IMG/VR virus record: IMGVR_UViG_3300020474_001671
Coordinates: 1 to 61,945 of that record
From: a virus
Direction: 5' to 3' (one strand)
DNA: 61,945 nucleotides
Shown: positions 1 to 61,945 of the stretch, in pieces
Layout of the letters: each line of letters begins with the position of its first letter
How positions within the stretch are numbered: position 1 is the first letter of the stretch
Notes under the pieces: model-generated
The model's input: the letters and a program-made list of their open reading frames with translations, nothing else
Database searches by the model: none
What the model was told of the DNA's origin: nothing
Program-made: the position numbers and the translations under genes

Positions 1-246
1 AAAAACCTTAAAGAGAAGAATTTTCCCGAAGTACGTAAATGGGTTGTCAATAACCTGGACAATGATACTACTGTCCTGTTGCGTCGTATTTACGATGCTT
101 GTTATGATTCCTTGGTTCCGAATAGTATTCCTGCTGCTGTGCTTGTCCTTGCTAAGTATCAGTATCAAATGGCATTTGTGGCGGACCAGGAAATAAACTT
201 ACTTGCCTGTCTTACTGAAATTATGGTGGAGTGTGAATTCAAGTGA
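1..246 (+). CDS. 44: Sliding-clamp loader large subunit gp44, C-terminal fragment
   Basis: The last 81 residues of an AAA+ clamp-loader subunit are present; the 5' end lies outside the window. The reading frame is open from base 1. The tail has the helical collar pattern of T4 gp44-type loaders (a YQYQMAFVADQEINL segment followed by an ACL-type helix). With gp62 this subunit would load the sliding clamp for the replicative polymerase. In T4, genes 44 and 62 are adjacent; here gp62 lies 2.9 kb downstream. The stop codon overlaps the start of the next gene. The call rests on the C-terminal pattern and on regA, gp62 and gp43 downstream. Confidence 0.8.
   Translation, partial: KNLKEKNFPEVRKWVVNNLDNDTTVLLRRIYDACYDSLVPNSIPAAVLVLAKYQYQMAFVADQEINLLACLTEIMVECEFK
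228..246 (+). repeat. Gene-junction repeat, copy 1
   Basis: The motif GGAGTGTGAATTCAA is followed at once by the start codon GTG of the next gene. Related copies are at 428 and 549. In every copy the first G lies exactly 15 bases upstream of the start codon, so GGAG can serve as the ribosome binding site for the following gene. Confidence 0.65.
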
Positions 247-446
247 ACTACATGATTGTTTTTGAGGATTACACTGGTTTTCAACATAGTAAATCATCTA
301 ACTCTAGTGATTTGCATCAAGACCTTATAAATCTATTCAGTGATGAATACAATGTGATTGAAGTCTATGGGGATGATGATGGTGTATATTCTACTGTCGG
401 TAATTATCCTACTATACCTAATGTCATGGAGTGTGAGTTTCAATGA
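243..446 (+). CDS. Small acidic protein of unknown function
   Basis: A 67-residue protein rich in Asp, Glu and Tyr with no recognised domain. A GTG start at 243 is preferred because GGAG lies 11 bases upstream; the in-frame ATG at 252 would sit about 20 bases from that site. The GTG overlaps the stop of gp44, suggesting translational coupling. Its last codons (ECEFQ) nearly repeat the last codons of gp44 (ECEFK), because the gene junction is a repeated DNA element (see findings). The function is unknown. Confidence 0.6.
   Translation: MNYMIVFEDYTGFQHSKSSNSSDLHQDLINLFSDEYNVIEVYGDDDGVYSTVGNYPTIPNVMECEFQ
428..446 (+). repeat. Gene-junction repeat, copy 2
   Basis: GGAGTGTGAGTTTCA directly precedes the ATGA that joins the gene ending at 446 to the small gene starting at 443. 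It matches copy 3 (549) at 14 of 15 positions. It encodes the ECEFQ end of the upstream protein and supplies the ribosome binding site of the next. Confidence 0.65.
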
Positions 447-601
447 CAAGAATTCCAACTAAAATCGGTATGGCCCTTATTATGGTCTATTGGTTGTCTA
501 TGGCTGGTATGGTTGCCAATGCATATTTTCATTATAACTATAACGTATGGAGTGTGAATTTCAATGAGAATTGGAGTCATGTGTTCTGGAAACGGAACTA
601 A
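443..601 (+). CDS. Small single-pass membrane protein, unknown function
   Basis: A 52-residue reading frame starting MTRIPTKIGM, with a hydrophobic segment at about residues 8-29 (rich in Ala, Leu, Met and Val), consistent with one membrane helix. The ATG overlaps the preceding stop (ATGA) and has the repeated GGAG site 11 bases upstream. Its 3' end runs 38 bases into purN in another frame, which is unusual here and may mean the ancestral stop was lost. No family is recognised. Confidence 0.5.
   Translation: MTRIPTKIGMALIMVYWLSMAGMVANAYFHYNYNVWSVNFNENWSHVFWKRN
549..567 (+). repeat. Gene-junction repeat, copy 3 (purN ribosome binding site)
   Basis: GGAGTGTGAATTTCA is followed by ATGA, the purN start. 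Its first G is 15 bases from the start codon, as in copies 1 and 2. Here the frame encoding ECEFQ-stop is not the frame of the upstream gene, so that gene reads through into purN. Confidence 0.65.
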
Positions 602-1100
602 CTTTGAGAACATTGTTGAGAATTGTCCAGACCATGAAGTTGTAGTTATGATCTACAATGTCAAAGGATGTGGTGCTCAAGAAAGAGCAGAACGATTGGG
701 TATTCCTAACTGTCGTATTAAGAGTATTGACGAACAAAAAATCATTGATAAACTTAATAGACATAAAGTTGATTTAGTAGTTCTTGCAGGTTGGATGAGA
801 ATTGTTACACCGGGATTGATTAATGCTTTTCCGAATAAGATAATTAATATTCATCCATCATTACTTCCAAAGTATAAAGGTCTTAATGCCGTTAAGCAGG
901 CACTAGATAGTGGTGATAAAATCACTGGATGCACAGTTCATTATGTGACTGAAGAGTTAGATTCTGGGGGATGTATTGATTCTTCTTCTGTTCCTATTTG
1001 TGTAGGAGATACAGAAGAGACCTTACATCATAGAGTTCAGAGAGCAGAACATCGTTTACTTCCTATGGTAATCAATAATTTATTAGAGATTGTAAATTAA
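564..1100 (+). CDS. purN: Phosphoribosylglycinamide formyltransferase PurN
   Basis: GAR transformylase, third step of purine synthesis: transfers formyl from 10-formyl-tetrahydrofolate to GAR. At 178 residues it is slightly shorter than bacterial PurN (about 210). The nucleotide-binding start SGNGTN (residues 8-13) and the catalytic set Asn95, His97 (INIHPSLLP) and Asp133 (ELDSG) are visible, so the enzyme should be active. The start is supported by GGAG 11 bases upstream within a repeated junction element. It lies with purS three genes on, so the phage probably raises purine supply for DNA replication. Purine genes are known accessory genes of cyanophages. Confidence 0.92.
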   Translation: MRIGVMCSGNGTNFENIVENCPDHEVVVMIYNVKGCGAQERAERLGIPNCRIKSIDEQKIIDKLNRHKVDLVVLAGWMRIVTPGLINAFPNKIINIHPSLLPKYKGLNAVKQALDSGDKITGCTVHYVTEELDSGGCIDSSSVPICVGDTEETLHHRVQRAEHRLLPMVINNLLEIVN

Positions 1101-1101
1101 A

Positions 1102-1272
1102 ATGAGACAAGATAAAATTGATACACAGGGTATGAGTCTTCCTGGTAAATCAAAAAAACCAAGTAGAACTGATCCTATGCCAGTAAAGCATCGTACAATC
1201 TTCACCACAGAAGAACGTGAAGAGTTAAAGCAAATTATTCATGAGGCACTTGATGAGAGGGAACGATTATGA
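1102..1272 (+). CDS. Small charged protein between purN and purS
   Basis: A 56-residue protein with a Lys/Pro/Ser-rich first half and a Glu-rich helical end (EERELKQIIHEAL type pattern). It starts one base after the purN stop and overlaps the purS start (ATGA at 1269-1272), so it is translated with these genes. No domain is recognised. The link to purine synthesis is positional only. Confidence 0.6.
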   Translation: MRQDKIDTQGMSLPGKSKKPSRTDPMPVKHRTIFTTEEREELKQIIHEALDERERL

Positions 1273-1544
1273 AGTTTAAGGCATTAGTATTCATTCGATT
1301 AAGATCTCAGGTTGATGACTCTCCTGGTAATGCTGTTAGAGATGCCTGTAAGAGATTGTCAGATTTGGATGTTAAAAAGTTGAGGTTAGGTAAGGTCATT
1401 GATATTTGGATTGAGGCACCGGATAAAGAGTATGCTGCCAAAGAAGTGACAAGATTAAGTGATAGATTTCTTGCTAATACTGTAATGGAGGATTGGTATT
1501 ATGAATTAACTGAGATTGAAAGTTTCCCTCCAGGAGTAGAATAA
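1269..1544 (+). CDS. purS: Phosphoribosylformylglycinamidine synthase subunit PurS
   Basis: A 91-residue PurS-like protein. PurS bridges PurL and PurQ in the three-part FGAM synthase, which converts FGAR to FGAM with glutamine and ATP. Diagnostic features are an N-terminal strand (KALVFIRLRSQV), the conserved turn LRLGKVIDIWIEA and the C-terminal LLANxVxED-like stretch. It overlaps its neighbours by 4 bases and 1 base. No PurL or PurQ is seen in this window, so it presumably works with host subunits or with phage genes elsewhere. Together with purN it targets the early part of the purine pathway. Confidence 0.85.
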   Translation: MKFKALVFIRLRSQVDDSPGNAVRDACKRLSDLDVKKLRLGKVIDIWIEAPDKEYAAKEVTRLSDRFLANTVMEDWYYELTEIESFPPGVE

Positions 1545-1729
1545 TGCCACATGAATTTGATTACGTTGAGTCACCTACAAAAGGTGAAGTTGATCAATGG
1601 GGATTTACGATTAAACCTAAAATCAGTGATGCTGAGTGCATCTTAATTTGTTTAAGGAATGCACCTTGTGGAATTGATAAAAAACAAGCAGAACGATTAG
1701 TAAAGGAGTTTGAGAATGAAAGGATTTAA
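1544..1729 (+). CDS. Hypothetical protein, 61 residues
   Basis: A small acidic protein (MPHEFDYVESP...) without a recognisable domain; residues 25-60 look helical. Its ATG overlaps the purS stop by one base, and its 3' end overlaps the next gene by 14 bases. Tight coupling suggests a real gene in the same operon. The function is unknown. Confidence 0.6.
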   Translation: MPHEFDYVESPTKGEVDQWGFTIKPKISDAECILICLRNAPCGIDKKQAERLVKEFENERI

Positions 1730-1904
1730 TGAACCCGGATCAAATAAGAATTGGGTTGATGATGGATTTAAAAGGTATATAACACAATATCAACTAGATA
1801 ATGTAGTTTCACTTTTAAATGGTAAGTTAGAGTATGCCTCTACTTACGATAACACGGGCAAAATCACTAAAAAAATTATTATTACTTACGATGAAACAAA
1901 CTAA
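1716..1904 (+). CDS. Hypothetical protein, 62 residues
   Basis: The ATG at 1716 is preferred over an upstream TTG because AAAGGAG (1701-1707) is 8 bases away. The protein alternates short strands and helices and ends with a strand pattern (KKIIITYDE). No family is recognised. It overlaps the gene before by 14 bases and the gene after by 14 bases. Confidence 0.6.
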   Translation: MKGFNEPGSNKNWVDDGFKRYITQYQLDNVVSLLNGKLEYASTYDNTGKITKKIIITYDETN

Positions 1905-2082
1905 GAAATGTCAAGTTAAGTCCAAGTTCTACTATATCTTTTGGGGAACTGCTACAGCATCAGTTTTGTTAGGGCAAATATATGTCGGAACTGGATATAG
2001 GGTAATGGCAGAAAGCACTTTAAGATTTCAAAATTATCTTGCAGAACTTTTAGACACTGCATCAATTAATAAGGCTATTTGA
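1891..2082 (+). CDS. Small membrane protein, conserved type in cyanophages
   Basis: A 63-residue protein starting MKQTKKCQVK. A positively charged N-terminus is followed by a hydrophobic segment (about residues 12-32: FYYIFWGTATASVLLGQIYVG), which suggests one membrane helix with the N-terminus inside. The rest is soluble and probably helical. The pattern resembles a short protein I associate with other cyanomyoviruses, from memory only. The stop overlaps the next ATG by one base. Confidence 0.6.
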   Translation: MKQTKKCQVKSKFYYIFWGTATASVLLGQIYVGTGYRVMAESTLRFQNYLAELLDTASINKAI

Positions 2083-2342
2083 TGGGACTACTAAAAATTG
2101 ATAAAAGCAAATTGATAGAGGAGAAAGTTAAAACTACTCCTCAGAATGTTCAAGAGGCAAATGAAGCATTGTTTCATGCTACAATGAACTTACCTACTGC
2201 CGCAAAACATTGTGGTATGACTCAGAAGGAAATGAAATTGACCTTCTGGGAATTTTTGAAATATCATCCCTGTGATTATGAAATCTCTGAAATCTTTGAA
2301 AACACCTCTTCGATATCCAGGAGGGAAGTCGAAAGCAATTAA
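2082..2342 (+). CDS. Small helical protein with HTH-like segment
   Basis: An 86-residue protein. Residues of about 36-65 (PTAAKHCGMTQKEMKLTFWE) have the alternating pattern of a helix-turn-helix: a helix, a turn containing Gly-Met-Thr, then a second helix. This could be a small DNA-binding protein, but the match is by eye only. Its last 65 bases overlap the start of the Dam-type gene in another frame. Confidence 0.55.
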   Translation: MGLLKIDKSKLIEEKVKTTPQNVQEANEALFHATMNLPTAAKHCGMTQKEMKLTFWEFLKYHPCDYEISEIFENTSSISRREVESN

Positions 2343-3162
2343 GACTCTTTCTCAATGGTATCCAAAAGTAATCACTGAGTATCGTGAACCATTCATCGGT
2401 GGTGGATCTATTGCGATTGATGTGACCAAGGCAAATCCAGACATTCCTGTTTGGATCAATGATCTGTATGTGCCCCTTTACAACTTCTGGGTGCAATTGC
2501 GTGATCATGGACAAGACCTCTCTGAGAGTGTTAGAGAGCAAAAAGAGAAGATGCTTGAGAGTGGGACACAGGATGAGAAAGACCAGTTTGCCAAGAACTT
2601 GTTCAATCAATATGCCAATGAAATAGACACTTATGATGACTTTCAGAAAGCAGTTGCTTTCTTTATCATGAATAAGTGTAGTTATTCTGGTCTGACAGAG
2701 AACAGCACTTTTTCACGGACTGCTGCTAATTCTAACTTCTCTCTGGTTGGTGCAGACAAACTTGCACAATTTTCTGAACTAATTAAGAACTGGAAGATTA
2801 CTAATATTGATTACTCTGAGGTAATGAATGCTGAGGGATCTGATAATACTTTTGTGTTTCTTGATCCTCCTTATGATATCAAAGACTTTCTTTATGGTAA
2901 AGATCGTCAAATGCATAAGTCATTCGATCATGATAAGTTTGCTAATGATGTTTATAAGTGTCCTCACAAGTTCATGATCACTTATAATGTGAATGATAGA
3001 TTGCTTGAGTTGTATAAAGATTATCATCTTGAATATTGGAAACTGCGTTACTCCATGGTTCATCGTGGAGATAAGAATACCCAAGACAATGTAAAGACAG
3101 AACTTTTAGTTACTAACTATTCTCTTACACCAAAAACTCCGATTGAAGAACAATGGAACTGA
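2278..3162 (+). CDS. dam: DNA adenine N6-methyltransferase (Dam family)
   Basis: A D12-class methylase that would transfer a methyl group from SAM to adenine N6. The SAM-binding motif is RYPGGKSKAI (about residues 12-21), and the catalytic DPPY is in FVFLDPPYDI (about residue 197). At 294 residues it is similar in size to Dam-like enzymes (260-290). The ATG at 2278 is chosen over a GTG at 2272 since the family begins just before the LRYPGGK motif. It overlaps gp62 by 10 bases. Likely roles are protection from restriction or marking phage DNA; GATC specificity is inference. Confidence 0.88.
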   Translation: MKSLKSLKTPLRYPGGKSKAIKTLSQWYPKVITEYREPFIGGGSIAIDVTKANPDIPVWINDLYVPLYNFWVQLRDHGQDLSESVREQKEKMLESGTQDEKDQFAKNLFNQYANEIDTYDDFQKAVAFFIMNKCSYSGLTENSTFSRTAANSNFSLVGADKLAQFSELIKNWKITNIDYSEVMNAEGSDNTFVFLDPPYDIKDFLYGKDRQMHKSFDHDKFANDVYKCPHKFMITYNVNDRLLELYKDYHLEYWKLRYSMVHRGDKNTQDNVKTELLVTNYSLTPKTPIEEQWN

Positions 3163-3533
3163 AAGACTGGCTTAATTCTATCAATCAAACTAAGAAGCAT
3201 TTGATTGATGAAGATCCTTCACTCGAAAAAGAATATCCTCCTTATATTATCAATCGTTGTTTCTCTGGACATCTTGATACTTTGATGTTTGTCAATGAGA
3301 TGAATAAGTATAATTTCCTTCCTAAAAGGTTACAATACGACTTCCTTATAAATATTGTGAGGAAAAAGAAGAGATTTTCTCCCTGGCTCCGACAAGATAA
3401 GATCAAAGATCTAGATTATGTCAAACGTTATTATGGTTATAGTAATGAAAAGGCAAAACAGGCTTTGAAAATTCTAACAAAAGAACAACTTAATTTTATT
3501 AAATCAAAATTTGATACTGGAGGGAAAGGATGA
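3153..3533 (+). CDS. 62: Clamp-loader small subunit gp62
   Basis: A 126-residue protein matching the shortened cyanophage form of gp62: it starts MELKDWLNSI, has YPPYIINRCFSGHLD in the middle and ends in a helix (KAKQALKILTKEQL). It joins gp44 to load the gp45 clamp. T4 gp62 is longer (187 residues), so this is the compact form. The next gene, regA, overlaps by 4 bases (ATGA). Order gp62-regA is as in T4, but gp44 is not adjacent. Confidence 0.85.
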   Translation: MELKDWLNSINQTKKHLIDEDPSLEKEYPPYIINRCFSGHLDTLMFVNEMNKYNFLPKRLQYDFLINIVRKKKRFSPWLRQDKIKDLDYVKRYYGYSNEKAKQALKILTKEQLNFIKSKFDTGGKG

Positions 3534-3970
3534 GTGTTGTTAGAGAAGCTGAAGTGAGATGGACACCAGAACAAATGGTGGAAGTGGTTCTAGGAGAACC
3601 AGATGATTTTCTAAAAGTTCGTGAGACTTTGACTCGTATCGGAGTTGCGTCTAGAAAAGAAAAGAAAATCTATCAATCCTGTCACATTCTACACAAGCAA
3701 GGAAGATATTACCTTGTGCATTTTAAAGAACTATTTGCCCTTGATGGTAAACATGCAAATCTAACATTGAATGATGTTCAGAGACGTAATCGTATTGCAC
3801 AACTACTTGCCGACTGGGGTTTGATTAGTATTGTAGATGCCGATAAAATTCAAGACATCGCACCACTCAATCAGATTAAGGTTCTTGCATTTAGAGATAA
3901 GCAAGACTGGATCCTTGAGACCAAATACAATATTGGTTCGAAGAAGAAAAGGACAGAGGAAACCGAATAA
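3530..3970 (+). CDS. regA: RegA translational repressor
   Basis: The RegA core is clear: DDFLKVRETLTRIG, then YQSCHILHKQGRYYLVHFKE and LLADWGLI, closely following T4 RegA (122 residues). RegA binds ribosome-binding regions of early phage mRNAs and lowers their translation, including its own. At 146 residues this form carries about 20 extra N-terminal and some C-terminal residues. A TTCAACAC-type terminator follows directly and ends the clamp-loader operon. Confidence 0.93.
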   Translation: MSVVREAEVRWTPEQMVEVVLGEPDDFLKVRETLTRIGVASRKEKKIYQSCHILHKQGRYYLVHFKELFALDGKHANLTLNDVQRRNRIAQLLADWGLISIVDADKIQDIAPLNQIKVLAFRDKQDWILETKYNIGSKKKRTEETE

Positions 3971-3976
3971 AAATCT

Positions 3977-4001
3977 ACGGGGTTCAACACTCCGTTTTTT
4001 T
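3977..4001 (+). terminator. Intrinsic terminator after regA
   Basis: A 7-bp stem, ACGGGGT (3977-3983) with ACTCCGT (3989-3995), has one G-T pair and a 5-base loop and is followed by seven T. It ends the gp44-regA transcript. The loop region also forms a promoter -35 element (see next entry). Confidence 0.85.
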
Positions 4002-4018
4002 ATGCTATAATATAAATA
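3983..4018 (+). promoter_or_regulatory. Early promoter inside the terminator, with overlapping late promoter
   Basis: A -35-like TTCAAC (3983-3988) lies in the terminator loop, exactly 17 bp from TATAAT (4006-4011). A T4-type late promoter TATAAATA (4011-4018) begins on the last base of the -10 element. hsp20 could therefore be read both early, by host sigma70-type polymerase, and late, by gp55-type sigma. The -35 is only a partial match (TTCAAC against TTGACA). Confidence 0.65.
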
Positions 4019-4075
4019 ATGGTGGATGCCTTCGGGGTCCACACAATCAAATCTCGCTTTAAAAGGAGAAGCACA

Positions 4076-4501
4076 ATGATCAAGTTTAATGCTGCCAATT
4101 TGGATCAGCTGGTAGATAGCATAAATAAGAATAGCATCCATATGGATGAATATTTCGAAAGGTTGTTTAATCTCCACGAAACAACAAAGAATTATCCACC
4201 ATTTAATCTAGTCACAGTCAGTAAAGTAGAATCAAGACTAGAAATTGCACTTGCAGGATTTAGAAAGGCAGAAGTAAATGTCTACACACAAGACGGAAAA
4301 CTCTTTGTTGAAGGACAAAAAAAGGACACCGAAACAGATACAGAGTATGTCCACAGAGGAATGGCTCAACGATCTTTCACCAGATCTTGGACATTGGCAG
4401 AGGACACGGAAGTTAGATCAGTTGAATTTGAGGATGGGTTGTTGAGTATTGTTATGGGAAGAATTGTGCCCGAACATCATCAAAAGAAGGTATGGTTTTG
4501 A
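4076..4501 (+). CDS. hsp20: Small heat-shock protein Hsp20
   Basis: A 141-residue alpha-crystallin-type chaperone. The core beta-sandwich spans about residues 40-130, with the strand pattern LEIALAGFRKAEVNVYTQDGKLFVEGQ and the late motif EDGLLSIVM. Such proteins hold unfolding proteins in an ATP-independent way. The start at 4076 has AAAAGGAG 8 bases upstream; longer frames lack a ribosome site. Hsp20 is typical of marine T4-like cyanophages and lies here between regA and gp43 as expected. Confidence 0.92.
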   Translation: MIKFNAANLDQLVDSINKNSIHMDEYFERLFNLHETTKNYPPFNLVTVSKVESRLEIALAGFRKAEVNVYTQDGKLFVEGQKKDTETDTEYVHRGMAQRSFTRSWTLAEDTEVRSVEFEDGLLSIVMGRIVPEHHQKKVWF

Positions 4502-4527
4502 TATCCTGACTAATTTTTGCTGCGGTT

Positions 4528-4570
4528 GATACAGAAGTGTATCGTAGTGATACAGTATAATCTATATAAT
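4528..4570 (+). promoter_or_regulatory. Alternating inverted half-sites before TATAAT boxes
   Basis: Three half-sites alternate in direction: GATACA (4528-4533), TGTATC (4538-4543) and GATAC (4549-4553). The middle one can pair with either neighbour, giving two mutually exclusive hairpins, or the set may be an operator. TATAAT at 4556-4561 and 4565-4570 follows. No good -35 is present at 16-18 bp, so promoter use is uncertain. Confidence 0.4.
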
Positions 4571-4593
4571 TATGTAATCTGATGGAGACTATT

Positions 4594-4677
4594 ATGAACT
4601 TCACCATGACTACCATACTTTTTGGTACAACAGCATCTCTTTTTAGTTGGGGAGTGTTGTACCCTGTTCTGTCCTAA
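4594..4677 (+). CDS. Membrane peptide, 27 residues
   Basis: The sequence starts MNFTMTTILF and consists almost entirely of a hydrophobic segment that would cross the membrane once. GATGGAGA lies about 9 bases upstream of the ATG, a good ribosome site. It resembles in size the tiny photosystem or cytochrome subunits of cyanobacteria, but I see no specific match. A second peptide follows directly. Confidence 0.45.
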   Translation: MNFTMTTILFGTTASLFSWGVLYPVLS

Positions 4678-4690
4678 TACTTCCTGAACC

Positions 4691-4765
4691 ATGGAAATTA
4701 TAGCAATCATCGCAGCAATCTCAGCAACATCATTCGGAGCATATTGGATGACACCAAAACAATGA
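4691..4765 (+). CDS. Membrane peptide, 24 residues
   Basis: The sequence starts MEIIAIIAAI and is a single hydrophobic stretch ending YWMTPKQ. It follows the previous peptide by 13 bases and precedes a terminator, so both could be on the hsp20 transcript. The ribosome site is weak (CCTGAACC upstream). It may be real or chance; the pairing with another hydrophobic peptide favours a real gene. Confidence 0.4.
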   Translation: MEIIAIIAAISATSFGAYWMTPKQ

Positions 4766-4780
4766 TAACTGAATGAAATG

Positions 4781-4803
4781 GTGGGCTTGACGCCCCCTTT
4801 TTT
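4781..4803 (+). terminator. Intrinsic terminator after the hsp20 unit
   Basis: GGGC (4783-4786) pairs with GCCC (4792-4795) around loop TTGAC, with an extra G-C pair outside a mismatch, followed by T6. The loop is the start of the -35 element of the next promoter. Confidence 0.75.
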
Positions 4804-4815
4804 ATGCTTTATAAT
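4787..4815 (+). promoter_or_regulatory. Early promoter with -35 in a terminator loop
   Basis: TTGACG (4787-4792) lies 17 bp from TATAAT (4810-4815), nearly the sigma70 consensus. The -35 occupies the loop of the preceding terminator, and the T-tract forms part of the spacer. It should drive the 358-residue gene at 4869. Confidence 0.8.
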
Positions 4816-4868
4816 ATGGGAGTGAACAGCAGTAGTCTGAACACACTGACCTCCATGCCATTAAGAGT

Positions 4869-5945
4869 ATGTACAAAAAGAAAAAAGTCCCTCAAGATCG
4901 AGAGTTTCCACTAGATCTCTTGGGAGTTGAAGGCACGGATGGACCTGAATATCCGTTATATGAATTTAAGGGGTTTGGATCTCGCCCGACCAATGAGATC
5001 AAGGCAACCACTGCAAATTACCCACGAAAAAGTGAGTTGGTTCAGAGTAAGTTAGAGATGCTAATTGCATCTACTGCCAACTTCATGTGGATGGTATTTG
5101 GTTGGCCGCTCAGTATTTTTGTTGATTCTGCTGGAAATGAATTTCAATTTGACCATCGACACCTTCTTCGAGCATTAATTGAGAACAAATGGATTCATGC
5201 TCCAGTCGCATTGTATGAACGTAAATCAACTGGCAATGAAGTTCTTGATCAATTGTCAGACAACAGTGCTATGTCTCTTATGGGACTTCGTGCTAATGCT
5301 ACAGACAATAGTGAGAATGCTGGAACTAAAGATTTTCATATTCTCCGACGATTAATGGAAGATGATGGTATTCCCATCACAAAGAAAAACGTAGATATTC
5401 TTCTTGATGCTGCTGGTATAAATGCTCGATACCCAAAGGGTGGACATAAAAGCACAATTGGTGCTATTCGTAATGCTATTCTTGAGACTAAAGTAAAATC
5501 ACTTCGTGTTTTTAATACTTCTAAGGAAGAAGTAAAAGCATGGATTGCAAATCAACCAAACTTTGCAAAGAACAAAGAAGCTGCTGATGGTGTGCTTTGC
5601 TACCACAAGGTTCTTGATGAAGGATTTTATTATCGATATGCTAACGATATCCTCCGATGGACTTGGAAAGCATTTGCCACAGGATCTAAGGTTCGTGTTT
5701 GTGCTTCCAGTTATGCAATCTGCGAACATCAGATTGAAGCAGAACGTGAAGAAATGGTTGATACTATCAAAGACATTCTTGATAACACTATCAACTGGTA
5801 CATTTCTTGGGTTGAAGAACGGTTTTCTAATGTTGGAATGAAGATTCACCTTCCAAAAGTTGAACTTGCAAAACTACCTTTGGAACTCTTTTGGATTCCT
5901 CAAATTGAAGGTGAGACTGAAGCAATTCGTGTTGATCTTAAGTAA
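4869..5945 (+). CDS. Conserved-type hypothetical protein, 358 residues
   Basis: A soluble protein of unknown function placed between hsp20 and the polymerase block, with its own early promoter and terminator. Around residues 80-115 the pattern WPLSIFVDSAGNEFQFDHRHLLRAL followed by APVALYE resembles the strand, D-x-R-H and helix layout of ParB/sulfiredoxin-like domains, suggesting possible nuclease or DNA-binding ancestry. That similarity is by eye and weak. The C-terminal half is mostly helical. Early expression suggests a role in replication or host takeover. Confidence 0.6.
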   Translation: MYKKKKVPQDREFPLDLLGVEGTDGPEYPLYEFKGFGSRPTNEIKATTANYPRKSELVQSKLEMLIASTANFMWMVFGWPLSIFVDSAGNEFQFDHRHLLRALIENKWIHAPVALYERKSTGNEVLDQLSDNSAMSLMGLRANATDNSENAGTKDFHILRRLMEDDGIPITKKNVDILLDAAGINARYPKGGHKSTIGAIRNAILETKVKSLRVFNTSKEEVKAWIANQPNFAKNKEAADGVLCYHKVLDEGFYYRYANDILRWTWKAFATGSKVRVCASSYAICEHQIEAEREEMVDTIKDILDNTINWYISWVEERFSNVGMKIHLPKVELAKLPLELFWIPQIEGETEAIRVDLK

Positions 5946-5988
5946 ACAAGAATCTATCTAAATACAATTGAATATCGTCGTCGCAGAC

Positions 5989-6031
5989 GGAGGGGGAACT
6001 GGCCAAATCCAGTTGCAACCCCTCTTTTTTT
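5989..6031 (+). terminator. Two-part hairpin terminator after the 358-residue gene
   Basis: The outer stem AGGGG (5991-5995) pairs with CCCCT (6019-6023), and the inner stem AACTGG (5997-6002) pairs with CCAGTT (6009-6014) around loop CCAAAT. Seven T follow. The 3' arm contains the next -35 element. Confidence 0.85.
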
Positions 6032-6041
6032 ATGCTATAAT
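6013..6041 (+). promoter_or_regulatory. Early promoter overlapping a terminator
   Basis: TTGCAA (6013-6018) lies 17 bp from TATAAT (6036-6041). The -35 sits in the 3' arm and bulge of the terminator hairpin. It would start the transcript carrying the two small paralogues, gp43, uvsX and gp41. Confidence 0.7.
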
Positions 6042-6062
6042 ACTCGGAGAGGTAAATTAAAA

Positions 6063-6383
6063 ATGTCAATTAGGATTGCATTATTGAAATCAGGTGAATC
6101 AGTAATTGCCGATATTAAAATTAAAGAACTGATTTCTGATAAAAATAATTATGTATATGTGTTCAAGAATCCTTATATTGTAGATCTAGCATCTAATGAA
6201 GAGGTTCTTCTTTTGGAAGAAGGGGAAACACCATCAGAAGATAGGAATGTAGGAGTTAATTTTACACCGTGGATATGTCTTACAGCAGATACAGAGATGG
6301 ATGTAAGACCTGACTGGATAGTTACTATTGTAACTCCAGTAAAAGAAATCGAAAAACTATACGAGGAAATGATTAATGGATGA
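6063..6383 (+). CDS. Hypothetical protein, paralogue of the next gene
   Basis: A 106-residue, mostly beta-strand protein. It shares with the following gene an N-terminal ALLKSGESVIADI-type strand pair, a tyrosine strand before FKNPYIVDL (RPFVSD in the partner), a central FTPW motif (LTPW) and a C-terminal TIVTPVKEIEKLYEEMI helix (MTVPKPDLLKNYLEKI). Both proteins thus appear to be one small fold, perhaps Sm-like, duplicated in tandem upstream of gp43. The function is unknown. Confidence 0.65.
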   Translation: MSIRIALLKSGESVIADIKIKELISDKNNYVYVFKNPYIVDLASNEEVLLLEEGETPSEDRNVGVNFTPWICLTADTEMDVRPDWIVTIVTPVKEIEKLYEEMING

Positions 6384-6633
6384 TGTAAATTTGATTGTAT
6401 TAATCGATGGGACTATATTAGTTTCTCGAATTGATAGAACTGTTGCTGTGGAAATTGGTGATCCAGATTATCTTTTTATAAGACCTTTTGTATCCGATTC
6501 CAGTGGAAAATTGACTCCATGGTTGGATGATTATACACTAGAAAGTGAACTTAAGATTGGTTCTGATAAAATCATTACAATGACAGTTCCTAAACCAGAC
6601 TTGCTTAAAAATTACTTAGAAAAAATTAACTGA
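6376..6633 (+). CDS. Hypothetical protein, shorter paralogue preceding gp43
   Basis: An 85-residue protein related to the gene before it (shared pattern: strand with DG or SG turn, PxxF strand, LTPW, VPKPDLLKNYLEKI-like final helix). It overlaps that gene by 8 bases, and the gp43 start overlaps its stop by one base, so it is probably translated with the polymerase. A role at the replication fork is possible from position alone. Confidence 0.65.
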   Translation: MDDVNLIVLIDGTILVSRIDRTVAVEIGDPDYLFIRPFVSDSSGKLTPWLDDYTLESELKIGSDKIITMTVPKPDLLKNYLEKIN

Positions 6634-9134
6634 TGCGGTTCTACACAAACGTGCAAGTAGTTGGAGATAATGTTCTTGTACGTGGTTATGAGAATGGGCG
6701 GCATTTTGCCACAAGAGAAAAGTTTTATCCAACTCTTTTCGTTCCTTCAAAATCAAATAAAAAAACAGAATACAAAACATTAGAAGGTGATTATGTAGAA
6801 CCTATTCAACCCGGTGGTATTCGTGATAGTAGAGAGTTTATCAAGAAATATGAAGGAGTAGAAGGATTTAAGATTTATGGTAATGAAAGATTTATCTATC
6901 AGTATATTTCAGAAATGTATTCTGGTGATGAAATTTTATTTGACACAAACAAAATTAAAATATCAACAATTGATATTGAGGTTTCATCTGAAAATGGATT
7001 TCCTGATGTAGAGTCTGCTGCTGAGGAAGTCCTCTTGATTACTATTCAAGATTATACTACAAAGCAAATTCGAACTTGGGGTAAAGGTCCATTTAAACAT
7101 ACTCAGAATAATCTCATTTACAAACAGTTTGAAACTGAAAAAGAACTTTTGAATGATTTTATCAATTGGTGGATGATTGAAGAAAATTGTCCCGAAGTTA
7201 TTACTGGATGGAATAGTGAGTTTTATGACATGCCTTATTTGGTTCGTCGTATTGACCGTATTCTTGGTGAAAAGTTGATGAAACGTCTTTCTCCTTGGGG
7301 ACTAGTAACTGAGAAAATGACTATCAGAAATCATCGTGAAACAATACACTATGATGTTGGTGGTGTTACTCAACTTGACTATTTGACTTTGTATCAAAAG
7401 TTCACCTACAAAAAACAAGAGTCTTATCGATTAGATTACATTGCTGATGTAGAACTAGGACAGAAAAAACTTGATCACTCTGAGTTTGAAACATTCAAAG
7501 ATTTTTATACTAAAGGGTGGCAAAAGTTTGTAGAATATAATATCATTGACGTGCAACTTGTTGACCGTATGGAAGACAAGATGAAACTGATTGAACTTGC
7601 AATTACCATGGCATATGATGCCAAAGTAAACTATAATGATGTATTCACTCAAGTTACGATGTGGGATACTATTATCTACAATTACTTGAAAAATAAAAAC
7701 ATTGTGGTTCCACCAAAGAAAGCAAATAAAAAAGATGGAAAGTATGAGGGTGCTTTTGTAAAACCACCTACTCCAGGTACTTATGATTGGATTGTGTCTT
7801 TCGACCTTAATTCACTATATCCACATTTGATTATGCAGTATAATATTTCTCCAGAAACACTCATGGAAAAAAAGCATCCAAGTGTTACTAAAGATAAGAT
7901 TATCAATAAAGAGTTGAATTTTGAGATGTATAAGGACTATGCTGTATGTGCTAATGGTGCTATGTATCGTAAAGACTTCCGTGGGTTCTTACCAGAACTG
8001 ATGGATAAGATTTATAAAGATCGTACCGTCTATAAAAAGAAGATGCTTAAGGCAAAGCAAGATTATGAAAAGACTCCAACTAAAGCACTTGAAAAAGAGA
8101 TTGCCAGATGTAATAATATTCAGATGGCTCGCAAGATTCAACTCAACTCTGCATATGGTGCTATTGGTAATCAATATTTCCGTTACTACAAATTGGACAA
8201 TGCGGAAGCGATTACGCTTTCTGGTGAAGTCTCTATCCGTTGGATTGAGAATAAACTGAATGATCGTTTAAATAGCATTCTTAAATCAAGTGATGTCGAT
8301 TATGTTATTGCCATGGACACTGACTCCATCTATCTCAATCTTGGTCCTCTTGTTGATAAATTATTCGAAGGTAAAGATAAAGATCCTCTAAAGATTGTCT
8401 CTGCACTTGATAAAATTTGCCAATCAGATTTTGAGAAATACATTGAAAATTCTTACCAAGAACTTTCTGATTATGTGAATGCATATAGTCAGATGATGGT
8501 TATGAAACGTGAGAATATTGCTGAACGTGGAGTATGGACAGCAAAGAAAAAATATGCACTTAATGTATGGAATAGTGAAGGTGTTCAATATTCTGAACCA
8601 AAACTAAAGATTATGGGTCTTGAGGCAATTAAGTCTTCTACTCCTGCTCCATGTCGTGATATGATTAAAGATGCAGTTAGAATTATTTTGACCGGAACCA
8701 ATGATGAAATTATTCAATACATTGAGGAGTGTAGGCAAAAATTTAATACTTTACCTGTAGAATATATTTCTTTCCCTCGTGGTGTGAGTGATGTAAATAA
8801 GTATAAATCTTACTCAAATATTTACATTAAAGGAACACCATGTCATACTAAAGGATGTCTTTTATTCAATCATTATATCAAAGAAAAAAAACTAACACAT
8901 AAATATTCACTTATTCAGAATGGGGAGAAAATAAAATATACTTATTTAAAAACTCCCAATATATTTGGAGAAGAAGTTATTGCTTTTATTCAAGATTTTC
9001 CCAAAGAACTTGGAGTTAAAGCTGACTACGATATGCAGTTCGAAAAAGCATTTTTGAAACCTGTAACTAGTATTCTAGACATAATAGGATGGGATGCTGA
9101 GAAGAAAATAACACTTGATTCATTCTTCGTTTAA
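6633..9134 (+). CDS. 43: Replicative DNA polymerase gp43 (family B)
   Basis: An 833-residue family B polymerase with proofreading domain. Exonuclease motifs: Exo I around residue 112 (TIDIEVSSE), Exo II around 190 (GWNSEFYDMPYL) and Exo III around 306 (YNIIDVQLVDRM). Polymerase motifs: A around 390 (DLNSLYPHLI), B around 500 (KIQLNSAYG) and C around 560 (AMDTDSIYL). All catalytic acids are present. It is shorter than T4 gp43 (898), as usual in cyanophages. The start overlaps the preceding stop. It copies the genome with gp44/62, the clamp and gp41/61. Confidence 0.97.
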   Translation: MRFYTNVQVVGDNVLVRGYENGRHFATREKFYPTLFVPSKSNKKTEYKTLEGDYVEPIQPGGIRDSREFIKKYEGVEGFKIYGNERFIYQYISEMYSGDEILFDTNKIKISTIDIEVSSENGFPDVESAAEEVLLITIQDYTTKQIRTWGKGPFKHTQNNLIYKQFETEKELLNDFINWWMIEENCPEVITGWNSEFYDMPYLVRRIDRILGEKLMKRLSPWGLVTEKMTIRNHRETIHYDVGGVTQLDYLTLYQKFTYKKQESYRLDYIADVELGQKKLDHSEFETFKDFYTKGWQKFVEYNIIDVQLVDRMEDKMKLIELAITMAYDAKVNYNDVFTQVTMWDTIIYNYLKNKNIVVPPKKANKKDGKYEGAFVKPPTPGTYDWIVSFDLNSLYPHLIMQYNISPETLMEKKHPSVTKDKIINKELNFEMYKDYAVCANGAMYRKDFRGFLPELMDKIYKDRTVYKKKMLKAKQDYEKTPTKALEKEIARCNNIQMARKIQLNSAYGAIGNQYFRYYKLDNAEAITLSGEVSIRWIENKLNDRLNSILKSSDVDYVIAMDTDSIYLNLGPLVDKLFEGKDKDPLKIVSALDKICQSDFEKYIENSYQELSDYVNAYSQMMVMKRENIAERGVWTAKKKYALNVWNSEGVQYSEPKLKIMGLEAIKSSTPAPCRDMIKDAVRIILTGTNDEIIQYIEECRQKFNTLPVEYISFPRGVSDVNKYKSYSNIYIKGTPCHTKGCLLFNHYIKEKKLTHKYSLIQNGEKIKYTYLKTPNIFGEEVIAFIQDFPKELGVKADYDMQFEKAFLKPVTSILDIIGWDAEKKITLDSFFV

Positions 9135-9164
9135 TGCTAAACTTATACTCTATTATTGATTCAT

Positions 9165-10181
9165 ATGGATTTTTTAAAAGATATTGTAAAGGAAATCGGA
9201 GATGACTTTACCAAACTCGCAAGAGACATTGACGAAACTGAAACATACGTTGACACTGGTTCGTTCATCTTTAATGCTCTTGTATCTGGGTCTATCCGTG
9301 GGGGTGTTTCTGGGAATAAAATCACTGCAATTGCTGGGGAAAGTTCTACTGGAAAGACTTTTTTCTCACTCGCAGTGGTCAAGAACTTCTTGGATACTAA
9401 TCCCGATGCATATTGCCTTTATTTTGATACTGAGGCAGCTATCACTAAGTCACTCTTAGAGAGTCGTGAAATCGACCTTAATCGTCTTGTCGTTGTTAAT
9501 GTAGTGACTATCGAAGAGTTCCGTAGTAAGGCACTCAGGGCAGTTGATATGTATCAGAAAAAACCTGAAGAAGAACGTAAACCTTGTATGTTTGTGTTAG
9601 ACTCTTTAGGTAATCTTTCAACTAATAAGGAGATTGAAGATACTCTGGCAGAAAAAAATACTAGAGATATGACAAAGGCACAATTAATCAAAGGTGCTTT
9701 TAGAATGTTGACTCTTAAAATGGGACAAGCAAAGATACCTTTCATTGTAACTAATCATGTTTACGACTCAATGTCTTTATATGAAGCAAAGAAAATGGGT
9801 GGAGGATCGGGATTATTTTATGCTTCTTCTTCAGTTATTTTTCTTTCGAAGTCAAAAGAAAAAGAGGGAACATCAGTTGTTGGAAACCTTATTAAGGCAA
9901 AAACTATCAAGTCACGTTTGAGTAAGGAAAACAAGGATGTAACTGTTCGTTTATTTTATGATCGTCGGGGACTTGATCGATATTATGGTTTACTTGAGTT
10001 AGGTGAACTTGCAGGAATGTGGAAGAATGTTGCCGGTCGTTATGAGATGACTGTCAATGGTGAGACTAAAAAAGTATATGCAAAGGCAATTCTAAAAGAT
10101 CCTGAAGTATATTTTACCGAAGAAGTAATGCAGCAACTTGATGCTGCCGCGAAGAAAGAATTCTCTTATGGAACGGATTGA
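9165..10181 (+). CDS. uvsX: RecA-like recombinase UvsX
   Basis: A 338-residue strand-exchange protein. Walker A is GESSTGKT (about residues 58-65); Walker B lies in PCMFVLDSLGNL (about 142-153). UvsX pairs homologous DNA for recombination-dependent replication and repair and needs UvsY and ssDNA-binding protein, which are not in this window. The ATG at 9165 (MDFLKDIV) is preferred to upstream alternatives because it begins the family N-terminal helix. Its end overlaps gp41 by 14 bases. Confidence 0.94.
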   Translation: MDFLKDIVKEIGDDFTKLARDIDETETYVDTGSFIFNALVSGSIRGGVSGNKITAIAGESSTGKTFFSLAVVKNFLDTNPDAYCLYFDTEAAITKSLLESREIDLNRLVVVNVVTIEEFRSKALRAVDMYQKKPEEERKPCMFVLDSLGNLSTNKEIEDTLAEKNTRDMTKAQLIKGAFRMLTLKMGQAKIPFIVTNHVYDSMSLYEAKKMGGGSGLFYASSSVIFLSKSKEKEGTSVVGNLIKAKTIKSRLSKENKDVTVRLFYDRRGLDRYYGLLELGELAGMWKNVAGRYEMTVNGETKKVYAKAILKDPEVYFTEEVMQQLDAAAKKEFSYGTD

Positions 10182-11544
10182 GACTACAATTCTCAGAAAT
10201 TTATTATGTAACGAAGATTATTCTCGTAAAGTCATTCCTTTTATAGAACCAACATATTTTGAGCAAAGAAGTGAAAAAGTAATCTTTGAAGAGATTACTA
10301 AGTTCATTGTAAATTATGGTTCTGCCATTACATCAGAAGCACTAAATATTGAGGTTGAGAATCGGACAGATCTAAACGAGAGTGAGATTAAAGAAACCAG
10401 AAACATCTGCAATTCGTTTACAGATTTTCCAGTAGATAAACAATGGTTGTTAGACACTACTGAAAATTGGTGTCGTGATCGTGCGATTTATCTTGCACTG
10501 ATGGAATCTATTCATATTGCGGATGGAAACGATGAGAAGAAAAGTAGGGATGCTATTCCTTCTATTCTTTCTGATGCACTGGCAGTTTCTTTTGATAACA
10601 ACATTGGACATGACTACTTAGAAAATTACGAAGAAAGGTATGAGTATTATCACAGGAAGGAAGAAAAAGTTCCATTTGATTTGGAATATTTTGACAAAAT
10701 TTCGGACGGGGGCATATCTAATAAAACTCTTACTATCGCGCTTGCTGGTACTGGTGTCGGCAAGTCTTTATTCATGTGCAATTTTGCTAGCTCCGTGTTG
10801 CTCCAAGGGAAAAACGTTCTCTACATTACAATGGAGATGGCAGAAGAGAAAATTGCTGAACGAATTGATGCGAATTTATTAGATGTTTCCATTAAGAGTA
10901 TTAAAGATCTGCCTAAGTCAACGTTTGAAAATAAAATATCCAAGTTAGCAGCAAAAACACAGGGAACACTTATAATTAAAGAATACCCTACTTCATCTGC
11001 ACATAGTGGACATTTTAAAGCATTGCTTAGTGAACTTGCACTTAAGAAGTCATTTAGACCTGATATTATTTTCGTTGATTACCTTAATATATGTGCTTCC
11101 ACAAAGTATAAGCAGGGTGGTTCTATTAATTCATATTCATATATTAAATCTATTGCAGAGGAGCTTAGAGGGTTGGCTTGCGAAGCCAAGGTCCCTATCG
11201 TATCTGCCACCCAGACCACTCGTTCTGGTTTTGGTAGCTCTGACGTTGACCTTACTGACACTTCTGAGTCCTTTGGTCTCCCTGCTACTGCTGATCTTAT
11301 GTTTGCCCTTATTAGCACTGAGGAACTTGAACAGATTGGACAGATAATGGTGAAGCAATTGAAGAACAGATACAATGATACTGTAGTCAATAAGAGATTT
11401 GTTGTTGGAATTGATCGTGCCAAGATGCGTATCTATGATTGTGAACAGTCGGCACAAGATAATATACTTGACTCTGGACAAGAAGAAGAGTATAATAACG
11501 AGGATAGACCGAAGAAATCATTTGAGGGATTTAAATTTTCATGA
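10168..11544 (+). CDS. 41: Replicative helicase gp41 (DnaB family)
   Basis: A 458-residue helicase that would unwind DNA ahead of the fork and act with primase gp61. An N-terminal helical domain (about 1-150) is followed by a RecA-like ATPase: Walker A AGTGVGKS (about 193-200), catalytic Glu in ITMEMAEEKI, Walker B in PDIIFVDYLNI, the H4 loop Gln in SATQTTRSG and an arginine-finger region KNRYNDTV near the end. The start at 10168 gives the usual N-terminus (MERIETTILRNLL). The next gene overlaps by 4 bases and is a partial copy of its ATPase domain. Confidence 0.95.
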   Translation: MERIETTILRNLLCNEDYSRKVIPFIEPTYFEQRSEKVIFEEITKFIVNYGSAITSEALNIEVENRTDLNESEIKETRNICNSFTDFPVDKQWLLDTTENWCRDRAIYLALMESIHIADGNDEKKSRDAIPSILSDALAVSFDNNIGHDYLENYEERYEYYHRKEEKVPFDLEYFDKISDGGISNKTLTIALAGTGVGKSLFMCNFASSVLLQGKNVLYITMEMAEEKIAERIDANLLDVSIKSIKDLPKSTFENKISKLAAKTQGTLIIKEYPTSSAHSGHFKALLSELALKKSFRPDIIFVDYLNICASTKYKQGGSINSYSYIKSIAEELRGLACEAKVPIVSATQTTRSGFGSSDVDLTDTSESFGLPATADLMFALISTEELEQIGQIMVKQLKNRYNDTVVNKRFVVGIDRAKMRIYDCEQSAQDNILDSGQEEEYNNEDRPKKSFEGFKFS

Positions 11545-12314
11545 GGAAATTCGATTTGTTTAAATTTCGTAATTATAAAGAAACCCCAATTAGTTTTGAA
11601 GTTGACGTATTAGACAAAATTACAGATGGTGGTTTGCATGATAGATCCGTAAACTATCTTTTTTCAAGTACTGGTGCTGGAAAGACTTTGTTCCTGTGTC
11701 ATGTTGCAGCTTCTGCTATGAGACAGAATAAAAATGTTCTTTTCATTACTGATGAATTACCTCAAGAGAAAATTCATGAAAGGATTCAAGCAAATCTTTT
11801 AAATGATACTATTTTAAATTTATATGATAAAGAAACATCTTTTTACGATAGTTTAAATCTACAATCTCTAAACACTCTTGGCAATCTTAGAGTTATTGAC
11901 GACTATTATAATTACTCATCTTTTGCAGAATTTAGGAGTCAATTTGAACATGATATAAAAAATATCTTATTTAAACCTGATATTATCCTTATTGATGTGT
12001 TTAGTAATTCTAATGATTTAGAAAGTGATTATATGTATCATAAAACTTGTATAGATTATAAAATACCTATTTTAGTTTCTGCAGTGACACCGAGGAAAAA
12101 TCCAGTAGAGTCGATCATAAGAACGATGAGTGTTGAGTCTGGTGCGTTAATGAGCTTTGGTATTGAAATTACAGATAAAACTACATCTTCTTATACAGTG
12201 ACACAAGTAAAAAATAGATATACCCGCCCCGATAAAAATCGAAGATTTACAATCGGCGTTGACTATGATAAAATGAAACTATACAATGCAGAACAATCTA
12301 AATTAGAATTATGA
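11541..12314 (+). CDS. Truncated gp41-like helicase paralogue
   Basis: A 257-residue protein aligned by eye to the ATPase half of gp41 directly upstream, without its N-terminal domain. Shared blocks in order: FEVDVLDKITDGGLHDRS, Walker A SSTGAGKT (42-49), NVLFITDELPQEKIHERIQANLL, KPDIILIDVFSN, and the end KNRYTRPDKNRRFTIGVDYDKMKLYN. Walker A lysine, the DE pair and the arginine-finger region are kept. The H4 loop SATQTTRSG has become SAVTPRKNP, and the long DNA-loop region is shortened. It may bind ATP and join gp41 rings without translocating; this is inference. It is translationally coupled to gp41 by ATGA. Confidence 0.82.
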   Translation: MRKFDLFKFRNYKETPISFEVDVLDKITDGGLHDRSVNYLFSSTGAGKTLFLCHVAASAMRQNKNVLFITDELPQEKIHERIQANLLNDTILNLYDKETSFYDSLNLQSLNTLGNLRVIDDYYNYSSFAEFRSQFEHDIKNILFKPDIILIDVFSNSNDLESDYMYHKTCIDYKIPILVSAVTPRKNPVESIIRTMSVESGALMSFGIEITDKTTSSYTVTQVKNRYTRPDKNRRFTIGVDYDKMKLYNAEQSKLEL

Positions 12315-12718
12315 GTAAAGTAAACACTGATGCCTATCTTGAGTTTGTGAATGCCGTCACATCTCAACCCAGTCAAGATGCCGATGCCTTTGAGTATCGT
12401 ATTCAAGAACTTCGTGGAGAAGGATTTGAAACACATCGACTTCTCACTGCCTCTGTTGGTATGTGTGCCGAAGCAGGTGAGTTTACTGAAGTTGTAAAGA
12501 AGATTATCTTTCAGGGTAAACCAGTCACCGAAGAGAACTTGTTTCATCTCAAACGTGAACTTGGAGATATTATGTGGTATGTGGCACAGGCATGTATGGG
12601 ACTCAATATTTCTCTTGATGATATCATTGAGATGAATGTTGATAAACTCAAGTCACGATATCCTGGTGGTGAGTTTGATGTCCATTATTCTGAAAACCGT
12701 GTTGAGGGAGACTTGTAA
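12311..12718 (+). CDS. mazG: MazG-type nucleotide pyrophosphohydrolase
   Basis: A 135-residue all-helical NTP pyrophosphatase. The metal-binding pattern is E54-x-x-E57 (AEAGEF) and E83-x-x-D86 (RELGDI). Such enzymes remove pyrophosphate from dNTPs or NTPs; cyanophage MazG has been proposed to affect ppGpp or the host GC nucleotide pool. It overlaps the helicase paralogue by 4 bases and the next gene by one base. Confidence 0.9.
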   Translation: MSKVNTDAYLEFVNAVTSQPSQDADAFEYRIQELRGEGFETHRLLTASVGMCAEAGEFTEVVKKIIFQGKPVTEENLFHLKRELGDIMWYVAQACMGLNISLDDIIEMNVDKLKSRYPGGEFDVHYSENRVEGDL

Positions 12719-12948
12719 TGGATTGGAGTGAATTCTTCGCATCCTTTTCGCGGGGATTTATAATTGGAATTATACTTTATTTTTCATATTCTATAAAAAA
12801 TAAAATTATGTATCTTGAAAAACGTGTTAGTACATTTGAGGAAAGAATAAAAAATCAAAATAATACTGTACATAAACATAGAGATTTTTTTGAGATTGAA
12901 ATCTCAAAAATTTACGATAAATTAGAAAACCACAATGGAGAATTATGA
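12718..12948 (+). CDS. Membrane-anchored coiled-coil protein
   Basis: A 76-residue protein with one membrane segment at about residues 11-27 (GFIIGIILYFSYSI) followed by a charged heptad-like helix (YLEKRVSTFEERIKNQ). The layout is a short inner-membrane anchor with a cytoplasmic or periplasmic coil. It overlaps mazG and the next gene. No family is recognised. Confidence 0.6.
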   Translation: MDWSEFFASFSRGFIIGIILYFSYSIKNKIMYLEKRVSTFEERIKNQNNTVHKHRDFFEIEISKIYDKLENHNGEL

Positions 12949-13130
12949 CTGAAAATCAAAATGTAACAATAGAACTGTCTAATAGTGATTGTGTAATTAT
13001 CAAGGACTTACTATCTGAAATAGCTCTTCCTGAAGAACTAGAAGAAGGCACTGCGGACGAAGTAATGTTAGAAAGATTACAAGCATTAAAAAATCTAAGA
13101 CTGAAAATAGAAGGAGCAATAGCACAATGA
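12945..13130 (+). CDS. Small protein, paralogue of the next gene
   Basis: A 61-residue acidic protein. It shares with the following 60-residue protein the N-terminal pattern VTIELSNSDCVIIKDLL (VTLELSVYQAAAVRQSL) and a C-terminal helix (LKNLRLKIEGAI versus ITSIDEQIEEAL). This suggests a tandem duplication of a strand-helix-helix protein. The function is unknown. Neighbours overlap by 4 bases on both sides. Confidence 0.6.
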   Translation: MTENQNVTIELSNSDCVIIKDLLSEIALPEELEEGTADEVMLERLQALKNLRLKIEGAIAQ

Positions 13131-13309
13131 GTAAAAAAGTAACATTAGAACTATCTGTCTATCAGGCAGCAGCAGTTCGTCAGTCATTATTTACTGATAC
13201 GAAAGAATATACTTATGATCCCACATGTTGTCCGCAACGTGTGATTGATATTCGTCAGGCAATTACAAGTATTGATGAACAAATCGAAGAGGCACTTAAG
13301 GAAGAATAA
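13127..13309 (+). CDS. Small protein, paralogue of the previous gene
   Basis: A 60-residue protein of the same plan as its upstream neighbour, but with a Cys-Cys pair (DPTCCPQR) in the middle that the neighbour lacks. Translational coupling by ATGA upstream and a one-base overlap downstream. The function is unknown. Confidence 0.6.
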   Translation: MSKKVTLELSVYQAAAVRQSLFTDTKEYTYDPTCCPQRVIDIRQAITSIDEQIEEALKEE

Positions 13310-13509
13310 TGTATACAATTCTCAACTATCTCATATCATTCTGGACGGTAGTTGTGATGAATTGTATACAACCTGTGAACTGGAAATATTGTTATCGTGT
13401 TGACCAATGGTTAGTTCCAGATATTCAAGAAGGATGGAAACATTATACCGGTGAGATAGTTCCATATCAAACAGAGAAGGACTATCTTAATCAAGATGGT
13501 CCTTTCTAA
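13309..13509 (+). CDS. Hypothetical protein, Trp/Tyr-rich
   Basis: A 66-residue protein with a hydrophobic N-terminal third (LNYLISFWTVVVMNCI), possibly membrane-associated, then a soluble region rich in Trp and Tyr. No domain is recognised. It overlaps the upstream gene by one base. Confidence 0.55.
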   Translation: MYTILNYLISFWTVVVMNCIQPVNWKYCYRVDQWLVPDIQEGWKHYTGEIVPYQTEKDYLNQDGPF

Positions 13510-13525
13510 ATATTTTATAAAATAT

Positions 13526-13756
13526 ATGATTAACGAAATTTTAAAAGAATTGATATTATCTTTTGAAACTGAATCAAAGTACCCACAAAAAATAAAGTAT
13601 AAACATTTTCTTACTCATGTTTATACAACTTTCGATAAAAAGATAGTATCATCTAAAGTAGATCGGGAAATGAATAAATATAAGAAAATGAGAATAGATG
13701 TGATCAACTATATCGTTGCACATGAAAATCAGATAATAAAACAATTAAGTAAGTAA
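13526..13756 (+). CDS. Hypothetical helical protein
   Basis: A 76-residue Lys-rich helical protein (MINEILKELI...). The ATG at 13526 is preferred over one at 13496 because it does not overlap the previous gene. An AT-rich stretch with ATTTTATAAAATA lies just upstream and could be a weak late promoter. The stop overlaps the next ATG by one base. The function is unknown. Confidence 0.5.
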   Translation: MINEILKELILSFETESKYPQKIKYKHFLTHVYTTFDKKIVSSKVDREMNKYKKMRIDVINYIVAHENQIIKQLSK

Positions 13757-14367
13757 TGAAAAATTTCTCTCAATTTATTATCGAAGCACCCGATGCCGCA
13801 ACTCAAGCAAAGGCACTTGGATTTAAAAGTGATGGTCATGGTGGTTGGGGAAGAGTTATTAGAGGTACTTGGGAGTTTATGGGTAAAACCTTTACCAACC
13901 CAAAAACAGGAAGAACATCAATTGAGTATTCAAATAAAGGAACGAAACTAGGAGGACAAGATCGTAGACAAACTCCAAGAGAAAAAAGAATATCAGGAAC
14001 AACATATGCTCCAATAGCAGCATCATATGAATATGGAACTAATGACTACGAAAAAGAATTGAGAGAAAAATACATCAATAAAGAAATTTTTAATATTGAT
14101 GAATGGGTGAAGTGTGATGTTAGTGAAAGTATTGGAAAAATTATCCGAAGAGGAACAAACTATCTAATCTGTGTAACTGAAGATGGTGAGATGTTTAAAC
14201 CTTGGATTAAAGATGTATTAGAATCAGTAACTAATAGTAATGCACCTTCTGGGGTTCCTGCCGATCAGAGACTTGTAGGAACTGATGCTCATAGAAAGTA
14301 TGTGGAGAAAATGGTTCCTGGAAGTGAATGGGGCAAACAATTTATAAATAAATATAAGAAAAAGTAA
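13756..14367 (+). CDS. Virion-type protein of unknown function
   Basis: A 203-residue protein starting MKNFSQFIIEA, a leader pattern I associate with cyanophage virion or late proteins. A Gly-rich segment follows (LGFKSDGHGGWGRV), then a compact domain with an SH3-like strand pattern at about 115-155 (GKIIRRGTNYLICVTEDGEMFKPWI). The C-terminus is basic. No enzyme motif is seen. A late promoter for the next gene lies within its 3' end. Confidence 0.55.
   Translation: MKNFSQFIIEAPDAATQAKALGFKSDGHGGWGRVIRGTWEFMGKTFTNPKTGRTSIEYSNKGTKLGGQDRRQTPREKRISGTTYAPIAASYEYGTNDYEKELREKYINKEIFNIDEWVKCDVSESIGKIIRRGTNYLICVTEDGEMFKPWIKDVLESVTNSNAPSGVPADQRLVGTDAHRKYVEKMVPGSEWGKQFINKYKKK
14343..14350 (+). promoter_or_regulatory. 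T4-type late promoter
   Basis: TATAAATA, the T4 late consensus recognised by gp55-type sigma with gp33 and the clamp, lies 36 bases before the large late gene at 14386 and inside the end of the preceding gene. Confidence 0.6.
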
Positions 14368-14385
14368 GAATTATTAGATCTTCCG

Positions 14386-16296
14386 ATGAGTAATAAAGTA
14401 TTTGAAGAAGCTCCTCAGGCACCTCAACCCTCTGGTGGTGCAGTAGATAAATTAAGAAAGGCTGCAAGGCAACTTGCTTATGATACTCGTTATAAAGTAA
14501 AAGGTAAGTTTAAGGAAGGTCAGAAAACTGATCCTGCATCACTTCAACGTGCTTATATGCAGCAGTTGGGTGCATCATCTGCACCTGGTCCTGTCAAGTT
14601 GCTTGCTAAAAAGATGTTGATGGGTGAACAGTATGATTTTGCTATGGTCGAATCTTCACTTCCTCGGATTTTCAATAAAGTATTTGTAGAAGGTGTTGGA
14701 GAATATGTATTAAGAGTAAAAGATCCTAATGCAGGTTCGCAGTATACAAGATCTTATGGCACTTATGCTGCTGCAGAAGCAAAGGCAACTGAACTTAGGA
14801 AAAAAGGTTTACGTGTAGAACTTGCTACTGCTAGTAGTAGTGCAAAGAAAGGGACTTATGATAATAAGGGTGAGGGAAAGAAAGATTATGATGGTGATGG
14901 AAAAATTGAAAGTGGTTCTAAAGAACATGCTGGAGCAGTCCATAATGCTATCCAACGTAAGAAGGGTGGAGTTGCTGATGGTAAAGATACCAGAAAAGAA
15001 GAGTATGTTGAAGAAGTCATCTATGAAACAGAAGATGAGCAAGGTAAAAAACTTGATGTAATGAAAGGTAAAAATAAAGTCACAATTAATCCTAATGTTT
15101 TAGAGAATGCAACACAATATTTTTATGATCAGGGATATAAGGAGGAAGATATTGCACTAATCTCTGAAGGAATGGGTTATGATATGTTCCTTGAATTTGT
15201 TAATGAGGTTGGATCTACAATATGTCTTTATGAAGATGTTCAGGGAGAACTATTAACAAAAGCAGGTAAAGCAAGAAAGAATCCAAAGATTACTAAATCT
15301 GCCGGAACAGCAAGTGAAATTTCACCCAACAAACCAAAAGAAAATAAAAAACCTGAAGCAAAGAAGTCTTCTCCTGGACAACTTTCAATTAATTATAATA
15401 AGAAACCATCTCCTCCAGGACAAGAAAGAATTAAGCAGGGAATACAAACTGCAGTAAAAAAAGCAACTTCTCCAGAAGCAAAGAAAAAAGTTGGACGTGA
15501 AGTTAAAGGTGCTGCAGATACTGTTGCAAGAGTTGCACTTTCTGCTTGGAAAGGTCATAAAGCGGCAATGAAGAAGAAAAAAGAAGGTGGATCAATTGCT
15601 CAACAAATTGGTTCTGGTGCAGGTAAAGCAGTTGGATCTTTCTTTAAGAAAGGAAAAAGTCATTTAGAAAATTATGAACCTACTGTTCGTGAGGGAATTA
15701 AAGCAGAACTTGATGCACTGAAGGCACAAAAAGTTGAGGAAGCAATGGCCGCGGCAAAAGCAGCAGGTCCTTCTCCTGAAGAAAAACAGGAACTTGCTAA
15801 TAAGGATAAGATATTGAAGAAAAAAATGATGTTGCAGAAGCAACAAATGGCTTTGCAGAGGTCGGGAAAACTTGCTTTGAATTATAGTGAGGAATCGGAA
15901 GGAACGATTCGTTATTGTCCTGCCTGCGATAAAAATGAAACTAGATATGAGTGTAAGGTAAGTCCACAGTATTGGGATGAAAATTCTCAACCTAAAAAGG
16001 AAGATCAAACAACTGAAGAAGATCCAAGATCTATGAAAACAAAGATTAATCTTGCAAAGAACAAGTTAAGAGCAATGGGTCTCAAGATGTCTTATGATAT
16101 GGAAGGTGATATGGTTGAAGAATTGAGTGTTAAAGATCAGATGAAAGTAAGTCAAGAATACTTTAAAAAACGTAATTCTCGTTCCCCCGAAGAGAAGGAA
16201 GCAGAGAAACGGAAGAATGCTAAGGATCGTGCAAAGAATTATGCGATGCACAAAAAACCAGACCCATACAGATCACGTCCAGGAGAGAGTGATTGA
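14386..16296 (+). CDS. Large Lys/Ala-rich virion-type protein with calcium-loop and zinc-like motifs
   Basis: A 636-residue low-complexity protein with a strong Lys, Glu, Ala and Gly bias. Visible parts: a structured patch around 95-150; an EF-hand-like loop DYDGDGKIESGSKE around 166-179; a region rich in EEVxYE; a long basic disordered middle (about 290-430); helical Gln/Met stretches; a single CPAC motif with a later Cys (about 508-520), suggestive of a half zinc site; and a basic tail. It has a late promoter upstream. Composition and timing suggest an internal head or assembly protein, without a specific match. Confidence 0.6.
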   Translation: MSNKVFEEAPQAPQPSGGAVDKLRKAARQLAYDTRYKVKGKFKEGQKTDPASLQRAYMQQLGASSAPGPVKLLAKKMLMGEQYDFAMVESSLPRIFNKVFVEGVGEYVLRVKDPNAGSQYTRSYGTYAAAEAKATELRKKGLRVELATASSSAKKGTYDNKGEGKKDYDGDGKIESGSKEHAGAVHNAIQRKKGGVADGKDTRKEEYVEEVIYETEDEQGKKLDVMKGKNKVTINPNVLENATQYFYDQGYKEEDIALISEGMGYDMFLEFVNEVGSTICLYEDVQGELLTKAGKARKNPKITKSAGTASEISPNKPKENKKPEAKKSSPGQLSINYNKKPSPPGQERIKQGIQTAVKKATSPEAKKKVGREVKGAADTVARVALSAWKGHKAAMKKKKEGGSIAQQIGSGAGKAVGSFFKKGKSHLENYEPTVREGIKAELDALKAQKVEEAMAAAKAAGPSPEEKQELANKDKILKKKMMLQKQQMALQRSGKLALNYSEESEGTIRYCPACDKNETRYECKVSPQYWDENSQPKKEDQTTEEDPRSMKTKINLAKNKLRAMGLKMSYDMEGDMVEELSVKDQMKVSQEYFKKRNSRSPEEKEAEKRKNAKDRAKNYAMHKKPDPYRSRPGESD

Positions 16297-16670
16297 TGCC
16301 TGCAGTATCACAAAAACAACAGAAGTTCTTTGGAATAGTTCGTGCCATCCAAAAAGGAGAAATGGCACCTACTACTCCTGAGACTGCAAAGGCAGCTGCT
16401 GATATGAAGAAGAGTGATGTAAAAGATTTTGCATCCACTAAACATAAAGGTCTTCCTGAAAAGAAAAAGGTTGAAGAAAGAATTGATTATGCTGACTCTA
16501 ATCAAATGAAACAATTTGCTGATGAGAAAAAGAAGCATAAAGAACAAGATAATAGAATGAAGTTTGGTAAGTTTTACGATAAGGCTAAAGAGGCAAAAGA
16601 TAGATTGCGTCCTGGTGAAGTTAAGAAGTGGGACAAGGAAAAGAAAAAGTGGGTATCAAATAAAGATTAA
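16296..16670 (+). CDS. DUF3008-like basic protein
   Basis: A 124-residue protein starting MPAVSQKQQKFFG, the signature of the DUF3008 family found in cyanophages. The remainder is Lys/Glu-rich and likely helical and disordered, with a final KKWDKEKKKWV. The start codon overlaps the upstream stop by one base. It probably goes with the preceding late protein. The function is unknown. Confidence 0.7.
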   Translation: MPAVSQKQQKFFGIVRAIQKGEMAPTTPETAKAAADMKKSDVKDFASTKHKGLPEKKKVEERIDYADSNQMKQFADEKKKHKEQDNRMKFGKFYDKAKEAKDRLRPGEVKKWDKEKKKWVSNKD

Positions 16671-16704
16671 ATTTCCTATATAGATTAGACTTCTGGTTTA
16701 AACC

Positions 16705-16908
16705 ATGTTAGCATTTCTTCTTCCATTAGCATCAAAAATTATTGGTGATGCAGTTTCTAAGATTCCTGAAAATGAGGAACTTGGAGAAAAACTGATTGAT
16801 ATTTGTCTGGTTATTCTAGGTAAGGCAGTTAAACTGACCAAAACTGATATGGATGATCAACTTCTTGAATCCGTTTCTGCCGCAATTCGTGCCAGAGAAG
16901 CAGAGTAA
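16705..16908 (+). CDS. Small hydrophobic-N-terminus protein
   Basis: A 67-residue protein with a hydrophobic start (MLAFLLPLASKII) followed by helices with regular Leu/Ile spacing. It could sit at a membrane or pack as a helical bundle. No family is recognised. It is followed within 4 bases by a late promoter. Confidence 0.5.
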   Translation: MLAFLLPLASKIIGDAVSKIPENEELGEKLIDICLVILGKAVKLTKTDMDDQLLESVSAAIRAREAE

Positions 16909-16911
16909 TTT

Positions 16912-16930
16912 TATAAATATCTTTATAAAA
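16912..16930 (+). promoter_or_regulatory. Late promoter, doubled TATAAA
   Basis: TATAAATA at 16912-16919 is followed after a few bases by TTATAAAA. The same doubled arrangement occurs at 18064 and 24481, each time before a virion-type gene. It would drive the gene at 16951. Confidence 0.7.
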
Positions 16931-16950
16931 GAACTCAAAGGTAAGAGAAA

Positions 16951-18051
16951 ATGTCTCTATGGGGTAAGAATGATAATAAACTTTCGGATGGAACAGTTTC
17001 TGTAAATCATGCTAATAGAACTGTAACCGGAAGTGGAACAACTTTTGGATCTGTTGGTTGTGGTGCCACTGGAGACATTATCAGATTTGGTGAACCATTA
17101 AGTGGACCTGAAGGTTACTTCGGTGAAGCAGTGATTATCGGTATTGCAGGAACACAGTCGATTGTAATTGACTCTACTGCAGGTTTAAGTGCTCAAGAAA
17201 TTACGAATAAAAATTATCAAATAACACAAACTCCAAAGTCTACCGTTACTAATTCAGCTTTTAATAAATTTTCGAGATCAATATCACAAGCTGGTGATGT
17301 AAAAATGACAACTACCGTTGTTGGAGACGTTGCAGTTGGTGGAACATCTATTACTATTGCAGGTAATGCTACAGGATCCAATGTTACTGCAGGTAATATT
17401 GTAATTATAACTCATGGAGATCTTATTCCTAGACTTCAATTTAGTGAAGTTCATTCGGTTGTGAGTGGTGGAAGTACTATTCTATTAAAGAATGGTTTAA
17501 AATCTACACATAATGCATTTAAAACTGATGGTGAGGCATACACAACTGCTGTTTCTGTAGTCAATGTGCAAGAAGCACCTCTTCGTGCTCTTCTTGATGG
17601 AGGATCTGCAGGAGCAAAATTAACTGATATTAAAAAAGGAGATACCTTCACTATTGGTACTAATAGTATTGGTATTGGAACTGTTACACCAGTCTTTTTA
17701 AATGGTGTGGATACAAGAATTCTTACATTAGATGGTAATCTCACACAACCTATTGCAGAAACTCCTGGTGGAGCAACTGTTATTTTGAAGAGGGGAGCAA
17801 TTGATGGTTCTAAACTTGTAGTTCGTGCTATTGAAGATGTATCGGGAGATGAGACACAAACACTTGGTGTTTCTACTGCAGGAGTTGCTGCTGCAAATAA
17901 AACTGCATTTGAAACCGGAGCAGGATGGGTAGGTGTTCAAACTTACACTGATATGCACGGTAATGCGAGAGTTAAGAAAGAAGTTTTTGTTGCGATGTCA
18001 GGAATTCAAACTGGTAATGCACCAATCTATGATGGAAACCCATATGCATAA
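16951..18051 (+). CDS. Virion structural protein, MSLWG family (long form)
   Basis: A 366-residue beta-rich, Gly/Thr/Val-rich protein with few charged residues, as in phage tail or capsid decoration proteins. It starts MSLWGKNDN and ends with a block GWVGVQTYTDMHGNARVKKEV that recurs in the next gene (GWVGLTTYIDMHGNLRVKSEV). The N-terminal domain reads like a capsid-decorating strand set (VTGSGTTFGSVGCGATGDII). It has its own late promoter. The precise virion position is unknown. Confidence 0.75.
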   Translation: MSLWGKNDNKLSDGTVSVNHANRTVTGSGTTFGSVGCGATGDIIRFGEPLSGPEGYFGEAVIIGIAGTQSIVIDSTAGLSAQEITNKNYQITQTPKSTVTNSAFNKFSRSISQAGDVKMTTTVVGDVAVGGTSITIAGNATGSNVTAGNIVIITHGDLIPRLQFSEVHSVVSGGSTILLKNGLKSTHNAFKTDGEAYTTAVSVVNVQEAPLRALLDGGSAGAKLTDIKKGDTFTIGTNSIGIGTVTPVFLNGVDTRILTLDGNLTQPIAETPGGATVILKRGAIDGSKLVVRAIEDVSGDETQTLGVSTAGVAAANKTAFETGAGWVGVQTYTDMHGNARVKKEVFVAMSGIQTGNAPIYDGNPYA

Positions 18052-18063
18052 TTCTTTTCTTTT

Positions 18064-18082
18064 TATAAATATTTGTATAAAA
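18064..18082 (+). promoter_or_regulatory. Late promoter, doubled TATAAA
   Basis: TATAAATA at 18064-18071 followed by GTATAAAA. It lies 31 bases before the second MSLWG gene. A TATAAT-like GGTATAATAATATG also lies just before the start codon. Confidence 0.7.
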
Positions 18083-18101
18083 AATTGTAAGGTATAATAA
18101 T

Positions 18102-18659
18102 ATGTCTCTTTGGGGCAATAAAGATTTAGTATATAATGCTGGAAATATTCAGGTAAATCTTGGTACTTCAACTGAGCAAATAACTGGTTCAGTTGGAGTG
18201 GTTACATTTACTACTTCTGGTATCAGTACTGGTGACGTTGTGACAGTTGGCACTGGAGCAACTTATGGTTATGCATTTGTAACTGGATTTACATCTACAA
18301 CAATTTCGATTGCAGATACTGCTAATTTTGTTTCTGGATTGACGACAGTTCCTTCAACCACATATTTTGTTTCGCAAGAACCAAATTATACTCTTGGAGA
18401 TTCTACTTACGATCCACCAGAAACAAAGACAGTTGGTTTTTCAACAAGTCCAGTATTTACTGGAGTTTTTGGTGTTGACAGACTTGAAGTTGGTATTGCT
18501 TCTGGAACTAAGTATGAAGTAGCACACCAGGGTTGGGTAGGTCTTACAACTTACATTGATATGCATGGTAACCTTAGAGTTAAATCTGAGGTATTAGTTG
18601 CTGGTGGTATCCTAACTACATCAGATGCTCCAGATGATGGTCCTTTCCCAGATAGTTGA
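18102..18659 (+). CDS. Virion structural protein, MSLWG family (short form)
   Basis: A 185-residue paralogue of the preceding protein: same start (MSLWGNKD), similar first domain (ITGSVGVVTFTTSGISTGDVV) and the same terminal block with YIDMHGNLRVKSEV. It lacks the middle region of the long form. The acidic end (DAPDDGPFPDS) differs. A gene duplication with internal loss or gain is the simplest explanation. Confidence 0.75.
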   Translation: MSLWGNKDLVYNAGNIQVNLGTSTEQITGSVGVVTFTTSGISTGDVVTVGTGATYGYAFVTGFTSTTISIADTANFVSGLTTVPSTTYFVSQEPNYTLGDSTYDPPETKTVGFSTSPVFTGVFGVDRLEVGIASGTKYEVAHQGWVGLTTYIDMHGNLRVKSEVLVAGGILTTSDAPDDGPFPDS

Positions 18660-18668
18660 TAATGTAGT

Positions 18669-19040
18669 ATGAGATTTGATGAGTTGAATGAGAGTAATTA
18701 TTTACTCTTTGCTATAAAATTTTATAATAATCCTCAGGCAGTCACAAAAGATGACTTTGAAGATGACTTAAAAAGAATTAAGTACATCAAAAGATTATTA
18801 AAAAGATATAAAAATACTGGAGAACTTAAAACGCATTTAATACTCAATCATCTGACTGTGTTATTTAATGTTTTTAATGATGCGACAATTCCTTTATTAT
18901 TTTATAATCTTGAAGATGAACTTTGGCCTTACATAAAAAGTTTTTTCGTATTTTTAAATAGGATACCTGAATATCCTAAAACAAAAATTACTGAATTGAA
19001 AGAAGATGAATATTGTCTCCAACAATTAAAAGAAATCTGA
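18669..19040 (+). CDS. Helical protein of unknown function
   Basis: A 123-residue, mostly helical protein with a Lys/Arg/Tyr-rich stretch (KRIKYIKRLLKRYKNTG) and a hydrophobic C-terminal half. It lies in the late gene block and overlaps the next start by one base. No family is identified; it resembles small late proteins of cyanophages in context only. Confidence 0.6.
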   Translation: MRFDELNESNYLLFAIKFYNNPQAVTKDDFEDDLKRIKYIKRLLKRYKNTGELKTHLILNHLTVLFNVFNDATIPLLFYNLEDELWPYIKSFFVFLNRIPEYPKTKITELKEDEYCLQQLKEI

Positions 19041-19501
19041 TGGATATTGATAGAGTTATCTCCAGAATAAAAATTATAAAAGAAACACCTACTAATAATA
19101 TTGGTGGTGGAGATATTGGAACGTATGATAAATTTTTGTTCCCTCCTTCTGAAGATTTATTATCACAAGATTATCAAACTCCTGGAGAATCTGGTGAGTC
19201 GAAGTGGAGATTTTCTAATGTTTATCCAGTTCAAAAATTATCATTATCAGATATAGATAATATGGTAGATGCATCTAAGGAGTATACAAATATGATAGAT
19301 GATAGAAGAATAAAGAATATAATGAATATGGTTAGATCCATTAAGGAAGAAGCAATTGCTAATTCTGTTGGAGATGGTAGTGGTGTTGCTGGACTAACTG
19401 GAGAACCACCGGTAAATTTGAAAAAGAAAAAGAGACCAACTATTATTGCCAGGGGTCTTATGCCCGGTGCTAGAAAGAGATGGAGTAATGGAAGACAATA
19501 A
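19040..19501 (+). CDS. Hypothetical late protein, 153 residues
   Basis: The start ATG at 19040 (MDIDRVISRIKIIKE) overlaps the previous stop. A Gly-rich turn, helical middle and very basic end (KKKKRPTIIARGLMPGARKRW) are seen. The basic tail might bind nucleic acid or another late protein. The function is unknown. Confidence 0.6.
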   Translation: MDIDRVISRIKIIKETPTNNIGGGDIGTYDKFLFPPSEDLLSQDYQTPGESGESKWRFSNVYPVQKLSLSDIDNMVDASKEYTNMIDDRRIKNIMNMVRSIKEEAIANSVGDGSGVAGLTGEPPVNLKKKKRPTIIARGLMPGARKRWSNGRQ

Positions 19502-19883
19502 TAGTAATAATGTCAATTCAGCAATACTAGAAAGGGTTGAGAGGATTGTAGAGGCACTGCAAGATAACTCTATTAAGATGGGTGAATTGTTAGCAGTTCA
19601 TAATGAGAAGTTAGATAAACAAGATCGTATTGATGCTGTTCTTTTCGAGAAAATAGAATTTCTTTATAAAGAAATGCAAAGATCTACGGAAGAAATAAAG
19701 AAAGGATGTGAAAGAGATATAAGAAAAATTGATGAACGTCTTCGTCTTATGGAAAAGAAGATGTGGAGTATTGCTGGTTCTCTTGTGGTAATATCATTCT
19801 TGGTCAGTATGCCAGGTCAAAAACTACTACAAAGTTTCTTGACTCCAGTCTCACAACCGGTTATAATAGACACAACAAATTAG
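19488..19883 (+). CDS. Coiled-coil protein with C-terminal membrane anchor
   Basis: A 131-residue protein starting MEDNNSNNVN. Residues 10-95 form a long charged coiled coil, followed by one membrane segment (about 98-116: WSIAGSLVVISFLVSM) and a short tail. It overlaps the upstream gene by 14 bases. The layout resembles lysis-related or fibre-adhesion membrane proteins, but no family is recognised. Confidence 0.6.
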   Translation: MEDNNSNNVNSAILERVERIVEALQDNSIKMGELLAVHNEKLDKQDRIDAVLFEKIEFLYKEMQRSTEEIKKGCERDIRKIDERLRLMEKKMWSIAGSLVVISFLVSMPGQKLLQSFLTPVSQPVIIDTTN

Positions 19884-19895
19884 TCTTCAAGCATA

Positions 19896-20867
19896 ATGGA
19901 TTTGGTTGATTCCAAGTATATTGGATTAGTATCTTCTCGACTCCAGAAGTTTAAGAGGGTTAAAGACAATCTCTACAACTTTCGTTGTCCCATTTGTGGT
20001 GACTCACAGACGAATAAAAATAAGGCACGGGGATATATCTACCAGGTCAAAAATAATACTAACTTCAAGTGCCACAACTGTGGTGCAAGTATGTCTTTCA
20101 GTAATTTGCTAAAGGAGATTGATGTAAATCTCCACAAGCAATATACTCTTGAGAAGTTTAAGGAAGGTCATACTGGTAAAAACTTTGTTGTGGAATCACC
20201 AAAGTTTGAATTTAAGAAACCAATATTTAAAAAATCTATTGATCTTCCAAAGGCATCTACGAATTCTTTTGCCAATGATTATCTTGTAAATCGTAAGATA
20301 GATGCAGATAAGTTTTATTATGCTGACAAGTTCATGGAGTGGACGAATACGCAAAAACAAACGTTCGACACTATCACTAGGGATGAGAGTCGCATTGTGA
20401 TACCAATGTATGATGAGAACAAAAATCTCATTGGATTTCAGGGTAGAGCACTGGGAAAATCATTCACTAAATATATCACTGTGATGTTGGATGAGGAAGC
20501 ACCAAAGGTTTATGGACTTGAAACTATCAATAAAAAATTATCTATCTACGTGGTCGAAGGACCCTTTGACAGCACTTTCATCACTAATAGTGTTGCTTTG
20601 TGTGGTAGTGATGGTGACTTGGGTTATCTTAAGGGAAGCAACATTATTTTTGTTTACGATAACGAACCCCGCAATAGAGAAATTGTTAGAAGGGTTGAAG
20701 GATGTATCAATAGAAATGAAAAAGTCGTCATCTGGCCAAATAACATAGTCGATAAAGATATTAATGACATGGTTCTTGCTGGACATGATGTTATGTCTGT
20801 GGTAGAATTAAATACCTATTCAGGATTAGAAGCAAAAATTAAATTTAACAACTGGAAAAAAATATGA
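19896..20867 (+). CDS. 61: DNA primase gp61
   Basis: A 323-residue primase. The N-terminal zinc ribbon has CPICGD (about 30-33) and CHNCGA (about 59-62), followed by a TOPRIM-type domain: VVEGPFD around 221-227 and VYDNEP around 257-262 supply the catalytic acids. It makes RNA primers on the lagging strand with gp41. It is separated from gp41 by about 8 kb of small and late genes and is coupled to nrdA by ATGA. Confidence 0.93.
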   Translation: MDLVDSKYIGLVSSRLQKFKRVKDNLYNFRCPICGDSQTNKNKARGYIYQVKNNTNFKCHNCGASMSFSNLLKEIDVNLHKQYTLEKFKEGHTGKNFVVESPKFEFKKPIFKKSIDLPKASTNSFANDYLVNRKIDADKFYYADKFMEWTNTQKQTFDTITRDESRIVIPMYDENKNLIGFQGRALGKSFTKYITVMLDEEAPKVYGLETINKKLSIYVVEGPFDSTFITNSVALCGSDGDLGYLKGSNIIFVYDNEPRNREIVRRVEGCINRNEKVVIWPNNIVDKDINDMVLAGHDVMSVVELNTYSGLEAKIKFNNWKKI

Positions 20868-23161
20868 CCAATGGAACAAAGGTAACTAAAAGAAATGGAA
20901 AAAATGAACCTCTTGATTTAAATAAACTACATGTAATGGTAGAAGAGGCATGTAAACATCTTGCCGGTGTATCTGCAAGTCAGGTTGAGATTCAATCTGG
21001 TATTCAGTTTTATGATGGTATCACAACAGATGAGATTCAAGAGATTTTAATTCGTTCCGCATCAGACTTAGTAAGTTTGGACCATCCAAATTATCAGTTT
21101 GTTGCTGCACGACTTCTTTTGTTTGCTGTTCGTAAGCAACTGTATGGTCGTATGCACGAAACACCAACGGTGAAAGAGCAAGTTGAGAGATGTGTTGCTA
21201 AAGAAGTTTATGATTCAGAAATACTTGACCTGTATTCTGACGAAGAATTTGATAAACTTCAGTCGTTTATTGATCACGATAGAGATTATTTGTTCACTTA
21301 TGCAGGTTTGCGTCAAGTATGTGATAAGTATCTTGTCCAGGACAGGAGTAATGGTAAAGTATATGAGACTCCACAGTTCATGTATTTGTTGATTGCTGCA
21401 ACCATATTCTCTAAATATCCAAAAGAGACAAGACTAGATTACGTTAAAAAATATTACGATGCAATCTCAAGACACAAAATCAACATTCCCACACCTATCA
21501 TGGCGGGAGTGCGGACACCACTTCGACAATATGCTAGTTGTGTTTTGGTTGATGTTGATGACACCCTCCGTAGTATCGAGTCTAGTGATGCTGCAATTTT
21601 TAGGTATGTTGCTCAAAGGGCGGGAATCGGTATCAACGCAGGCAGAATCCGTGGCATCAACAGTAGAATCAGAGGCGGAGAAGTTATTCATACAGGTGTT
21701 GTCCCATTCCTCAAAAAATTTGAGTCAACTGTCAGAAGTTGTACACAAAACGGGATTCGTGGTGGAAGTGCTACTGTCCACTTTCCAATCTGGCACATCG
21801 AAATCGAAGACATCCTAGTTCTTAAGAACAATAAGGGTACAGAAGACAACCGAGTGAGGAAACTTGATTACTCTATCCAAATCTCAAAAATCTTTTATGA
21901 AAGATTTATCAAAAACGAAAAAATCACACTCTTCAGCCCTAACGATGTTCCAGGTCTGTATGATGCTTTTGGCACTCCTGAGTTTGATGACATCTATTTG
22001 GGTTATGAACAAGATGGATCAATTCCTCGCAAGACTATCGGAGGTCAAGAATTATTTTTCGACCTCTTGAAAGAACGTGCCGAAACTGGTAGAATCTACA
22101 TCATGAACATTGACCATTGCAATTCTCACTCATCCTTTATGGATAAGATTGAGATGAGCAATCTGTGTCAAGAGATTACTTTGCCTACCAAACCTTTACA
22201 GCATATTGATGATGAAACTGGGGAAATTGCTCTGTGTATCCTTTCTGCTATTAATGTTGGTAAAATTAGGGATCTTGAGGATCTTGATGTTCTTTGTGAT
22301 CTTGCTGTCAGGAGTCTTGATGAACTCATTGATTTTCAGGGATATCCCGTCAGAGCAGCAGAGATTGCCACAAGAGCACGTCGTTCGTTAGGTATTGGTT
22401 ATATTGGACTGGCACATTACCTTGCCAAGAACGGGCATAGGTATGAGGATCCTGAAGCATGGAAGTCTATTCATGACTTAACCGAAGCATTCCAATACTA
22501 TCTCATACAGGCAACTGTTAATCTTGCGAAAGAAAAAGGTGCATGTGAATACAGTCATCGCACTAAGTATGGTAATGGAATTCTGCCGATTGATACATAT
22601 AAGAATGAGGTAGATGAGATTGTTCCAAATGAGCTTCACTATGATTGGGAGGGTCTTAGGGCACAAGTTAATCAATACGGAGTTAGGAACTCAACGTTGT
22701 CCGCACAGATGCCTTCAGAGAGCAGTTCCGTTGTGTCAAACGCAACAAATGGAATTGAACCACCTAGAGGTTACTTGTCCATTAAGAAGTCCAAAAAAGG
22801 ACCTCTTAAGCAGATTGTTCCACAATACGGAACACTAAAGAACAATTATGATCTTCTATGGGAAATGAAATCCAATAAAGGATACATTAATATTGTTGCC
22901 GTAATGCAAAAATTCTTTGACCAGGCAATTTCTGGTAATTGGAGTTACAATCCAGAACATTATCCCAATAATGAAATTCCAGTGTCTATCATGGCACAGG
23001 ACCTATTAACTACATACAAGTATGGATGGAAGACATCCTACTATCAAAATACATATGACATCAAGACTGACGAAATGGATGATTCCAATGAGTCACTTGA
23101 TAGTTTAATTTCTCAAATAGAAACCGAAGAGGAGGAAGACTGTGAGTCTTGTAAGATTTAA
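20864..23161 (+). CDS. nrdA: Ribonucleotide reductase class I alpha subunit NrdA
   Basis: A 765-residue catalytic subunit that reduces ribonucleoside diphosphates to dNDPs. An N-terminal ATP-cone is visible (about 4-90, VTKRNGKNEPLDLNKL). Active-site features: the first redox Cys in YASCVLVDVDD, the NLCQEI motif (Asn, thiyl Cys, Glu), a second Cys in ALCILSAINVG and the C-terminal shuttle pair in EDCESCKI. The C-terminus overlaps nrdB by 20 bases. It supplies dNTPs for replication and is common in T4-like phages. Confidence 0.96.
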   Translation: MTNGTKVTKRNGKNEPLDLNKLHVMVEEACKHLAGVSASQVEIQSGIQFYDGITTDEIQEILIRSASDLVSLDHPNYQFVAARLLLFAVRKQLYGRMHETPTVKEQVERCVAKEVYDSEILDLYSDEEFDKLQSFIDHDRDYLFTYAGLRQVCDKYLVQDRSNGKVYETPQFMYLLIAATIFSKYPKETRLDYVKKYYDAISRHKINIPTPIMAGVRTPLRQYASCVLVDVDDTLRSIESSDAAIFRYVAQRAGIGINAGRIRGINSRIRGGEVIHTGVVPFLKKFESTVRSCTQNGIRGGSATVHFPIWHIEIEDILVLKNNKGTEDNRVRKLDYSIQISKIFYERFIKNEKITLFSPNDVPGLYDAFGTPEFDDIYLGYEQDGSIPRKTIGGQELFFDLLKERAETGRIYIMNIDHCNSHSSFMDKIEMSNLCQEITLPTKPLQHIDDETGEIALCILSAINVGKIRDLEDLDVLCDLAVRSLDELIDFQGYPVRAAEIATRARRSLGIGYIGLAHYLAKNGHRYEDPEAWKSIHDLTEAFQYYLIQATVNLAKEKGACEYSHRTKYGNGILPIDTYKNEVDEIVPNELHYDWEGLRAQVNQYGVRNSTLSAQMPSESSSVVSNATNGIEPPRGYLSIKKSKKGPLKQIVPQYGTLKNNYDLLWEMKSNKGYINIVAVMQKFFDQAISGNWSYNPEHYPNNEIPVSIMAQDLLTTYKYGWKTSYYQNTYDIKTDEMDDSNESLDSLISQIETEEEEDCESCKI

Positions 23162-24326
23162 GACAAATAGAGAGGAAAGCCCTGTGGTCGATTCTATGAC
23201 CGTGTTCAATGCAGAAGAGGTAGACACTAAAAAGCAACCAATGTTCTTTGGAAAACCATTAGGTATTCAGAGATACGATTCTTACAAGTATCCAATTTTT
23301 GATAAGTTAACCACTCAGCAACTAGGATATTTCTGGAGACCCGAAGAGGTATCTCTCCAGAAAGACCGTGCTGATTATCAGACATTACGTCCAGAACAAA
23401 AGCATATCTTTACTTCTAATTTGAAGTATCAGATTATGCTTGATTCGGTTCAGGGTCGTGGTCCTGGGATGGCTTTTATCCCTTACTGTTCATTACCTGA
23501 ATTAGAGGCATGTATGGAGGTCTGGGGGTTCATGGAGATGATTCATAGTCGTTCATATACTCATATCATTAAGAATGTTTATTCAGATCCTTCAGATGTG
23601 TTTGATCATATTCTGAATGATGAACGTATTGTTGAACGTGCGATGAGTGTGACTGAAGCATATAATGATTTTATTAATGCAGCACATCATTATGATAGTA
23701 CTAATGATTGGCAACATGCAATAGAAGGAGTTCCTTATGCACAAGTTTCAAGATATGAACTCAAACGCAAACTCTTCAAAGCAGTTGCAAATGTTAATAT
23801 CCTTGAAGGTATTCGATTTTACGTATCATTTGCTTGCAGTTTTGCTTTTGGTGAACTCAAACTTATGGAAGGAAGTGCAAAAATCATCTCACTGATTGCC
23901 AGAGATGAGAATCAACACCTTGCCATTACTCAGAATATTATGAAGAAGTGGAGAGAAGGTGATGATCCTGATATGGCAAAAATCTTCAAAGAAGAAGAGC
24001 AGTGGTTGATTCAAACTTTTGAGAAAACTGTAAATCAAGAAAAACTTTGGGCAGAGTATCTGTTCAAGGATGGTTCGATGATTGGTCTGAATGATAAACT
24101 GCTTCAGCAGTATGTGGAATGGATTGCCAATCGTAGAATGAAATCAATTGGACTTAAACCGATCTATGACATACCCGCAAAGAATAACCCACTCCCCTGG
24201 ACAGAACATTGGATTTCGTCGAAGGGTCTCCAAGTTGCTCCTCAAGAAACAGAAGTTGAATCCTACATCGTCGGAGGAATCAAACAAGATGTTACCGAAA
24301 ATACGTTTGCAGGGTTCTCCCTGTAA
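23142..24326 (+). CDS. nrdB: Ribonucleotide reductase class I beta subunit NrdB
   Basis: A 394-residue radical-generating subunit. Iron ligands are visible in WRPEEVSLQKD, in the helix ELEACMEVWGFMEMIHSRSY (Glu, His and the radical Tyr) and in ARDENQHLA (Glu, His). A GTG start at 23142 is supported by GGAGGAAG 7 bases upstream; the next ATG (23196) lacks a ribosome site. It partners NrdA. The last 38 bases overlap a small Cys-rich gene. Confidence 0.95.
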   Translation: MSLVRFKTNREESPVVDSMTVFNAEEVDTKKQPMFFGKPLGIQRYDSYKYPIFDKLTTQQLGYFWRPEEVSLQKDRADYQTLRPEQKHIFTSNLKYQIMLDSVQGRGPGMAFIPYCSLPELEACMEVWGFMEMIHSRSYTHIIKNVYSDPSDVFDHILNDERIVERAMSVTEAYNDFINAAHHYDSTNDWQHAIEGVPYAQVSRYELKRKLFKAVANVNILEGIRFYVSFACSFAFGELKLMEGSAKIISLIARDENQHLAITQNIMKKWREGDDPDMAKIFKEEEQWLIQTFEKTVNQEKLWAEYLFKDGSMIGLNDKLLQQYVEWIANRRMKSIGLKPIYDIPAKNNPLPWTEHWISSKGLQVAPQETEVESYIVGGIKQDVTENTFAGFSL

Positions 24327-24465
24327 AGGAAATTGTAAGTGTAACTGTATAAAAACTGAAGATGCTTTAGAGATGTATAGAGAAGCAGCAAAATCTGATG
24401 CTTTTCTATTTGGTGATTATGATGGGTATAAAGCATTTGAAGATTTAGATCAAGAGGACTCCTAG
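24289..24465 (+). CDS. Small Cys-rich protein behind nrdB
   Basis: A 58-residue protein with a Cys cluster near its start (SPCKGNCKCNCIK: C-x3-C-x-C-x-C) and an acidic tail. GGAGG lies 11 bases upstream of the ATG. The position behind NrdA/NrdB suggests a thiol or metal role linked to reductase, where many T4-like phages carry a glutaredoxin; it is not a glutaredoxin by sequence. Its stop codon lies inside the terminator hairpin. Confidence 0.6.
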   Translation: MLPKIRLQGSPCKGNCKCNCIKTEDALEMYREAAKSDAFLFGDYDGYKAFEDLDQEDS

Positions 24466-24481
24466 GGGGGGTCCTTTTTTT
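24455..24481 (+). terminator. Intrinsic terminator after the nrd operon
   Basis: AGGAC (24455-24459) with GTCCT (24471-24475), extended by further pairs around a TAGGG loop that includes the stop codon of the small Cys-rich gene. T-tract 24475-24481. Confidence 0.85.
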
Positions 24482-24498
24482 ATAAATATTCTTATAAA
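24481..24498 (+). promoter_or_regulatory. Late promoter overlapping a terminator, doubled TATAAA
   Basis: TATAAATA (24481-24488) begins on the last T of the terminator tract and is followed by TTATAAAG. It should switch on the histone-like virion-type gene at 24518 late in infection. Confidence 0.75.
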
Positions 24499-24517
24499 GA
24501 GTTAATTAAGAATTACG

Positions 24518-25621
24518 ATGAGAGCTTTATCGCAGTCCGAGTACGGAGAAATCAGAAGTTTGTATGAGAGTATCTATGCTCCTCAAGTAGATGAAGAACT
24601 AGAACTTTCTGATGAAGAGTTGACAGAAGCAGTGGAAGATGCTGTTTCTGAACTTATCGAAGAAGGATATGATATTGATGACATCGAAGATGCATTTGAT
24701 GATGAATTAATTGAAGAAATCCTTGATGAAGCAAAGATTACTTATGGTAGTGATACCGAGAGTCCTGAAGACAGACGTACTCGTGCCAAAGCAAAAGTTG
24801 GTGAGAAGAGATCAGCAGCACGTAAGGCAGCAGTCAAAGGTGCTGTAAAGGCAGCAGGAGAGAAGGCAAAAGAAGTAAAGAGTGAAGTTGGTCGTCGTGC
24901 TGGAAACGTTGCTGTAAGAGCAAAAGCAGGTGCTACTAAAACTGCTATGAAGGCAACTGGAGTGTCCCCAATGGATGTTCCTACAAAGGCAGGTAAGCAG
25001 CGTAAGTCGGCAGATACTTTTGTTGCTGGTCGTAAGGCAGATAGAGATTCTGCTAAGGCAGTCATCAAAAAGAAAGTTGGTGATAAGTATAGAGGTGCTA
25101 AAGCAGCAGTAGGAATTGCTGGTTCAATTGCAAAAGACGAAGCAAGAAGAGCAGGACGTAAAGCAAAACTTGCTGGTGGTAAAGCAGTAACGGCAGTCAA
25201 GAATGCTCCTGAAAGAGCAGGATCTGCTGCTAGAAAAGGACTTAAGGGTCTAATCAGAAGAGGTGCCGAGAAGGTTGCTTCAGGGGCATCTAAGGTTGCT
25301 AAGAGGATGTCTGAAGAGGTTGAAACCTATGATGTAGTGGTCGAGTTCCTGTGCGACTACGGCATCGCAGAGAACCTTCAAGAGGCACAAATGGTGATGG
25401 TCAATGAGATTGACTCTGAGGACATTGAGAGCATTCTAGAGGCATATGCTAATGCTAAACTTCCTCTTTCCAGAGAAAAAAAAACTAAAAAAGTAGATGA
25501 CTGGAAAGAAGATCCAAATAGAGACTTTGGTGTGAGAGGAACTGCTGCTAAAAATCTAGCGTCTAGAGCAACTACCGTTGTAGGAACACAACGTCGTCAG
25601 GATAAAGATGCTGGAATGTAA
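24518..25621 (+). CDS. Histone-H1-like virion-type protein with acidic head
   Basis: A 367-residue protein in three parts. Residues 1-75 are strongly acidic (ELELSDEELTEAVEDA, EEGYDIDDIEDAFDDE). Residues 85-270 are rich in Ala, Lys, Arg and Gly, with recurrent RKAAVKGAVKAAGEKAKE-type units like histone H1 tails. A short folded region (about 272-315) repeats the acidic-helix theme, and the end is basic. A late promoter precedes it. A DNA-condensing internal head protein whose acidic head blocks binding until cleavage is a plausible inference. Confidence 0.65.
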   Translation: MRALSQSEYGEIRSLYESIYAPQVDEELELSDEELTEAVEDAVSELIEEGYDIDDIEDAFDDELIEEILDEAKITYGSDTESPEDRRTRAKAKVGEKRSAARKAAVKGAVKAAGEKAKEVKSEVGRRAGNVAVRAKAGATKTAMKATGVSPMDVPTKAGKQRKSADTFVAGRKADRDSAKAVIKKKVGDKYRGAKAAVGIAGSIAKDEARRAGRKAKLAGGKAVTAVKNAPERAGSAARKGLKGLIRRGAEKVASGASKVAKRMSEEVETYDVVVEFLCDYGIAENLQEAQMVMVNEIDSEDIESILEAYANAKLPLSREKKTKKVDDWKEDPNRDFGVRGTAAKNLASRATTVVGTQRRQDKDAGM

Positions 25622-25644
25622 TATAAAACTCACATAATCTATCA

Positions 25645-25672
25645 AGGGGGTTGACAACAACCCTCTTTTTTA
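25645..25672 (+). terminator. Intrinsic terminator after the histone-like gene
   Basis: GGGTTG (25648-25653) with CAACCC (25658-25663), extended by outer pairs, then six T. The stem-loop contains TTGACA, the -35 of the following promoter. Confidence 0.85.
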
Positions 25673-25679
25673 TTAGACT
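25651..25679 (+). promoter_or_regulatory. Possible early promoter with perfect -35 in a terminator
   Basis: TTGACA (25651-25656) is a perfect -35 set 17 bp before TAGACT (25674-25679), a 4 of 6 match to TATAAT. A late-type GATAAATA follows at 25698-25705. Either could drive the nuclease gene at 25728. Confidence 0.5.
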
Positions 25680-25727
25680 AGGTTTGTCCCCGTTAAAGAT
25701 AAATAATAGCTCATTGAGTTCTATACA

Positions 25728-26177
25728 ATGAGCTATGAGAATTCTTGGATATACAATAATGAACCTTTTGAGTCTGATGCTATTGGGAACCACTTTGGTT
25801 TTGTTTATTGTATTACCAATAAGTCCAACAAACGACAATACATTGGGAGAAAGTATTTTTGGTCGTTCAGAACACCAAAAGGAAAAAAGAGAAAAGTAAA
25901 ACAAGAATCTGATTGGAAGAAGTATTATGGTTCTTGTCCTGAGTTGAAGGAAGATATAAAAAGATACGGCAAAGAGTTCTTCAGTAGAGTAATATTAAGT
26001 CTTCATGAGAAGAAGGGAGATTGTAACTTTGAGGAGACTAAGCAGTTGTTTCTAAATAATGTGCTATCAGAGGCACTTGACAACGGAGCACCGGCATACT
26101 ACAATAGCAACATTCTCGGCCGTTACATGCGGAAAGATTATGGAAACTTTGGAAAAGACCCTGCAGGTGACTCATGA
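25728..26177 (+). CDS. GIY-YIG-type endonuclease
   Basis: A 149-residue protein. The core begins GFVYCITN, then QYIGRKYFW supplies the second Tyr, Gly and the Arg of the GIY-YIG fold; a later Glu (NFEETKQLF) and Asn (APAYYNSNI) fit the remaining catalytic positions. The loop between them is long and Lys-rich (TPKGKKRKVKQ). It may be a homing-type nuclease, as in T4 seg genes, or a repair or host-DNA degrading nuclease. No HNH or zinc motif is seen. Confidence 0.7.
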   Translation: MSYENSWIYNNEPFESDAIGNHFGFVYCITNKSNKRQYIGRKYFWSFRTPKGKKRKVKQESDWKKYYGSCPELKEDIKRYGKEFFSRVILSLHEKKGDCNFEETKQLFLNNVLSEALDNGAPAYYNSNILGRYMRKDYGNFGKDPAGDS

Positions 26178-26343
26178 GTGGGCAGTTGACAGACTGCACA
26201 TCCTCTGTGATATGAAGACGGATGATGTGCTAAAATCTATTGAAGATGCTCATGCGATCCGGTCAGAGTTTGCCGAATGGTTAGACCCTAATCTCGAAGA
26301 CCATGAAATCTACTCACTCGAATACCTTGGAGACAATGATTAA
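26140..26343 (+). CDS. Small helical protein, unknown
   Basis: A 67-residue, highly acidic, helical protein (METLEKTLQV...). The ATG at 26140 lies within the end of the nuclease gene (38-base overlap). It is also overlapped by the lysozyme start (8 bases). No domain is recognised. Confidence 0.55.
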   Translation: METLEKTLQVTHEWAVDRLHILCDMKTDDVLKSIEDAHAIRSEFAEWLDPNLEDHEIYSLEYLGDND

Positions 26344-26932
26344 ATCACTTTTTGGAATCGGAGTTCTTGCAAGTTTAATTGCAATTCCTTCTTCATCAGA
26401 ACCTGAACAAATCAAAGTACAACCCGTATCAGAACCAGCAAAAGAAACTACTGTCTTAGAAAAAGAGCAGGAAACTTGGAAGTGTCCTAGTTGTACTCCC
26501 AATGAAAAAGTTGTTCTAGCAGCATTACAAGAGCACACAAAGATCTCTGATCGTAATGCACTTGCAACAATCATGGGAAACATTCAGCAAGAATCTAAAT
26601 TCATCTCTAACATCTGTGAAGGTGGTGCTCGTGTTACTTATGAGAACTGTCTGCGAGGTGGTTATGGATTGATTCAGTGGACTTCTATCAATCGTTATAA
26701 AGGACTTGGAGACTTTGCAGTAAAGTATGATTGCAATCCAAGTGAATTGGAATGCCAAGTTCGTTGGATGATTAATGAACCTATCTTCCAACGTGTACTT
26801 CCACAATTTGAAGGTGGTGGACAAACAGTATCTTATTACATGAGACCTGCATACTACTGGTTAGGATGGGGTATCAAAGGTAATAGGGAAATCTATGCAT
26901 ATGACTACACTAAGAAAATGGTATGGGTATGA
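26336..26932 (+). CDS. Phage tail-lysozyme-domain protein with N-terminal anchor
   Basis: A 198-residue protein. The N-terminus MIKSLFGIGVLASLIAIPSSS is a signal peptide or signal anchor, followed by a Pro/Glu-rich linker with a CPSC pair. The C-terminal domain matches phage tail lysozymes: ALATIMGNIQQESKF with the catalytic Glu, then GYGLIQWTSINRY. It would cut peptidoglycan from the periplasm. TTGGAG precedes the ATG at 26336. It is likely a lysis enzyme, given membrane proteins nearby. Confidence 0.8.
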   Translation: MIKSLFGIGVLASLIAIPSSSEPEQIKVQPVSEPAKETTVLEKEQETWKCPSCTPNEKVVLAALQEHTKISDRNALATIMGNIQQESKFISNICEGGARVTYENCLRGGYGLIQWTSINRYKGLGDFAVKYDCNPSELECQVRWMINEPIFQRVLPQFEGGGQTVSYYMRPAYYWLGWGIKGNREIYAYDYTKKMVWV

Positions 26933-27270
26933 CATTAGAATCAATTGAAAACTTGGAGGCACCATTATTTGAATGTGGTTTTGGTCATTTAACTCAGGGG
27001 TATGGTTCTTTTGTAGGATCTCTTGCTCCTGAGTATTTGGAAGATGATTCCTGGTTTGGTCCTGCAGTTTTATCTGAACGACAAATGACTATTAAAGAAG
27101 CATATGAACATGCAGTATCCGAAAGGCAATTACTGCATGAGGATGATACAGTAGAACCGAAAGATATTCATGAGACTATCTATCGTATTGCTACAAGTAG
27201 TGGTAAAACTACCACACAACTTGATCAATCTAGTGTTGGTGGATGGCAATCTGGATCTGGTTTGGATTAA
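26929..27270 (+). CDS. Hypothetical protein, 113 residues
   Basis: Starts MTLESIENLE and overlaps the lysozyme stop (ATGA); an ATG six bases earlier is possible. A Gly/Phe-rich first half (GFGHLTQGYGSFVGSL) is followed by a helical and a Thr/Ser/Gly-rich tail. No family is recognised. Confidence 0.6.
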   Translation: MTLESIENLEAPLFECGFGHLTQGYGSFVGSLAPEYLEDDSWFGPAVLSERQMTIKEAYEHAVSERQLLHEDDTVEPKDIHETIYRIATSSGKTTTQLDQSSVGGWQSGSGLD

Positions 27271-27309
27271 AGTTCTTTCAATAAATAATGTCATTATTAA
27301 ATATTATTC

Positions 27310-27981
27310 ATGAAAAAAATTATTGCATCTCTGGTTGCTGCGGCAGCGGTTGCCCTACCTGCCCTTTCAGACCCCCTAAAAGATAATGAATTCAATACTA
27401 TGCACTCTATGGGTTGTATGTTACTTCGAGAGTGTACAGATGGAATTAATAAAGTCAAAAATATCTCTAATATTTCTGATGAGTATTCCTATAATGATTA
27501 TACTATTGTTGCTGATGAGTTCAACTCAATGCTCATTGCCTTGGAGCAAGTTGGAGTTGGGGTGTTTCTAGCAGAATCAAAGTACTTTCCTGTTGGTAAT
27601 CGTGGTGTTTACCATACTGTTGGTAATAACATCTTTTTGAATAAGGATTACATGGATAGTAATGCTTTCTTGATGCAAGTAATGAGGCATGAAGGATGGC
27701 ACGCTGCACAAGATTGTATGGCAGGAACTATTGAAAATAGTTTAATTGCTATCATCAAACCAGAGGATGAAGTTCCTATAATATGGCGTGTTATGGCAGA
27801 GAGAACTTATCCAAAATCTGTTGTTCCATGGGAAGCAGAAGCAGGTTGGGCAGGTCGTACTGAAAAAATGACTATGGAGGCACTTCAAGCATGTGCTTCC
27901 GATACTCCTATGTGGGAAGTATATGAACCTACTCCTTTAACCCGTGAGTACTTGGTCAAAGAAGGTTACATTACTAAATAA
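27310..27981 (+). CDS. Secreted HEGWH metallopeptidase-like protein
   Basis: A 223-residue protein with a clear signal peptide (MKKIIASLVAAAAVALPALS, cleavage near residue 20). A zincin motif H127-E-G-W-H131 sits in MRHEGWHAAQDC, and a possible third ligand, E175 or E177, follows in PWEAEAGW. Six or more Cys suggest disulfides after export. Predicted role: a periplasmic protease or peptidase; substrate unknown, possibly host envelope proteins. It lies next to the lysozyme. I do not recognise a closer family. Confidence 0.65.
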   Translation: MKKIIASLVAAAAVALPALSDPLKDNEFNTMHSMGCMLLRECTDGINKVKNISNISDEYSYNDYTIVADEFNSMLIALEQVGVGVFLAESKYFPVGNRGVYHTVGNNIFLNKDYMDSNAFLMQVMRHEGWHAAQDCMAGTIENSLIAIIKPEDEVPIIWRVMAERTYPKSVVPWEAEAGWAGRTEKMTMEALQACASDTPMWEVYEPTPLTREYLVKEGYITK

Positions 27982-28074
27982 TATCATCCTAAACAGATAA
28001 CCTACCAAGAAGAGTTTTGTGAAACCTCTTGTGTTATAATGGTGAACTCTTTGTTGGATAACAAAAAATCAAGT

Positions 28075-28269
28075 ATGACATCTTTAACTAGAGATATACT
28101 AATCAAGACTATCGTTGCCGAAGAAATGAAACTGTGCGATAGTTCTGATTATAAAGAACAATTACAAAAAACATATCACAAATGGGAACATGAATCCAGT
28201 GATAGATTGTGCCAAAAATTTAACCAAATAGAGAAAACAAGTATCACAGTTGACCTTTTGAAACCATAA
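28075..28269 (+). CDS. Hypothetical helical protein
   Basis: A 64-residue protein (MTSLTRDILI...). The ATG at 28075 is chosen because an upstream ATG at 28039 overlaps a TATAAT box; neither has a good ribosome site. Charged helices, no domain recognised. Confidence 0.5.
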   Translation: MTSLTRDILIKTIVAEEMKLCDSSDYKEQLQKTYHKWEHESSDRLCQKFNQIEKTSITVDLLKP

Positions 28270-28272
28270 ATA
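28265..28272 (+). promoter_or_regulatory. Possible late promoter
   Basis: CATAAATA, one mismatch from TATAAATA, 22 bases before the gene at 28294. Confidence 0.4.
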
Positions 28273-28293
28273 TAAGAACCCTGCTGGTTTTTA

Positions 28294-28752
28294 ATGGAAG
28301 AAGAAGTTAAGAATCAAGAAATAAAAAATAAAAATATTTTTAAAAAACTTAAAGAATCTGTTGATGATAAAGAAGAACAATTAGAGATATTATCAACTTT
28401 TGTTCGACTTGCTATTTTAGTATGGAGTGGTGGAATACTTACACTTGCGTATATTAAGTTACCTGCTGCTTTAGGTATTCCTGAACAGAAACTCGATCCC
28501 ACCTTTATTGCCAGTGTGTTTACTGGGGTTTTGGCAACCTTTGGTGTTCAGGCAGCAAAGAAAGCAGGAGAAAGTGGTGGTAATGGTGGTGGAATTAGTA
28601 AAGAAGATCTTGAAAAATTAATTGATGCTGCCGCACAAACTGCACCTGCTCAAACAATAAGAGTTGAGCAAGGTCCAATTAGAATTGCAAATGGTGAACC
28701 AATAGTTAAACCTGTACCAACAGATCCTCCTCAACCTCCTTATTCTTTATAG
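28294..28752 (+). CDS. Two-helix membrane protein, holin candidate
   Basis: A 152-residue protein: a charged N-terminal coil (about 1-35), two hydrophobic segments (about 36-58 and 67-88) separated by a short loop with GIPEQ, a Gly-rich linker and a Pro-rich tail ending PPQPPYSL. Two membrane segments with charged ends fit class II holins, and the lysozyme gene is nearby; alternatively it is a virion or membrane scaffold protein. The holin role is inference. Confidence 0.5.
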   Translation: MEEEVKNQEIKNKNIFKKLKESVDDKEEQLEILSTFVRLAILVWSGGILTLAYIKLPAALGIPEQKLDPTFIASVFTGVLATFGVQAAKKAGESGGNGGGISKEDLEKLIDAAAQTAPAQTIRVEQGPIRIANGEPIVKPVPTDPPQPPYSL

Positions 28753-28755
28753 TAA

Positions 28756-28965
28756 ATGAATTTATTATTGCGTCCACTTGATAATGTTGCCGATCCTGTG
28801 TGGTCAGTAATTATTCTAGTAATTATTGCTGTTGGATTAGCATTAGGTTATGTTATATACATACTAAATATATCATCTAAGGAGATGAACGATGGGGCAG
28901 ATGACACCACCGAGCAGGAAGAGTTGTTACAACTTCCGAGTGACGGAGATCAATCGTGTCCTTGA
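28756..28965 (+). CDS. Small single-pass membrane protein
   Basis: A 69-residue protein with a strong membrane segment at about 16-38 (VWSVIILVIIAVGLALGYVIYIL) and an acidic tail (DDTTEQEELLQ). Its last 74 bases overlap the thermonuclease gene in another frame. It could be a spanin-like or accessory membrane protein; unknown. Confidence 0.55.
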   Translation: MNLLLRPLDNVADPVWSVIILVIIAVGLALGYVIYILNISSKEMNDGADDTTEQEELLQLPSDGDQSCP

Positions 28966-29353
28966 TGGTGATACTATTGATGTTACTATCGACCTCGGGT
29001 TTGATCTATACAAGAAAGAAAGAGTTAGAGTTGCAGGAGTTGATACACCGGAAAAGAGGACGAAGAACTTAGAGGAGAAGGCACTTGGAATCGACGCAAC
29101 CAACTGGCTTAAAGAAAAGTTGGAGAGTACTATCGCTGGTGATGATGAGTTGTCTGTTAGGACTGAACTTGTTGGTGGGGTCGGTAAATATGGTCGCCTT
29201 CTCGGTTGGTTATATATTGGGGACGACTTGGTGTCCCTCAACGAACAAATGATTACCGAAGGATATGCTCATGCATATGATGGAGGTACTAAAGATATGA
29301 ACCTTGAAGCACTTCGTGAAATTCGTAGAGCACACGGCACATTAGTGGACTAA
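28892..29353 (+). CDS. Thermonuclease (SNase family)
   Basis: A 153-residue staphylococcal-nuclease-like protein. Conserved pieces: VLDGDTIDVTIDLG (calcium Asp), RVRVAGVDTPE (Arg, Asp, catalytic Glu), GKYGRLLGWLYI (second Arg) and LNEQMITEGYAHAY. It would cut DNA or RNA in a calcium-dependent way. AAGGAG 8 bases before ATG 28892 fixes the start. No signal peptide, so it acts in the cytoplasm, perhaps degrading host DNA. Confidence 0.9.
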   Translation: MGQMTPPSRKSCYNFRVTEINRVLDGDTIDVTIDLGFDLYKKERVRVAGVDTPEKRTKNLEEKALGIDATNWLKEKLESTIAGDDELSVRTELVGGVGKYGRLLGWLYIGDDLVSLNEQMITEGYAHAYDGGTKDMNLEALREIRRAHGTLVD

Positions 29354-29649
29354 TGGAAAACGATAAACATGTATCTGTATCTGATGATTCAAAAGTAGCA
29401 ATACCACTCAGAAACCTTATCAGTATCTTAGGTGCCGTTGCTGTATCTACCTGGGCATACTATGGTGTTATTGAAAGACTTAACTCTTTAGAAAGCACTG
29501 TTAATAGTCATTGGGAAGAGATTGAAGAAAATGATGATTGGATTGATGGGTTTGAACCACCTAAGGCAGTTCAAGATACTGTGGAAAGAGTTAGACAACT
29601 GGAACTCAGACTGGTTAAAATAGAAACTATTATTAATATGGGGAAGTAA
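29353..29649 (+). CDS. Membrane-anchored coiled-coil protein
   Basis: A 98-residue protein: a soluble start (VSVSDDSKVAIP), one membrane segment (about 19-38) and a coiled-coil tail ending ELRLVKIETIINMGK. It overlaps the thermonuclease by one base. Proteins of this plan occur in cyanophage genomes from memory; function unknown. Confidence 0.6.
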   Translation: MENDKHVSVSDDSKVAIPLRNLISILGAVAVSTWAYYGVIERLNSLESTVNSHWEEIEENDDWIDGFEPPKAVQDTVERVRQLELRLVKIETIINMGK

Positions 29650-29650
29650 A

Positions 29651-29740
29651 ATGATGAGTGGTTTATTTGTATTTGGATTTATTACTTTATTAACTTATAC
29701 ACTACATATTACATGGCCTATAAAAAAAGGTAAAAATTAA
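29651..29740 (+). CDS. Membrane peptide, 29 residues
   Basis: MMSGLFVFGF... with a hydrophobic stretch and a basic end (PIKKGKN). It starts one base after the previous stop and ends one base before the next ATG. Its placement and composition support a real micro-protein. No ribosome site stronger than ATGGGGAAG upstream. Confidence 0.5.
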   Translation: MMSGLFVFGFITLLTYTLHITWPIKKGKN

Positions 29741-29741
29741 A

Positions 29742-30011
29742 ATGCAAAAATTAATTAACGGAATCGCATTACTTTCGGGACTTGTAACACTATCCATTGT
29801 TGGTGCCGGAGCATATCTTTATCTCAATAAGGATGCAATGATTGAGCAAGTAAAGGAACAAGCAACAGAACAAATTACTAAAACAATTACGGAAGCACTT
29901 CCTGGTATGATTAATTCTTCACTACCAGAAATGCCTAGTATGACTGGTAATGTCCTTCCAGAATCTTCTCAATCAGTTCCTCCGATGACTGGTGGAGCAT
30001 TGCCTTTCTGA
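29742..30011 (+). CDS. Small membrane protein with Pro/Met-rich tail
   Basis: An 89-residue protein: an N-terminal membrane segment or signal (about 4-27), a helix (EQVKEQATEQITKTITEAL) and a low-complexity tail with MPSMTGN and PPMTGGALPF. It is probably anchored with the tail outside the membrane. Unknown function. Confidence 0.55.
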   Translation: MQKLINGIALLSGLVTLSIVGAGAYLYLNKDAMIEQVKEQATEQITKTITEALPGMINSSLPEMPSMTGNVLPESSQSVPPMTGGALPF

Positions 30012-30058
30012 AAACTTTATGAGAATTGTTAAATATATAATAGTAGATGTGAATTCGT

Positions 30059-30190
30059 ATGACTGTTTCTAATTCGAAAAGAAAAAGATCAACTGTAAAG
30101 AAAAAATCTGATAATGAAAATAGATTTTTTCTTTATGTGATTTTTTATCACTTGTTTACAGGTATTGCTGGAATTTTTAAGAATGATTGA
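30059..30190 (+). CDS. Small basic membrane peptide, 43 residues
   Basis: Starts MTVSNSKRKR, very basic for 20 residues, then an aromatic hydrophobic segment (FFLYVIFYHLFTGIAGIF). The stop overlaps the next ATG by one base. This is an inside-positive membrane peptide of unknown role. Confidence 0.5.
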   Translation: MTVSNSKRKRSTVKKKSDNENRFFLYVIFYHLFTGIAGIFKND

Positions 30191-30897
30191 TGGAGAATAT
30201 TCCTAATATTGATATTGGTATACGTCCGATATTCATAAGACCGATTGGAACTATGGATATTCCTAAGTATGTGATTGCACCATCACAATCAATACCAACT
30301 GCTGTACCTGTAACAGTTCAACTTGGTGTTCCTATTGTCAATCTTCCTGGATGTGTAGAATCTAATAAGGAAAATAATCCAAAGAATACTGCTCTTATTC
30401 AAGATGATCCGAATGGAACATTAACTTTTTGTGATGGATCATTACCATCATATAAACCTATAGATTTTAATGCTGAAGAATATCTTCAACCATCAAAAGC
30501 ACCTGTCCCTCCTTATAAACCTCCGGAGACAGATTTTAAATCACCCCAAATTAAACCACCTATTATACCCAAAACTGAAATACCTGTAATTACGACTGAA
30601 GAAAAAGAAGAACCTGTAATAGAAGAAACTGTTAATATCGTAGATTACTTACCTCCATTAGAAGCAGTTGTATCAACTACTGTTATTGCTGCTGCTGCGG
30701 CAACTAGTGCATTAGTTGCTAGACCATTAGCAAATTTTCTTTTGAAAATTATTAGACCTGTTGTTAAGAAATTAATTAAAACTACTTCTACTAAATTGGG
30801 TAAAGAAGAAGTTATATTAAGTGTCGTTGAACGAAGAGAAGTTCAAAGAGAGAAAAGTGAAGCAGTGAGAGCAATTAGGAAATTAAGGGGACGTTGA
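30190..30897 (+). CDS. Proline-rich membrane protein
   Basis: A 235-residue protein. Residues 1-150 are Pro/Ile/Glu-rich and probably extended (KAPVPPYKPPETD, PPIIPKTEIPVI); a membrane segment follows (about 154-178, with AAAAATSALVA); the C-terminus is basic and coiled. It faces minus-strand genes and its end overlaps the last of them by 15 bases, with no terminator between. Function unknown. Confidence 0.6.
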   Translation: MENIPNIDIGIRPIFIRPIGTMDIPKYVIAPSQSIPTAVPVTVQLGVPIVNLPGCVESNKENNPKNTALIQDDPNGTLTFCDGSLPSYKPIDFNAEEYLQPSKAPVPPYKPPETDFKSPQIKPPIIPKTEIPVITTEEKEEPVIEETVNIVDYLPPLEAVVSTTVIAAAAATSALVARPLANFLLKIIRPVVKKLIKTTSTKLGKEEVILSVVERREVQREKSEAVRAIRKLRGR

Positions 30898-31731
30898 TAT
30901 AGTACCACCAAGATCTTCTGCTTTCTTTGATACTGGTGATGGAATAGAATGTTTATGTTGTGGAATTACTCCGCCTGGATTAGTGACTATAATATCTGCA
31001 CACACTGAGTAATACGGACTTTTGGGGTGGAAATAAATTCCTTGTTTCTTAAGTTCTCCACAATTCTTAAGTCTGGCAATTTCAAAGTCTAATCTTTTAT
31101 TTGCAATCATTTGTTGCTGCATTTCAATTTGAGTTGCAACTGCTTCTTTACATTGATTTTGTAATTTACTATCTAATGGTTTAGACCAAGTAGCAGAAAA
31201 TCCAAGACTCAAACTATAGTTATCTTTCTGTCCTGTTCTTATTGGAACTTGGTATAATATATTTCCAGGATTATCTAAAGAACCATCTTCATTAAGGTCT
31301 CTTAAATCATACACTGGGTCATCATAAAAATCTTCAAATGGTTTCTGTGCTGATACGGCACCTGTTACATAGGGTGTAAAGTTGAGAGTGGGACCTTGAC
31401 ATTGTATACCTCCACCGTAGGTGTTTGTAATGTAAGGTCCCTGAAGGACTTGTATAGCCTGGTTTGTAACGGAACCTGAAGAGTTAGCAACAGGAGCAGC
31501 AGTAGCAGAGACACCACCAACAGTTTCAGCATAAGAAGGAGTTGCAAATAATAATGTAATTACTGGGAGAAGATACTTGTAGTAGTTGTAACGCTGTCTA
31601 ATTCTGTTGTTCTTTGTATGATTGTTTGATTTGAAATTCCAGGACCTTGATAGGTTTCTGTAAATTGAAATGCCTGTCCTGGTTTTGTTACTGACCAGTT
31701 GGGTTTGTTGTTTAGATTTAGATTCGTCCAT
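30883..31731 (-). CDS. Exported protein of a minus-strand cluster (third gene)
   Basis: A 282-residue frame. A signal peptide (YLLPVITLLFATPSYA) is seen only at about residues 53-68, preceded by 50 basic residues that overlap the upstream gene by 172 bases. Either the real start is a non-ATG codon near residue 45, or the long leader is real. The mature part has an N-terminal Ser/Thr/Gly region, a middle with YDLRDLNEDGSLDNPG and paired Cys in the C-terminal half. No family is recognised. Export suggests an envelope or surface role. Confidence 0.6.
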   Translation of the reverse strand: MDESKSKQQTQLVSNKTRTGISIYRNLSRSWNFKSNNHTKNNRIRQRYNYYKYLLPVITLLFATPSYAETVGGVSATAAPVANSSGSVTNQAIQVLQGPYITNTYGGGIQCQGPTLNFTPYVTGAVSAQKPFEDFYDDPVYDLRDLNEDGSLDNPGNILYQVPIRTGQKDNYSLSLGFSATWSKPLDSKLQNQCKEAVATQIEMQQQMIANKRLDFEIARLKNCGELKKQGIYFHPKSPYYSVCADIIVTNPGGVIPQHKHSIPSPVSKKAEDLGGTISTSP

Positions 31732-32003
31732 GATGAAGTCACCCCATCGATGTTATTAGGTGTAGAACTAGTTCCTGGTGTTATACTAGAACCATCCATT
31801 TGGACATTGGTTCCAGTTACACTATATTGGTATCCTGTATTATAATTTATAGAATTTATAGTTTCACTTACTGTAGTTTTTGTTTCTGTTGTGGATGTTT
31901 GGGATCCTTGTGTGAAATTAGGAACAACTGGGACTGCTCCTACTGGTTGAAGCAGTCCATGTATAATACCTAAAATTAAACCCAATCCAATTGATTCTCT
32001 CAT
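31560..32003 (-). CDS. Exported Thr/Ser-rich protein of the minus-strand cluster (second gene)
   Basis: A 147-residue protein with a hydrophobic leader (GLGLILGIIHGLLQPVGA, cleavage near residue 23). The mature part is Thr/Ser/Asn-rich beta sequence. It shares with the gene upstream a YSVTGTNV motif (YSVSGSNV) and a FQFTETYQG motif (ITFTEAFTQG), so the two appear paralogous. Its ATG overlaps the upstream stop by one base. Confidence 0.65.
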   Translation of the reverse strand: MRESIGLGLILGIIHGLLQPVGAVPVVPNFTQGSQTSTTETKTTVSETINSINYNTGYQYSVTGTNVQMDGSSITPGTSSTPNNIDGVTSSWTNLNLNNKPNWSVTKPGQAFQFTETYQGPGISNQTIIQRTTELDSVTTTTSIFSQ

Positions 32004-32506
32004 TATCTTATTGTAATTTCAGATACAAACTGTCCTGTTGCACTTGTTCCTGCACCACCGGCAGTTAGAGTTCCGATAGCACCAGAAGAATCAATAGAAC
32101 CTGCAAGAGTTCCTGCAACACCACCGGCAGTTGTAGTAACTTCTCCATAAGCAGGGAGAGAACCTACAACACCTGAAGTAACATCTGTTCCAGAGTTGAT
32201 TACATTAACGGCATCTCCTTGTGTAAATGCCTCAGTGAAGGTGATTGCTGCACCATCGTTTGTTTGTGTATATGTGCCAGCATTCATTGTTGCAGCATCT
32301 GTTGCACCTGCTGGTGCTGTGAGACCACCAAGAGTTGCTGAAACATTACTACCACTTACGGAGTATGAACTTCCAATTCTTGTTGCTTGTGATGCTGCTG
32401 CATCAACAGTTAATTGAACACTTGAAGATAATCTACTTGTAATATCGGCATGTGCTGAAGGTGCCATCAAAAACATAATACCAAAAAACAGCAGAGATTT
32501 TTTCAT
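32003..32506 (-). CDS. Exported beta-rich protein of the minus-strand cluster (first gene)
   Basis: A 167-residue protein starting MKKSLLFFGIMFLMAPSAHA, a clear signal peptide cleaved after AHA at residue 20. The mature part is Ala/Gly/Thr/Ser-rich with almost no charged residues, as in fibre-forming or surface proteins. It is first in a three-gene minus-strand operon. The upstream region lacks a clear strong promoter on this strand. Amyloid-like assembly is possible but not shown. Confidence 0.68.
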   Translation of the reverse strand: MKKSLLFFGIMFLMAPSAHADITSRLSSSVQLTVDAAASQATRIGSSYSVSGSNVSATLGGLTAPAGATDAATMNAGTYTQTNDGAAITFTEAFTQGDAVNVINSGTDVTSGVVGSLPAYGEVTTTAGGVAGTLAGSIDSSGAIGTLTAGGAGTSATGQFVSEITIR

Positions 32507-32538
32507 TTTTCGATGCAATTGTTTTACAATTATTTAGT

Positions 32539-32546
32539 TATAAATA
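32539..32546 (+). promoter_or_regulatory. T4-type late promoter
   Basis: TATAAATA in the short region between the divergent genes, 24 bases before the plus-strand gene at 32570. Confidence 0.55.
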
Positions 32547-32569
32547 ATGTGAAACAAAAATGATATGAA

Positions 32570-32782
32570 ATGAACGAACAGCAAAATCACCTTTCGCAAT
32601 TATTGGAACAGAGAAATAATCTTGCATCTAAGTTAGAAAATATTAATAGTGAATCTACAAGAACAAGAGAACTGATGTTTAAAACTCAGGGTGCTATTGA
32701 GTATCTGGAGGCAACCGGAGTCAAATTGCCGGAACCTGAACCAGAAGCAGAAGTGTCTGAGACGGAAGTCGTAGAGGGTTGA
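32570..32782 (+). CDS. Small coiled-coil protein
   Basis: A 70-residue protein with a heptad-patterned helix (LSQLLEQRNNLASKLENI) followed by an acidic Pro/Glu tail (PEPEPEAEVSETEVVEG). Its stop codon overlaps the -35 element of the tRNA promoter. Function unknown. Confidence 0.6.
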   Translation: MNEQQNHLSQLLEQRNNLASKLENINSESTRTRELMFKTQGAIEYLEATGVKLPEPEPEAEVSETEVVEG

Positions 32783-32807
32783 CGCACAGACCATAAGGAA
32801 TTATAAT
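32779..32807 (+). promoter_or_regulatory. Strong early promoter of the tRNA cluster
   Basis: TTGACG (32779-32784), 17-bp spacer, TATAAT (32802-32807). It should start the transcript with tRNA-Arg, Asn, Thr and Ala. Confidence 0.8.
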
Positions 32808-32843
32808 ATGAGGGTACACATATGTGGAGGGGACACAGACGCT

Positions 32844-32919
32844 AGAGAAAAGGCATTTTCTCATTACAGTAGTAGTTAGTTCCGTAAAGGAGGGTCGGGA
32901 ATCTGTATACCCCGCCTCC
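32844..32919 (+). other. Structured leader upstream of tRNA-Arg
   Basis: Two hairpins lie between the promoter and the first tRNA: GAGAAAA with TTTTCTC (32844-32861), and GGAGG with CCTCC (32889-32919) extended by CGGG with CCCG inside. There is no T-tract, so processing or 5'-end protection is more likely than termination. Confidence 0.5.
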
Positions 32920-32923
32920 ACGT

Positions 32924-32997
32924 GGGCAAGTAGCTCAGATGGACAGAGCCACGCACTTCTAATGCGTTGGTCGGGGGTTCGAGTCCCTCCTTGCCTG
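32924..32997 (+). tRNA. tRNA-Arg (UCU)
   Basis: 74 bases. The acceptor GGGCAAG pairs with CTTGCCT, the anticodon loop is CTTCTAA (UCU), and the T-loop is TTCGAGT. It reads AGA, a codon abundant in this AT-rich genome but rarer in Synechococcus hosts. No encoded CCA. Confidence 0.92.
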
Positions 32998-33006
32998 TCG
33001 TAGATG

Positions 33007-33014
33007 TATAAATA
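33007..33014 (+). promoter_or_regulatory. Late promoter between tRNA genes
   Basis: TATAAATA lies between tRNA-Arg and tRNA-Asn, so tRNAs downstream may also be transcribed late. Confidence 0.45.
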
Positions 33015-33028
33015 TATCTACTTTACAA

Positions 33029-33102
33029 TCCCCTGTAGCTCAATCAGGCAGAGCACGAAGCTGTTAACTTTGGGGTTACTGGTTCGATTCCAGTCGGGGG
33101 AG
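33029..33102 (+). tRNA. tRNA-Asn (GUU)
   Basis: 74 bases. The acceptor TCCCCTG pairs with CGGGGGA, the anticodon loop is CTGTTAA (GUU), and the T-arm is normal. It reads AAC and AAU. Confidence 0.92.
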
Positions 33103-33104
33103 TT

Positions 33105-33180
33105 GCCAGTGTAGCTCAGTTGGTAGAGCAGGGTACTTGTAATACTCAGGTCGGGCGTTCAAATCGTCTCACTGGCTCCA
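33105..33180 (+). tRNA. tRNA-Thr (UGU), CCA encoded
   Basis: 73 bases plus encoded CCA (33178-33180). The acceptor GCCAGTG pairs with CACTGGC, and the anticodon loop is CTTGTAA (UGU). It reads ACA. It abuts tRNA-Ala directly. Confidence 0.92.
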
Positions 33181-33253
33181 GGGGTTTTAGCTCAGTTGGT
33201 AGAGCGCCTGCTTTGCAAGCAGGATGTCATCGGTTCGAGTCCGATATTCTCCA
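33181..33253 (+). tRNA. tRNA-Ala (UGC) with imperfect acceptor stem
   Basis: 73 bases. The anticodon loop is TTTGCAA (UGC), the T-loop is TTCGAGT and the discriminator is A. The acceptor arms GGGGTTT and ATTCTCC keep the G3-U70 identity pair but have U-U mismatches at 5-68 and 6-67. It starts right after the CCA of tRNA-Thr. Confidence 0.85.
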
Positions 33254-33254
33254 C

Positions 33255-33283
33255 TTGACAAGATTGAATTCTTGTCATATAAT
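33255..33283 (+). promoter_or_regulatory. Consensus promoter with internal palindrome
   Basis: TTGACA (33255-33260), 17 bp, TATAAT (33278-33283). An inverted repeat TGACAAGA (33256-33263) and TCTTGTCA (33270-33277) fills the space between the two elements. It starts two bases after tRNA-Ala and drives tRNA-Gly. Confidence 0.8.
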
Positions 33284-33307
33284 ACTTCTTGTGTGAAGGA
33301 AGTGTGT

Positions 33308-33323
33308 CGGGAGAGTAATCTCC
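33308..33323 (+). other. Hairpin before tRNA-Gly
   Basis: GGGAGA, GTAA loop, TCTCCC; a perfect 6-bp stem without a T-tract in the leader of tRNA-Gly. Confidence 0.5.
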
Positions 33324-33329
33324 CACTAT

Positions 33330-33401
33330 GCGGGTGTAGTTCAGTGGTAGAACGTCAGCCTTCCAAGCTGAATGTCGTCGGTTCGAATCCGATCACCCGC
33401 T
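33330..33401 (+). tRNA. tRNA-Gly (UCC)
   Basis: 72 bases. The acceptor GCGGGTG pairs with CACCCGC, the anticodon loop is CTTCCAA (UCC), and the T-loop is TTCGAAT. It reads GGA and GGG. Confidence 0.92.
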
Positions 33402-33425
33402 TTCGGGTTATCCGAATACCCGAAA
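33401..33425 (+). other. Perfect hairpin at the end of the tRNA cluster
   Basis: TTTCGGGT with ACCCGAAA, a perfect 8-bp stem with a 9-base loop beginning at the discriminator base of tRNA-Gly. It is followed by A rather than T, so it may guide 3' processing instead of termination. Confidence 0.55.
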
Positions 33426-33435
33426 AAATGATGAG

Positions 33436-33443
33436 TATAAATA
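33436..33443 (+). promoter_or_regulatory. T4-type late promoter
   Basis: TATAAATA, 97 bases upstream of the first small outer-membrane-type gene. Confidence 0.55.
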
Positions 33444-33539
33444 CTCTGAAGTTACTCTGGTAACGAATTACAACAGAACCAGTCGAGGTTCTTAACATCT
33501 GCGGGTAACCATTCCGCAAGTAAAAAACGAGGAAAACAA

Positions 33540-33923
33540 ATGTTTAAAACGACTATCGCTGCAGCTGCCGCTGCAATTGCTCTTGCCCCTGCTGCCGCCC
33601 TAGCCGGACCCTATGTAAATGTAGAAACGAACGCTGGTTGGACCGGTGACGACTACACTGGTGCCGTTACCGATTTTGGAATCGGATATGAAGGTAATAT
33701 TGGTGATGGTGGTTCTGCCTGGTATATCCAGGGAGGCCCTGCACTAGTCTCTCCTGATGGTGAAGAAACTGAAACACGTTTCTCTGGTAAGGTTGGAGTA
33801 TCTGCTGCTCTTTCCAGTTCTGTCGGTGTATACGGAGAACTGAGTGCTTTAACTGCTGACACTGATCTTTCTTTCGATGATCTAAACGTTGGTGGTAAGT
33901 TGGGTCTTAAGTATTCCTTCTGA
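33540..33923 (+). CDS. Small outer-membrane beta-barrel candidate A
   Basis: A 127-residue protein with an Ala-rich signal peptide (cleavage after ALA near residue 22). The mature part alternates in the pattern of amphipathic strands with Gly and aromatic residues (GIGYEGNIGDGGSAWYIQGG). It ends KLGLKYSF, fitting the C-terminal beta-signal (polar, x, Gly, x, x, aromatic, x, aromatic) used by the BAM complex. It shares mature N-terminus AGPYV and several motifs with the gene at 34127. Porin, adhesion or superinfection roles are possible. Confidence 0.68.
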   Translation: MFKTTIAAAAAAIALAPAAALAGPYVNVETNAGWTGDDYTGAVTDFGIGYEGNIGDGGSAWYIQGGPALVSPDGEETETRFSGKVGVSAALSSSVGVYGELSALTADTDLSFDDLNVGGKLGLKYSF

Positions 33924-33954
33924 TCTTCTATATAAAATAAACATCTAGATGTTC

Positions 33955-33982
33955 GGAGATCCTGACGAGGGTCTCCTTTTTT
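33955..33982 (+). terminator. Intrinsic terminator after barrel candidate A
   Basis: GGAGA (33955-33959) with TCTCC (33972-33976), extended by CC with GG, then T6. Here no -10 box follows at 17 bp, unlike other terminators in the window. Confidence 0.85.
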
Positions 33983-34040
33983 ATGCTTTGGTTTAGGGGT
34001 GGTTAAAATTAGTATAACCCACTCTATATACTGAGGTTTA

Positions 34041-34095
34041 CTTTAAGTCAACTTAATTTTTACTTAAAGACAGATCTGAATGGGTCTGTTATAAT
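34041..34095 (+). promoter_or_regulatory. PHO box and promoter of the pstS operon
   Basis: Three head-to-tail 11-bp units, CTTTAAGTCAA, CTTAATTTTTA and CTTAAAGACAG (34041-34073), each beginning CTTWA, fit the tandem layout of cyanobacterial PHO boxes. TATAAT follows at 34090-34095, with the third unit in the -35 position. Host PhoB could therefore activate this operon under phosphate limitation. Confidence 0.7.
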
Positions 34096-34126
34096 AACCA
34101 AGTAATCACAAAACAAGAAAAAACAA

Positions 34127-34483
34127 ATGAAAGCATTCGCAGTTGCCCTGCTCGGTCTGGCGATCTCCGCCCCCGCCATGGCAGGTCCATATGTAGAGTC
34201 CAAGTCCGAGTTCAAAGGAACTGATGAGGAGTTCAGTAAGCAAGTCCACCAAGGACGTATAGGATATGAGTGGAAGACAGGAAACTTTGCTCCATACATC
34301 GAAGGTGGTGCTGGAGTATCTGTTCCTGATGGTGGTGAGCAAGAAGGTTTTACTGCTCTTGAACTTGGTAGTAAAGTAAAGATCACTGATAATTTCAGTG
34401 CTTATGGTAAGTGGGAGAACATTTTCCAAGAAGATTCTACCCGAGATTGGAAAGTAGAAGTCGGCACCAAGTATAAGTTCTGA
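34127..34483 (+). CDS. Small outer-membrane beta-barrel candidate B, PHO-box controlled
   Basis: A 118-residue protein: signal peptide MKAFAVALLGLAISAPAMA, then a mature AGPYVESKSEF start as in candidate A. The strand pattern GYEWKTGNFAPYIEGGAGVSVPDGGEQ resembles A, and the end EVGTKYKF fits the beta-signal. About 98 mature residues would give 6-8 strands, a minimal barrel or an oligomer unit. It is the first gene behind the PHO box and lies 10 bases before pstS, so a phosphate-uptake role at the outer membrane is possible. Confidence 0.68.
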   Translation: MKAFAVALLGLAISAPAMAGPYVESKSEFKGTDEEFSKQVHQGRIGYEWKTGNFAPYIEGGAGVSVPDGGEQEGFTALELGSKVKITDNFSAYGKWENIFQEDSTRDWKVEVGTKYKF

Positions 34484-34493
34484 GCATTAGATA

Positions 34494-35453
34494 ATGAAAA
34501 TCAAAGCAATCGCAGCAGCTACAGCAACTATTCCTCTTATGGTTGCCTGTGGTGGATCTAAGGAAACATTTCAACTAAGTGGAGCAGGTGCTACATTCCC
34601 TGCTCCTTTGTATCAAGCATGGTTTCAAACCATGGCAGGTGAAACTGGTAACCAAGTAAACTATCAAGCAGTTGGTAGTGGTTCTGGTGTCCGTCAGTAT
34701 ATGGCTGGCACAGTTGATTTTGGTGCCTCTGATGGTGCTGTAAGTGATGAGAAGCAGAAGATTCCAATGCTCCACATTCCTATGACTGGTGGTGCTATTG
34801 TTCCTGCTTACAATATGCCTGGTTGTGATGTCAAGATGACACAGACACAACTTGTTGATGTATATCTTGGTAAGATTACTAACTGGTCTACCTTTGGATG
34901 TGAAAGTGAAACTATTCTTCCTGTCTTCCGTTCTGATGGTAGTGGCACCACAAAAGGTTTCACTAACTCCCTGTCAGCATTCTCTCCTGAATGGAAAGAA
35001 ACTGTTGGCACTGGTAAGGCAGTGAAGTGGCCCACTGGTGTTGGTGGTAAAGGTAACTCTGGTGTTGCCGCACAGATTAAACAGGTTCGGGGCAGTATCG
35101 GGTATCTGAACTATGGTTATGTGAATGGTGATAAGTTTCAACAAGTATCACTACAAAACAAGGAAGGTAACTATGTCACAGCAAATGCCGAAACATCTGC
35201 TGCTGGTTTGAGTAAGATTGTCTTGGACGATCAACTTCGTGGTGCTGATGCTAATCCTGCTGGTGCCAATGCATACCCTATTGTCTCCCTTACTTGGGTT
35301 CTAGCATATCCTGAGTCTAAGACTGGTGTGAAGGAGACTCTTCGTTATATGTTGAGTGAGAAAGCACAGGCAATGTCTGACGGTCTTGGTTATGTTCCTC
35401 TTCCTGAGGACCTGAGACAGAAAGCACTTGCTGCTGTTGACAGTATCGAATAA
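34494..35453 (+). CDS. pstS: Phosphate-binding protein PstS
   Basis: A 319-residue periplasmic binding protein of the phosphate ABC transporter. A lipoprotein-type signal with lipobox MVAC is at residues 16-19. Phosphate-binding segments include GAGATFPAPLY (about 30-40), GSGSGVRQ, ASDGAVSD and RSDGSGTTKGF (about 144-154). No PstA, B or C is encoded here, so it would feed the host transporter. Phage pstS is a known cyanophage accessory gene. Confidence 0.95.
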   Translation: MKIKAIAAATATIPLMVACGGSKETFQLSGAGATFPAPLYQAWFQTMAGETGNQVNYQAVGSGSGVRQYMAGTVDFGASDGAVSDEKQKIPMLHIPMTGGAIVPAYNMPGCDVKMTQTQLVDVYLGKITNWSTFGCESETILPVFRSDGSGTTKGFTNSLSAFSPEWKETVGTGKAVKWPTGVGGKGNSGVAAQIKQVRGSIGYLNYGYVNGDKFQQVSLQNKEGNYVTANAETSAAGLSKIVLDDQLRGADANPAGANAYPIVSLTWVLAYPESKTGVKETLRYMLSEKAQAMSDGLGYVPLPEDLRQKALAAVDSIE

Positions 35454-35465
35454 TATAAGTATAGT

Positions 35466-35490
35466 GGGGGACAATAGTCCCCCTTTTTTT
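35466..35490 (+). terminator. Intrinsic terminator after pstS
   Basis: GGGGGAC (35466-35472), AATA loop, GTCCCCC (35477-35483), T7. The next start codon follows the T-tract directly. Confidence 0.9.
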
Positions 35491-35667
35491 ATGAAAAAGA
35501 AAATGAAAAAGTCGGAACAAAAAACCGCAGATTGTGATAACCTTTATGATATGATTGAGTTATTACATAGTCGTATTGAGGAAATAGAAAATGAACATAC
35601 ACAATTGATTCGTAAGATGGGAGAACTAAATAGTCGAGTAGATAACTTTTCTACAAATGAAAATTAA
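35491..35667 (+). CDS. Small coiled-coil protein
   Basis: A 58-residue protein starting MKKKMKKSEQK directly after the pstS terminator T-tract. A helix with heptads (IELLHSRIEEIENEHTQLI). With no room for a leader unless transcripts read through, expression depends on terminator read-through. An internal Met at residue 5 does not change this. Unknown function. Confidence 0.5.
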   Translation: MKKKMKKSEQKTADCDNLYDMIELLHSRIEEIENEHTQLIRKMGELNSRVDNFSTNEN

Positions 35668-35830
35668 TCTTTGGTACTCTAAGAGTATGAGTCAATGGAG
35701 ATGGACTCTCTGTGAAGAATTTAAAAATGGTGTTACTAAAGTAGAACAACATTCTGGACAACGTGAGGAATTGCGAGATGCAATGAATGATGTTGCTAAT
35801 ACGGTAGAGTATATGTTAGATGATAAATAA
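35657..35830 (+). CDS. Small Trp-rich protein, conserved type
   Basis: A 57-residue protein (MKINLWYSKSMSQWRWTLCEE). Aromatic N-terminus and acidic helical end. It overlaps the previous gene by 11 bases. I associate this pattern with a short conserved cyanophage protein, from memory only. Confidence 0.6.
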   Translation: MKINLWYSKSMSQWRWTLCEEFKNGVTKVEQHSGQREELRDAMNDVANTVEYMLDDK

Positions 35831-35862
35831 CTGAAAACTGAAGACGTATAAAGTATTATACA

Positions 35863-36120
35863 ATGGAAAATATAAAGATTAGGTGTCGTTCCTGTGGAAA
35901 GGAATTGGAAGGACACCCGAGTAAGACAGTTTCTTGTGGTTGTCCGAATATGGCAACCATTCGTGGTGATAAGATTTCGGCAGTTGATTTGTCGAATATT
36001 GTTATGTTAAACACCTATCGATCTAAAAATAAAAAGTCATTTCTTTCGCAAGAAGATATTTTGTGGCAGGAACAGAGAAAACAACGCAAAGTTCGTAAAA
36101 TGAATTTTGAGGTTAGGTAA
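35863..36120 (+). CDS. Zinc-ribbon protein
   Basis: An 85-residue protein. Two Cys pairs, CRSC (about 8-11) and CGC (about 25-27), form a likely zinc ribbon. The rest is basic (RKQRKVRKMNFEVR), suggesting nucleic-acid or protein binding. Small zinc proteins often modulate polymerase in phages, but no specific match is seen. Confidence 0.65.
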   Translation: MENIKIRCRSCGKELEGHPSKTVSCGCPNMATIRGDKISAVDLSNIVMLNTYRSKNKKSFLSQEDILWQEQRKQRKVRKMNFEVR

Positions 36121-36140
36121 TATTAGGAAATCAAAATAAG

Positions 36141-36168
36141 TTGACAAATGCAAATTAGTAACTATTAT
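36141..36168 (+). promoter_or_regulatory. Early promoter
   Basis: TTGACA (36141-36146), 16-bp spacer, TATTAT (36163-36168). It supports a start at 36197 for the next gene rather than at 36176, which would leave no leader. Confidence 0.65.
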
Positions 36169-36196
36169 AGCTAATATGTATTTCAATCAAAAAACC

Positions 36197-36358
36197 ATGG
36201 ACGAGCATACCTATAATAACTGGGTAAAAGTCAAAGAAACATTTGAAGAATCTGGAAATACTGAAAACTTTTTCTATCAAAGAGCATGTGCTATAGTTGG
36301 TGGAGCACCAGATCCTATTGATAAAATTATAAAACAAGACAATGCCGCATCGGATTGA
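36197..36358 (+). CDS. Small conserved-type hypothetical protein
   Basis: A 53-residue protein (MDEHTYNNWVKVKETFEESG) with a helical start and a VGGAPDP turn. The ATG at 36176 is rejected since it lies at the expected transcription start. Function unknown. Confidence 0.6.
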   Translation: MDEHTYNNWVKVKETFEESGNTENFFYQRACAIVGGAPDPIDKIIKQDNAASD

Positions 36359-36557
36359 TGAAATAAAATCAGAACAATATGTCACTCAAAAAGAGTGCCA
36401 GGAGATGATTGATGATGCTATTCGGAGACACAATAGAAACGCAAGTATTATCAGCATGTGTGTTGGGTGGGTTGTCTTATGTTTATTTGCTGAGGGCCTT
36501 CTCAGATTAATTGGTGTTATTCCACCACTATTACCATGGTTACAAATTAAATTGTAG
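36342..36557 (+). CDS. Tail-anchored membrane protein
   Basis: A 71-residue protein: a charged helical first half and one membrane segment at about 36-60 (IISMCVGWVVLCLFAEGLL) with a Pro-rich end. It overlaps the gene before by 17 bases. Function unknown. Confidence 0.6.
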   Translation: MPHRIDEIKSEQYVTQKECQEMIDDAIRRHNRNASIISMCVGWVVLCLFAEGLLRLIGVIPPLLPWLQIKL

Positions 36558-36566
36558 GAGAATTTT

Positions 36567-37046
36567 ATGAAAGTTGGATTGATTGGATTGCATCCTATTT
36601 CGATAGATATGTCCCGTAACATGATTGAAAATGGAATTGAAGTTTGGGGGTATAGTAGTAACTATGATCTTGCCTGTAAAGAATATGAAAACGGTTATAT
36701 TAGTGGATGTGTAACCTCACTAGAGTATCTTGTTCAGTCAGTTAAATCTGATAGTCTTAGGTATACTAGTGCAGGGAAGGTTCCTGGTATCTTTCAAATT
36801 ACACTTCCAGTATCACAGGTAGAAGATACATTTGATGAGTTACTACCTTTACTTGAAGAGGGTGATATTATTATTGATTACAGTAGTAATGACATAGAAA
36901 AATGTCTGGAACTGGAAAAGTATTGTGCTAAGTTAGGTATATCTTATATCTTTGTTGGTATATTTGGATCAAAACATACTATTAATGTTTGTTCTGAAAT
37001 TTTTAAACGTACCATGTACAAATCACCTTTCTGTATCGGAAATTAA
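36567..37046 (+). CDS. 6-phosphogluconate-dehydrogenase-like NAD(P)-binding fragment
   Basis: A 159-residue protein equal to only the N-terminal Rossmann domain of 6-phosphogluconate dehydrogenase (full phage enzymes are over 300). Shared parts: MKVGLIGLHPISIDMSRNM (family: GLIGLGxMGxNM), EVWGYSSN, ITLPVSQVEDTFDELLPLLEEGDIIIDYSS and SYIFVGIFGS. The glycine fingerprint G-x-G-x-x-G is lost (GLHPIS), and the catalytic domain is missing. It is either a decayed gene or a repurposed domain. GGAG precedes the start. Confidence 0.68.
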   Translation: MKVGLIGLHPISIDMSRNMIENGIEVWGYSSNYDLACKEYENGYISGCVTSLEYLVQSVKSDSLRYTSAGKVPGIFQITLPVSQVEDTFDELLPLLEEGDIIIDYSSNDIEKCLELEKYCAKLGISYIFVGIFGSKHTINVCSEIFKRTMYKSPFCIGN

Positions 37047-37178
37047 ATGACTTTAGCTGATGTCTTACTCTGGGGAACAATACCCTTTCTATGTGCCACC
37101 ATTTATTTCGGGCACAGAAAAGGTGAAAATATCTATTACGAAAGTGACAAATATGACGGAAATGGAACAGCGCATTAA
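37047..37178 (+). CDS. Small membrane protein, 43 residues
   Basis: MTLADVLLWGTIPFLCATIYFG gives one membrane helix, then a charged tail with GHRKGENIYYESD. It starts one base after the preceding stop. The pattern recalls a small conserved cyanophage protein, from memory only. Confidence 0.6.
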   Translation: MTLADVLLWGTIPFLCATIYFGHRKGENIYYESDKYDGNGTAH

Positions 37179-37368
37179 GATGAGATATGCGTTTGCCATG
37201 TCTTCATTTGGTAGAATGTTTACCCCAAATAAAATCTCATGTGAGATGAGATTATTATGTGAAGAGTGGTCAAAAAACATTGATGAAATTCCACCCACTA
37301 AAGACTTATATCAAGTTGATCGTTATTTTCTAGAATTTTGGAAAACGAGGGAGATTACTTATGAGTAA
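37153..37368 (+). CDS. Hypothetical protein, 71 residues
   Basis: ATG at 37153 (MTEMEQRIKMRYAF) is preferred over an earlier ATG that overlaps the small membrane gene more. A helical protein with two Cys (SCEMRLLCEEW). Function unknown. It overlaps the neighbours on both sides by a few bases. Confidence 0.5.
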   Translation: MTEMEQRIKMRYAFAMSSFGRMFTPNKISCEMRLLCEEWSKNIDEIPPTKDLYQVDRYFLEFWKTREITYE

Positions 37369-37528
37369 CATAGCACTCAAAGCAGCACACTTTGCCTCTG
37401 CAACACTCAATAATCCGTGGGGTGTTGGTAGTTTAAGTTTCATATTGATCTTTGTTCCTATCATAGGAATGTGGGCAGTTCACAAATACAACTGGGAGCA
37501 TTGGGCACCATTTGACAGAGGGCACTAG
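37361..37528 (+). CDS. Small membrane protein, 55 residues
   Basis: MSNIALKAAHFASATLNNPWG followed by a membrane segment (VGSLSFILIFVPIIGMWAVH) and an aromatic tail (YNWEHWAPFDRGH). The -35 of the next promoter lies within its last codons. Function unknown. Confidence 0.55.
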   Translation: MSNIALKAAHFASATLNNPWGVGSLSFILIFVPIIGMWAVHKYNWEHWAPFDRGH

Positions 37529-37540
37529 AGGTAGTATAAT
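37512..37540 (+). promoter_or_regulatory. Consensus early promoter upstream of a non-coding stretch
   Basis: TTGACA (37512-37517), 17 bp, TATAAT (37535-37540). No gene starts for the next 136 bases. Confidence 0.8.
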
Positions 37541-37625
37541 GTATAAGATAGGTAAGGAAAGAAAAAGGAGCATGGGAACCGACCGGACGTAATCTGGAAG
37601 GAGATACCGCACCTGCCTTGACAAC
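37541..37625 (+). other. Non-coding stretch between two promoters
   Basis: About 85 bases with no credible reading frame (only a 6-codon frame from an ATG with a good GGAG), located after one consensus promoter and before a second. It could be a small RNA or a long leader. No recognised RNA family. Confidence 0.35.
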
Positions 37626-37654
37626 TTGACTACATAATCACAACACCGTATAAT
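37626..37654 (+). promoter_or_regulatory. Early promoter
   Basis: TTGACT (37626-37631), 17 bp, TATAAT (37649-37654). It drives the 73-residue gene at 37677. Confidence 0.75.
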
Positions 37655-37676
37655 ATACAGGTAATCAAAACGGACA

Positions 37677-37898
37677 ATGGCACTGACTGAAAAATTCAAA
37701 ACCAAGGATTTAGATACCCTTCGTAATGCTGCAAAAGGTGAAATTTTCTTAGATGTAAAAAGTCCGAAATTATTTAAGAAGGTTCGTAAATATTATGAAT
37801 CTAATGGAGTAATTTTTTCTGGTGATCCACTTGATGATTATGAAATCATGATGGACTGTTTGTATTCTGATTTAGAAATTTCTGTTGAGGTTGTTTGA
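37677..37898 (+). CDS. Small hypothetical protein, 73 residues
   Basis: MALTEKFKTKDLDTLRNAAKG..., an acidic-ended helical and strand protein with two promoters stacked upstream and a terminator downstream, so it forms its own small transcript. Such isolated early genes in phages often affect the host. Function unknown. Confidence 0.6.
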   Translation: MALTEKFKTKDLDTLRNAAKGEIFLDVKSPKLFKKVRKYYESNGVIFSGDPLDDYEIMMDCLYSDLEISVEVV

Positions 37899-37924
37899 TT
37901 TTATTCATAGCAAGACCCCCTATA

Positions 37925-37950
37925 AGGAGAGTTGCATAAACTCTCCTTTT
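37925..37950 (+). terminator. Intrinsic terminator before the glycan block
   Basis: AGGAGAGTT (37925-37933) with AACTCTCCT (37939-37947), a perfect 9-bp stem, then T4. Confidence 0.85.
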
Positions 37951-37960
37951 CTAGTATAAT
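37932..37960 (+). promoter_or_regulatory. Early promoter overlapping the terminator, start of the glycan block
   Basis: TTGCAT (37932-37937) overlaps the loop and lies 17 bp from TATAAT (37955-37960). It is the only clear promoter before the twenty or so genes of the glycan block. Confidence 0.6.
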
Positions 37961-37983
37961 AATTACTATAGTAAAATATTAAA

Positions 37984-39009
37984 ATGAAAAGAGTTTTAGT
38001 AACTGGTGGTGCGGGATTTATTGCACATCATTTAATCTCTCAGATAATCAAGAACACTGATTGGGAGATTATTTGTCTTGATAGATTAGATTTTAGTGGT
38101 AATTTAAATCGTCTACAAGATATCATGCAGGAATTCTCTCAAGAGAATCGTTCTCGTGTAAAAATAGTATTTCATGATTTGAGAGCAGCAATCAATCCAC
38201 TTATTGCATCTGATATTGGTAAGGTTGATTATATTCTACATCTCGCTGCCGGTTCTCATGTTGATCGTAGTATTGAATATCCAATGGAATTTGTTTTGGA
38301 TAATGTTGTAGCCACTGGACACATCCTTGATTATGCTCGTGGTCTAGATCATCTTGAAAGGTTTGTTTATTTTAGCACTGATGAAGTATTCGGACCTGCT
38401 CCATCTGGCATTTTTTATGGTGAGTATGATCGTTATAATGCCACCAATCCTTATAGTGCCACCAAAGCAGGTGGTGAAGAATTAGCAGTAGCATTTGAGA
38501 ACTCTTACTCTCTACCTGTGTATATTACACACACAATGAATGTTTTTGGACAAAGGCAGCATCCAGAAAAATTTATTCCTATGTGTATTAAGAATATTCG
38601 TGATGGTATGGAAATTACTATTCATTGTGATGAGACAAAAACTATCCCTGGATCACGTCATTATGTTCATGCGGAAGATGTTTCTGATGCAATATTGTTT
38701 TTACTGGACCAAGATACATATGTTGAAACTGGAAACTATGGTAATGCTAAGTGTCCTAAGTTCAATATTGTTGGTGGGGAAGAAGTCAATAACCTTGATC
38801 TAGCACAAATGATTGCTGATACTCAGGGTAAAGAATTAAAGTATAATATGGTTGACTTTCATTCTGCTCGACCTGGACATGACCTTCGGTATGCACTCTC
38901 TGGAGAAAAGATGGCAAAGATGGGTTGGAAACCCACTAGATCTTTGAGTGAACGCATTTTTGAGGTTACTAGATGGACCCTTGACAATGAACGTTGGATT
39001 GCACTATAA
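37984..39009 (+). CDS. NAD-dependent nucleotide-sugar 4,6-dehydratase (RmlB-like)
   Basis: A 341-residue extended SDR. Cofactor motif GGAGFIAHH (about 8-16), dehydratase signature Thr-Asp-Glu in FSTDEVFG (about 131), catalytic Y-x-x-x-K in YSATK (about 158-162), and EKFIP as in RmlB. It would convert an NDP-hexose to the 4-keto-6-deoxy form, either dTDP-glucose or another nucleotide sugar. It opens the glycan block, next to a GDP-mannose 3,5-epimerase. Confidence 0.85.
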   Translation: MKRVLVTGGAGFIAHHLISQIIKNTDWEIICLDRLDFSGNLNRLQDIMQEFSQENRSRVKIVFHDLRAAINPLIASDIGKVDYILHLAAGSHVDRSIEYPMEFVLDNVVATGHILDYARGLDHLERFVYFSTDEVFGPAPSGIFYGEYDRYNATNPYSATKAGGEELAVAFENSYSLPVYITHTMNVFGQRQHPEKFIPMCIKNIRDGMEITIHCDETKTIPGSRHYVHAEDVSDAILFLLDQDTYVETGNYGNAKCPKFNIVGGEEVNNLDLAQMIADTQGKELKYNMVDFHSARPGHDLRYALSGEKMAKMGWKPTRSLSERIFEVTRWTLDNERWIAL

Positions 39010-39037
39010 TACATAGTATAGGTTAAATTAATTTTTA

Positions 39038-40078
39038 ATGTCTGATTATAAGAAGACTGCACTTGTGCTTGGTGCAGGTGGATTTATTGGAAGTCACATG
39101 GTTAAACGACTTCGTTCTGAAGGATACTGGGTTCGGGGAGTTGATCTTAAACATCCTGAATATTCAGCATCTCATGCGAATGAATTTATTATTGGTGACC
39201 TGAGAGATGTTAATTTTGTAAAACGATGTGTTCGTTTTACTGGATACCTTGGAAACTTCTACAAAGATATTGTAGATAAGTTTGCAGAACCTTTTGATGA
39301 GATTTATCAGTTTGCTGCTGATATGGGTGGTGCAGGATTTGTATTCACTGGTGAGAATGATGCAGACATCATGCACAATTCTGTATCCATTAATCTGAAT
39401 GTTCTTGAGGAACAACGTAAACTGAATGAAATTACAGAACAAAATAAAACTAAAATCTTTTACTCTGGGTCGGCATGTATGTATCCGGAGCACAATCAAC
39501 TAGACCCTGATAATCCTGACTGCCGTGAAGAATCAGCATACCCTGCTAACCCTGACTCAGAATATGGATGGGAGAAACTATTCTCCGAGAGACTCTACTT
39601 TGCCTACAATCGTAACCATAGTATTCCTGTTCGGATTGCTCGTTACCACAACATCTTTGGTCCTGAAGGAACCTGGGACGGTGGCAGAGAGAAGGCACCA
39701 GCTGCAATATGCCGCAAGGTTGCTTTCCTTCCGGAGTCAGGTGGATCTATCGAGGTGTGGGGAGATGGTTTACAAACTCGTTCCTTCCTGTTCGTTGATG
39801 AATGCATCGAAGCAACTAGAAGACTAATGGAGAGTGACTTTATAGGTCCTGTGAATATTGGTTCTGAAGAGATGGTTAGTATCAATCAGTTGGTAGATAT
39901 TACTGCTAAAGTTGCAGAAAAAGAAGTTTCTAAAAATCATATTGATGGACCTTTAGGTGTTCGTGGTCGTAACTCTAACAATGATTTGATTCGTGAAAAA
40001 CTAGGATGGGATTATTCTCAAACCCTTGAAGAGGGTATTTGTATTACATATAACTGGATTAGTGGACAAATTTCATGA
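39038..40078 (+). CDS. GDP-mannose 3,5-epimerase-like enzyme
   Basis: A 346-residue extended SDR closely following plant GME: GAGGFIGSHM, FAADMGGAGF, SGSACMYPE (catalytic Cys), YGWEK (Tyr, Lys), ARYHNIFGP, GGREKAPAA (catalytic Lys), WGDGLQTRSF and GVRGRNSNN. All known catalytic positions are conserved. It would turn GDP-mannose into GDP-L-galactose or GDP-L-gulose, for use by one of the block's transferases. I know of no well-studied phage example. Confidence 0.85.
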   Translation: MSDYKKTALVLGAGGFIGSHMVKRLRSEGYWVRGVDLKHPEYSASHANEFIIGDLRDVNFVKRCVRFTGYLGNFYKDIVDKFAEPFDEIYQFAADMGGAGFVFTGENDADIMHNSVSINLNVLEEQRKLNEITEQNKTKIFYSGSACMYPEHNQLDPDNPDCREESAYPANPDSEYGWEKLFSERLYFAYNRNHSIPVRIARYHNIFGPEGTWDGGREKAPAAICRKVAFLPESGGSIEVWGDGLQTRSFLFVDECIEATRRLMESDFIGPVNIGSEEMVSINQLVDITAKVAEKEVSKNHIDGPLGVRGRNSNNDLIREKLGWDYSQTLEEGICITYNWISGQIS

Positions 40079-40773
40079 ATATAAAAGATATTGAAATCAT
40101 AGAATCCTTAGGTCAAGATTTTTATGATAGTTTTAATAAATTTATTCTTAGTTCTGACCTGAAGGTATTTGGAAAACTTCTTGCTAGATTTCAGTTATTT
40201 GAAATGGTCAAGGATGTTCCTGGAGATATTGTTGAGTGTGGTGTCTTCAAAGGAACAGGTCTCTTTACCTTTTTGAAATTAAAAAGATACTATTGTCCTA
40301 ATAGTTTAAAAAAAGTTATTGGGTTTGATTTCTTTGATACAGAAGCACTTGTAGATAGTTTGTCTAATCAAGATAAAGATGCAATGAGCATACTTTTTTC
40401 TGGTAGAGACTTCAAGCACGATGAATCATTTAAAGAGGCACTTGAGTATCAAATTCTTAAGTCTGGATTTCAAGATCATGAATTTGAATTAATTCAAGGT
40501 AACATTAGTAAAACTGTTGTTGATTTCGTTAAAACAAAACCAGGTGCAAAAATATCCTTACTCTATATGGATCTAGATGTAGAAAAACCAACTTATGATG
40601 CTTTGAATTCTTTATGGGATAGAGTTAGTAGTGGTGGTGTTGTTGTATTTGATGAGTATGCATATCATAATTGGTCAGAGTCTGTAGGAGTTGATAAATA
40701 TTTTGAAAATAAAAGTGTAAAAATTAATTCAATGAACTTTATTGCTCCATCGGCATATGTAATTAAACCATGA
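40075..40773 (+). CDS. TylF-like O-methyltransferase
   Basis: A 232-residue protein: IVECGVFKGTG (SAM-binding, about 52-62), then a metal-binding Asp set in LLYMDLDVEKPTYDAL and VVVFDEYAYHNW, typical of the macrocin O-methyltransferase family, which methylates sugar hydroxyls in a metal-dependent way. It overlaps the epimerase by 4 bases and the next gene by 4, so it forms one translated unit with them. Confidence 0.82.
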   Translation: MNIKDIEIIESLGQDFYDSFNKFILSSDLKVFGKLLARFQLFEMVKDVPGDIVECGVFKGTGLFTFLKLKRYYCPNSLKKVIGFDFFDTEALVDSLSNQDKDAMSILFSGRDFKHDESFKEALEYQILKSGFQDHEFELIQGNISKTVVDFVKTKPGAKISLLYMDLDVEKPTYDALNSLWDRVSSGGVVVFDEYAYHNWSESVGVDKYFENKSVKINSMNFIAPSAYVIKP

Positions 40774-41435
40774 AAAATTTAAATAGACTAGTTCGTAAAT
40801 CTGATCTTAAGTGGATCAGTGATGTGAGAGATGAAAACAATTGGATTGAAAAATATCCACACTCAACTTGTTTGGGTAATCACTGGGTTAGGGATGAAGC
40901 ACTCTACAAGTGGGTCTTTGCTCTGCTCAACTTTGGTATTGGGACAACAGGACAAAAGGTGATTGACCTTGGAGTTCAGAATGGATGTGTTCCTGCTGTT
41001 GTAGCAGACTGGGGTAACGAAACTATCGCTCTGGACATTAAGGAGGCACCTTGGGATCAACCAGAATCTTCTGCTGAGTTGGTCATTGCAGATGCTTTTG
41101 AATGGTTGCCTGAACTTGAGGATGAATCCATCGACACTTTCTTTGACATCTGTGCTGTTCACTGCTTTGAACCATCCTATGATGAGAAATGTGGTAACTA
41201 TGGGTTACTGAGGATCTCAGAACTGGTGTATCAGAAACTGAAACCAGGTGGTAAGTTCATCGTGACCTCTGATGTTGGTGATGCAACAGAGGGATCTTAT
41301 ATCAAAGCAGAGACATTCATTGAAATTGTTGAGAGAACTGGACTTAATCTAACTTCTGAGTTTGATGGTATAATAGATGGGGACACCTTCTACAACGAAA
41401 AACTAAAAGTAGTTTCTTTGGAATTTATAAAATAA
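40770..41435 (+). CDS. SAM-dependent methyltransferase
   Basis: A 221-residue class I methyltransferase fold: VIDLGVQNGCVP (SAM loop, about 64-75), acidic ALDIKEA strand end, ADAFEW and the late ELVYQKLKPGGKFIVTSD. The likely substrate is a sugar or glycan, from neighbours only. Confidence 0.75.
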   Translation: MKNLNRLVRKSDLKWISDVRDENNWIEKYPHSTCLGNHWVRDEALYKWVFALLNFGIGTTGQKVIDLGVQNGCVPAVVADWGNETIALDIKEAPWDQPESSAELVIADAFEWLPELEDESIDTFFDICAVHCFEPSYDEKCGNYGLLRISELVYQKLKPGGKFIVTSDVGDATEGSYIKAETFIEIVERTGLNLTSEFDGIIDGDTFYNEKLKVVSLEFIK

Positions 41436-41438
41436 CAC

Positions 41439-42806
41439 ATGAACAAACTCGTTATATTTGACCTTGATGGAGTTCTTATTGATAGTAGAGATATGCATTA
41501 TGAAGCACTTAATCATGCTTTGAGTAATGTAGATCGAAAATATGCAATCGGTAGAGAAGAACATCTCAGTATTTACGATGGTCTTCCTACATCTAGAAAA
41601 CTTAATCTTCTCACCGAAAGAAAAGGACTACCCGTCGATCAGCATCAGCAGGTATGGGAAGATAAGCAAGTTGAAACTCTTAATATTTTTGGTAAACTAG
41701 GACAAGATTACCAGTTGATGCATTATTTCAAGCAACTTAAGGATAAGGGATATCAGGTTGCTGTAGCTAGTAATAGTATACGTAATACTGTTAAACTTGT
41801 TCTTCTTAAGTTGGGATTGCTTGAATTTATTGATTACTACATGAGTAATGAGGATGTTCATAGAAACAAACCTTTTCCAGAAATGTATTGGAACTGTATG
41901 ACTGCTTGCAATGCACTTCCTAAAGATACTGTTATCTTGGAGGATAGTCATATTGGTAGGCAGGGTGCTCTTGATAGTGGATCTCATTTAATTGCTATTG
42001 AAAATCGTGATCATTTAAACCAAGATAAAATTGATAAGATAGTCACTATTTTGGATAACAAAAAGTTAACACATATTCCTTGGAAGTCTGAAAAAATGAA
42101 TGTTCTTATTCCCATGGCAGGTCGGGGAAGTAGATTTGCTGATGTTGGTTATACCTTCCCCAAACCTCTCATTGAGGTAAATGGTAAACCAATGATTCAA
42201 GTGGTTCTTGAGAACCTAAACATTGAGGCAAATTATACTTTTGTTGTTCGTAAAGAACATTATGAAAAATATAGTCTTCAGTATCTCCTTACTCTAATTG
42301 CACCTGGTTGTAATATTATTCAGGTAGATGAAATGACAGAGGGATCTGCTTGTACTACTCTTCTGGCAAAAGAGTTTATCAACAACGATGATCCTTTGCT
42401 CCTTGCCAACTCCGATCAGTTTATGGAGTGGAATAGTAATGAGTGCCTTTATGCATTCAATGCTGATGGTATTGATGGTGGTATCTTGACTTTCAAAGCA
42501 ACTCACCCTAAGTGGTCCTATGCTAAGGTCGGGTCTGATGGATTCGTTGCTGAAGTTGCAGAAAAGAAACCAATCAGTCAAGATGCAACAGTTGGTGTAT
42601 ACTTCTGGAAAAAAGGTTCTGATTATGTTAAATATGCAGAGCAGATGATTGACAAAGACATCAGAACTAATGGTGAGTTTTACATTTGTCCTGTATTTAA
42701 TGAGGCAATTAATGATGGTAAGAAGGTGAGAATCAAAGAAATTGAACGTATGTGGGGTATTGGAACTCCTGAAGATCTAAATTATTTCCTAGAGCACTAC
42801 AAATGA
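41439..42806 (+). CDS. HAD phosphatase-nucleotidyltransferase fusion
   Basis: A 455-residue two-domain protein. N-terminal HAD of the beta-phosphoglucomutase type: DLDGVLIDS (about 8-16), helical cap, ASNSIRN, KPFPEMY and LEDSHIG. From about residue 220 a sugar nucleotidyltransferase: LIPMAGRGSRF, PKPLIEVNGKPMI, ANSDQFMEW (metal Asp) and GIGTPEDL. The fusion may move a phosphate on a sugar and then activate it. An internal Met at the domain border could allow separate synthesis of the second domain. Confidence 0.85.
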   Translation: MNKLVIFDLDGVLIDSRDMHYEALNHALSNVDRKYAIGREEHLSIYDGLPTSRKLNLLTERKGLPVDQHQQVWEDKQVETLNIFGKLGQDYQLMHYFKQLKDKGYQVAVASNSIRNTVKLVLLKLGLLEFIDYYMSNEDVHRNKPFPEMYWNCMTACNALPKDTVILEDSHIGRQGALDSGSHLIAIENRDHLNQDKIDKIVTILDNKKLTHIPWKSEKMNVLIPMAGRGSRFADVGYTFPKPLIEVNGKPMIQVVLENLNIEANYTFVVRKEHYEKYSLQYLLTLIAPGCNIIQVDEMTEGSACTTLLAKEFINNDDPLLLANSDQFMEWNSNECLYAFNADGIDGGILTFKATHPKWSYAKVGSDGFVAEVAEKKPISQDATVGVYFWKKGSDYVKYAEQMIDKDIRTNGEFYICPVFNEAINDGKKVRIKEIERMWGIGTPEDLNYFLEHYK

Positions 42807-43261
42807 AACTCATAGCACATAGAGGTAATATCAATGGTCCAGATTCTTCTATTGAAAATAGTCCAGATCAAATTGACAAATGTATAGAACAAGGATATGA
42901 TGTTGAGGTTGATGTTAGATATGATCCTAAAACAGAACGTCTGTGGTTGGGGCATGATGACCCTCAATATGCAGTAACTTGGTGGTGGTTGGCGGGTAGA
43001 GCACAACACCTTTGGATTCATTGTAAAGATATTACTACTATGTTTGCTTTTTCTGATGGTACTAGTGGATATAATTACTTTTGGCATCAGGAAGATGACT
43101 TTACTTTAACTAGTAAACAATTTATCTGGAGTTATCCAGGTAAACCATATACGAGTAGAAGTATTATTGTAATGCCTGAGCAATCCAATCTTTCTTGGGA
43201 GTCATTAAAAGTAACTAATTGCCATGGAATCTGTAGTGATTACATTGAAAAACTAAAATGA
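42803..43261 (+). CDS. Compact GDPD-like phosphodiesterase
   Basis: A 152-residue protein with the TIM-barrel start of glycerophosphodiester phosphodiesterases: IAHRGN (His, Arg; about 4-9), SSIENSPDQI (Glu), VEVDVR (Glu, Asp) and LGHDDP (His). Full enzymes are about 250 residues; here the later barrel strands are mostly missing. It could be a minimal active form or a phospho-glycan enzyme. It overlaps both neighbours by 4 bases. Confidence 0.72.
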   Translation: MKLIAHRGNINGPDSSIENSPDQIDKCIEQGYDVEVDVRYDPKTERLWLGHDDPQYAVTWWWLAGRAQHLWIHCKDITTMFAFSDGTSGYNYFWHQEDDFTLTSKQFIWSYPGKPYTSRSIIVMPEQSNLSWESLKVTNCHGICSDYIEKLK

Positions 43262-44307
43262 CAAAAACAATATTCTCTAAAGCACCTTTACGTCTTGGTC
43301 TTGCTGGTGGTGGGACAGACTTAAGTCCATACTGGAATACCTATGGTGGAGTAGTGTTAAGTGGCACTATTGATCAGTATGCTTATTGTAAAATAGAACC
43401 ATACGATTGTAATTGTCGTGATACTCACTGGGTCTTTAAGAGTATTGATTTAGGAATCAGTGAAAGATATGACATGGGGTCTGAAAAATTCACTAACGGA
43501 GAATATGTGGACACTAAGTTAAAACTTATTGTTAACACCTATCAGTATCTCACTGCTAATTTAGAAAGAAAACCTGTCAAAATTACGACTTATGTTGAGG
43601 CACCAGCTGGGAGTGGTTTAGGAAGTTCTAGCGCACTCGTTGTCGCACTTGTATCTGCTATTAGTGAATACTATGGCATTCCTAATGATGAGTATGAGAC
43701 TGCTACCATTGCACTGAAGATTGAAAGAGAGATATGTGATCTTCCTGGTGGTAAACAAGATCAGTATTCTGCAGCATTCGGTGGATTTAATTTTATGGAG
43801 TTCTTACCTGATGGTAGAACCATTATTAATCCATTAAGACTTAATTACAAGACACAGAATATGCTTGAGATGAATACCGTGTTGTATTATGTTGGTTGTC
43901 CTAGGAATGATTCTAGAATTATTGAGTTGACCTCTCAAAATTTAGACAAAGATGAAAAAACTATAGAAGCAACTCATAAAATTAAGGAAACTTGTATAGA
44001 ATTTAAGAGGAGTTTGCTAACTGGGGATGTTGGTAAGATATCTGATTTGATGAATCAATATTGGAATCTTAAACTGAGAACTAGTAGTAAGGTTGGTTCT
44101 CCAGAACTACTTGAAACTTATGAATACGCTTTGCAAAATGGTGCCACTGCTGCTAAAATATCAGGTGCTGGAGGTGGAGGTCACATGATTCTATTCACTA
44201 CGTTTGAGAATAGGCATGATTTAATTTTATCTTTAAAACAAAAAGAGTATGGTAGAATAGTTCCATTCAAATTTGTAAAACATGGTGTTGATGTTTGGAG
44301 GGCATGA
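43258..44307 (+). CDS. hddA: D-glycero-D-manno-heptose 7-phosphate kinase (HddA-like)
   Basis: A 349-residue GHMP kinase. Start SKAPLRLGLAGGGTD, ATP-loop PAGSGLGSSSA (about 120-130), LPGGKQDQYSAAFGG and the third motif KISGAGGGGHM (about 305-315). These agree with HddA, which makes heptose 1,7-bisphosphate for GDP-heptose. With the guanylyltransferase at 44939 it suggests a heptose route. An isomerase (GmhA) is not seen. Confidence 0.88.
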   Translation: MTKTIFSKAPLRLGLAGGGTDLSPYWNTYGGVVLSGTIDQYAYCKIEPYDCNCRDTHWVFKSIDLGISERYDMGSEKFTNGEYVDTKLKLIVNTYQYLTANLERKPVKITTYVEAPAGSGLGSSSALVVALVSAISEYYGIPNDEYETATIALKIEREICDLPGGKQDQYSAAFGGFNFMEFLPDGRTIINPLRLNYKTQNMLEMNTVLYYVGCPRNDSRIIELTSQNLDKDEKTIEATHKIKETCIEFKRSLLTGDVGKISDLMNQYWNLKLRTSSKVGSPELLETYEYALQNGATAAKISGAGGGGHMILFTTFENRHDLILSLKQKEYGRIVPFKFVKHGVDVWRA

Positions 44308-44633
44308 TGAATTATGTAATTGATATTGACGATACTATCTGTATTCCTGGTCCAACTAACGAAACAAAGTATACAGATGCTACTCCAATGATGGAGAGAA
44401 TCGCAAAAATAAACAATCTATATATTCAAGGAAATTGTATCATCTATCACACTGCTAGAGGTATGGGTAAACATAAGAACTCTTCAAAACTTGCGCATGA
44501 AGAACATTACGATTTCACCCTAGCGCAGTTAGTGTCTTGGGGATGTATGTTTAATGAACTACGTATGGGAAAACCATCGGGTGATTACTATATTGATGAT
44601 AAGGGAGTAAACACTAATGATTTCTTCAATTAA
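44307..44633 (+). CDS. Small HAD-type phosphatase
   Basis: A 108-residue HAD-like protein: catalytic DIDDTIC near the start, YHTARGMG (motif II Thr) and the acidic YYIDDKGV (motif IV). It resembles short capsule-type HAD proteins. It may act as the bisphosphatase step in the heptose route, by analogy with GmhB; this is inference. ATG 44307 is favoured by GGAGG 6 bases upstream. Confidence 0.75.
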   Translation: MNYVIDIDDTICIPGPTNETKYTDATPMMERIAKINNLYIQGNCIIYHTARGMGKHKNSSKLAHEEHYDFTLAQLVSWGCMFNELRMGKPSGDYYIDDKGVNTNDFFN

Positions 44634-44970
44634 ATATGTCCCTAAGGGATGGGGATATGAAAAATGGATCACCAACAACGAAAGATACTGTGGAAAACTT
44701 TTATTTTTTAACAAAGGAAAGAAGTGTTCCTGGCACTACCATCAAATAAAAGAAGAAACTTTTTATATTCACTCTGGTAAGTTGCATTTGCTCTATGGAT
44801 TTGATGATGATATTAAGAAAGCAGAAGGAATAATATTAAATCCTGGGGATAAGTTTGAAGTTCCTAGAAATCTTAGGCATCAGATGTATGCCATTGAGGA
44901 CACGGATATGTATGAATTTTCCACTACACATTTTGAGGATGATAGTTACAGAGTTATCAAAGGGGATTAA
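44617..44970 (+). CDS. Cupin, mannose-6-phosphate-isomerase-like
   Basis: A 117-residue cupin. Metal ligands: His, His and Glu in CSWHYHQIKEETFYIHSG and His in PRNLRHQMYA. The GWGYEKW start recalls C-terminal domains of GDP-mannose pyrophosphorylase/phosphomannose isomerase. It may be a sugar-phosphate isomerase or a sensor subunit. It overlaps the gene before by 17 bases and the next by 32. Confidence 0.78.
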   Translation: MISSIKYVPKGWGYEKWITNNERYCGKLLFFNKGKKCSWHYHQIKEETFYIHSGKLHLLYGFDDDIKKAEGIILNPGDKFEVPRNLRHQMYAIEDTDMYEFSTTHFEDDSYRVIKGD

Positions 44971-45580
44971 ACTATATCTGCTTGTTGGTGGTAAAGGAAC
45001 TAGACTTGCTTCTGTTAGTAATGGTATCCCTAAGCCACTGATGGATATTCATGGTAAACCTTTCATTCAAAGAGTAATAGAGAACTTATATGGATTTGAT
45101 ATCACTCTGGTATGTTCTGATCTTAATTATGAATACTTTAGAGACCTAGGAGTTGATGTATTCAATGAGGGAGAACCATCAGGGACTGCTGGATTTCTAC
45201 GCAAGGTAGATTTGCCAGAGTATTTTTATGTGATGAATGGTGATACGTATTACTCTGGTGATTTAAATTTAGATACAGATACCTCAACAGTTTTTGTTAC
45301 TGAAGAACTTGTAGCAAATGATGTAGGATATATTGAAGGTACAGATGGAAAGGTTGAAAGATTTGTGGAGAAAAATCCTGAGGCAAGTGGTAAAAAGATG
45401 GTCAATATGGGGATCTATAAAATATATTCTGATGATATCATAGTGCCTGAAAAGTTGTCATTGAGTATGGAGTATGATATAATGCCTATGATGCCACTAT
45501 CATATAAAGTTTTAGAGTCAGATAGGTTTGACATTGGTACTCCAGAAAGATTAGAGAGATTTAAATTATGGTGTGTTTGA
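44939..45580 (+). CDS. hddC: Nucleotidyltransferase, HddC-like
   Basis: A 213-residue sugar-1-phosphate nucleotidyltransferase: LVGGKGTRLAS (nucleotide loop, about 15-25), PKPLMDIHGKPFI, MNGDTYY (metal Asp), VEKNP and DIGTPERLERF. Size and neighbours fit D-glycero-alpha-D-manno-heptose 1-phosphate guanylyltransferase, giving GDP-heptose. The start at 44939 gives the normal distance to the nucleotide loop. Confidence 0.8.
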   Translation: MIVTELSKGIKLYLLVGGKGTRLASVSNGIPKPLMDIHGKPFIQRVIENLYGFDITLVCSDLNYEYFRDLGVDVFNEGEPSGTAGFLRKVDLPEYFYVMNGDTYYSGDLNLDTDTSTVFVTEELVANDVGYIEGTDGKVERFVEKNPEASGKKMVNMGIYKIYSDDIIVPEKLSLSMEYDIMPMMPLSYKVLESDRFDIGTPERLERFKLWCV

Positions 45581-46470
45581 TTACTGGTGCTGCTGGTATG
45601 ATGGGGTCTCATTTGTATGAAACTCTTTTAAATCATGGTCAAGAAGTGATTCCAACGTATCACAAACCGACAATTGATTCTAGAGATGAGATACTAGATA
45701 ATATTACAGTTATTCTTGATGTATTAAACAAGAGTGACATTATTCGTGTCTTGTCGAAATATCAACCGTCAGTAATTTATCATTTGGCAGCACAGAGTAG
45801 ACCTGATGTTTCTTTTGAAGATCCAATTCATACTATAACTACAAACGTAATTGGCACAGCAAATCTTCTTGATTGTTGTGCCAAGTTAAATCTAAACCCT
45901 CTATTCATCAACGCATCTTCATCAGCTGTGTATGGTGATATTGATTGGTCTAACCCACCAGATGAGGATAGATATTGCAATCCACTCTCTCCATATGGGA
46001 CATCTAAATTGTCTCAGGAGCACATTGTGAGAAATTATCACCAGATGTTTGGTATTGACTATGTGAATGTCAGAATTTTCAATTGCACTGGTCCAAGAAA
46101 GACTAATGACTTTGTTTCTGATATGTGTAAACGTGTCGTTAATGAAGAGTTTCCTATAAAGGTTGGAAATTTGAATGGGGTTAGATCAATCATAGATGTA
46201 AGAGACTTGACAGAGGCACTATACCGTTGTCAAAATATCAAGAACGAAACAATTAATCTTGGTTCTAGTGTCTCCTTACGTATCTCAGATGTCTTTAAAA
46301 AAATAGTCGGTGATCAAGATTATTATATTGATGATGGTCTATTGAGACCCACTGATGAACCCATTATCATTGGAAATATAGACAAGGCACAGAAACTATT
46401 ACAATGGAGACCTGTAATTAGATTAGAAAAAACAATTAGTGACACACTCGATTATTGGAAAAACTTATGA
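45568..46470 (+). CDS. NAD-dependent sugar reductase/epimerase, RMD-like
   Basis: A 300-residue extended SDR: TGAAGMMGSHL, HLAAQSRPDVSFEDP, ASSSAVYGD, YGTSK (catalytic Tyr, Lys), RIFNCTGPRKTNDFV. The Thr-Asp-Glu of dehydratases is absent, so it probably reduces or epimerises; it most resembles GDP-4-keto-6-deoxy-mannose reductase, acting after a 4,6-dehydratase. The product could be GDP-rhamnose or GDP-fucose-like. Confidence 0.75.
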   Translation: MVCLITGAAGMMGSHLYETLLNHGQEVIPTYHKPTIDSRDEILDNITVILDVLNKSDIIRVLSKYQPSVIYHLAAQSRPDVSFEDPIHTITTNVIGTANLLDCCAKLNLNPLFINASSSAVYGDIDWSNPPDEDRYCNPLSPYGTSKLSQEHIVRNYHQMFGIDYVNVRIFNCTGPRKTNDFVSDMCKRVVNEEFPIKVGNLNGVRSIIDVRDLTEALYRCQNIKNETINLGSSVSLRISDVFKKIVGDQDYYIDDGLLRPTDEPIIIGNIDKAQKLLQWRPVIRLEKTISDTLDYWKNL

Positions 46471-47240
46471 AAGTAGCATTATGTTTATCAGGTCAACCTA
46501 GACTCATTCCAGAGTGTGCCCCATACATTCTAGAGAACATGTGTGTGGGATATGATGTGGATGTATTTTTTCATTTCTGGTTTGATGAAAAATTACAAAC
46601 ACAACCATACAAATACGGTGGTGATGGTGGATGGGAAAAACAGAGGATCTCTCCTTCAGCAATTGAAGATGCTTTGAGTATATACAAACCAAAACTCTAC
46701 AAGACAGAGGAGAGTAAAACTTTTAGAGATAACACTCTACATACTGATTATGCATATTATCCAGACACAGCAAGAATAGTCCCTTGGTCTGTTCATTGGC
46801 AAGAATCAGAAGAACCTGATTACATTAGTAGGATGGTTAACAACTGGATGTCTTATCACTATAGTGTTAATCAAGTCAATCTTTTAAGGAAAGAGTATGA
46901 GTATGCAAACGATTTCAAGTATGATTGGGTTGTAAAATTGAGAAGTGATTGTGAACCTAGACAAAAAATTCAGTATGAACAATACGATAAATCTGTGGTA
47001 AACTATTCTGGATGGTTGAATCAACCTGATGGAATGATCAATGATTGGCTAGACTTTGGTGGGTCTAGAGCAATGGATGTTTTTATGAGCACATTTAACT
47101 ATATGGAAATATTAATGGAACGATGTAAAAAAGAGTTTGGAGGTGCTTGGTCCAATGAGATGCTACATAGAAAAGCACTTGATGTATTTGGAATTGATCA
47201 TCAACCACATCCATTCATTGTAACTGTACCAAGATTTTAA
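46467..47240 (+). CDS. Putative glycosyltransferase or sugar-handling protein
   Basis: A 257-residue protein (MKVALCLSGQPRL...). The strand-loop start, VFFHFWFDE, a long Trp-rich middle and YDWVVKLRSDCEPR with acidic residues are of the type seen in GT-A-like phage and capsule proteins starting ALCLSGQPR. The donor is unknown. It overlaps its upstream gene by 4 bases. Confidence 0.65.
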   Translation: MKVALCLSGQPRLIPECAPYILENMCVGYDVDVFFHFWFDEKLQTQPYKYGGDGGWEKQRISPSAIEDALSIYKPKLYKTEESKTFRDNTLHTDYAYYPDTARIVPWSVHWQESEEPDYISRMVNNWMSYHYSVNQVNLLRKEYEYANDFKYDWVVKLRSDCEPRQKIQYEQYDKSVVNYSGWLNQPDGMINDWLDFGGSRAMDVFMSTFNYMEILMERCKKEFGGAWSNEMLHRKALDVFGIDHQPHPFIVTVPRF

Positions 47241-47242
47241 TT

Positions 47243-48280
47243 ATGTCAAACACAAAGGTAATTATCTGGGGTTTCCCCCTGGATACTCATACACATTCAT
47301 ATACTCACTCCGCTCTGTATAATGCATTCAAGCATCTTGGATATGATGCTTATTGGTTTCATCATCAGAATTATCCAGACCCTGCCATATTTGATTATTC
47401 AAACTCTCTTTTCATCACAGAGGGATTTGCGGACATGGATATTCCAATTTTAGATTCCTCTACTTACTTTGTTCACAATGCAGTAAATCCTGGTAAGTAT
47501 CTGGAAAAAGATGCTAGACTCGTTGATATTAGATTCAACGTTAGGGAGATAAACGATTACAACTATAATATGGTTGTGGATAAAAAGGAACTTACAGAGA
47601 TTGATCCAGTAAGTTTCTATAATCCTAAGGCAGATGATAGTGTTCTTGGTGACAGGTATAAGAAAGGACTGAGTGGATATGAAGCACTTCATACTATTTG
47701 GGCAACTAACCTTCTTCCTCATGAAATTAATTTTGAGGATAGATTTTTTCCGAGAGAAGACAATTTTTATTTCATTGGCACTCTTGGTGGAAGTCCTGCT
47801 CTTGAGATGCAGAAGGTAGCACAGACTTTAGATAGACTTGGTATTCCATTCGTCCATAGAAATCCTTGGAGTGACCCCTGCACTTTTGAAGAAAACAAAG
47901 TTTATATGCAGAAGTCTATAATTTCTCTAGATGTTCGTGGTAGTGACGCATATCACGGTAACTCTGATGGGAATATTGAATTGCATGGTAAACCAGTTAC
48001 TGGAGGAAACCATAAGAAGATTGGATTTATACCATGTCGAACTATCAAGCAGATTAGTTTTGGTAGACTTCCTGGTACGAATTCTTCATCAGTCAAAGAA
48101 GTGTTTGGTGATTATGTTATTTACAATGATGATGAATCTCAACTACCAATTGATTGTTTAGAGTTTGAGAAGAATCCAGATCATGATCTCATGTATGAAG
48201 CAATGAGATTTGTTAAAGAGAATCACACGTTTATCAATCGTGCTGAAGCAATTTTAAAAGTATTTAATAAGGAGGTTTGA
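47243..48280 (+). CDS. Hypothetical protein of the glycan block, possible glycosyltransferase
   Basis: A 345-residue soluble protein. It begins with a strand and HTHSYTHSALYNAFKHLGYDAYWF, like the first beta-alpha unit of GT-B enzymes, and later has FIGTLGG and a basic-polar GRLPGTNSSS stretch. No clear donor motif. Its place between glycosyltransferase-like genes suggests the same pathway. Confidence 0.6.
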   Translation: MSNTKVIIWGFPLDTHTHSYTHSALYNAFKHLGYDAYWFHHQNYPDPAIFDYSNSLFITEGFADMDIPILDSSTYFVHNAVNPGKYLEKDARLVDIRFNVREINDYNYNMVVDKKELTEIDPVSFYNPKADDSVLGDRYKKGLSGYEALHTIWATNLLPHEINFEDRFFPREDNFYFIGTLGGSPALEMQKVAQTLDRLGIPFVHRNPWSDPCTFEENKVYMQKSIISLDVRGSDAYHGNSDGNIELHGKPVTGGNHKKIGFIPCRTIKQISFGRLPGTNSSSVKEVFGDYVIYNDDESQLPIDCLEFEKNPDHDLMYEAMRFVKENHTFINRAEAILKVFNKEV

Positions 48281-48282
48281 AA

Positions 48283-49098
48283 ATGTCTGTAACTTTAGTA
48301 ACTGCTCTCTATGATATTGATAGGGGAACAAAGGGAGATGGTAGATCCTTTGATGAATATCTTGATTGGTTTGCAAAAACCCTTAAGACTAAATCACCAA
48401 TGGTTGTCTTTGTTGATGAATCTTTAAAAGAATTTGTGGAGAAGAATAGAAAGGGTTTACCAACAAAGGTAATTACTCAATCATTGGAAGAGATTCCTTA
48501 TTATGAATTGAATAATGATATTCAAAAAGTTTTAGATGATGAGGATTTTAAAGGGAAAGTCTCTTGCCCATCTAGAGTTGAGTGTAAGATGAGTCTCTAT
48601 AATGTTGTCATTTTCTCTAAGTTCCCTTGGGTAAAGAGAGTCATTGAAGAGAACCCTTTTGATACTGAATACTTTATGTGGATGGATGCAGGTCTTTCTA
48701 GATTTTTTGGTCCTCATGATGTGAATATCAATATGCCTTATCCTTCAGAGGCAGCACAAGAGGTGCTCTTATCTTGTAAGGATACTGTATTGATTCAAGC
48801 TACAATGAATTTTTATACTGATTTAGTTGAATCTGAAGTGTGTGATGAATCATACTTCCTTGACGCTAGATCTTGGGTTATGGCAGGACTATGGGGTGGT
48901 GGAGCAAAAGCACTCAGTAAGTTCTGTGATATGGTTGATGATGTTCTTCGGAATAAAATGATTAAGAATAATGTTATCAATAATGAGCAGATTGTGATGG
49001 CATATCTTTATAAAAATAATGATGAACTGTTCAGTGTCTTTGAAAATTATACTCATCTTCATAGACAATATGAAATTATTGCGGAGTTGCAAGCATGA
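48283..49098 (+). CDS. HtrL/YibB-type putative glycosyltransferase
   Basis: A 271-residue protein. VTALYDIDRG near the start, WFAKTLKTKSPMVVFVDE, EYFMWMDAGLSRFF (metal-type Asp) and the Trp/Gly-rich AGLWGGGAKAL match the HtrL/YibB family linked to lipopolysaccharide synthesis. AAGGAGG 7 bases upstream fixes the ATG at 48283. Confidence 0.8.
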   Translation: MSVTLVTALYDIDRGTKGDGRSFDEYLDWFAKTLKTKSPMVVFVDESLKEFVEKNRKGLPTKVITQSLEEIPYYELNNDIQKVLDDEDFKGKVSCPSRVECKMSLYNVVIFSKFPWVKRVIEENPFDTEYFMWMDAGLSRFFGPHDVNINMPYPSEAAQEVLLSCKDTVLIQATMNFYTDLVESEVCDESYFLDARSWVMAGLWGGGAKALSKFCDMVDDVLRNKMIKNNVINNEQIVMAYLYKNNDELFSVFENYTHLHRQYEIIAELQA

Positions 49099-49754
49099 AG
49101 ATTCTCATTGAACTCAGGGCAGCTGTAGATGTTAGTGATTACAAGTATGGAAATGACTATGTTCAGTCCAGGATAGATGATTACTCTAGGGGTCTAAAGA
49201 TTTTCTTTGATAAGGTAGATACCTCTAAGTGTGATGTTGTTTTTGTTGAAAATACTCATGAAAGTGAAGATGATCTTCCACAAGAAGTCAAAGATGCAAT
49301 TCCTGCAGGAACTTTTATGTTTGTTAAGCACAAGAATGATTATGGAAAGTATAATAATGGAGGTGGTGACATTGAAATGTGGAAGGAATACCAAGAGCAA
49401 ATCAGTGAATATGATTATTTCTTCCACTATGAACCTAGAATGATTCTTGATGATGCCTCAATGATTGAGTCATTTTTAAACAATCCTAGAAACCTTTTCT
49501 GTGTCGAGGATAATACTGTCTTCCCTTGCGTCAAAACTGGATACTTTGGTGTCAAAGTAGTAGACTTCATAGAGTATCTTGATGGCATTAATCTAGATGA
49601 GTTTGCTCCACCACCACCAAAAGATGGAGTCAACATCGAGAATAGTATGAGAGATTTTTGGGAAACCAAAGACACAGATTTTCAACCAGATATTAAATAC
49701 TGCACCCGGAGATGGTATAATGAAAGTTATGGAAGTGGACACTCAAAATATTAA
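49095..49754 (+). CDS. Hypothetical protein of the glycan block, 219 residues
   Basis: A soluble protein: MKILIELRAAVDVSDYKYG, a central MFVKHKNDYGKYNNGGG and YDYFFHYEPRMILDD (metal-type Asp pair possible), then a Pro run APPPPKDG. A GT-A-like glycosyltransferase is possible but not certain. It overlaps the neighbours by 4 and 35 bases. Confidence 0.55.
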   Translation: MKILIELRAAVDVSDYKYGNDYVQSRIDDYSRGLKIFFDKVDTSKCDVVFVENTHESEDDLPQEVKDAIPAGTFMFVKHKNDYGKYNNGGGDIEMWKEYQEQISEYDYFFHYEPRMILDDASMIESFLNNPRNLFCVEDNTVFPCVKTGYFGVKVVDFIEYLDGINLDEFAPPPPKDGVNIENSMRDFWETKDTDFQPDIKYCTRRWYNESYGSGHSKY

Positions 49755-50280
49755 ATCTTCTTATAAAGAAAACAACTACGATAAAGTATTTCAATCAATT
49801 TGTTTTGTTTCAAAACCAAAGAATATAGTTGAGTTTGGTATCTTAGAGGGATATTCTCTAGATTCTTTTATCAAGTATGGTGGAAACGCAATTATTGAAG
49901 CAAATGATTTGTTTGATGAATTTCCACACAATGCAGCAGACTATGAGTTTGTAACTAACAAGTATAAAGACAACTCAAATGTCTTTATTAATAAGAAAAA
50001 TTTTTATGATTCTGTTGGGGATTATAAAGATAATTCGATAGACATTTTACACATTGATATTGCAAATAATGGAGATGTCTTTGACTTTGCAATACAAAAT
50101 TATCTACCTAAAGTACGTGGAGTCATGATGCTTGAAGGTGGTTCTGTGGAAAGAGATAATGTTGAGTGGATGTTGAGGTATAATAAACCCACAATTCAAC
50201 CTGTGTTGCAAAAGTATGCAGACAGTGTTAGAATAGAAGTTCTAGACGATTACCCATCAATAACTCTAATTTCAAAATGA
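49720..50280 (+). CDS. Methyltransferase-like protein
   Basis: A 186-residue protein with NIVEFGILEGYSLDSFIKYGG (SAM-loop-like, about 35-55) and DILHIDIANNGDVFDFA, as in small SAM-dependent methyltransferases. It lacks the metal set of the TylF-like gene. GGAG 8 bases before the ATG. The overlap with the upstream gene is 35 bases. Confidence 0.65.
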   Translation: MKVMEVDTQNIKSSYKENNYDKVFQSICFVSKPKNIVEFGILEGYSLDSFIKYGGNAIIEANDLFDEFPHNAADYEFVTNKYKDNSNVFINKKNFYDSVGDYKDNSIDILHIDIANNGDVFDFAIQNYLPKVRGVMMLEGGSVERDNVEWMLRYNKPTIQPVLQKYADSVRIEVLDDYPSITLISK

Positions 50281-51470
50281 AAGTAAAAGAAAGTATCATA
50301 CCTCTATTTAAGGTATTCATGGCAAATGAAACTCCTGAAAAAGTATCAAAAGTATTGATGTCTGGTTTTATTGGTCAGGGTCCAAAGGTAGAAGAGTTTG
50401 AATTGAAATTAAAGACGTTTTTCAATAATGAAAAAGTTGTTAGTGTGAATGCTGCAACATCAGCAGAACACCTTGCTCTTCATATGCTGAAGAGACCTGC
50501 TGATAACATCAAATCATACTTTGGTGTTGCCTTTGCAAACTCTCATTGGGATGGTATGGAACCTGGTGATGAAGTTTTGACTACGCCACTGACTTGTACT
50601 GCTACTAACTGGCCTATTGTTGCTAATGGATTTAAAGTAAAGTGGGTTGATGTTGATCTTAACACTTGCAATATTGACCTAAATGACCTTGAGAAGAAGA
50701 TCACATCAAAAACTAAAGTAATCATGGTGGTTCACTGGGGTGGGTATCCAGTGGACCTTGATCGGTTGAAGGAGATCCAAGACAATGCAGAGGAGAAGTA
50801 TGGGTTCAGACCTGTCGTGATTGAGGATTGTGCTCATGCCTTTGGATCAACATACAAGGGATCAAAGATTGGTAATCATGGTAATATCTGTACATTCAGT
50901 TTTCAAGCAATCAAGCACCTGACCACTGGTGATGGTGGTTGTGCAATATTCCCTAATGAAAATCAGGTGAAGAGGGCAAAACTTCTTCGTTGGTATGGTA
51001 TTGATAGGGAAAACAATCGTAAGGACTTTCGGTGTGAGAGTGACATCTCAGAGTATGGATTTAAGTTTCATATGAATGATATTAATGCCACTATTGGTAT
51101 TAACAATTTACCTGGAGTGGAAGAGAATATTGCCAAGACTATTGACAATGCTAATTTTTACAATCAAGAGTTGGTAAATGTACCTGGAGTGACTCTTCTT
51201 GAGAATAATTCTGATCGTCAATCATCATATTGGATCTACACCTTGAAGGTTGAAAGGCAGCAGGACTTTATGAGTAAGATGAAAGAATGTAACATCATGG
51301 TTAGTAGAGTACATGAAAGAAATGATATTCATTCATGTATGTCTGAGTTTAGAACTGATCTTCCTAACCTAGATAAACTTGTAAAAGAAATGATTTGTAT
51401 TCCTGTTGGTTGGTGGGTCACACCAGAAGATCTACAGTATATTGTTGACTGCATTAAGGAGGGTTGGTAA
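50277..51470 (+). CDS. DegT/DnrJ/EryC1/StrS sugar aminotransferase
   Basis: A 397-residue PLP enzyme. AATSAEHLALHML at the cofactor phosphate site, VIEDCAHAFGSTYKG (Asp contacting the pyridine N), and the lysine in FSFQAIKHLTTGDGG that binds PLP. It would add an amino group to a keto-sugar, for example a 4-keto or 3-keto NDP sugar made by the block's dehydratase. A long N-terminal insertion (DNIKSYFGVAFANSHWDG) is unusual. Confidence 0.88.
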   Translation: MKVKESIIPLFKVFMANETPEKVSKVLMSGFIGQGPKVEEFELKLKTFFNNEKVVSVNAATSAEHLALHMLKRPADNIKSYFGVAFANSHWDGMEPGDEVLTTPLTCTATNWPIVANGFKVKWVDVDLNTCNIDLNDLEKKITSKTKVIMVVHWGGYPVDLDRLKEIQDNAEEKYGFRPVVIEDCAHAFGSTYKGSKIGNHGNICTFSFQAIKHLTTGDGGCAIFPNENQVKRAKLLRWYGIDRENNRKDFRCESDISEYGFKFHMNDINATIGINNLPGVEENIAKTIDNANFYNQELVNVPGVTLLENNSDRQSSYWIYTLKVERQQDFMSKMKECNIMVSRVHERNDIHSCMSEFRTDLPNLDKLVKEMICIPVGWWVTPEDLQYIVDCIKEGW

Positions 51471-52126
51471 TGCTTGGTACAAAGTTCTCTTTTGATAAAG
51501 AGAAGTATAAGTTTAGGAACGAAATAGAAAAAATATTTCAAAATAATAACTTAGAATATATTCATGAGTGGGAAGATTGTAATTTTGGAAAACTTACATT
51601 TTCTACAGATCAAAGTACAAAAATACATAAAAAATATTACGAGCAAGTAAAGGAAACCAATTTTTTGAATATCTACAATAAATTTGTAAAGGAAATTATT
51701 TTTCCTCATTTTAAAAAAGATATCCTATACCAAAGATTTCCCACTTTTAGAGTTCAAGTTCCCAACAATATTTCTGTGGCAGAATTTCATAAAGATAAAA
51801 CTTATAGTCATAGTCCTCATGAAGTAAATATATTTTTACCAATTACAGAAGCAAAAGATACCTCTACTATTTGGGTAGAGTCTGTAGAAAATAAGGGTGA
51901 TTATAAACCAATGAATGCCGATTATGGGGAGTATTATGTATGGAATGGATCAAATCTAACACATGGTAATAAAATCAATATAACTAGTATGACTAGATTT
52001 AGTGTTGATTTTAGGATTCTTCCTTATGAAAAATATAATGAGTGTGATATTAAAGAAACCGTCACTAAAAAAATGGAATTAAAATTGGGTAAGTATTTTG
52101 AATTATTGAGGTATAGTAATGACTGA
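51470..52126 (+). CDS. 2-oxoglutarate/Fe(II) oxygenase, StrG-like
   Basis: A 218-residue protein. Iron triad: His and Asp in EFHKDKTYSH and His in SNLTHGNKIN; Arg in TSMTRFSVDFRI for 2-oxoglutarate. It resembles StrG-type proteins of aminoglycoside gene clusters. It could hydroxylate or oxidise a sugar. AAGGAGGG lies 6 bases before the ATG, which overlaps the aminotransferase stop. Confidence 0.75.
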   Translation: MLGTKFSFDKEKYKFRNEIEKIFQNNNLEYIHEWEDCNFGKLTFSTDQSTKIHKKYYEQVKETNFLNIYNKFVKEIIFPHFKKDILYQRFPTFRVQVPNNISVAEFHKDKTYSHSPHEVNIFLPITEAKDTSTIWVESVENKGDYKPMNADYGEYYVWNGSNLTHGNKINITSMTRFSVDFRILPYEKYNECDIKETVTKKMELKLGKYFELLRYSND

Positions 52127-53009
52127 TGTTAAGTATCCTGCAAAGTTTTTAGAACAATATAAGATTAATGGGTGTGTCAATATTGATACAGAACCTTATT
52201 TTGAAAGAACAGAATGTTATCCTTTTTTCCAAGAGCACTTAGTTGATTATAAAAATCTTCTGGTGGATCTTGTAGAGAAAGGAAAGAGTAAGACATTCTA
52301 TAAGTTTGGTGATGGTGATTACTGGTTCTTAAGAGGTATTCCTTCCGGTAGTGCTAGACCTGGAGCAAGAGCTCTTGCCAAACCATATTCTGAAATAAAT
52401 CACCAACAATTTATTGAAGGATCTAAATTATGTGATTATTATACATGTGAAATCTATACTCATAATAGAGAATTTTTTAGAGAAGTAATTCCTCATCAGA
52501 AGATTCATTTTCCTGCGGAGTATGGATATGCTTTGATTGCAAATAAGTGGTTGTTTAAAACTTTTGCAGGTAAGATTGGTCTCATTGGAGCAAGCACAAA
52601 AATGAATTTAGTGAGTGAATTAATGGGAGCAGATCAGTATCAAGAGTATCTTGGTATTGAAAAGTTTGAGGATTATATTTCTCTACCTCAAAAGTTTGCT
52701 TGTGATGATTTGGATGCAACTGAACAGATGGTTGGAGAACAACTAAGGAAATCAACTTCTAAGATCTTCCTGATGGGTATGGGACACGTTAAGTCTGGTC
52801 TTATACATAGACTGAAGAAGTATACAGATGCTGTATTTCTAGATGTTGGTGCTGGTATTGATGCAATTGCTGGTATCATCGATGTAGGAAGACCATACTT
52901 TGGGGATTGGACTAACTATCAAATTGACGAAGAAAATCTGTATGAAGATGTAGATTATCTTGGGTATGAATCTTTAGGAAAGCATATTATTTTGGAAAGA
53001 ATTCAATGA
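52119..53009 (+). CDS. GT-D-type glycosyltransferase
   Basis: A 296-residue protein with the GT-D pattern: FYKFGDGDYWFLRG near the N-terminal third, IGLIGASTKM, IFLMGMGHVKSGL and VFLDVGAGIDAIAG (final acidic strand). GT-D enzymes transfer glucose in bacterial surface glycan and adhesin glycosylation. The acceptor is unknown. Confidence 0.72.
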   Translation: MTDVKYPAKFLEQYKINGCVNIDTEPYFERTECYPFFQEHLVDYKNLLVDLVEKGKSKTFYKFGDGDYWFLRGIPSGSARPGARALAKPYSEINHQQFIEGSKLCDYYTCEIYTHNREFFREVIPHQKIHFPAEYGYALIANKWLFKTFAGKIGLIGASTKMNLVSELMGADQYQEYLGIEKFEDYISLPQKFACDDLDATEQMVGEQLRKSTSKIFLMGMGHVKSGLIHRLKKYTDAVFLDVGAGIDAIAGIIDVGRPYFGDWTNYQIDEENLYEDVDYLGYESLGKHIILERIQ

Positions 53010-53905
53010 AACATCCCGGTAAACACTCTATTGAAGTAACAACAAAGATAGGTTGCTCTAATGTATGTGAGTATTGTCCTCAATCTACCTTGATTAGTAG
53101 GTATCGTGAAAGGATTGGAAAAGAAAAAGACACGATGATGTCCCTAGAGACATACAAGAAGTGTATTAGCACCATGCATAATGATGAAGTCACTCTAAAC
53201 TTCACAGGATATGTTGAACCTTTTCTGAATCCTGAGTGTGCTGATATGGTCATTCATACGAACGAGATGGGTTTTGAATTACTTGTTAACACCACTCTGA
53301 TGGGACTCACTAAAGAGCAGTGGGACAAGATGAGTGACATTCCTTATGATTGTAATATTCATTTGCCATCTGGATCATACTTTGAAATGATCGGGGTCAA
53401 AATTCCGATTCAGTATTATGAAGAGGGTAGTCAGAAGTATCCAGAGTTGAGTGATGAATATTATGAGATGCTCAATTATGTGATTCAAAATCCTAATAAG
53501 TGGACAATCAACTTTCATTGCCATGGTGATCTACACCCCTTGCTCAATGACTTGACTAGGTATTATAATGTGGGAGTAAGAGATATCAACAGCAGAGCAA
53601 TGAATATGTTGTTAGAAAAAAAAGAAAAGGTGCCACCTGAACAGAACATTAGAGGCAAGTGCCCAAGGGTATATCAGAATGTTCTCTTACCAGATGGTTC
53701 TCTTTCTATCTGCTGTCAGGACTATGGTCTTGATGAGATTATGGGTAACCTCATGGAGAATACTTGGGAAGAGTATATTAACTCCGAACGTGTACAAGAT
53801 GTAAGATCACACGGGTCAGATCTGTGTGATTATTGCGAAGAGGAGATTGATTATAGGGGTAAAGAAAAGTGGGCTGAATGGAGGAGACCTCAACAAATTA
53901 GATAA
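53006..53905 (+). CDS. Radical SAM/SPASM-type enzyme
   Basis: A 299-residue protein. The cluster motif is CSNVCEYC (C-x3-C-x2-C) at about residues 18-25. A C-terminal Cys set (GKCPRVY, SICCQDYG, LCDYCEEE) fits an auxiliary SPASM-like iron-sulfur site. It would use SAM cleavage for radical chemistry, perhaps sugar epimerisation, deoxygenation or peptide modification. Its place in a glycan block suggests a sugar or glycoprotein substrate; unproven. Confidence 0.82.
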   Translation: MKHPGKHSIEVTTKIGCSNVCEYCPQSTLISRYRERIGKEKDTMMSLETYKKCISTMHNDEVTLNFTGYVEPFLNPECADMVIHTNEMGFELLVNTTLMGLTKEQWDKMSDIPYDCNIHLPSGSYFEMIGVKIPIQYYEEGSQKYPELSDEYYEMLNYVIQNPNKWTINFHCHGDLHPLLNDLTRYYNVGVRDINSRAMNMLLEKKEKVPPEQNIRGKCPRVYQNVLLPDGSLSICCQDYGLDEIMGNLMENTWEEYINSERVQDVRSHGSDLCDYCEEEIDYRGKEKWAEWRRPQQIR

Positions 53906-53906
53906 T

Positions 53907-55577
53907 ATGAAAATAGCAATCGTTGGTCCGGGCATTATGCCAATTCCACCTACAGGGTGGGGTGCAGTTGAGATTCTTATTTGGGATCAAAAACTAGCTC
54001 TTGAAAAATTAGGTCATGAAGTATCAATTGTAAACACTCCTAAACCAATTGAGATACTGCAGCAATTGCATGAAATTAATCCTGATTTTGTTCATGTTCA
54101 GTATGATGATTTTGTTGAATTAGTTCCTTACATCAGATATCCGTATGCAATTACAAGTCATTTTGGATATCTAGAGCAACCAAACAAATGGGATTACTAT
54201 GGTCCTAGGGTAGCAGAGAAATTTGCACAGATAAAACCAAACGTATTTTGTTTGTCTGAAGGCATCAAGAATGTCTATCAAAACATAATGAAGTTTGATG
54301 AATCTAAATTATCTGTTACTCCAAATGGGGTAAATGTTGATCTTTTTAGAAGAACTGATACTCCGAAGTATCCAGATAGATCTTTGTGTCTTGCAAAGGT
54401 TGATTACAGGAAGAGGCAATGTTTCTTTCAGGGCATTAGTAGTCTTTACTATGCTGGTAATGTTGTAGATGAAAGATTTGATCAATCCAAAAACTATCTT
54501 GGTGAGTGGGAAAAGCAATATCTTTATGATAATCTCACTGACTATGGTAACCTTGTGCTTCTTTCTGATGGAGAGGCACATCCATTAGTATGTACAGAAG
54601 CACTAACTGCAGGTTTGGGTGTGGTTGTAAGTCAGTATGCAACTGCAAATCTTGATCTAAGTAGGGAATTTATCACTGTTATTCCGGAGGACAAAATTGG
54701 TGATCTTGAGTATGTTGAAAAATGTATTATAGAAAATAGAGAGTACTCTGTTAAGAATAGAGATGAGATAATCGAATACTCAAAACAATTTGATTGGGTC
54801 GAGGTTGTCAAGAATCACTATGTTCCAAATATGGAAAAGATTATCAGGAATACATGTAATAAAGTTGCTATTTGTTTTATTGGAACAGGTAAGTATATTA
54901 ATTTTCTTCCGAATTATTATCAACATATTGAAGAGCATTTTCTACCTAACTCCGAAAAAACATTCTTAGTGTTTACGGATGGGGAATTAGAAGGAGTTCC
55001 AGATAACGTGATTCAATATCATCAGAATCATTTAGATTGGCCATTTATTACTCTCAAAAGATTTGAGATTCTAAATCAAGCAAGACAAGATATCATGAAA
55101 AATGATTGGTTCGTTTTTATTGATGCTGATGCTTTAGTGAAAAGTGATATCACTGAAGATGAATTTTTTGATTATGATAAATCTTTCTTTGGAGTGCATC
55201 ATCCATGTCATTTTCTTGGTATGAAACCACATGATGAGTATCCTGGTGCGTTTGAGACAAACCCAAAATGCCGAGCTTCTATTTCAAAGGGTGATGATAC
55301 TTCAACTTATTGGCAAGGATGTTTGTGGGGTGGAAAAGTTCCTGATGTTTTACAGTTAATTGATGAATTGCAAACAAGAACTGAAAATGATTTAAAAGAT
55401 GATATAATTGCAGTATGGCATGACGAGAGTCATTTAAATAAATTTTTTATTGAAAATAAAGAGAGGGTAAATACCCTTTCACCCTCATATGCATATCCCG
55501 AAGATTTTTCTTCACAGTGTAAATTTGATTCAAAAATAGTGCATTTATCAAAAAATAATTCAAAGTATCATGTATAA
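53907..55577 (+). CDS. GT4-GT6 glycosyltransferase fusion
   Basis: A 556-residue protein. Residues 1 to about 312 are GT4-like (GT-B fold): VGPGIMPIPPTGWGAVE, VTPNGVNVDLF and EAHPLVCTEAL with the family E-x7-E. From about 318 the sequence is GT6-like (ABO blood-group family): TLKRFEIL, the metal motif DAD near 405, GVHHPCHFL, TYWQGCLWGG and WHDESHLNKFF near 504. A GT6 gene has been described in cyanophage P-SSM2; I recall no description of this fusion. The two domains would add two sugars in turn. Confidence 0.88.
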   Translation: MKIAIVGPGIMPIPPTGWGAVEILIWDQKLALEKLGHEVSIVNTPKPIEILQQLHEINPDFVHVQYDDFVELVPYIRYPYAITSHFGYLEQPNKWDYYGPRVAEKFAQIKPNVFCLSEGIKNVYQNIMKFDESKLSVTPNGVNVDLFRRTDTPKYPDRSLCLAKVDYRKRQCFFQGISSLYYAGNVVDERFDQSKNYLGEWEKQYLYDNLTDYGNLVLLSDGEAHPLVCTEALTAGLGVVVSQYATANLDLSREFITVIPEDKIGDLEYVEKCIIENREYSVKNRDEIIEYSKQFDWVEVVKNHYVPNMEKIIRNTCNKVAICFIGTGKYINFLPNYYQHIEEHFLPNSEKTFLVFTDGELEGVPDNVIQYHQNHLDWPFITLKRFEILNQARQDIMKNDWFVFIDADALVKSDITEDEFFDYDKSFFGVHHPCHFLGMKPHDEYPGAFETNPKCRASISKGDDTSTYWQGCLWGGKVPDVLQLIDELQTRTENDLKDDIIAVWHDESHLNKFFIENKERVNTLSPSYAYPEDFSSQCKFDSKIVHLSKNNSKYHV

Positions 55578-55824
55578 AATATTTTTTAATGTAAGATGTT
55601 TTTTATGGTCTATTGCTGCAGAAATAGAATATAAACTTTATCCATGGAAATCTAAAGAACCTCCTTCTTGGGCAATATCAAGATATAATGTCGATCATGG
55701 TATAATTGATGAGTATGAAAATAATATGTATTTTGGTTGGATAAAATCTTTAGAAGAGAAGATGAGTGGAATTGATGATAGATTAGAACATCTAAAAAAT
55801 GAAGTTGATGAGATTAAAAAATGA
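55570..55824 (+). CDS. Small coiled-coil protein of the glycan block
   Basis: An 84-residue protein with a hydrophobic start (IFFNVRCFLWSIAAEIEY), a Trp/Pro-rich middle and a terminal heptad helix (LEEKMSGIDDRLEHLKNEVDEI). It overlaps the transferase before by 8 bases and the next gene by 4. It may tether enzymes to the membrane; unknown. Confidence 0.55.
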   Translation: MYKIFFNVRCFLWSIAAEIEYKLYPWKSKEPPSWAISRYNVDHGIIDEYENNMYFGWIKSLEEKMSGIDDRLEHLKNEVDEIKK

Positions 55825-56669
55825 AAATCGCAATCTTGGGATCTGCTGGACAGATCGGTGCTTATCTAGAAGAATATTTAAAAGAGAAGGGGCATGATGT
55901 AATTGGTGTTGATATAGTTGAAGGTCCGCAGAATGATCTTCGTGTAACACCAAACATTTATGTTGAAGGCATTATAAAGAATGCTGACTTTGTATTCTTC
56001 CTTGCTTTTGATGTTGGTGGATCTCATTACCTCAAAAAGTATCAGCATACTTTCCAGTTCATCAACAATAATACACGTATGATGGCAAATACTTTTGCCT
56101 TACTTGAGAAGTATAACAAGAGATTCGTTTTTGCATCATCTCAAATGAGTAATATGAGTTACTCTCCTTATGGAGTGATGAAGAGAGTTGGTGAACTTCA
56201 TACTACAGCATTGAAAGGACTTATAGTGAAGTTCTGGAATGTGTATGGTATCGAAAAAGATATGGAGAAGGCTCATGTGATCACTGACTTCATCCGTAGG
56301 GGATTTGAGGAGGGTGAATTTGAGATGATGACTGACGGCACTGAAGAACGTCAGTTTCTTTATGCTGAGGACTGTTGTGAGGCATTAGAGACTGTGATGG
56401 AGAACTTTACCGACTTCAAACCAGAAGATCCTCTTCATGTTACTTCCTTCAGTTCTACTTCAATTAAAGATATTGCCTCAATCATTCAGGGGCAATTTAA
56501 TTTGATTGGTAAGACCGTAAATATTAAACCTGGTCTTGCAAAAGATAGTGTTCAGATGGATAAACGAAACGAAGCAGATACTTATATTACTGGATGGTGG
56601 ATGCCTAAAACTACTATAGATAGAGGGATTGCAAAAGTTTTTGAGGATATGAAAGGTGATTGGATTTAA
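55821..56669 (+). CDS. NAD-dependent epimerase/dehydratase
   Basis: A 282-residue SDR: GSAGQIGAYL (cofactor loop), FFLAFDVGGSHYL, FASSQMSNMSYSPYGVMK with catalytic Tyr and Lys, FWNVYG, RQFLYAEDC. The substrate is unknown, probably a nucleotide sugar. The usual second Gly-rich context is weaker than in the two other SDRs. Confidence 0.78.
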   Translation: MKIAILGSAGQIGAYLEEYLKEKGHDVIGVDIVEGPQNDLRVTPNIYVEGIIKNADFVFFLAFDVGGSHYLKKYQHTFQFINNNTRMMANTFALLEKYNKRFVFASSQMSNMSYSPYGVMKRVGELHTTALKGLIVKFWNVYGIEKDMEKAHVITDFIRRGFEEGEFEMMTDGTEERQFLYAEDCCEALETVMENFTDFKPEDPLHVTSFSSTSIKDIASIIQGQFNLIGKTVNIKPGLAKDSVQMDKRNEADTYITGWWMPKTTIDRGIAKVFEDMKGDWI

Positions 56670-57507
56670 TCATATAGGAACTATTGGAAGGTTTGGTAAT
56701 CAGATGTTTCAGTATGCGGCACTCAAAGGTATTGCCGCAAATCGAAAGTTTGAATATACCATTCCTCCAGAGAACTCACAAGTTCAAATTGATAATTATG
56801 GATTAATAGAAGCATTTGAACTTACCCACAATAAAAATATTGGATGGATTGAAACTGAAAATATAATTCAGGAAAATCATTTTCATTTTGATGAGGATAT
56901 ATTTAATAAGTGTCCTGACAAAGTAAGTGTTTATGGATTTTTTCAAACAGAAAAATATTTCAAACATATTGAAGACGAAGTTCGTAAAGATTTTACTTTC
57001 AAAAGTAATTGGTTAGATCCTTGTAAAGAGTTTCGTAGTCAGATGGGAGAAGAAGTTATCTTCCTTCATGTTCGTCGTGGTGATCCTGGTCTTACTGATA
57101 AGAGAGGATTTAAGTGGGCATATGTAAACCTTGCACATCAACATCCTGTGCAACCTCTTGAGTATTATGAGAAGGCACTTGCAGAGTTTGATGAAAGTAT
57201 TCCTGTAGTTGTGTTTTCAGATTCGATTGAGTGGTGTAAGGAGCAAGAGTTCTTTCAGAATGATCGATTCATGTTCTCTGAACCAGAAGATACTCATTCA
57301 GATGGTGCATTAGTTCCTTATCTTGATATGTGCTTGATGTCTTTATGTGATCATGCTATTATTGCTAATAGTTCTATGAGTTGGTGGGGTGCATGGTTGA
57401 TTCAAAATCCAAACAAAAAAGTAATTGCACCAAGCATATGGTTTGGTTCTGATTATGCCGACAAAGATACAAAAGATTTATATTGTGAGAATTGGAAGGT
57501 TATCTAA
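56656..57507 (+). CDS. Alpha-1,2-fucosyltransferase-like GT11
   Basis: A 283-residue GT11 enzyme: GRFGNQMFQYAAL near the start, HVRRGD (GDP-fucose binding, about 132-137) and HAIIANSSMSWWGAWL. It would add fucose or a similar GDP-sugar in alpha-1,2 linkage. The GTG start at 56656 overlaps the previous gene by 14 bases; no better ATG lies before the first motif. Confidence 0.9.
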   Translation: MIGFNHIGTIGRFGNQMFQYAALKGIAANRKFEYTIPPENSQVQIDNYGLIEAFELTHNKNIGWIETENIIQENHFHFDEDIFNKCPDKVSVYGFFQTEKYFKHIEDEVRKDFTFKSNWLDPCKEFRSQMGEEVIFLHVRRGDPGLTDKRGFKWAYVNLAHQHPVQPLEYYEKALAEFDESIPVVVFSDSIEWCKEQEFFQNDRFMFSEPEDTHSDGALVPYLDMCLMSLCDHAIIANSSMSWWGAWLIQNPNKKVIAPSIWFGSDYADKDTKDLYCENWKVI

Positions 57508-58298
57508 TGGATAGAAATAAGGCACTTTATAAACTTAAAAGACTTCCTCCCATATATTATCTAAATCTGGATGAGCAACCAGAAAGAAAAGAATATATGG
57601 AAGAGCAATTTAAGTATTGGGAGATTGAGAATTATACTCGTATCTCTGCATACGATGGTAGGGACGGTAGAGACCTCGGAGACATTCTCAAAGGAAGATA
57701 TCCTGATAGTATGACTTCTGGTGAAGTAGGATGCACTACGTCCCATCTGAAAGCAATGGTAGAGTTTCTTAAAACAGATGCTCCATGTGCATTGATGATG
57801 GAAGATGATTGTGATATTTCTACTGTATCTTATTGGCCTTTTGAATGGAAAAATTTCTATGCAAAAGTTCCTTATGACTATGATGTAATTCAACTTGCAG
57901 TTATTAATACGGCATCAGTTCATTTACAAATGCATAAAAGATTTGTAAATGATTTTTCAACAGCATGTTATATGATTACCCGTCGTCATGCACAAAAACT
58001 AATTGACCTTCATATAAGAGGAGATAAGTATAAGATTGATAATGGAGTTAAACCAAGAGCAGTTGCTGATGATCTGATTTATAATTCTGGAAATACTTTT
58101 ACTATTCCTTTGTTCTTATACAAACTTGAACTTGGTTCTTCAATTCATGATGAGCATATTGAAGTTTTTCATAAGTCAAGTTATGAAGGTCTTTGGAATT
58201 TTTGGAAAACACAAGCAAACCAAATTGAAGATTGGGATGCACTATTTGACTATGACCCATACTTTAATCGGTTGCCTCCTGGGTTTGAAGGGAAATAA
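57507..58298 (+). CDS. GT25-type glycosyltransferase
   Basis: A 263-residue protein: IYYLNLDEQPERKEYM, SGEVGCTTSHLKAMVEFL and LMMEDDCDIS (metal acidic cluster) match glycosyltransferase family 25 of lipopolysaccharide synthesis. The ATG overlaps the upstream stop by one base. It ends the glycan block before a terminator. Confidence 0.88.
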   Translation: MDRNKALYKLKRLPPIYYLNLDEQPERKEYMEEQFKYWEIENYTRISAYDGRDGRDLGDILKGRYPDSMTSGEVGCTTSHLKAMVEFLKTDAPCALMMEDDCDISTVSYWPFEWKNFYAKVPYDYDVIQLAVINTASVHLQMHKRFVNDFSTACYMITRRHAQKLIDLHIRGDKYKIDNGVKPRAVADDLIYNSGNTFTIPLFLYKLELGSSIHDEHIEVFHKSSYEGLWNFWKTQANQIEDWDALFDYDPYFNRLPPGFEGK

Positions 58299-58303
58299 CA
58301 CAG

Positions 58304-58330
58304 AGAGGGGCTTGACCCCTCTTTATTTTT
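58304..58330 (+). terminator. Intrinsic terminator closing the glycan block
   Basis: AGAGGGG (58304-58310) with CCCCTCT (58316-58322), loop CTTGA, then a T-rich tract. The loop contains the start of the next -35 element. Confidence 0.88.
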
Positions 58331-58340
58331 GCTATATAAT
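58312..58340 (+). promoter_or_regulatory. Early promoter with -35 in the terminator loop
   Basis: TTGACC (58312-58317), 17 bp, TATAAT (58335-58340). It drives the hli gene at 58368. Confidence 0.8.
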
Positions 58341-58367
58341 ACTGTAATGTTTCTTCACAAAACTCAA

Positions 58368-58586
58368 ATGACTGTAACAACAGAAGACGGTGGACGCACA
58401 AACATGTGGGCCACTGAACCTCGCATGTATGTTGATCCATCTTATACTGAGGCATATGGTCTTGAGACATATGCAGAACGTGCAGAGAAACTCAATGGTC
58501 GCACAGCAATGATTGGATTTGCTTTTGCACTAGTTTCTTATGCCACGACTGGTAGTGTGTTCTTTTTCGGACTTTTTGGTTTTTGA
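58368..58586 (+). CDS. hli: High-light-inducible protein (Hli), long form
   Basis: A 72-residue single-helix protein of the Hli/chlorophyll-binding type: ERAEKLNGRTAMIGFAFALVSYATTG with Glu, Asn-Gly-Arg and a Gly-containing membrane helix. It protects photosystems from excess light during infection. An ATG at 58347 coincides with the expected transcript start, so 58368 (MTVTTEDGG) is used. The acidic N-terminal extension differs from the short hli at 59437. Confidence 0.9.
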   Translation: MTVTTEDGGRTNMWATEPRMYVDPSYTEAYGLETYAERAEKLNGRTAMIGFAFALVSYATTGSVFFFGLFGF

Positions 58587-58590
58587 GCAC

Positions 58591-58619
58591 TTGACAATGT
58601 ATCAAATTTTGTTTACAAT
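58591..58619 (+). promoter_or_regulatory. Promoter before ferredoxin
   Basis: TTGACA (58591-58596), 17 bp, TACAAT (58614-58619), overlapping a possible small gene. It would drive petF. Confidence 0.65.
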
Positions 58620-58683
58620 AACTAGTATTGCCTTCCTTGTGTTGTTGGCATACTCTGTAGAAAACCTTTCCGAAACTTACTAA
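58597..58683 (+). CDS. Membrane peptide, 28 residues
   Basis: [24 protein letters not shown]..., one membrane helix, stop overlapping the ferredoxin ATG by one base. The start lies directly after TTGACA, so if the internal promoter is used this peptide is only made from upstream transcripts. It resembles tiny photosystem subunits in size only. Confidence 0.4.
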
Positions 58684-58976
58684 TGGATTTTAATGTTACC
58701 TTCCGCACTCCTGATGGAGATGAAACCACAGTTAAATGTGCGGATGACCAATACCTTCTTGATGCTGCCGAGGATGGTGGTGTTGATATGAACTACTCTT
58801 GCCGTGCCGGTGCTTGTTCATCTTGTGCAGGTAAGATTGTATCTGGTACAGTAGACCAAAGTGATCAATCATTCTTGGATGACGATCAAATGGAAGAAGG
58901 ATATGTGCTCACTTGTGTTGCATATCCAACTTCTGATGTTATAATTGAAACTGAACAAGAAGAAAATCTTTACTGA
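58683..58976 (+). CDS. petF: Plant-type [2Fe-2S] ferredoxin
   Basis: A 97-residue ferredoxin with CRAGACSSC (C-x4-C-x2-C) at about residues 40-48 and the fourth Cys in LTCVAYP. Length and fold fit cyanobacterial PetF. It carries electrons from photosystem I, or may feed reductive enzymes during infection. Ferredoxin is known in cyanophages. Confidence 0.93.
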
Positions 58977-59299
58977 TGCACGGAAGTCTTGAACCAGAAG
59001 ATCGAGTAATGGATACTCCATCTGTTTATGAACAAGTTTCTTCTCTTGCCCAAAAATATGGGTGGGAAGAAGGTGATAACATTGTAGTTGAAATGGCAGG
59101 AACTCAAGTTTCTGGTATTGATGTAGGTGAAGTCTATAATAAGAAATGGCAATCACCTATCGGAACACGTAAGTATAACAAAGAGGCATTCATTGTTATC
59201 AAAAATCTCTCAAGAGATTCCTTTGAGTCTTCTAAACCTATGGATAGAGAACACAAACCTCAACATCCATATGAACCAGTTAGTAAAACAAATGCCTGA
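58976..59299 (+). CDS. Hypothetical protein, 107 residues
   Basis: A polar protein ([13 protein letters not shown]...), probably a mixed fold with KYGWEEGDNIVVEM and a basic tail. Overlaps ferredoxin by one base. No family is recognised. Confidence 0.6.
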   Translation: MHGSLEPEDRVMDTPSVYEQVSSLAQKYGWEEGDNIVVEMAGTQVSGIDVGEVYNKKWQSPIGTRKYNKEAFIVIKNLSRDSFESSKPMDREHKPQHPYEPVSKTNA

Positions 59300-59462
59300 T
59301 CCAAATCAACTCTATGATGATATGGAGAGACTAAATGCCCTATACGAAGAACTCTGCTGGGCACATGATGATGAATTAGTATTCACTCATGAAAATGGTA
59401 GAGTCATTATTTACAACAAAACACAAGAGGAAAAAAATGAACGAAAGATCAGAACGTATTAA
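59292..59462 (+). CDS. Small acidic protein before hli
   Basis: A 56-residue protein (MPDPNQLYDDMERLNALYEEL), helical with a strand pair (DELVFTHENGRVIIYN). It overlaps the gene before by 8 bases and the short hli by 26. Function unknown. Confidence 0.6.
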   Translation: MPDPNQLYDDMERLNALYEELCWAHDDELVFTHENGRVIIYNKTQEEKNERKIRTY

Positions 59463-59544
59463 TGGATGGGCAGCAATGATTGGCGTCATTGCCGCAATGG
59501 GATCATATGCAACAACAGGTCAACTGATTCCTGGAGTATGGTAA
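59437..59544 (+). CDS. hli: High-light-inducible protein (Hli), short form
   Basis: A 35-residue protein: ERINGWAAMIGVIAAMGSYATTG, the Hli core with one membrane helix. It lacks an N-terminal extension. GAGG about 6 bases before the ATG. It probably stabilises photosystem components with the longer Hli. Confidence 0.88.
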   Translation: MNERSERINGWAAMIGVIAAMGSYATTGQLIPGVW

Positions 59545-59545
59545 A

Positions 59546-59671
59546 ATGATATTATTAGCAACCTTCATGTTGGGTGCTTTTATAATTCATTCCGTATTCT
59601 CTGAAGATATTGATGATGACGATGATAAGGGTGGTGGTATGTTGATACCAGCACAAATCCCAATTCAATAG
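59546..59671 (+). CDS. Membrane peptide with Asp-rich tail
   Basis: A 41-residue protein: a hydrophobic start (MILLATFMLGAFIIHSVF), then EDIDDDDDKGGG and a Pro/Ile tail. It starts one base after the hli stop. A coupled micro-protein of unknown role. Confidence 0.5.
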   Translation: MILLATFMLGAFIIHSVFSEDIDDDDDKGGGMLIPAQIPIQ

Positions 59672-59680
59672 AAGACAAAA

Positions 59681-59715
59681 AAGACTTTACTCTATATACT
59701 GAGTAGAGTCTTTTT
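59681..59715 (+). terminator. Intrinsic terminator after the hli unit
   Basis: A long stem, AAGACTTTACTC (59681-59692) with GAGTAGAGTCTT (59701-59712), one G-T pair, 8-base loop, T5. Confidence 0.85.
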
Positions 59716-59721
59716 AATATA

Positions 59722-59883
59722 ATGCCAAGTAATCAATTGAATAAGGATGAAATGATATGTCATGTTCTTAAACTCAAGCATGAGGTTGATGGAGAATCAA
59801 AAAATGTATGGCAAGGAGAAAAGGATTTAGTTCATAAATATCTCAATAAAGTACTGGATAAAATTCAAGAATATCGATATTGA
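59722..59883 (+). CDS. Small conserved-type hypothetical protein
   Basis: A 53-residue protein (MPSNQLNKDE...), basic and helical. I associate this start with a short protein common in cyanophages, from memory only. Its ATG overlaps a TATAAT-like sequence, so it probably relies on read-through. Confidence 0.55.
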   Translation: MPSNQLNKDEMICHVLKLKHEVDGESKNVWQGEKDLVHKYLNKVLDKIQEYRY

Positions 59884-59887
59884 TTAT

Positions 59888-59922
59888 TTGACAATTTGTC
59901 TTTCTGGGAATATAATAAATAT
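59888..59922 (+). promoter_or_regulatory. Overlapping early and late promoters
   Basis: TTGACA (59888-59893), 17 bp, TATAAT (59911-59916). The late-type AATAAATA runs through the same bases (TATAATAAATAT). It drives the large fibre-like gene. Confidence 0.7.
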
Positions 59923-59947
59923 CTATACATAAGGATTTGTAATAATA

Positions 59948-61945
59948 GTGTCAATCAGGAAACCATCAGAATACTTTGATAGAGAAAAAGCATCTGTTGA
60001 AAATGTAATTCAGGGTAGTATTGAAAATCCTGAATTGAATACTTTTTCTGATGCTTATGATGCATTCAAAAGAAATTTAAGTAAGGTTGATGTCCTAACT
60101 GATTTTTCTGAAACATTAGGGAACTATCAATCTAATATAGAAAAGGTAAATCATCTCTCTGAAAAGATTGAAGAGTTAGATGGTGATATTAAAAATCTTC
60201 TTACGAAAGAAGATTTGGACAAGGCACTAGTATCTCAACTTTTGTTTCTTGAGGAATGTATTCGTGATGTTCAAGATAAAGTTAAAGGTATAAATCAAAA
60301 AAATCTGATTCAAATTAGATTAGATGTTTCTGATTTATCTGAAACAGTTAATACTTTTGTTGATGATGAACTTCCAAGATATGAAAAATTAGTTTCTGAT
60401 TCTGAAATTAGACTTACTAATAGATGTGAAGTATTAGAAGAAGAACTGAAAGAAACTTTAGATAATATAAAAGATGTTGTTGATGAAAAATATGTTGAGG
60501 ATTTTAATTCTCTCAATGAAGAACTTGGTAGGATAAAGAATAATGATATACCAAAATATAAAAATTTAATTGTTGATTCTGAAATAAAAACAGATTCAAA
60601 GATCAAAGAGTTTGCAGAATTTTTAGATAATACTGTAAATGATGTTGTATCTAAAATTGAACTTGTAAAGGAAGATAATACTGAAATTTTTGATACTTTA
60701 AATTCTAAAGTCGGTGAAGTTAATCAGATTCATGATCTGATGCTTGAGGATATTGAAAAGAGTGAAACTACTAGAGATGAACTAGATAAAAAAGTTGTAG
60801 ATTTGAAAATTGAGATATTGAGAAATGAATCTCATATCGAAAATCAAAATAAAAGTATTGAAACCATTCATGAAGATGTTAAATCTGCGATTGATAAGTT
60901 AAGTATTGAAGAAATACAAAAGAACAATTCAAGACTTGCAAGTAAAGTAAAATATATTGAAGAAGTATTTGAAAAATTTAATGAGAAAGAACTTTTAAGT
61001 GAAAATATTATCACTGAACCTAGTTCTTCAGATAATAGTGATCCATTAACACCATTAGATCAGAAATTTGTAACTTTGGACCAACTCCAGAGTCACTATA
61101 GATTATTTGTAAATCGTATTCAACAACAACTCTCATCATTAGGTGGTGGTGGAGAGGTTCGTCTTGAGTTCCTTGATGATGTTGATAGAGATAGTGCAAG
61201 GGTTAATAATAAGTTTTTAAAATATAATTCTGCCTTAGGTAAATGGGTAGGTGCTAATGCTTCTGGAGGAGCAGGTTCTCAAACACTGGATGAAACTTTA
61301 GAATTAGGAGATACTTCTGCCAGGGGAATGAGTGTTGGTGTTGTTACTTCTACCAAATTTCATGTAGACCCTGTTGGTTCTGGCGTTATTTATAGTGAGA
61401 ATTTAGTTGTTGTTGGTGATGCAAGAGTTACTGGAATTTTAAGTATAGGTACATCTTCAATTGTATTAGATCCTAATGCTAAGAAAATTACAGGTATTGA
61501 AGAAGTAGAACTTGGAACAACTACTTTAAAGCATGATGCTGCGGGGAATATAACTTTTGTTAATACAACTAATCCCACACAAATAATTAATGTTGGTATT
61601 GGAACTTCTGCTTCAGTTAATACAACTGGAATTATTACTGCATCATCATTCACTGGATCTGGTGCTAACCTAACAAATATCCCAAATACTTCATTAGATA
61701 ATACTAGTGTTTCTTTTGGTGGTGTAACACTTAACTTAGGTGGTAGTGATGCAACACCAGCATTTGATTTATCAGATGCTACTAATTATCCAACTAGTAG
61801 TCTTAGTGGAACCATTACTAATGCTCAGTTGGCAGGTTCTATTGCGAATGCTAAGTTAGCAAACGACAGTGTTTCCTTTGGTGGAGTATCATTAGACCTT
61901 GGACAAACAGATGCAACACCAGCATTTGACCTTTCTGATGCTACT
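59948..61945 (+). CDS. Fibre-like virion protein, 3' end beyond window
   Basis: 666 codons remain open to the window edge. GTG start at 59948 with AAGGA 12 bases upstream; no ATG is closer. Residues of about 20-360 are a long charged coiled coil with several heptad blocks. Then come Gly-rich GGGGEVRLEFLDDVD and beta-rich low-charge sequence with repeat units NxSVSFGGVxLxLG-x2-DATPAFDLSDAT (two copies, about 59 residues apart). A trimeric tail fibre or whisker is likely. Confidence 0.78.
   Translation, partial: MSIRKPSEYFDREKASVENVIQGSIENPELNTFSDAYDAFKRNLSKVDVLTDFSETLGNYQSNIEKVNHLSEKIEELDGDIKNLLTKEDLDKALVSQLLFLEECIRDVQDKVKGINQKNLIQIRLDVSDLSETVNTFVDDELPRYEKLVSDSEIRLTNRCEVLEEELKETLDNIKDVVDEKYVEDFNSLNEELGRIKNNDIPKYKNLIVDSEIKTDSKIKEFAEFLDNTVNDVVSKIELVKEDNTEIFDTLNSKVGEVNQIHDLMLEDIEKSETTRDELDKKVVDLKIEILRNESHIENQNKSIETIHEDVKSAIDKLSIEEIQKNNSRLASKVKYIEEVFEKFNEKELLSENIITEPSSSDNSDPLTPLDQKFVTLDQLQSHYRLFVNRIQQQLSSLGGGGEVRLEFLDDVDRDSARVNNKFLKYNSALGKWVGANASGGAGSQTLDETLELGDTSARGMSVGVVTSTKFHVDPVGSGVIYSENLVVVGDARVTGILSIGTSSIVLDPNAKKITGIEEVELGTTTLKHDAAGNITFVNTTNPTQIINVGIGTSASVNTTGIITASSFTGSGANLTNIPNTSLDNTSVSFGGVTLNLGGSDATPAFDLSDATNYPTSSLSGTITNAQLAGSIANAKLANDSVSFGGVSLDLGQTDATPAFDLSDAT

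Follow-up and report, generated by a model that had tools for sequence, protein, structure and literature searches.

A truncated gp41-derived ATPase paralog between gp41 and mazG of T4-like cyanophages, a possible accessory subunit of the replicative helicase

Judging from its sequence, the window (the whole stretch of 61,945 nucleotides analyzed here) represents part of the genome of a T4-like cyanophage. Its closest isolate is Synechococcus phage S-SKS1, to which 70% of the window's first 25 kb aligns at 88% DNA identity. The genes run in the order gp43, uvsX, gp41, PARA, mazG, where PARA is the name we use for the open reading frame at 11541 to 12314, a gp41-derived RecA-fold ATPase paralog of 257 amino acids. 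The upstream gene, gp41 (10168 to 11544), encodes an intact DnaB-like replicative helicase (PHROG_19, E = 7e-131; PDB T4 gp41, E = 3e-96), the start of which is best placed at the ATG at 10168. As the original prediction had it, PARA is coupled to gp41 by an ATGA (11541 to 11544) in which its ATG start overlaps the gp41 stop; a second ATGA joins the end of PARA to the start of mazG at 12311, so that the coupling is the same at both ends. The mazG gene (12311 to 12718; PF03819) encodes a pyrophosphohydrolase and is the right-hand neighbor in all nine contigs in which that side is present. These three genes and all of the features within PARA described below lie on the plus strand. There is also a sigma-70-like promoter match at 11468 to 11496 (TTGACT-17-TATAAT, 11 of 12 positions), 45 bp upstream of PARA and still within the 3' end of gp41, in a region where promoter-like matches occur at about twice the shuffle expectation.

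By BLASTP, PARA matches the gp41 of the window (31% identity, 53% similarity, E = 4e-36) collinearly with gp41 residues 163 to 427, and the gp41 family profile PHROG_19 recovers it with an E value of 2.5e-23, which bears out the claim that a truncated copy of the gp41 ATPase domain lies directly behind gp41. The Pfam DnaB_C score is 25.0 bits, below the gathering score of 27; KaiC is slightly above its cutoff. No Pfam or PHROG profile outside the gp41/DnaB/KaiC/RecA superfamily matched, so the family assignment withstood the profile search that might have moved it elsewhere, and no homing nuclease domain (GIY-YIG, HNH, or LAGLIDADG) was among these matches. An AF2 model from an alignment of 60 sequences (pLDDT 83.3, pTM 0.84), used instead of one from a shallow alignment that gave a pLDDT of 54, predicts a complete gp41-like RecA domain. 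The top PDB matches of this model are the T4 gp41 structures 8dtp and 8gao (Z of 27; for 8dtp, Z = 27.1 and rmsd = 2.7 Å over 250 residues), and no unrelated fold is among the structure-search matches listed, although absence from such lists is no evidence. The structural alignment begins at T4 gp41 residue 150, in the linking-helix region, in keeping with the proposed lack of an N-terminal domain: the hairpin tier is absent, the open reading frame begins at the linking-helix end, and only gp41 lies upstream. In gp41, this N-terminal tier is the primase-binding part. About the first 20 residues of PARA match the gp41 linking-helix region, and the segment that corresponds to the end of this helix (MRKFDLFKFRNYKETPISFEV; 11541 to 11603) is highly conserved across alleles.

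Residues kept and lost were assessed over 82 columns that are at least 95% conserved in 55 gp41 domains, in an alignment of 60 sequences with five distinct PARA alleles. All five alleles retain the Walker A lysine K48, E72 (11754 to 11756; the counterpart of the gp41 catalytic glutamate, T4 E227), the Walker B aspartate D152 (11994 to 11996), and K224 and R226 of the KNRY motif (residues 224 to 227; 12210 to 12221) that corresponds to the gp41 K/R finger. In gp41, this finger reaches the ATP site of the neighboring protomer. The ATP site as a whole, including the P-loop (SSTGAGKT, residues 42 to 49; 11664 to 11687), is intact in four alleles; in the fifth, from contig L009, the motif has degenerated to LNTGDKKN with loss of the glycine and threonine at positions 47 and 49, and the finger is retained. 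ATP binding by PARA is therefore neither universal nor strictly required.

The region from residue 153 to 203 (11997 to 12149), which takes in the former L1 loop and helix, H4, and the L2 DNA loop, is hypervariable and about 27 residues shorter than in gp41. Across L1, H4, and L2, just 3 of 30 gp41-conserved columns survive in all five alleles, 27 are lost in at least one, and 22 are lost in every one. The H4 glutamine (Q348) has become V, V, N, R, or S, and most L1 and L2 positions are altered or deleted, as expected from the earlier reading that both this glutamine and the long DNA-loop region had gone. These are the same elements through which T4 gp41 contacts ssDNA (N327 to Y329, A372 to A375, and K358) in a study that also used the E227Q mutant (PMC10359460). 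Compared with the T4 gp41/DnaB helicases, then, PARA shares the RecA-type C-terminal domain with its ATP-site and finger residues and the end of the linking helix; it differs in lacking the N-terminal tier, the H4 glutamine, and recognizable L1 and L2 loops and in being encoded by an additional gene next to a complete gp41. Because the ATP-site and finger residues are kept and the DNA-contact residues lost, it is plausible that PARA could join or cap the gp41 ring; conservation of the interface residues could partly reflect conservation of the fold core.

Besides the window, ten IMG/VR contigs carry PARA, which other contigs encode at 69 to 100% identity and with no stops. Nine of the ten have a complete copy. 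In every one of them mazG comes next, and the gene before PARA is gp41, except that in L007 an 81-amino-acid open reading frame stands between gp41 and PARA. The tenth (L022; contig 3300017769_001657) ends 47 bases into the start of an L009-type PARA (4903 to 4949; MKNKFDLFEF), behind an S-SKS1-like gp41. No relative above 36% identity, i.e., nothing except gp41 itself, was found among 50,697 records of isolated phages, and a pattern scan of prokaryote genomes returned none. S-SKS1 provides a natural empty site, in which a gp41 that is 92% identical to that of the window is ATGA-coupled straight to mazG. A tblastn search detected no PARA remnants at close gp41 loci without PARA among the matches listed, and no second RecA copy lay next to 80 diverse T4-like gp41 genes; the list of closest gp41 loci consists of the best 80 listed, from which known carriers are missing, and it hence yields no prevalence figure. 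In relatives, the gp41-mazG junction is occupied by genes of other kinds, unrelated to PARA (2OG-Fe(II) oxygenases, methyltransferases, a GIY-YIG endonuclease in L085, and small open reading frames), which marks it as an exchange slot in cyanophages. PARA looks like a dispensable, optional add-on. The original prediction had staked itself on conservation in related phages and on the absence of accumulated stop codons there; the first part did not hold, as most relatives lack PARA, and the second did, as every complete copy is open and neutral decay is excluded (see below).

A protein of this build might not act on gp41 at all and could instead be a stand-alone RecA-core ATPase that forms its own small ring or works on another nucleic acid or protein target. 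RecA-core-only DnaB-like phage proteins exist: mycobacteriophage D29 gp65 has been reported to be an exonuclease, and the core of Wildcat gp80 is sufficient for DNA unwinding (PMC4523182). Like these proteins, PARA consists of one RecA core and lacks the N-terminal domain of DnaB, and the mostly intact ATP site would suit such a role. However, they come from unrelated phages, whereas PARA stands in tandem with a full helicase, has lost the DNA-contact motifs, and falls within or close to the cyanophage gp41 family, closest to PHROG_19, in a tree built without gp65 sequences. PARA also has no nuclease match, its P-loop-degenerate allele is maintained in L009, and it always adjoins gp41 or sits one small open reading frame away. 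We therefore regard a function independent of gp41 as unlikely.

Between the window and L003, PARA DNA is 96% identical and the gp41 genes are 72% alike, with dS values of about 1.5 for gp41, 0.03 for PARA, and 0.48 for mazG; the near-identical tract starts some 50 bp ahead of the gp41 stop and reaches about 120 bp into mazG. In L004 and L006, PARA DNA is identical and the gp41 flanks are about 90% alike. The GC content of PARA is 0.30, versus 0.37 and 0.41 for the neighboring genes, and the gp41 genes beside which PARA occurs diverge at about 27% of their residues, with no tight allele matching seen. These comparisons indicate that PARA has moved between diverged phages. A likely vehicle would be co-conversion, set off by the homing elements present in the uvsX and gp41 of carriers.

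All complete copies of PARA keep an open frame of about 250 codons, and every indel among the alleles preserves the frame. In neutral simulations on the allele tree, all five frames stayed open in 0 of 2,000 runs, 5 to 6 stops being expected on each of the three long branches. A pseudogene or chance open reading frame was considered separately and is ruled out by conservation and by this simulation. Codon models, which we prefer to NG86 estimates near 1 that ignore the AT-rich codon bias, give an ω of 0.56 for PARA versus 0.11 for both mazG and the last 100 codons of gp41, so that, in this small sample of five distinct alleles, PARA is about five times less constrained than its neighbors. Nevertheless, ω = 1 is rejected (2ΔlnL = 9.8), and between one half and two thirds of sites are under tight constraint (ω of 0.03 to 0.08). 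By region, pN is 0.05 to 0.11 in residues 1 to 120 and 204 to 257 and 0.26 to 0.53 in residues 153 to 203. A model with a class of sites at ω >1 is strongly favored (M2a versus M1a, 2ΔlnL = 97, or 27.5 once residues 140 to 205 are removed), and these sites are mainly at 142 to 194, with isolated ones at 15, 220, and 229. Residues 179 to 203 combine high synonymous change with gaps, and misalignment or recombination inflates the ω signal in this stretch. PARA evolves fast in the former DNA loops, and diversifying selection there is likely from these models.

This pattern invites the view that PARA is a conflict gene working by some route other than ring tuning, serving either as a decoy that absorbs a host defense or rival phage factor attacking gp41 or as a poison subunit aimed only at the helicases of competitors. 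Its dispensability, as seen in S-SKS1, its mobility and low GC content, and the site classes with ω well above 1 all fit. So does the comparison of the window with L003, in which 22 codons differ and 20 of these differences are nonsynonymous. On the other side, any attacker of gp41 is hypothetical, comparison of PARA with defense proteins gave weak ATPase matches and nothing further, and the strongest ω signal lies in the gap-rich stretch where it is inflated. We think this somewhat less probable again than a stand-alone ATPase. Elevated ω, the lost P-loop of L009, and a slot that is, like the adjoining uvsX and gp41, full of homing elements could also be taken to mean that PARA is a passenger with little or no function, moved by homing and recombination at the gp41-mazG junction and now being lost. 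The five open frames, the strongly constrained sites, and the retained ATP-site and finger residues make this quite improbable.

The proposal that PARA replaces the T4 loader gp59 did not survive. The gp59 family (PF08993) is present in S-SKS1, P-SSM2, S-CAM9, S-SRM01, P-HM2, syn9, and Melnitz, that is, in S-SKS1 (with both domains, including the C-terminal domain) and in six of the seven other marine phages tested. It follows that PARA is not needed in gp59's place, the PARA carriers themselves being known as fragments. Although PARA lies directly behind gp41, which it could touch, and although some loaders are helicase-associated ATPases (DnaC and DnaI, which are AAA+ rather than RecA type), we reject replacement as highly improbable because gp59 is an unrelated family that is separately present in the clade, a Pfam scan of PARA gave no match to PF08993 or PF08994, S-SKS1 uses its closely similar gp41 at an empty site, and PARA is too patchy and fast evolving for an essential step.

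The reading that we favor, at a probability of roughly 0.4, is that PARA is an expressed, optional accessory subunit derived from gp41 that docks on gp41-type rings but has no grip on DNA. That it is expressed we infer from the retention of its frame; docking and its effect are suggested by the residues kept and lost. The single RecA-type domain with its ATP pocket, K/R finger, and linking-helix segment preserves the parts by which gp41 protomers hold each other, while the N-terminal tier for primase binding has been shed, as have the L1, L2, and H4 elements that grip DNA. PARA would then dock as a blind protomer on or into a gp41-type ring, where its finger may complete or block an ATP site, and ring assembly, closure, or speed would be altered with no pulling of DNA by PARA itself. 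Since PARA is dispensable, mobile, and fastest changing in the former channel loops, the benefit is probably conditional rather than housekeeping, a distribution that also argues against an essential loader, and it might consist of tuning the helicase of the carrier phage or of disturbing gp41 function in co-infecting relatives. Against docking stand the loss of the P-loop in L009, the loose pairing with gp41 alleles, and the lack of any consistent change in PARA-adjacent gp41. A bolder version, which we hold to be quite improbable, would make PARA a mobile helicase-subunit mimic in phage-phage competition. It would use the conserved protomer interface to enter gp41-type rings and, being unable to grip DNA, would stall or retune them, its own phage being tolerant and rivals not.

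RecA-fold paralogs that modify the assembly of their parent are known in eukaryotes, where RAD51 paralogs cap RAD51 filaments. The RAD51 paralog complexes BCDX2 and DX2-CX3, which were found in the fold search with PARA, are alike in concept, as paralogs that join and alter a parent assembly; they differ in serving eukaryotic recombination and in acting on filaments rather than hexameric helicases, and the likeness is one of analogy only. Our literature search found no description of a tandem, DNA-blind, horizontally moving gp41 paralog. If PARA does join the gp41 ring, it would give a hetero-hexameric phage replicative helicase, with a one-gene natural comparison between S-SKS1 (without PARA) and the window phage (with it). 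PARA would be a direct test case for the effect of one DNA-blind subunit on a ring helicase, and it bears on the question of whether replication-protein mimics serve phages as weapons or as tuners.

As to origin, trees place PARA on a very long branch in or adjoining the cyanophage gp41 clade, with a placement that shifts with sampling. The data are compatible with PARA being sister to its own gp41 lineage (p-AU = 0.55), and recent tandem duplication of the adjoining gp41 is neither shown nor excluded. Within gp41 itself, the window (10741 to 11424) and L008 have in common several clustered changes in the RecA domain (residues 240 to 245 and 302 to 319) that are absent from sister gp41 genes, and they form a long branch beside S-SKS1. 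Coevolution of gp41 with PARA was considered as an explanation and set aside, as the extra changes at 240 to 245 are common to the window and L008 but not to the PARA-carrying L022.

Several homing elements were seen at these loci. In L009 (1 to 1873), gp41 is split right after H4 by a gp41-1-type split intein, the N-terminal half of which is nearly identical to PDB entries 6qaz and 6riz, and a GIY-YIG-like open reading frame with no Pfam match (518 to 1183) lies between the gp41 halves; the same phage carries PARA. The gp41-1 split intein, which is in wide use, comes naturally from the gene neighborhood of the gp41-mazG junction. In L006 (540 to 1664), an intein sits exactly in the gp41 Walker A motif (LAG|C...HN|TGVGKS), with a minus-strand HNH-like open reading frame (586 to 1254) between the halves. 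In L003 (2200 to 4517), uvsX has a split intein that encloses an HNH-like open reading frame (2524 to 3195), followed by a second homing-endonuclease-like open reading frame (3645 to 4517). The GIY-YIG endonuclease open reading frame in the gp41-mazG slot of L085 (4377 to 5096) ends in a near copy of the gp41 C terminus, as if homing into the 3' end of gp41.

Follow-up and report, generated by a model that had tools for sequence, protein, structure and literature searches.

The open reading frame (ORF) at 53907-55577 of the viral DNA analyzed here, a stretch of 61,945 bases (the window) that is a complete IMG/VR virus record, raises the question of whether a GT4 and a GT6 glycosyltransferase are truly joined in one protein and what such a protein would make in a phage. 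By its gene content, the window comes from a T4-like cyanophage, a virus of marine cyanobacteria. It carries the phage core genes for DNA polymerase B, UvsX, primase, helicase, ribonucleotide reductase, and PstS, as well as genes for a high-light-inducible protein and a ferredoxin. Synechococcus phage S-SKS1 is 83% identical to its replication region, and a near-identity DNA search in phage records gave no match.

A dense glycan cluster occupies one strand from about 37,984 to 58,298, and the ORF lies near its end. The upstream part of the cluster (37984-53905, plus strand, as are all features of the window described below) contains genes for NDP-sugar dehydratases/epimerases, an HddA-like heptose kinase, nucleotidyltransferases, a DegT aminotransferase, and methyltransferases. 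Within it, the genes at 41439-46470 have the makeup of a heptose-type pathway: a HAD and nucleotidyltransferase fusion, the HddA-like heptose kinase (284 bits, under the cut-off of 600), a cupin, a nucleotidyltransferase, and a dehydratase. These genes suggest that a GDP- or other NDP-heptose derivative is formed. The window, itself a fragment, has no clear gmd or Fcl gene. A radical SAM/SPASM gene (53006-53905; PF13186, 30.2 bits) lies immediately 5′ of the ORF, and the scan of neighboring genes found the same arrangement in loci L008-L010. A guessed late-promoter pattern matched once, no more than expected by chance.

Downstream, the ORF is followed by an 84-aa ORF at 55570-55824 that belongs to no family (no PHROG at 1e-5, no Pfam at 0.01) and by a gene for an NAD-dependent sugar epimerase/dehydratase at 55821-56669 (PF01370, 87.4 bits), which scores far under every NCBIfam equivalog cut-off. 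The latter separates GT4-GT6 from a 283-aa GT11 protein (56656-57507), a family of α-1,2-fucosyltransferases to which it is assigned by its match to PF01531 (89.7 bits) and by the HxRRxD motif, here HVRRGD. The cluster ends with a 268-aa GT25 protein (57492-58298; PF01755, 52.8 bits; phrog_2835) of the lipopolysaccharide (LPS) β-galactosyltransferase family. A PDB sequence search with the GT11 and GT25 proteins returned no match.

The ORF itself runs in a single open frame of 556 aa from an ATG at 53907 to a stop codon ending at 55577. A longer frame with a GTG start at 53826 is an alternative, but the alignments with homologues begin at the ATG. Two PHROG families that are usually found as separate proteins divide the sequence between them, with aa 1-313 matching phrog_33732 (E = 3.5e-167) and the remainder matching phrog_3317 (E = 1.4e-102). 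The first domain (aa 1-314; 53907-54848) is a GT4 of GT-B fold. It matches PF13439 at aa 49-145 with 35.2 bits (cut-off, 28.5), and PF00534 scores 14.4 bits, below the cut-off of 26.4. In its C-terminal half lies the EX7E motif, E223-x7-E231 (54573-54599; SDGEAHPLVCTEA), both glutamates of which are kept in 35/35 GT4 rows. A PDB sequence search with the GT4 domain gave only a weak match (2r60, E = 0.12), and the 50 matches listed by a fold search with the model cover the GT6 part only. The junction (aa 312-318; 54840-54860) extends about 5 aa past the GT4 helix. In a confident structure model of the whole protein (mean pLDDT, 89.2), both folds are present and the last GT4 helix (297-315) continues into the first GT6 strand (319-325); the relative orientation of the two domains in the model is uncertain at a pTM of 0.65.

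The second domain (aa 319-556; 54861-55574) had been assigned by an earlier note on this DNA to GT6 of the blood-group A/B type, with a GT-A fold, and the analysis supports this assignment. PF03414 matches aa 319-540 with 75.4 bits (curated cut-off, 25), the closest solved relatives by sequence are BoGT6a (E = 6e-25) and the ABO transferases (E = 5e-17), and the GT6 part of the model superimposes on BoGT6a (4ayj) with a TM-score of 0.90 and an rmsd of 2.2 Å, the ABO fold being matched too. In a tree of 82 rows with phage and bacterial sequences, BoGT6a, and ABO, the domain falls inside GT6, a result which, as the tree has no outgroup family, shows placement among GT6s and not monophyly. The catalytic motifs of this domain are also established: D406-A-D408 (55122-55130) aligns with the metal-binding DVD of ABO and with the NAN of BoGT6a, and Glu507 in WHDES (55416-55430) is the equivalent of the GT6 catalytic glutamate. 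The WHDES motif occurs in 86/99 GT6 sequences.

The joining of GT4 and GT6 in one frame is not confined to this record. Among 65 related loci from a first IMG/VR scan, 14 others (L002-L014 and L019, with L005 truncated at the 5′ end) have an uninterrupted GT4-GT6 frame, with 59-99% identity per domain, and such frames were also found in L121, L123, L127, L130, L131, and L142 by a second scan. L002 is 98% identical to the window protein over its full length, and L005, which reaches across the junction, differs at 2 of 1236 nt. The 13 distinct full-length fused proteins have linkers of identical length and variable sequence, and the length is constant despite a divergence of about 40% in their GT6 parts; of the 25 nucleotide differences that separate the window from L002, 10 fall within 36 nt at the linker. 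Stand-alone GT6 proteins begin with MKVAI, and this methionine is replaced by N, D, or T in 13/13 of the distinct fused proteins, so an independent GT6 start at that position is impossible. Within pairs of fused sequences, dN/dS was 0.02-0.11 for GT4 and 0.03-0.18 for GT6, values which indicate that both domains are selected as working enzymes. The fusion, its conservation, and purifying selection on both halves are thereby established. An assembly join, a frameshift, or a sequencing artefact as the source of the single frame, the first two of which the earlier note named as grounds for refutation, found nothing in its favor and is excluded, given that intact domains in the same open fusion recur in many independent contigs of separate metagenomes, that L002 and L005 are near copies across the junction, and that the fused frame is under purifying selection at codon level.

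Is the fused GT6 an unusual enzyme? Published work describes bacterial GT6 proteins with an NxN-type motif in place of DxD (PMC3961637), and the DAD of the window had been regarded as a vertebrate-like peculiarity. The contrast with bacteria stands insofar as NAN is the motif in both Bacteroidota GT6s that were retrieved via the Pfam family. However, the motif does not distinguish the window protein, and we rejected that idea, as all 99 distinct GT6s that the loci yielded (97 viral sequences, L149, and L150) have DxD. Since L149 is assigned to Saprospiraceae and L150 to Candidatus Pacearchaeota, DxD is not restricted to phages. L149:3110-5944, in a metagenome-assembled genome, encodes a 945-aa protein with a PLOD-type glycosyltransferase domain and a DxD GT6, and L150:3782-4690 encodes a DxD GT6. 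As of 2014, no archaeal GT6 was known (PMC3961637), and the L150 contig may be viral or misbinned.

The donor pocket is unusual. The residues that determine donor specificity in ABO, positions 235, 266, and 268, are G/L/G in GTA and S/M/A in GTB (PMC4202792). By alignment and residue counting, their equivalents in the window protein are Cys434 (55206-55208) and, for 266-268, Gln470-Gly-Cys472 (55314-55322). This C/Q/C triad is shared by 89/99 GT6s, differs from GTA, GTB, and BoGT6a, and occurs in no characterized GT6 that was compared. The donor sugar is therefore not predictable from known GT6s. A second, distant lineage of phage GT6 (L237:4998-5693, which is P-SSM2, with L164, L168, and L170) groups with BoGT6a and ABO, apart from the main cyanophage clade, and has Y/A/G or Y/A/A in L164, L168, and L170.

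The presence of GT6 in a cyanophage is likewise no novelty, since it has been published for "two cyanophages" (PMC3961637) and is annotated in P-SSM2. When we searched the literature, mostly open-access papers, for GT6 fusions in cyanophages or for glycans of blood-group type, the only mentions were of these two GT6s and of cyanophage fucosyltransferase genes. As both halves also exist separately and cyanophage GT6 is known, what is new in the GT4-GT6 fusion is its domain architecture and the module in which it sits; the enzyme families themselves are known.

The stronger finding is the linkage between GT6 and GT11. In the second scan, GT11 lay within 1.5 kb of GT6 in 75/78 loci and within 100 bp in 56 of them; after clustering of the GT6s at 90% identity, 68/69 clusters had a GT11 nearby, as did 37/37 loci of at least 11 kb. 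Only 1/23 loci with GT4 alone had a GT11, a contrast (Fisher p = 6e-19) that is indicative only, because the flanks of these loci were shorter (3 kb) and the loci partly redundant. The pairing is also present in the complete genomes of P-SSM2, S-CAM9, SynMITS9220M01, Bellamy, and ACG-2014f, and in both Bacteroidota loci of NAN-type GT6 a GT11 is adjoining or nearby. In the reverse direction, the linkage is weaker: GT6 was found in 31/80 GT11 loci and was absent from the stretch examined in 49/80. Fcl-like (GDP-L-fucose synthase) genes near the pair in L070 and L067 score 420-435 bits (curated cut-off, 500) and would fit a GT11 that uses GDP-fucose. In one virus scan, 325/360 candidate stretches encoded a relative, whereas GT6 was found in 3/396 Bacteroidota genomes, one of them being the genome used as the center.

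What the module makes can be considered from the chemistry of its families. The enzymes of both GT4 and GT6 are of the retaining type, and the characterized GT6 enzymes act on β-Gal or β-GalNAc. The GT6 domain is therefore unlikely to extend a sugar just added by an α-forming GT4 domain. The suggestion that the fusion could add two sugars processively went unsupported, as nothing points to processivity. We consider it probable, from the analysis as a whole, that one bifunctional GT4-GT6 protein acts in a module with GT11 and GT25 whose product is a branched A/B-like terminal trisaccharide, and we infer the activities, sugars, acceptor, order of steps, and destination as follows. The fusion would be a single protein of the cytoplasm in which both glycosyltransferase domains are catalytic. 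GT4 would transfer one α-linked sugar, and the metal-dependent GT6 would transfer from a UDP-sugar a second α-linked, Gal- or GalNAc-like sugar to the same glycan, with a galactose-type acceptor. The β-Gal would probably be supplied by GT25, and GT11 would place fucose or a related GDP-sugar on the same galactose. Such a fusion would hold two steps of the pathway in fixed stoichiometry, with no new chemistry and no requirement for processivity. In infection, the product would most likely decorate either the LPS of the host or the virion.

An alternative is that the sugar transferred by GT6 is unrelated to blood-group chemistry, for instance a deoxy sugar, an amino sugar, or one derived from heptose, and that GT11 is just a frequent cyanophage gene. 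The C/Q/C triad is conserved and unusual, and by its mismatch with known GT6 pockets the transferred sugar may differ. The window has heptose kinase and nucleotidyltransferase genes and no clear gmd or Fcl, so the donor of GT11 could be a GDP-heptose derivative, and GT11 also occurs without GT6, in the 49 loci that have none in the stretch examined. However, linkage from GT6 to GT11 is nearly complete and extends to the Bacteroidota NAN-type loci, and ABO, BgtA, BoGT6a, and WbnI all use Fuc-α-1,2-Gal acceptors (PMC4202792; for the A/B enzymes also PMC3961637), a preference typical of the characterized bacterial GT6s. We therefore regard this alternative as rather unlikely, and the A/B-like trisaccharide is retained as the preferred product.

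A more serious alternative concerns the fusion itself, which could be a neutral, chance joining of operon neighbors whose enzymes work as if separate, with no role for the junction. GT4 and GT6 are both common as unfused genes in other cyanophages, and in many phages the stand-alone GT4 stops a few residues from the fusion junction. GT4 also has other partners: it is fused C-terminally to GT25 in proteins of about 594 aa (L115:9485-11266, L118:8582-10363, and L119:7617-9398) and to a carbamoyltransferase in an 839-aa protein (L242:4001-6520; SynMITS9220M01_208), of which the two parts are separate, overlapping genes in Bellamy. The phage GT4 is thus a repeatedly fused module, which weakens the case for a selected coupling with GT6 in particular and suggests that fusion may be a side product of tight gene packing. 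The drift of the linker sequence also agrees with a neutral junction. On the other hand, the linker length is constant despite the divergence of the GT6 parts, and two GT6 clades have retained fused forms. The common gene orders are GT11-GT6 and GT4-GT11-GT6-GT25, compared with GT4::GT6-(...)-GT11-GT25 in fused loci; since GT11 sits between the unfused GT4 and GT6, loss of a stop codon is insufficient and a rearrangement is needed. Taken together, a neutral fusion falls a little short of an even chance.

In separate trees of the GT4 and GT6 halves, the fused proteins fall in separate clades: the GT6 of the window has L003, L004, and L006 as clade-mates, and its GT4 groups with L008-L013 and unfused Bellamy-type genes. 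A single clade of fused rows was rejected for both halves (p-AU of 0.014 for GT6 and 7e-5 for GT4), p values that are only indicative because the tests were run after the first trees had been inspected. A single origin with vertical descent was accordingly discarded. There have been either at least two GT4-GT6 fusions or one fusion reshuffled by recombination or domain swaps, and the equal length of the linkers leaves room for one fusion followed by domain replacement.

The fusion alone is of modest importance, and the broader weight of these results lies in the linkage of GT6 with GT11 across cyanophages. The glycan clusters of these phages are large and conserved, and the linkage turns their product into a testable question, the prediction being a fucosylated, α-galactosylated glycan terminus on the LPS of the host or on virions. 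A bolder view, which we put forward tentatively and hold to be doubtful in its full extent, is that marine T4-like cyanophages widely carry a complete H-to-A/B-like module (GT4, GT25, GT11, and GT6) in which the GT6 donor specificity is new by virtue of C/Q/C and that, in several lineages, GT4 and GT6 have been fused repeatedly to give one bifunctional enzyme. The phage GT6s also form a large DxD-bearing reservoir for the evolution of blood-group enzymes, and the C/Q/C pocket and the natural GT4-GT6 fusion offer defined enzymes of possible use in glycan synthesis.

Compared with known systems, the nearest relatives of the fused GT6 are the stand-alone cyanophage proteins of phrog_3317 (P-SSM2 PSSM2_268, S-CAM9 S820908_179, and that of ACG-2014f), which belong to the same family, have DxD, and have GT11 adjoining or near, but are separate proteins of 230-245 aa. 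That of P-SSM2 lies within a large glycan cluster close to hli and ferredoxin genes and, as a member of the second lineage, is nearer to the bacterial and ABO enzymes (31% identity). A single chain with two glycosyltransferase domains that work on the same glycan is also known from KpsC and the exostosins (GT47-GT64); however, their families are unrelated to those of the phage fusion, and exostosins make repeating polymers, of which there is no indication here. BoGT6a of Bacteroides ovatus (PDB 4ayj and 4cj8) is the closest solved structure and shares with the window GT6 the fold, the catalytic glutamate, and about 30% identity, but it has NAN instead of DAD, is metal independent (PMC3961637), consists of a single domain, and has other donor-pocket residues. 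The vertebrate ABO and α-1,3-Gal transferases have the same catalytic domain with DxD and the WHDESH motif; ABO differs from the window GT6 in its identity of only about 22% by structural alignment and in its donor triad (G/L/G or S/M/A), and these enzymes are Golgi membrane proteins with no GT4 fusion. In Escherichia coli O86, WbnH is a GT4 enzyme and WbnJ is the β-Gal transferase. To build the B-type O-unit of this strain, WbnH adds an α-linked sugar, other sugars follow, and a fucosyltransferase of GT11 acts together with WbnI, the GT6 that makes the B-type structure (PMC4506291, PMC4202792). All of these enzymes (WbnH, WbnJ, WbnK/WbwK, and WbnI) are separate and act on undecaprenyl-PP, and the candidate β-Gal transferase of the phage is instead a GT25, but the H-to-A/B logic is the same as that proposed here for the phage module.
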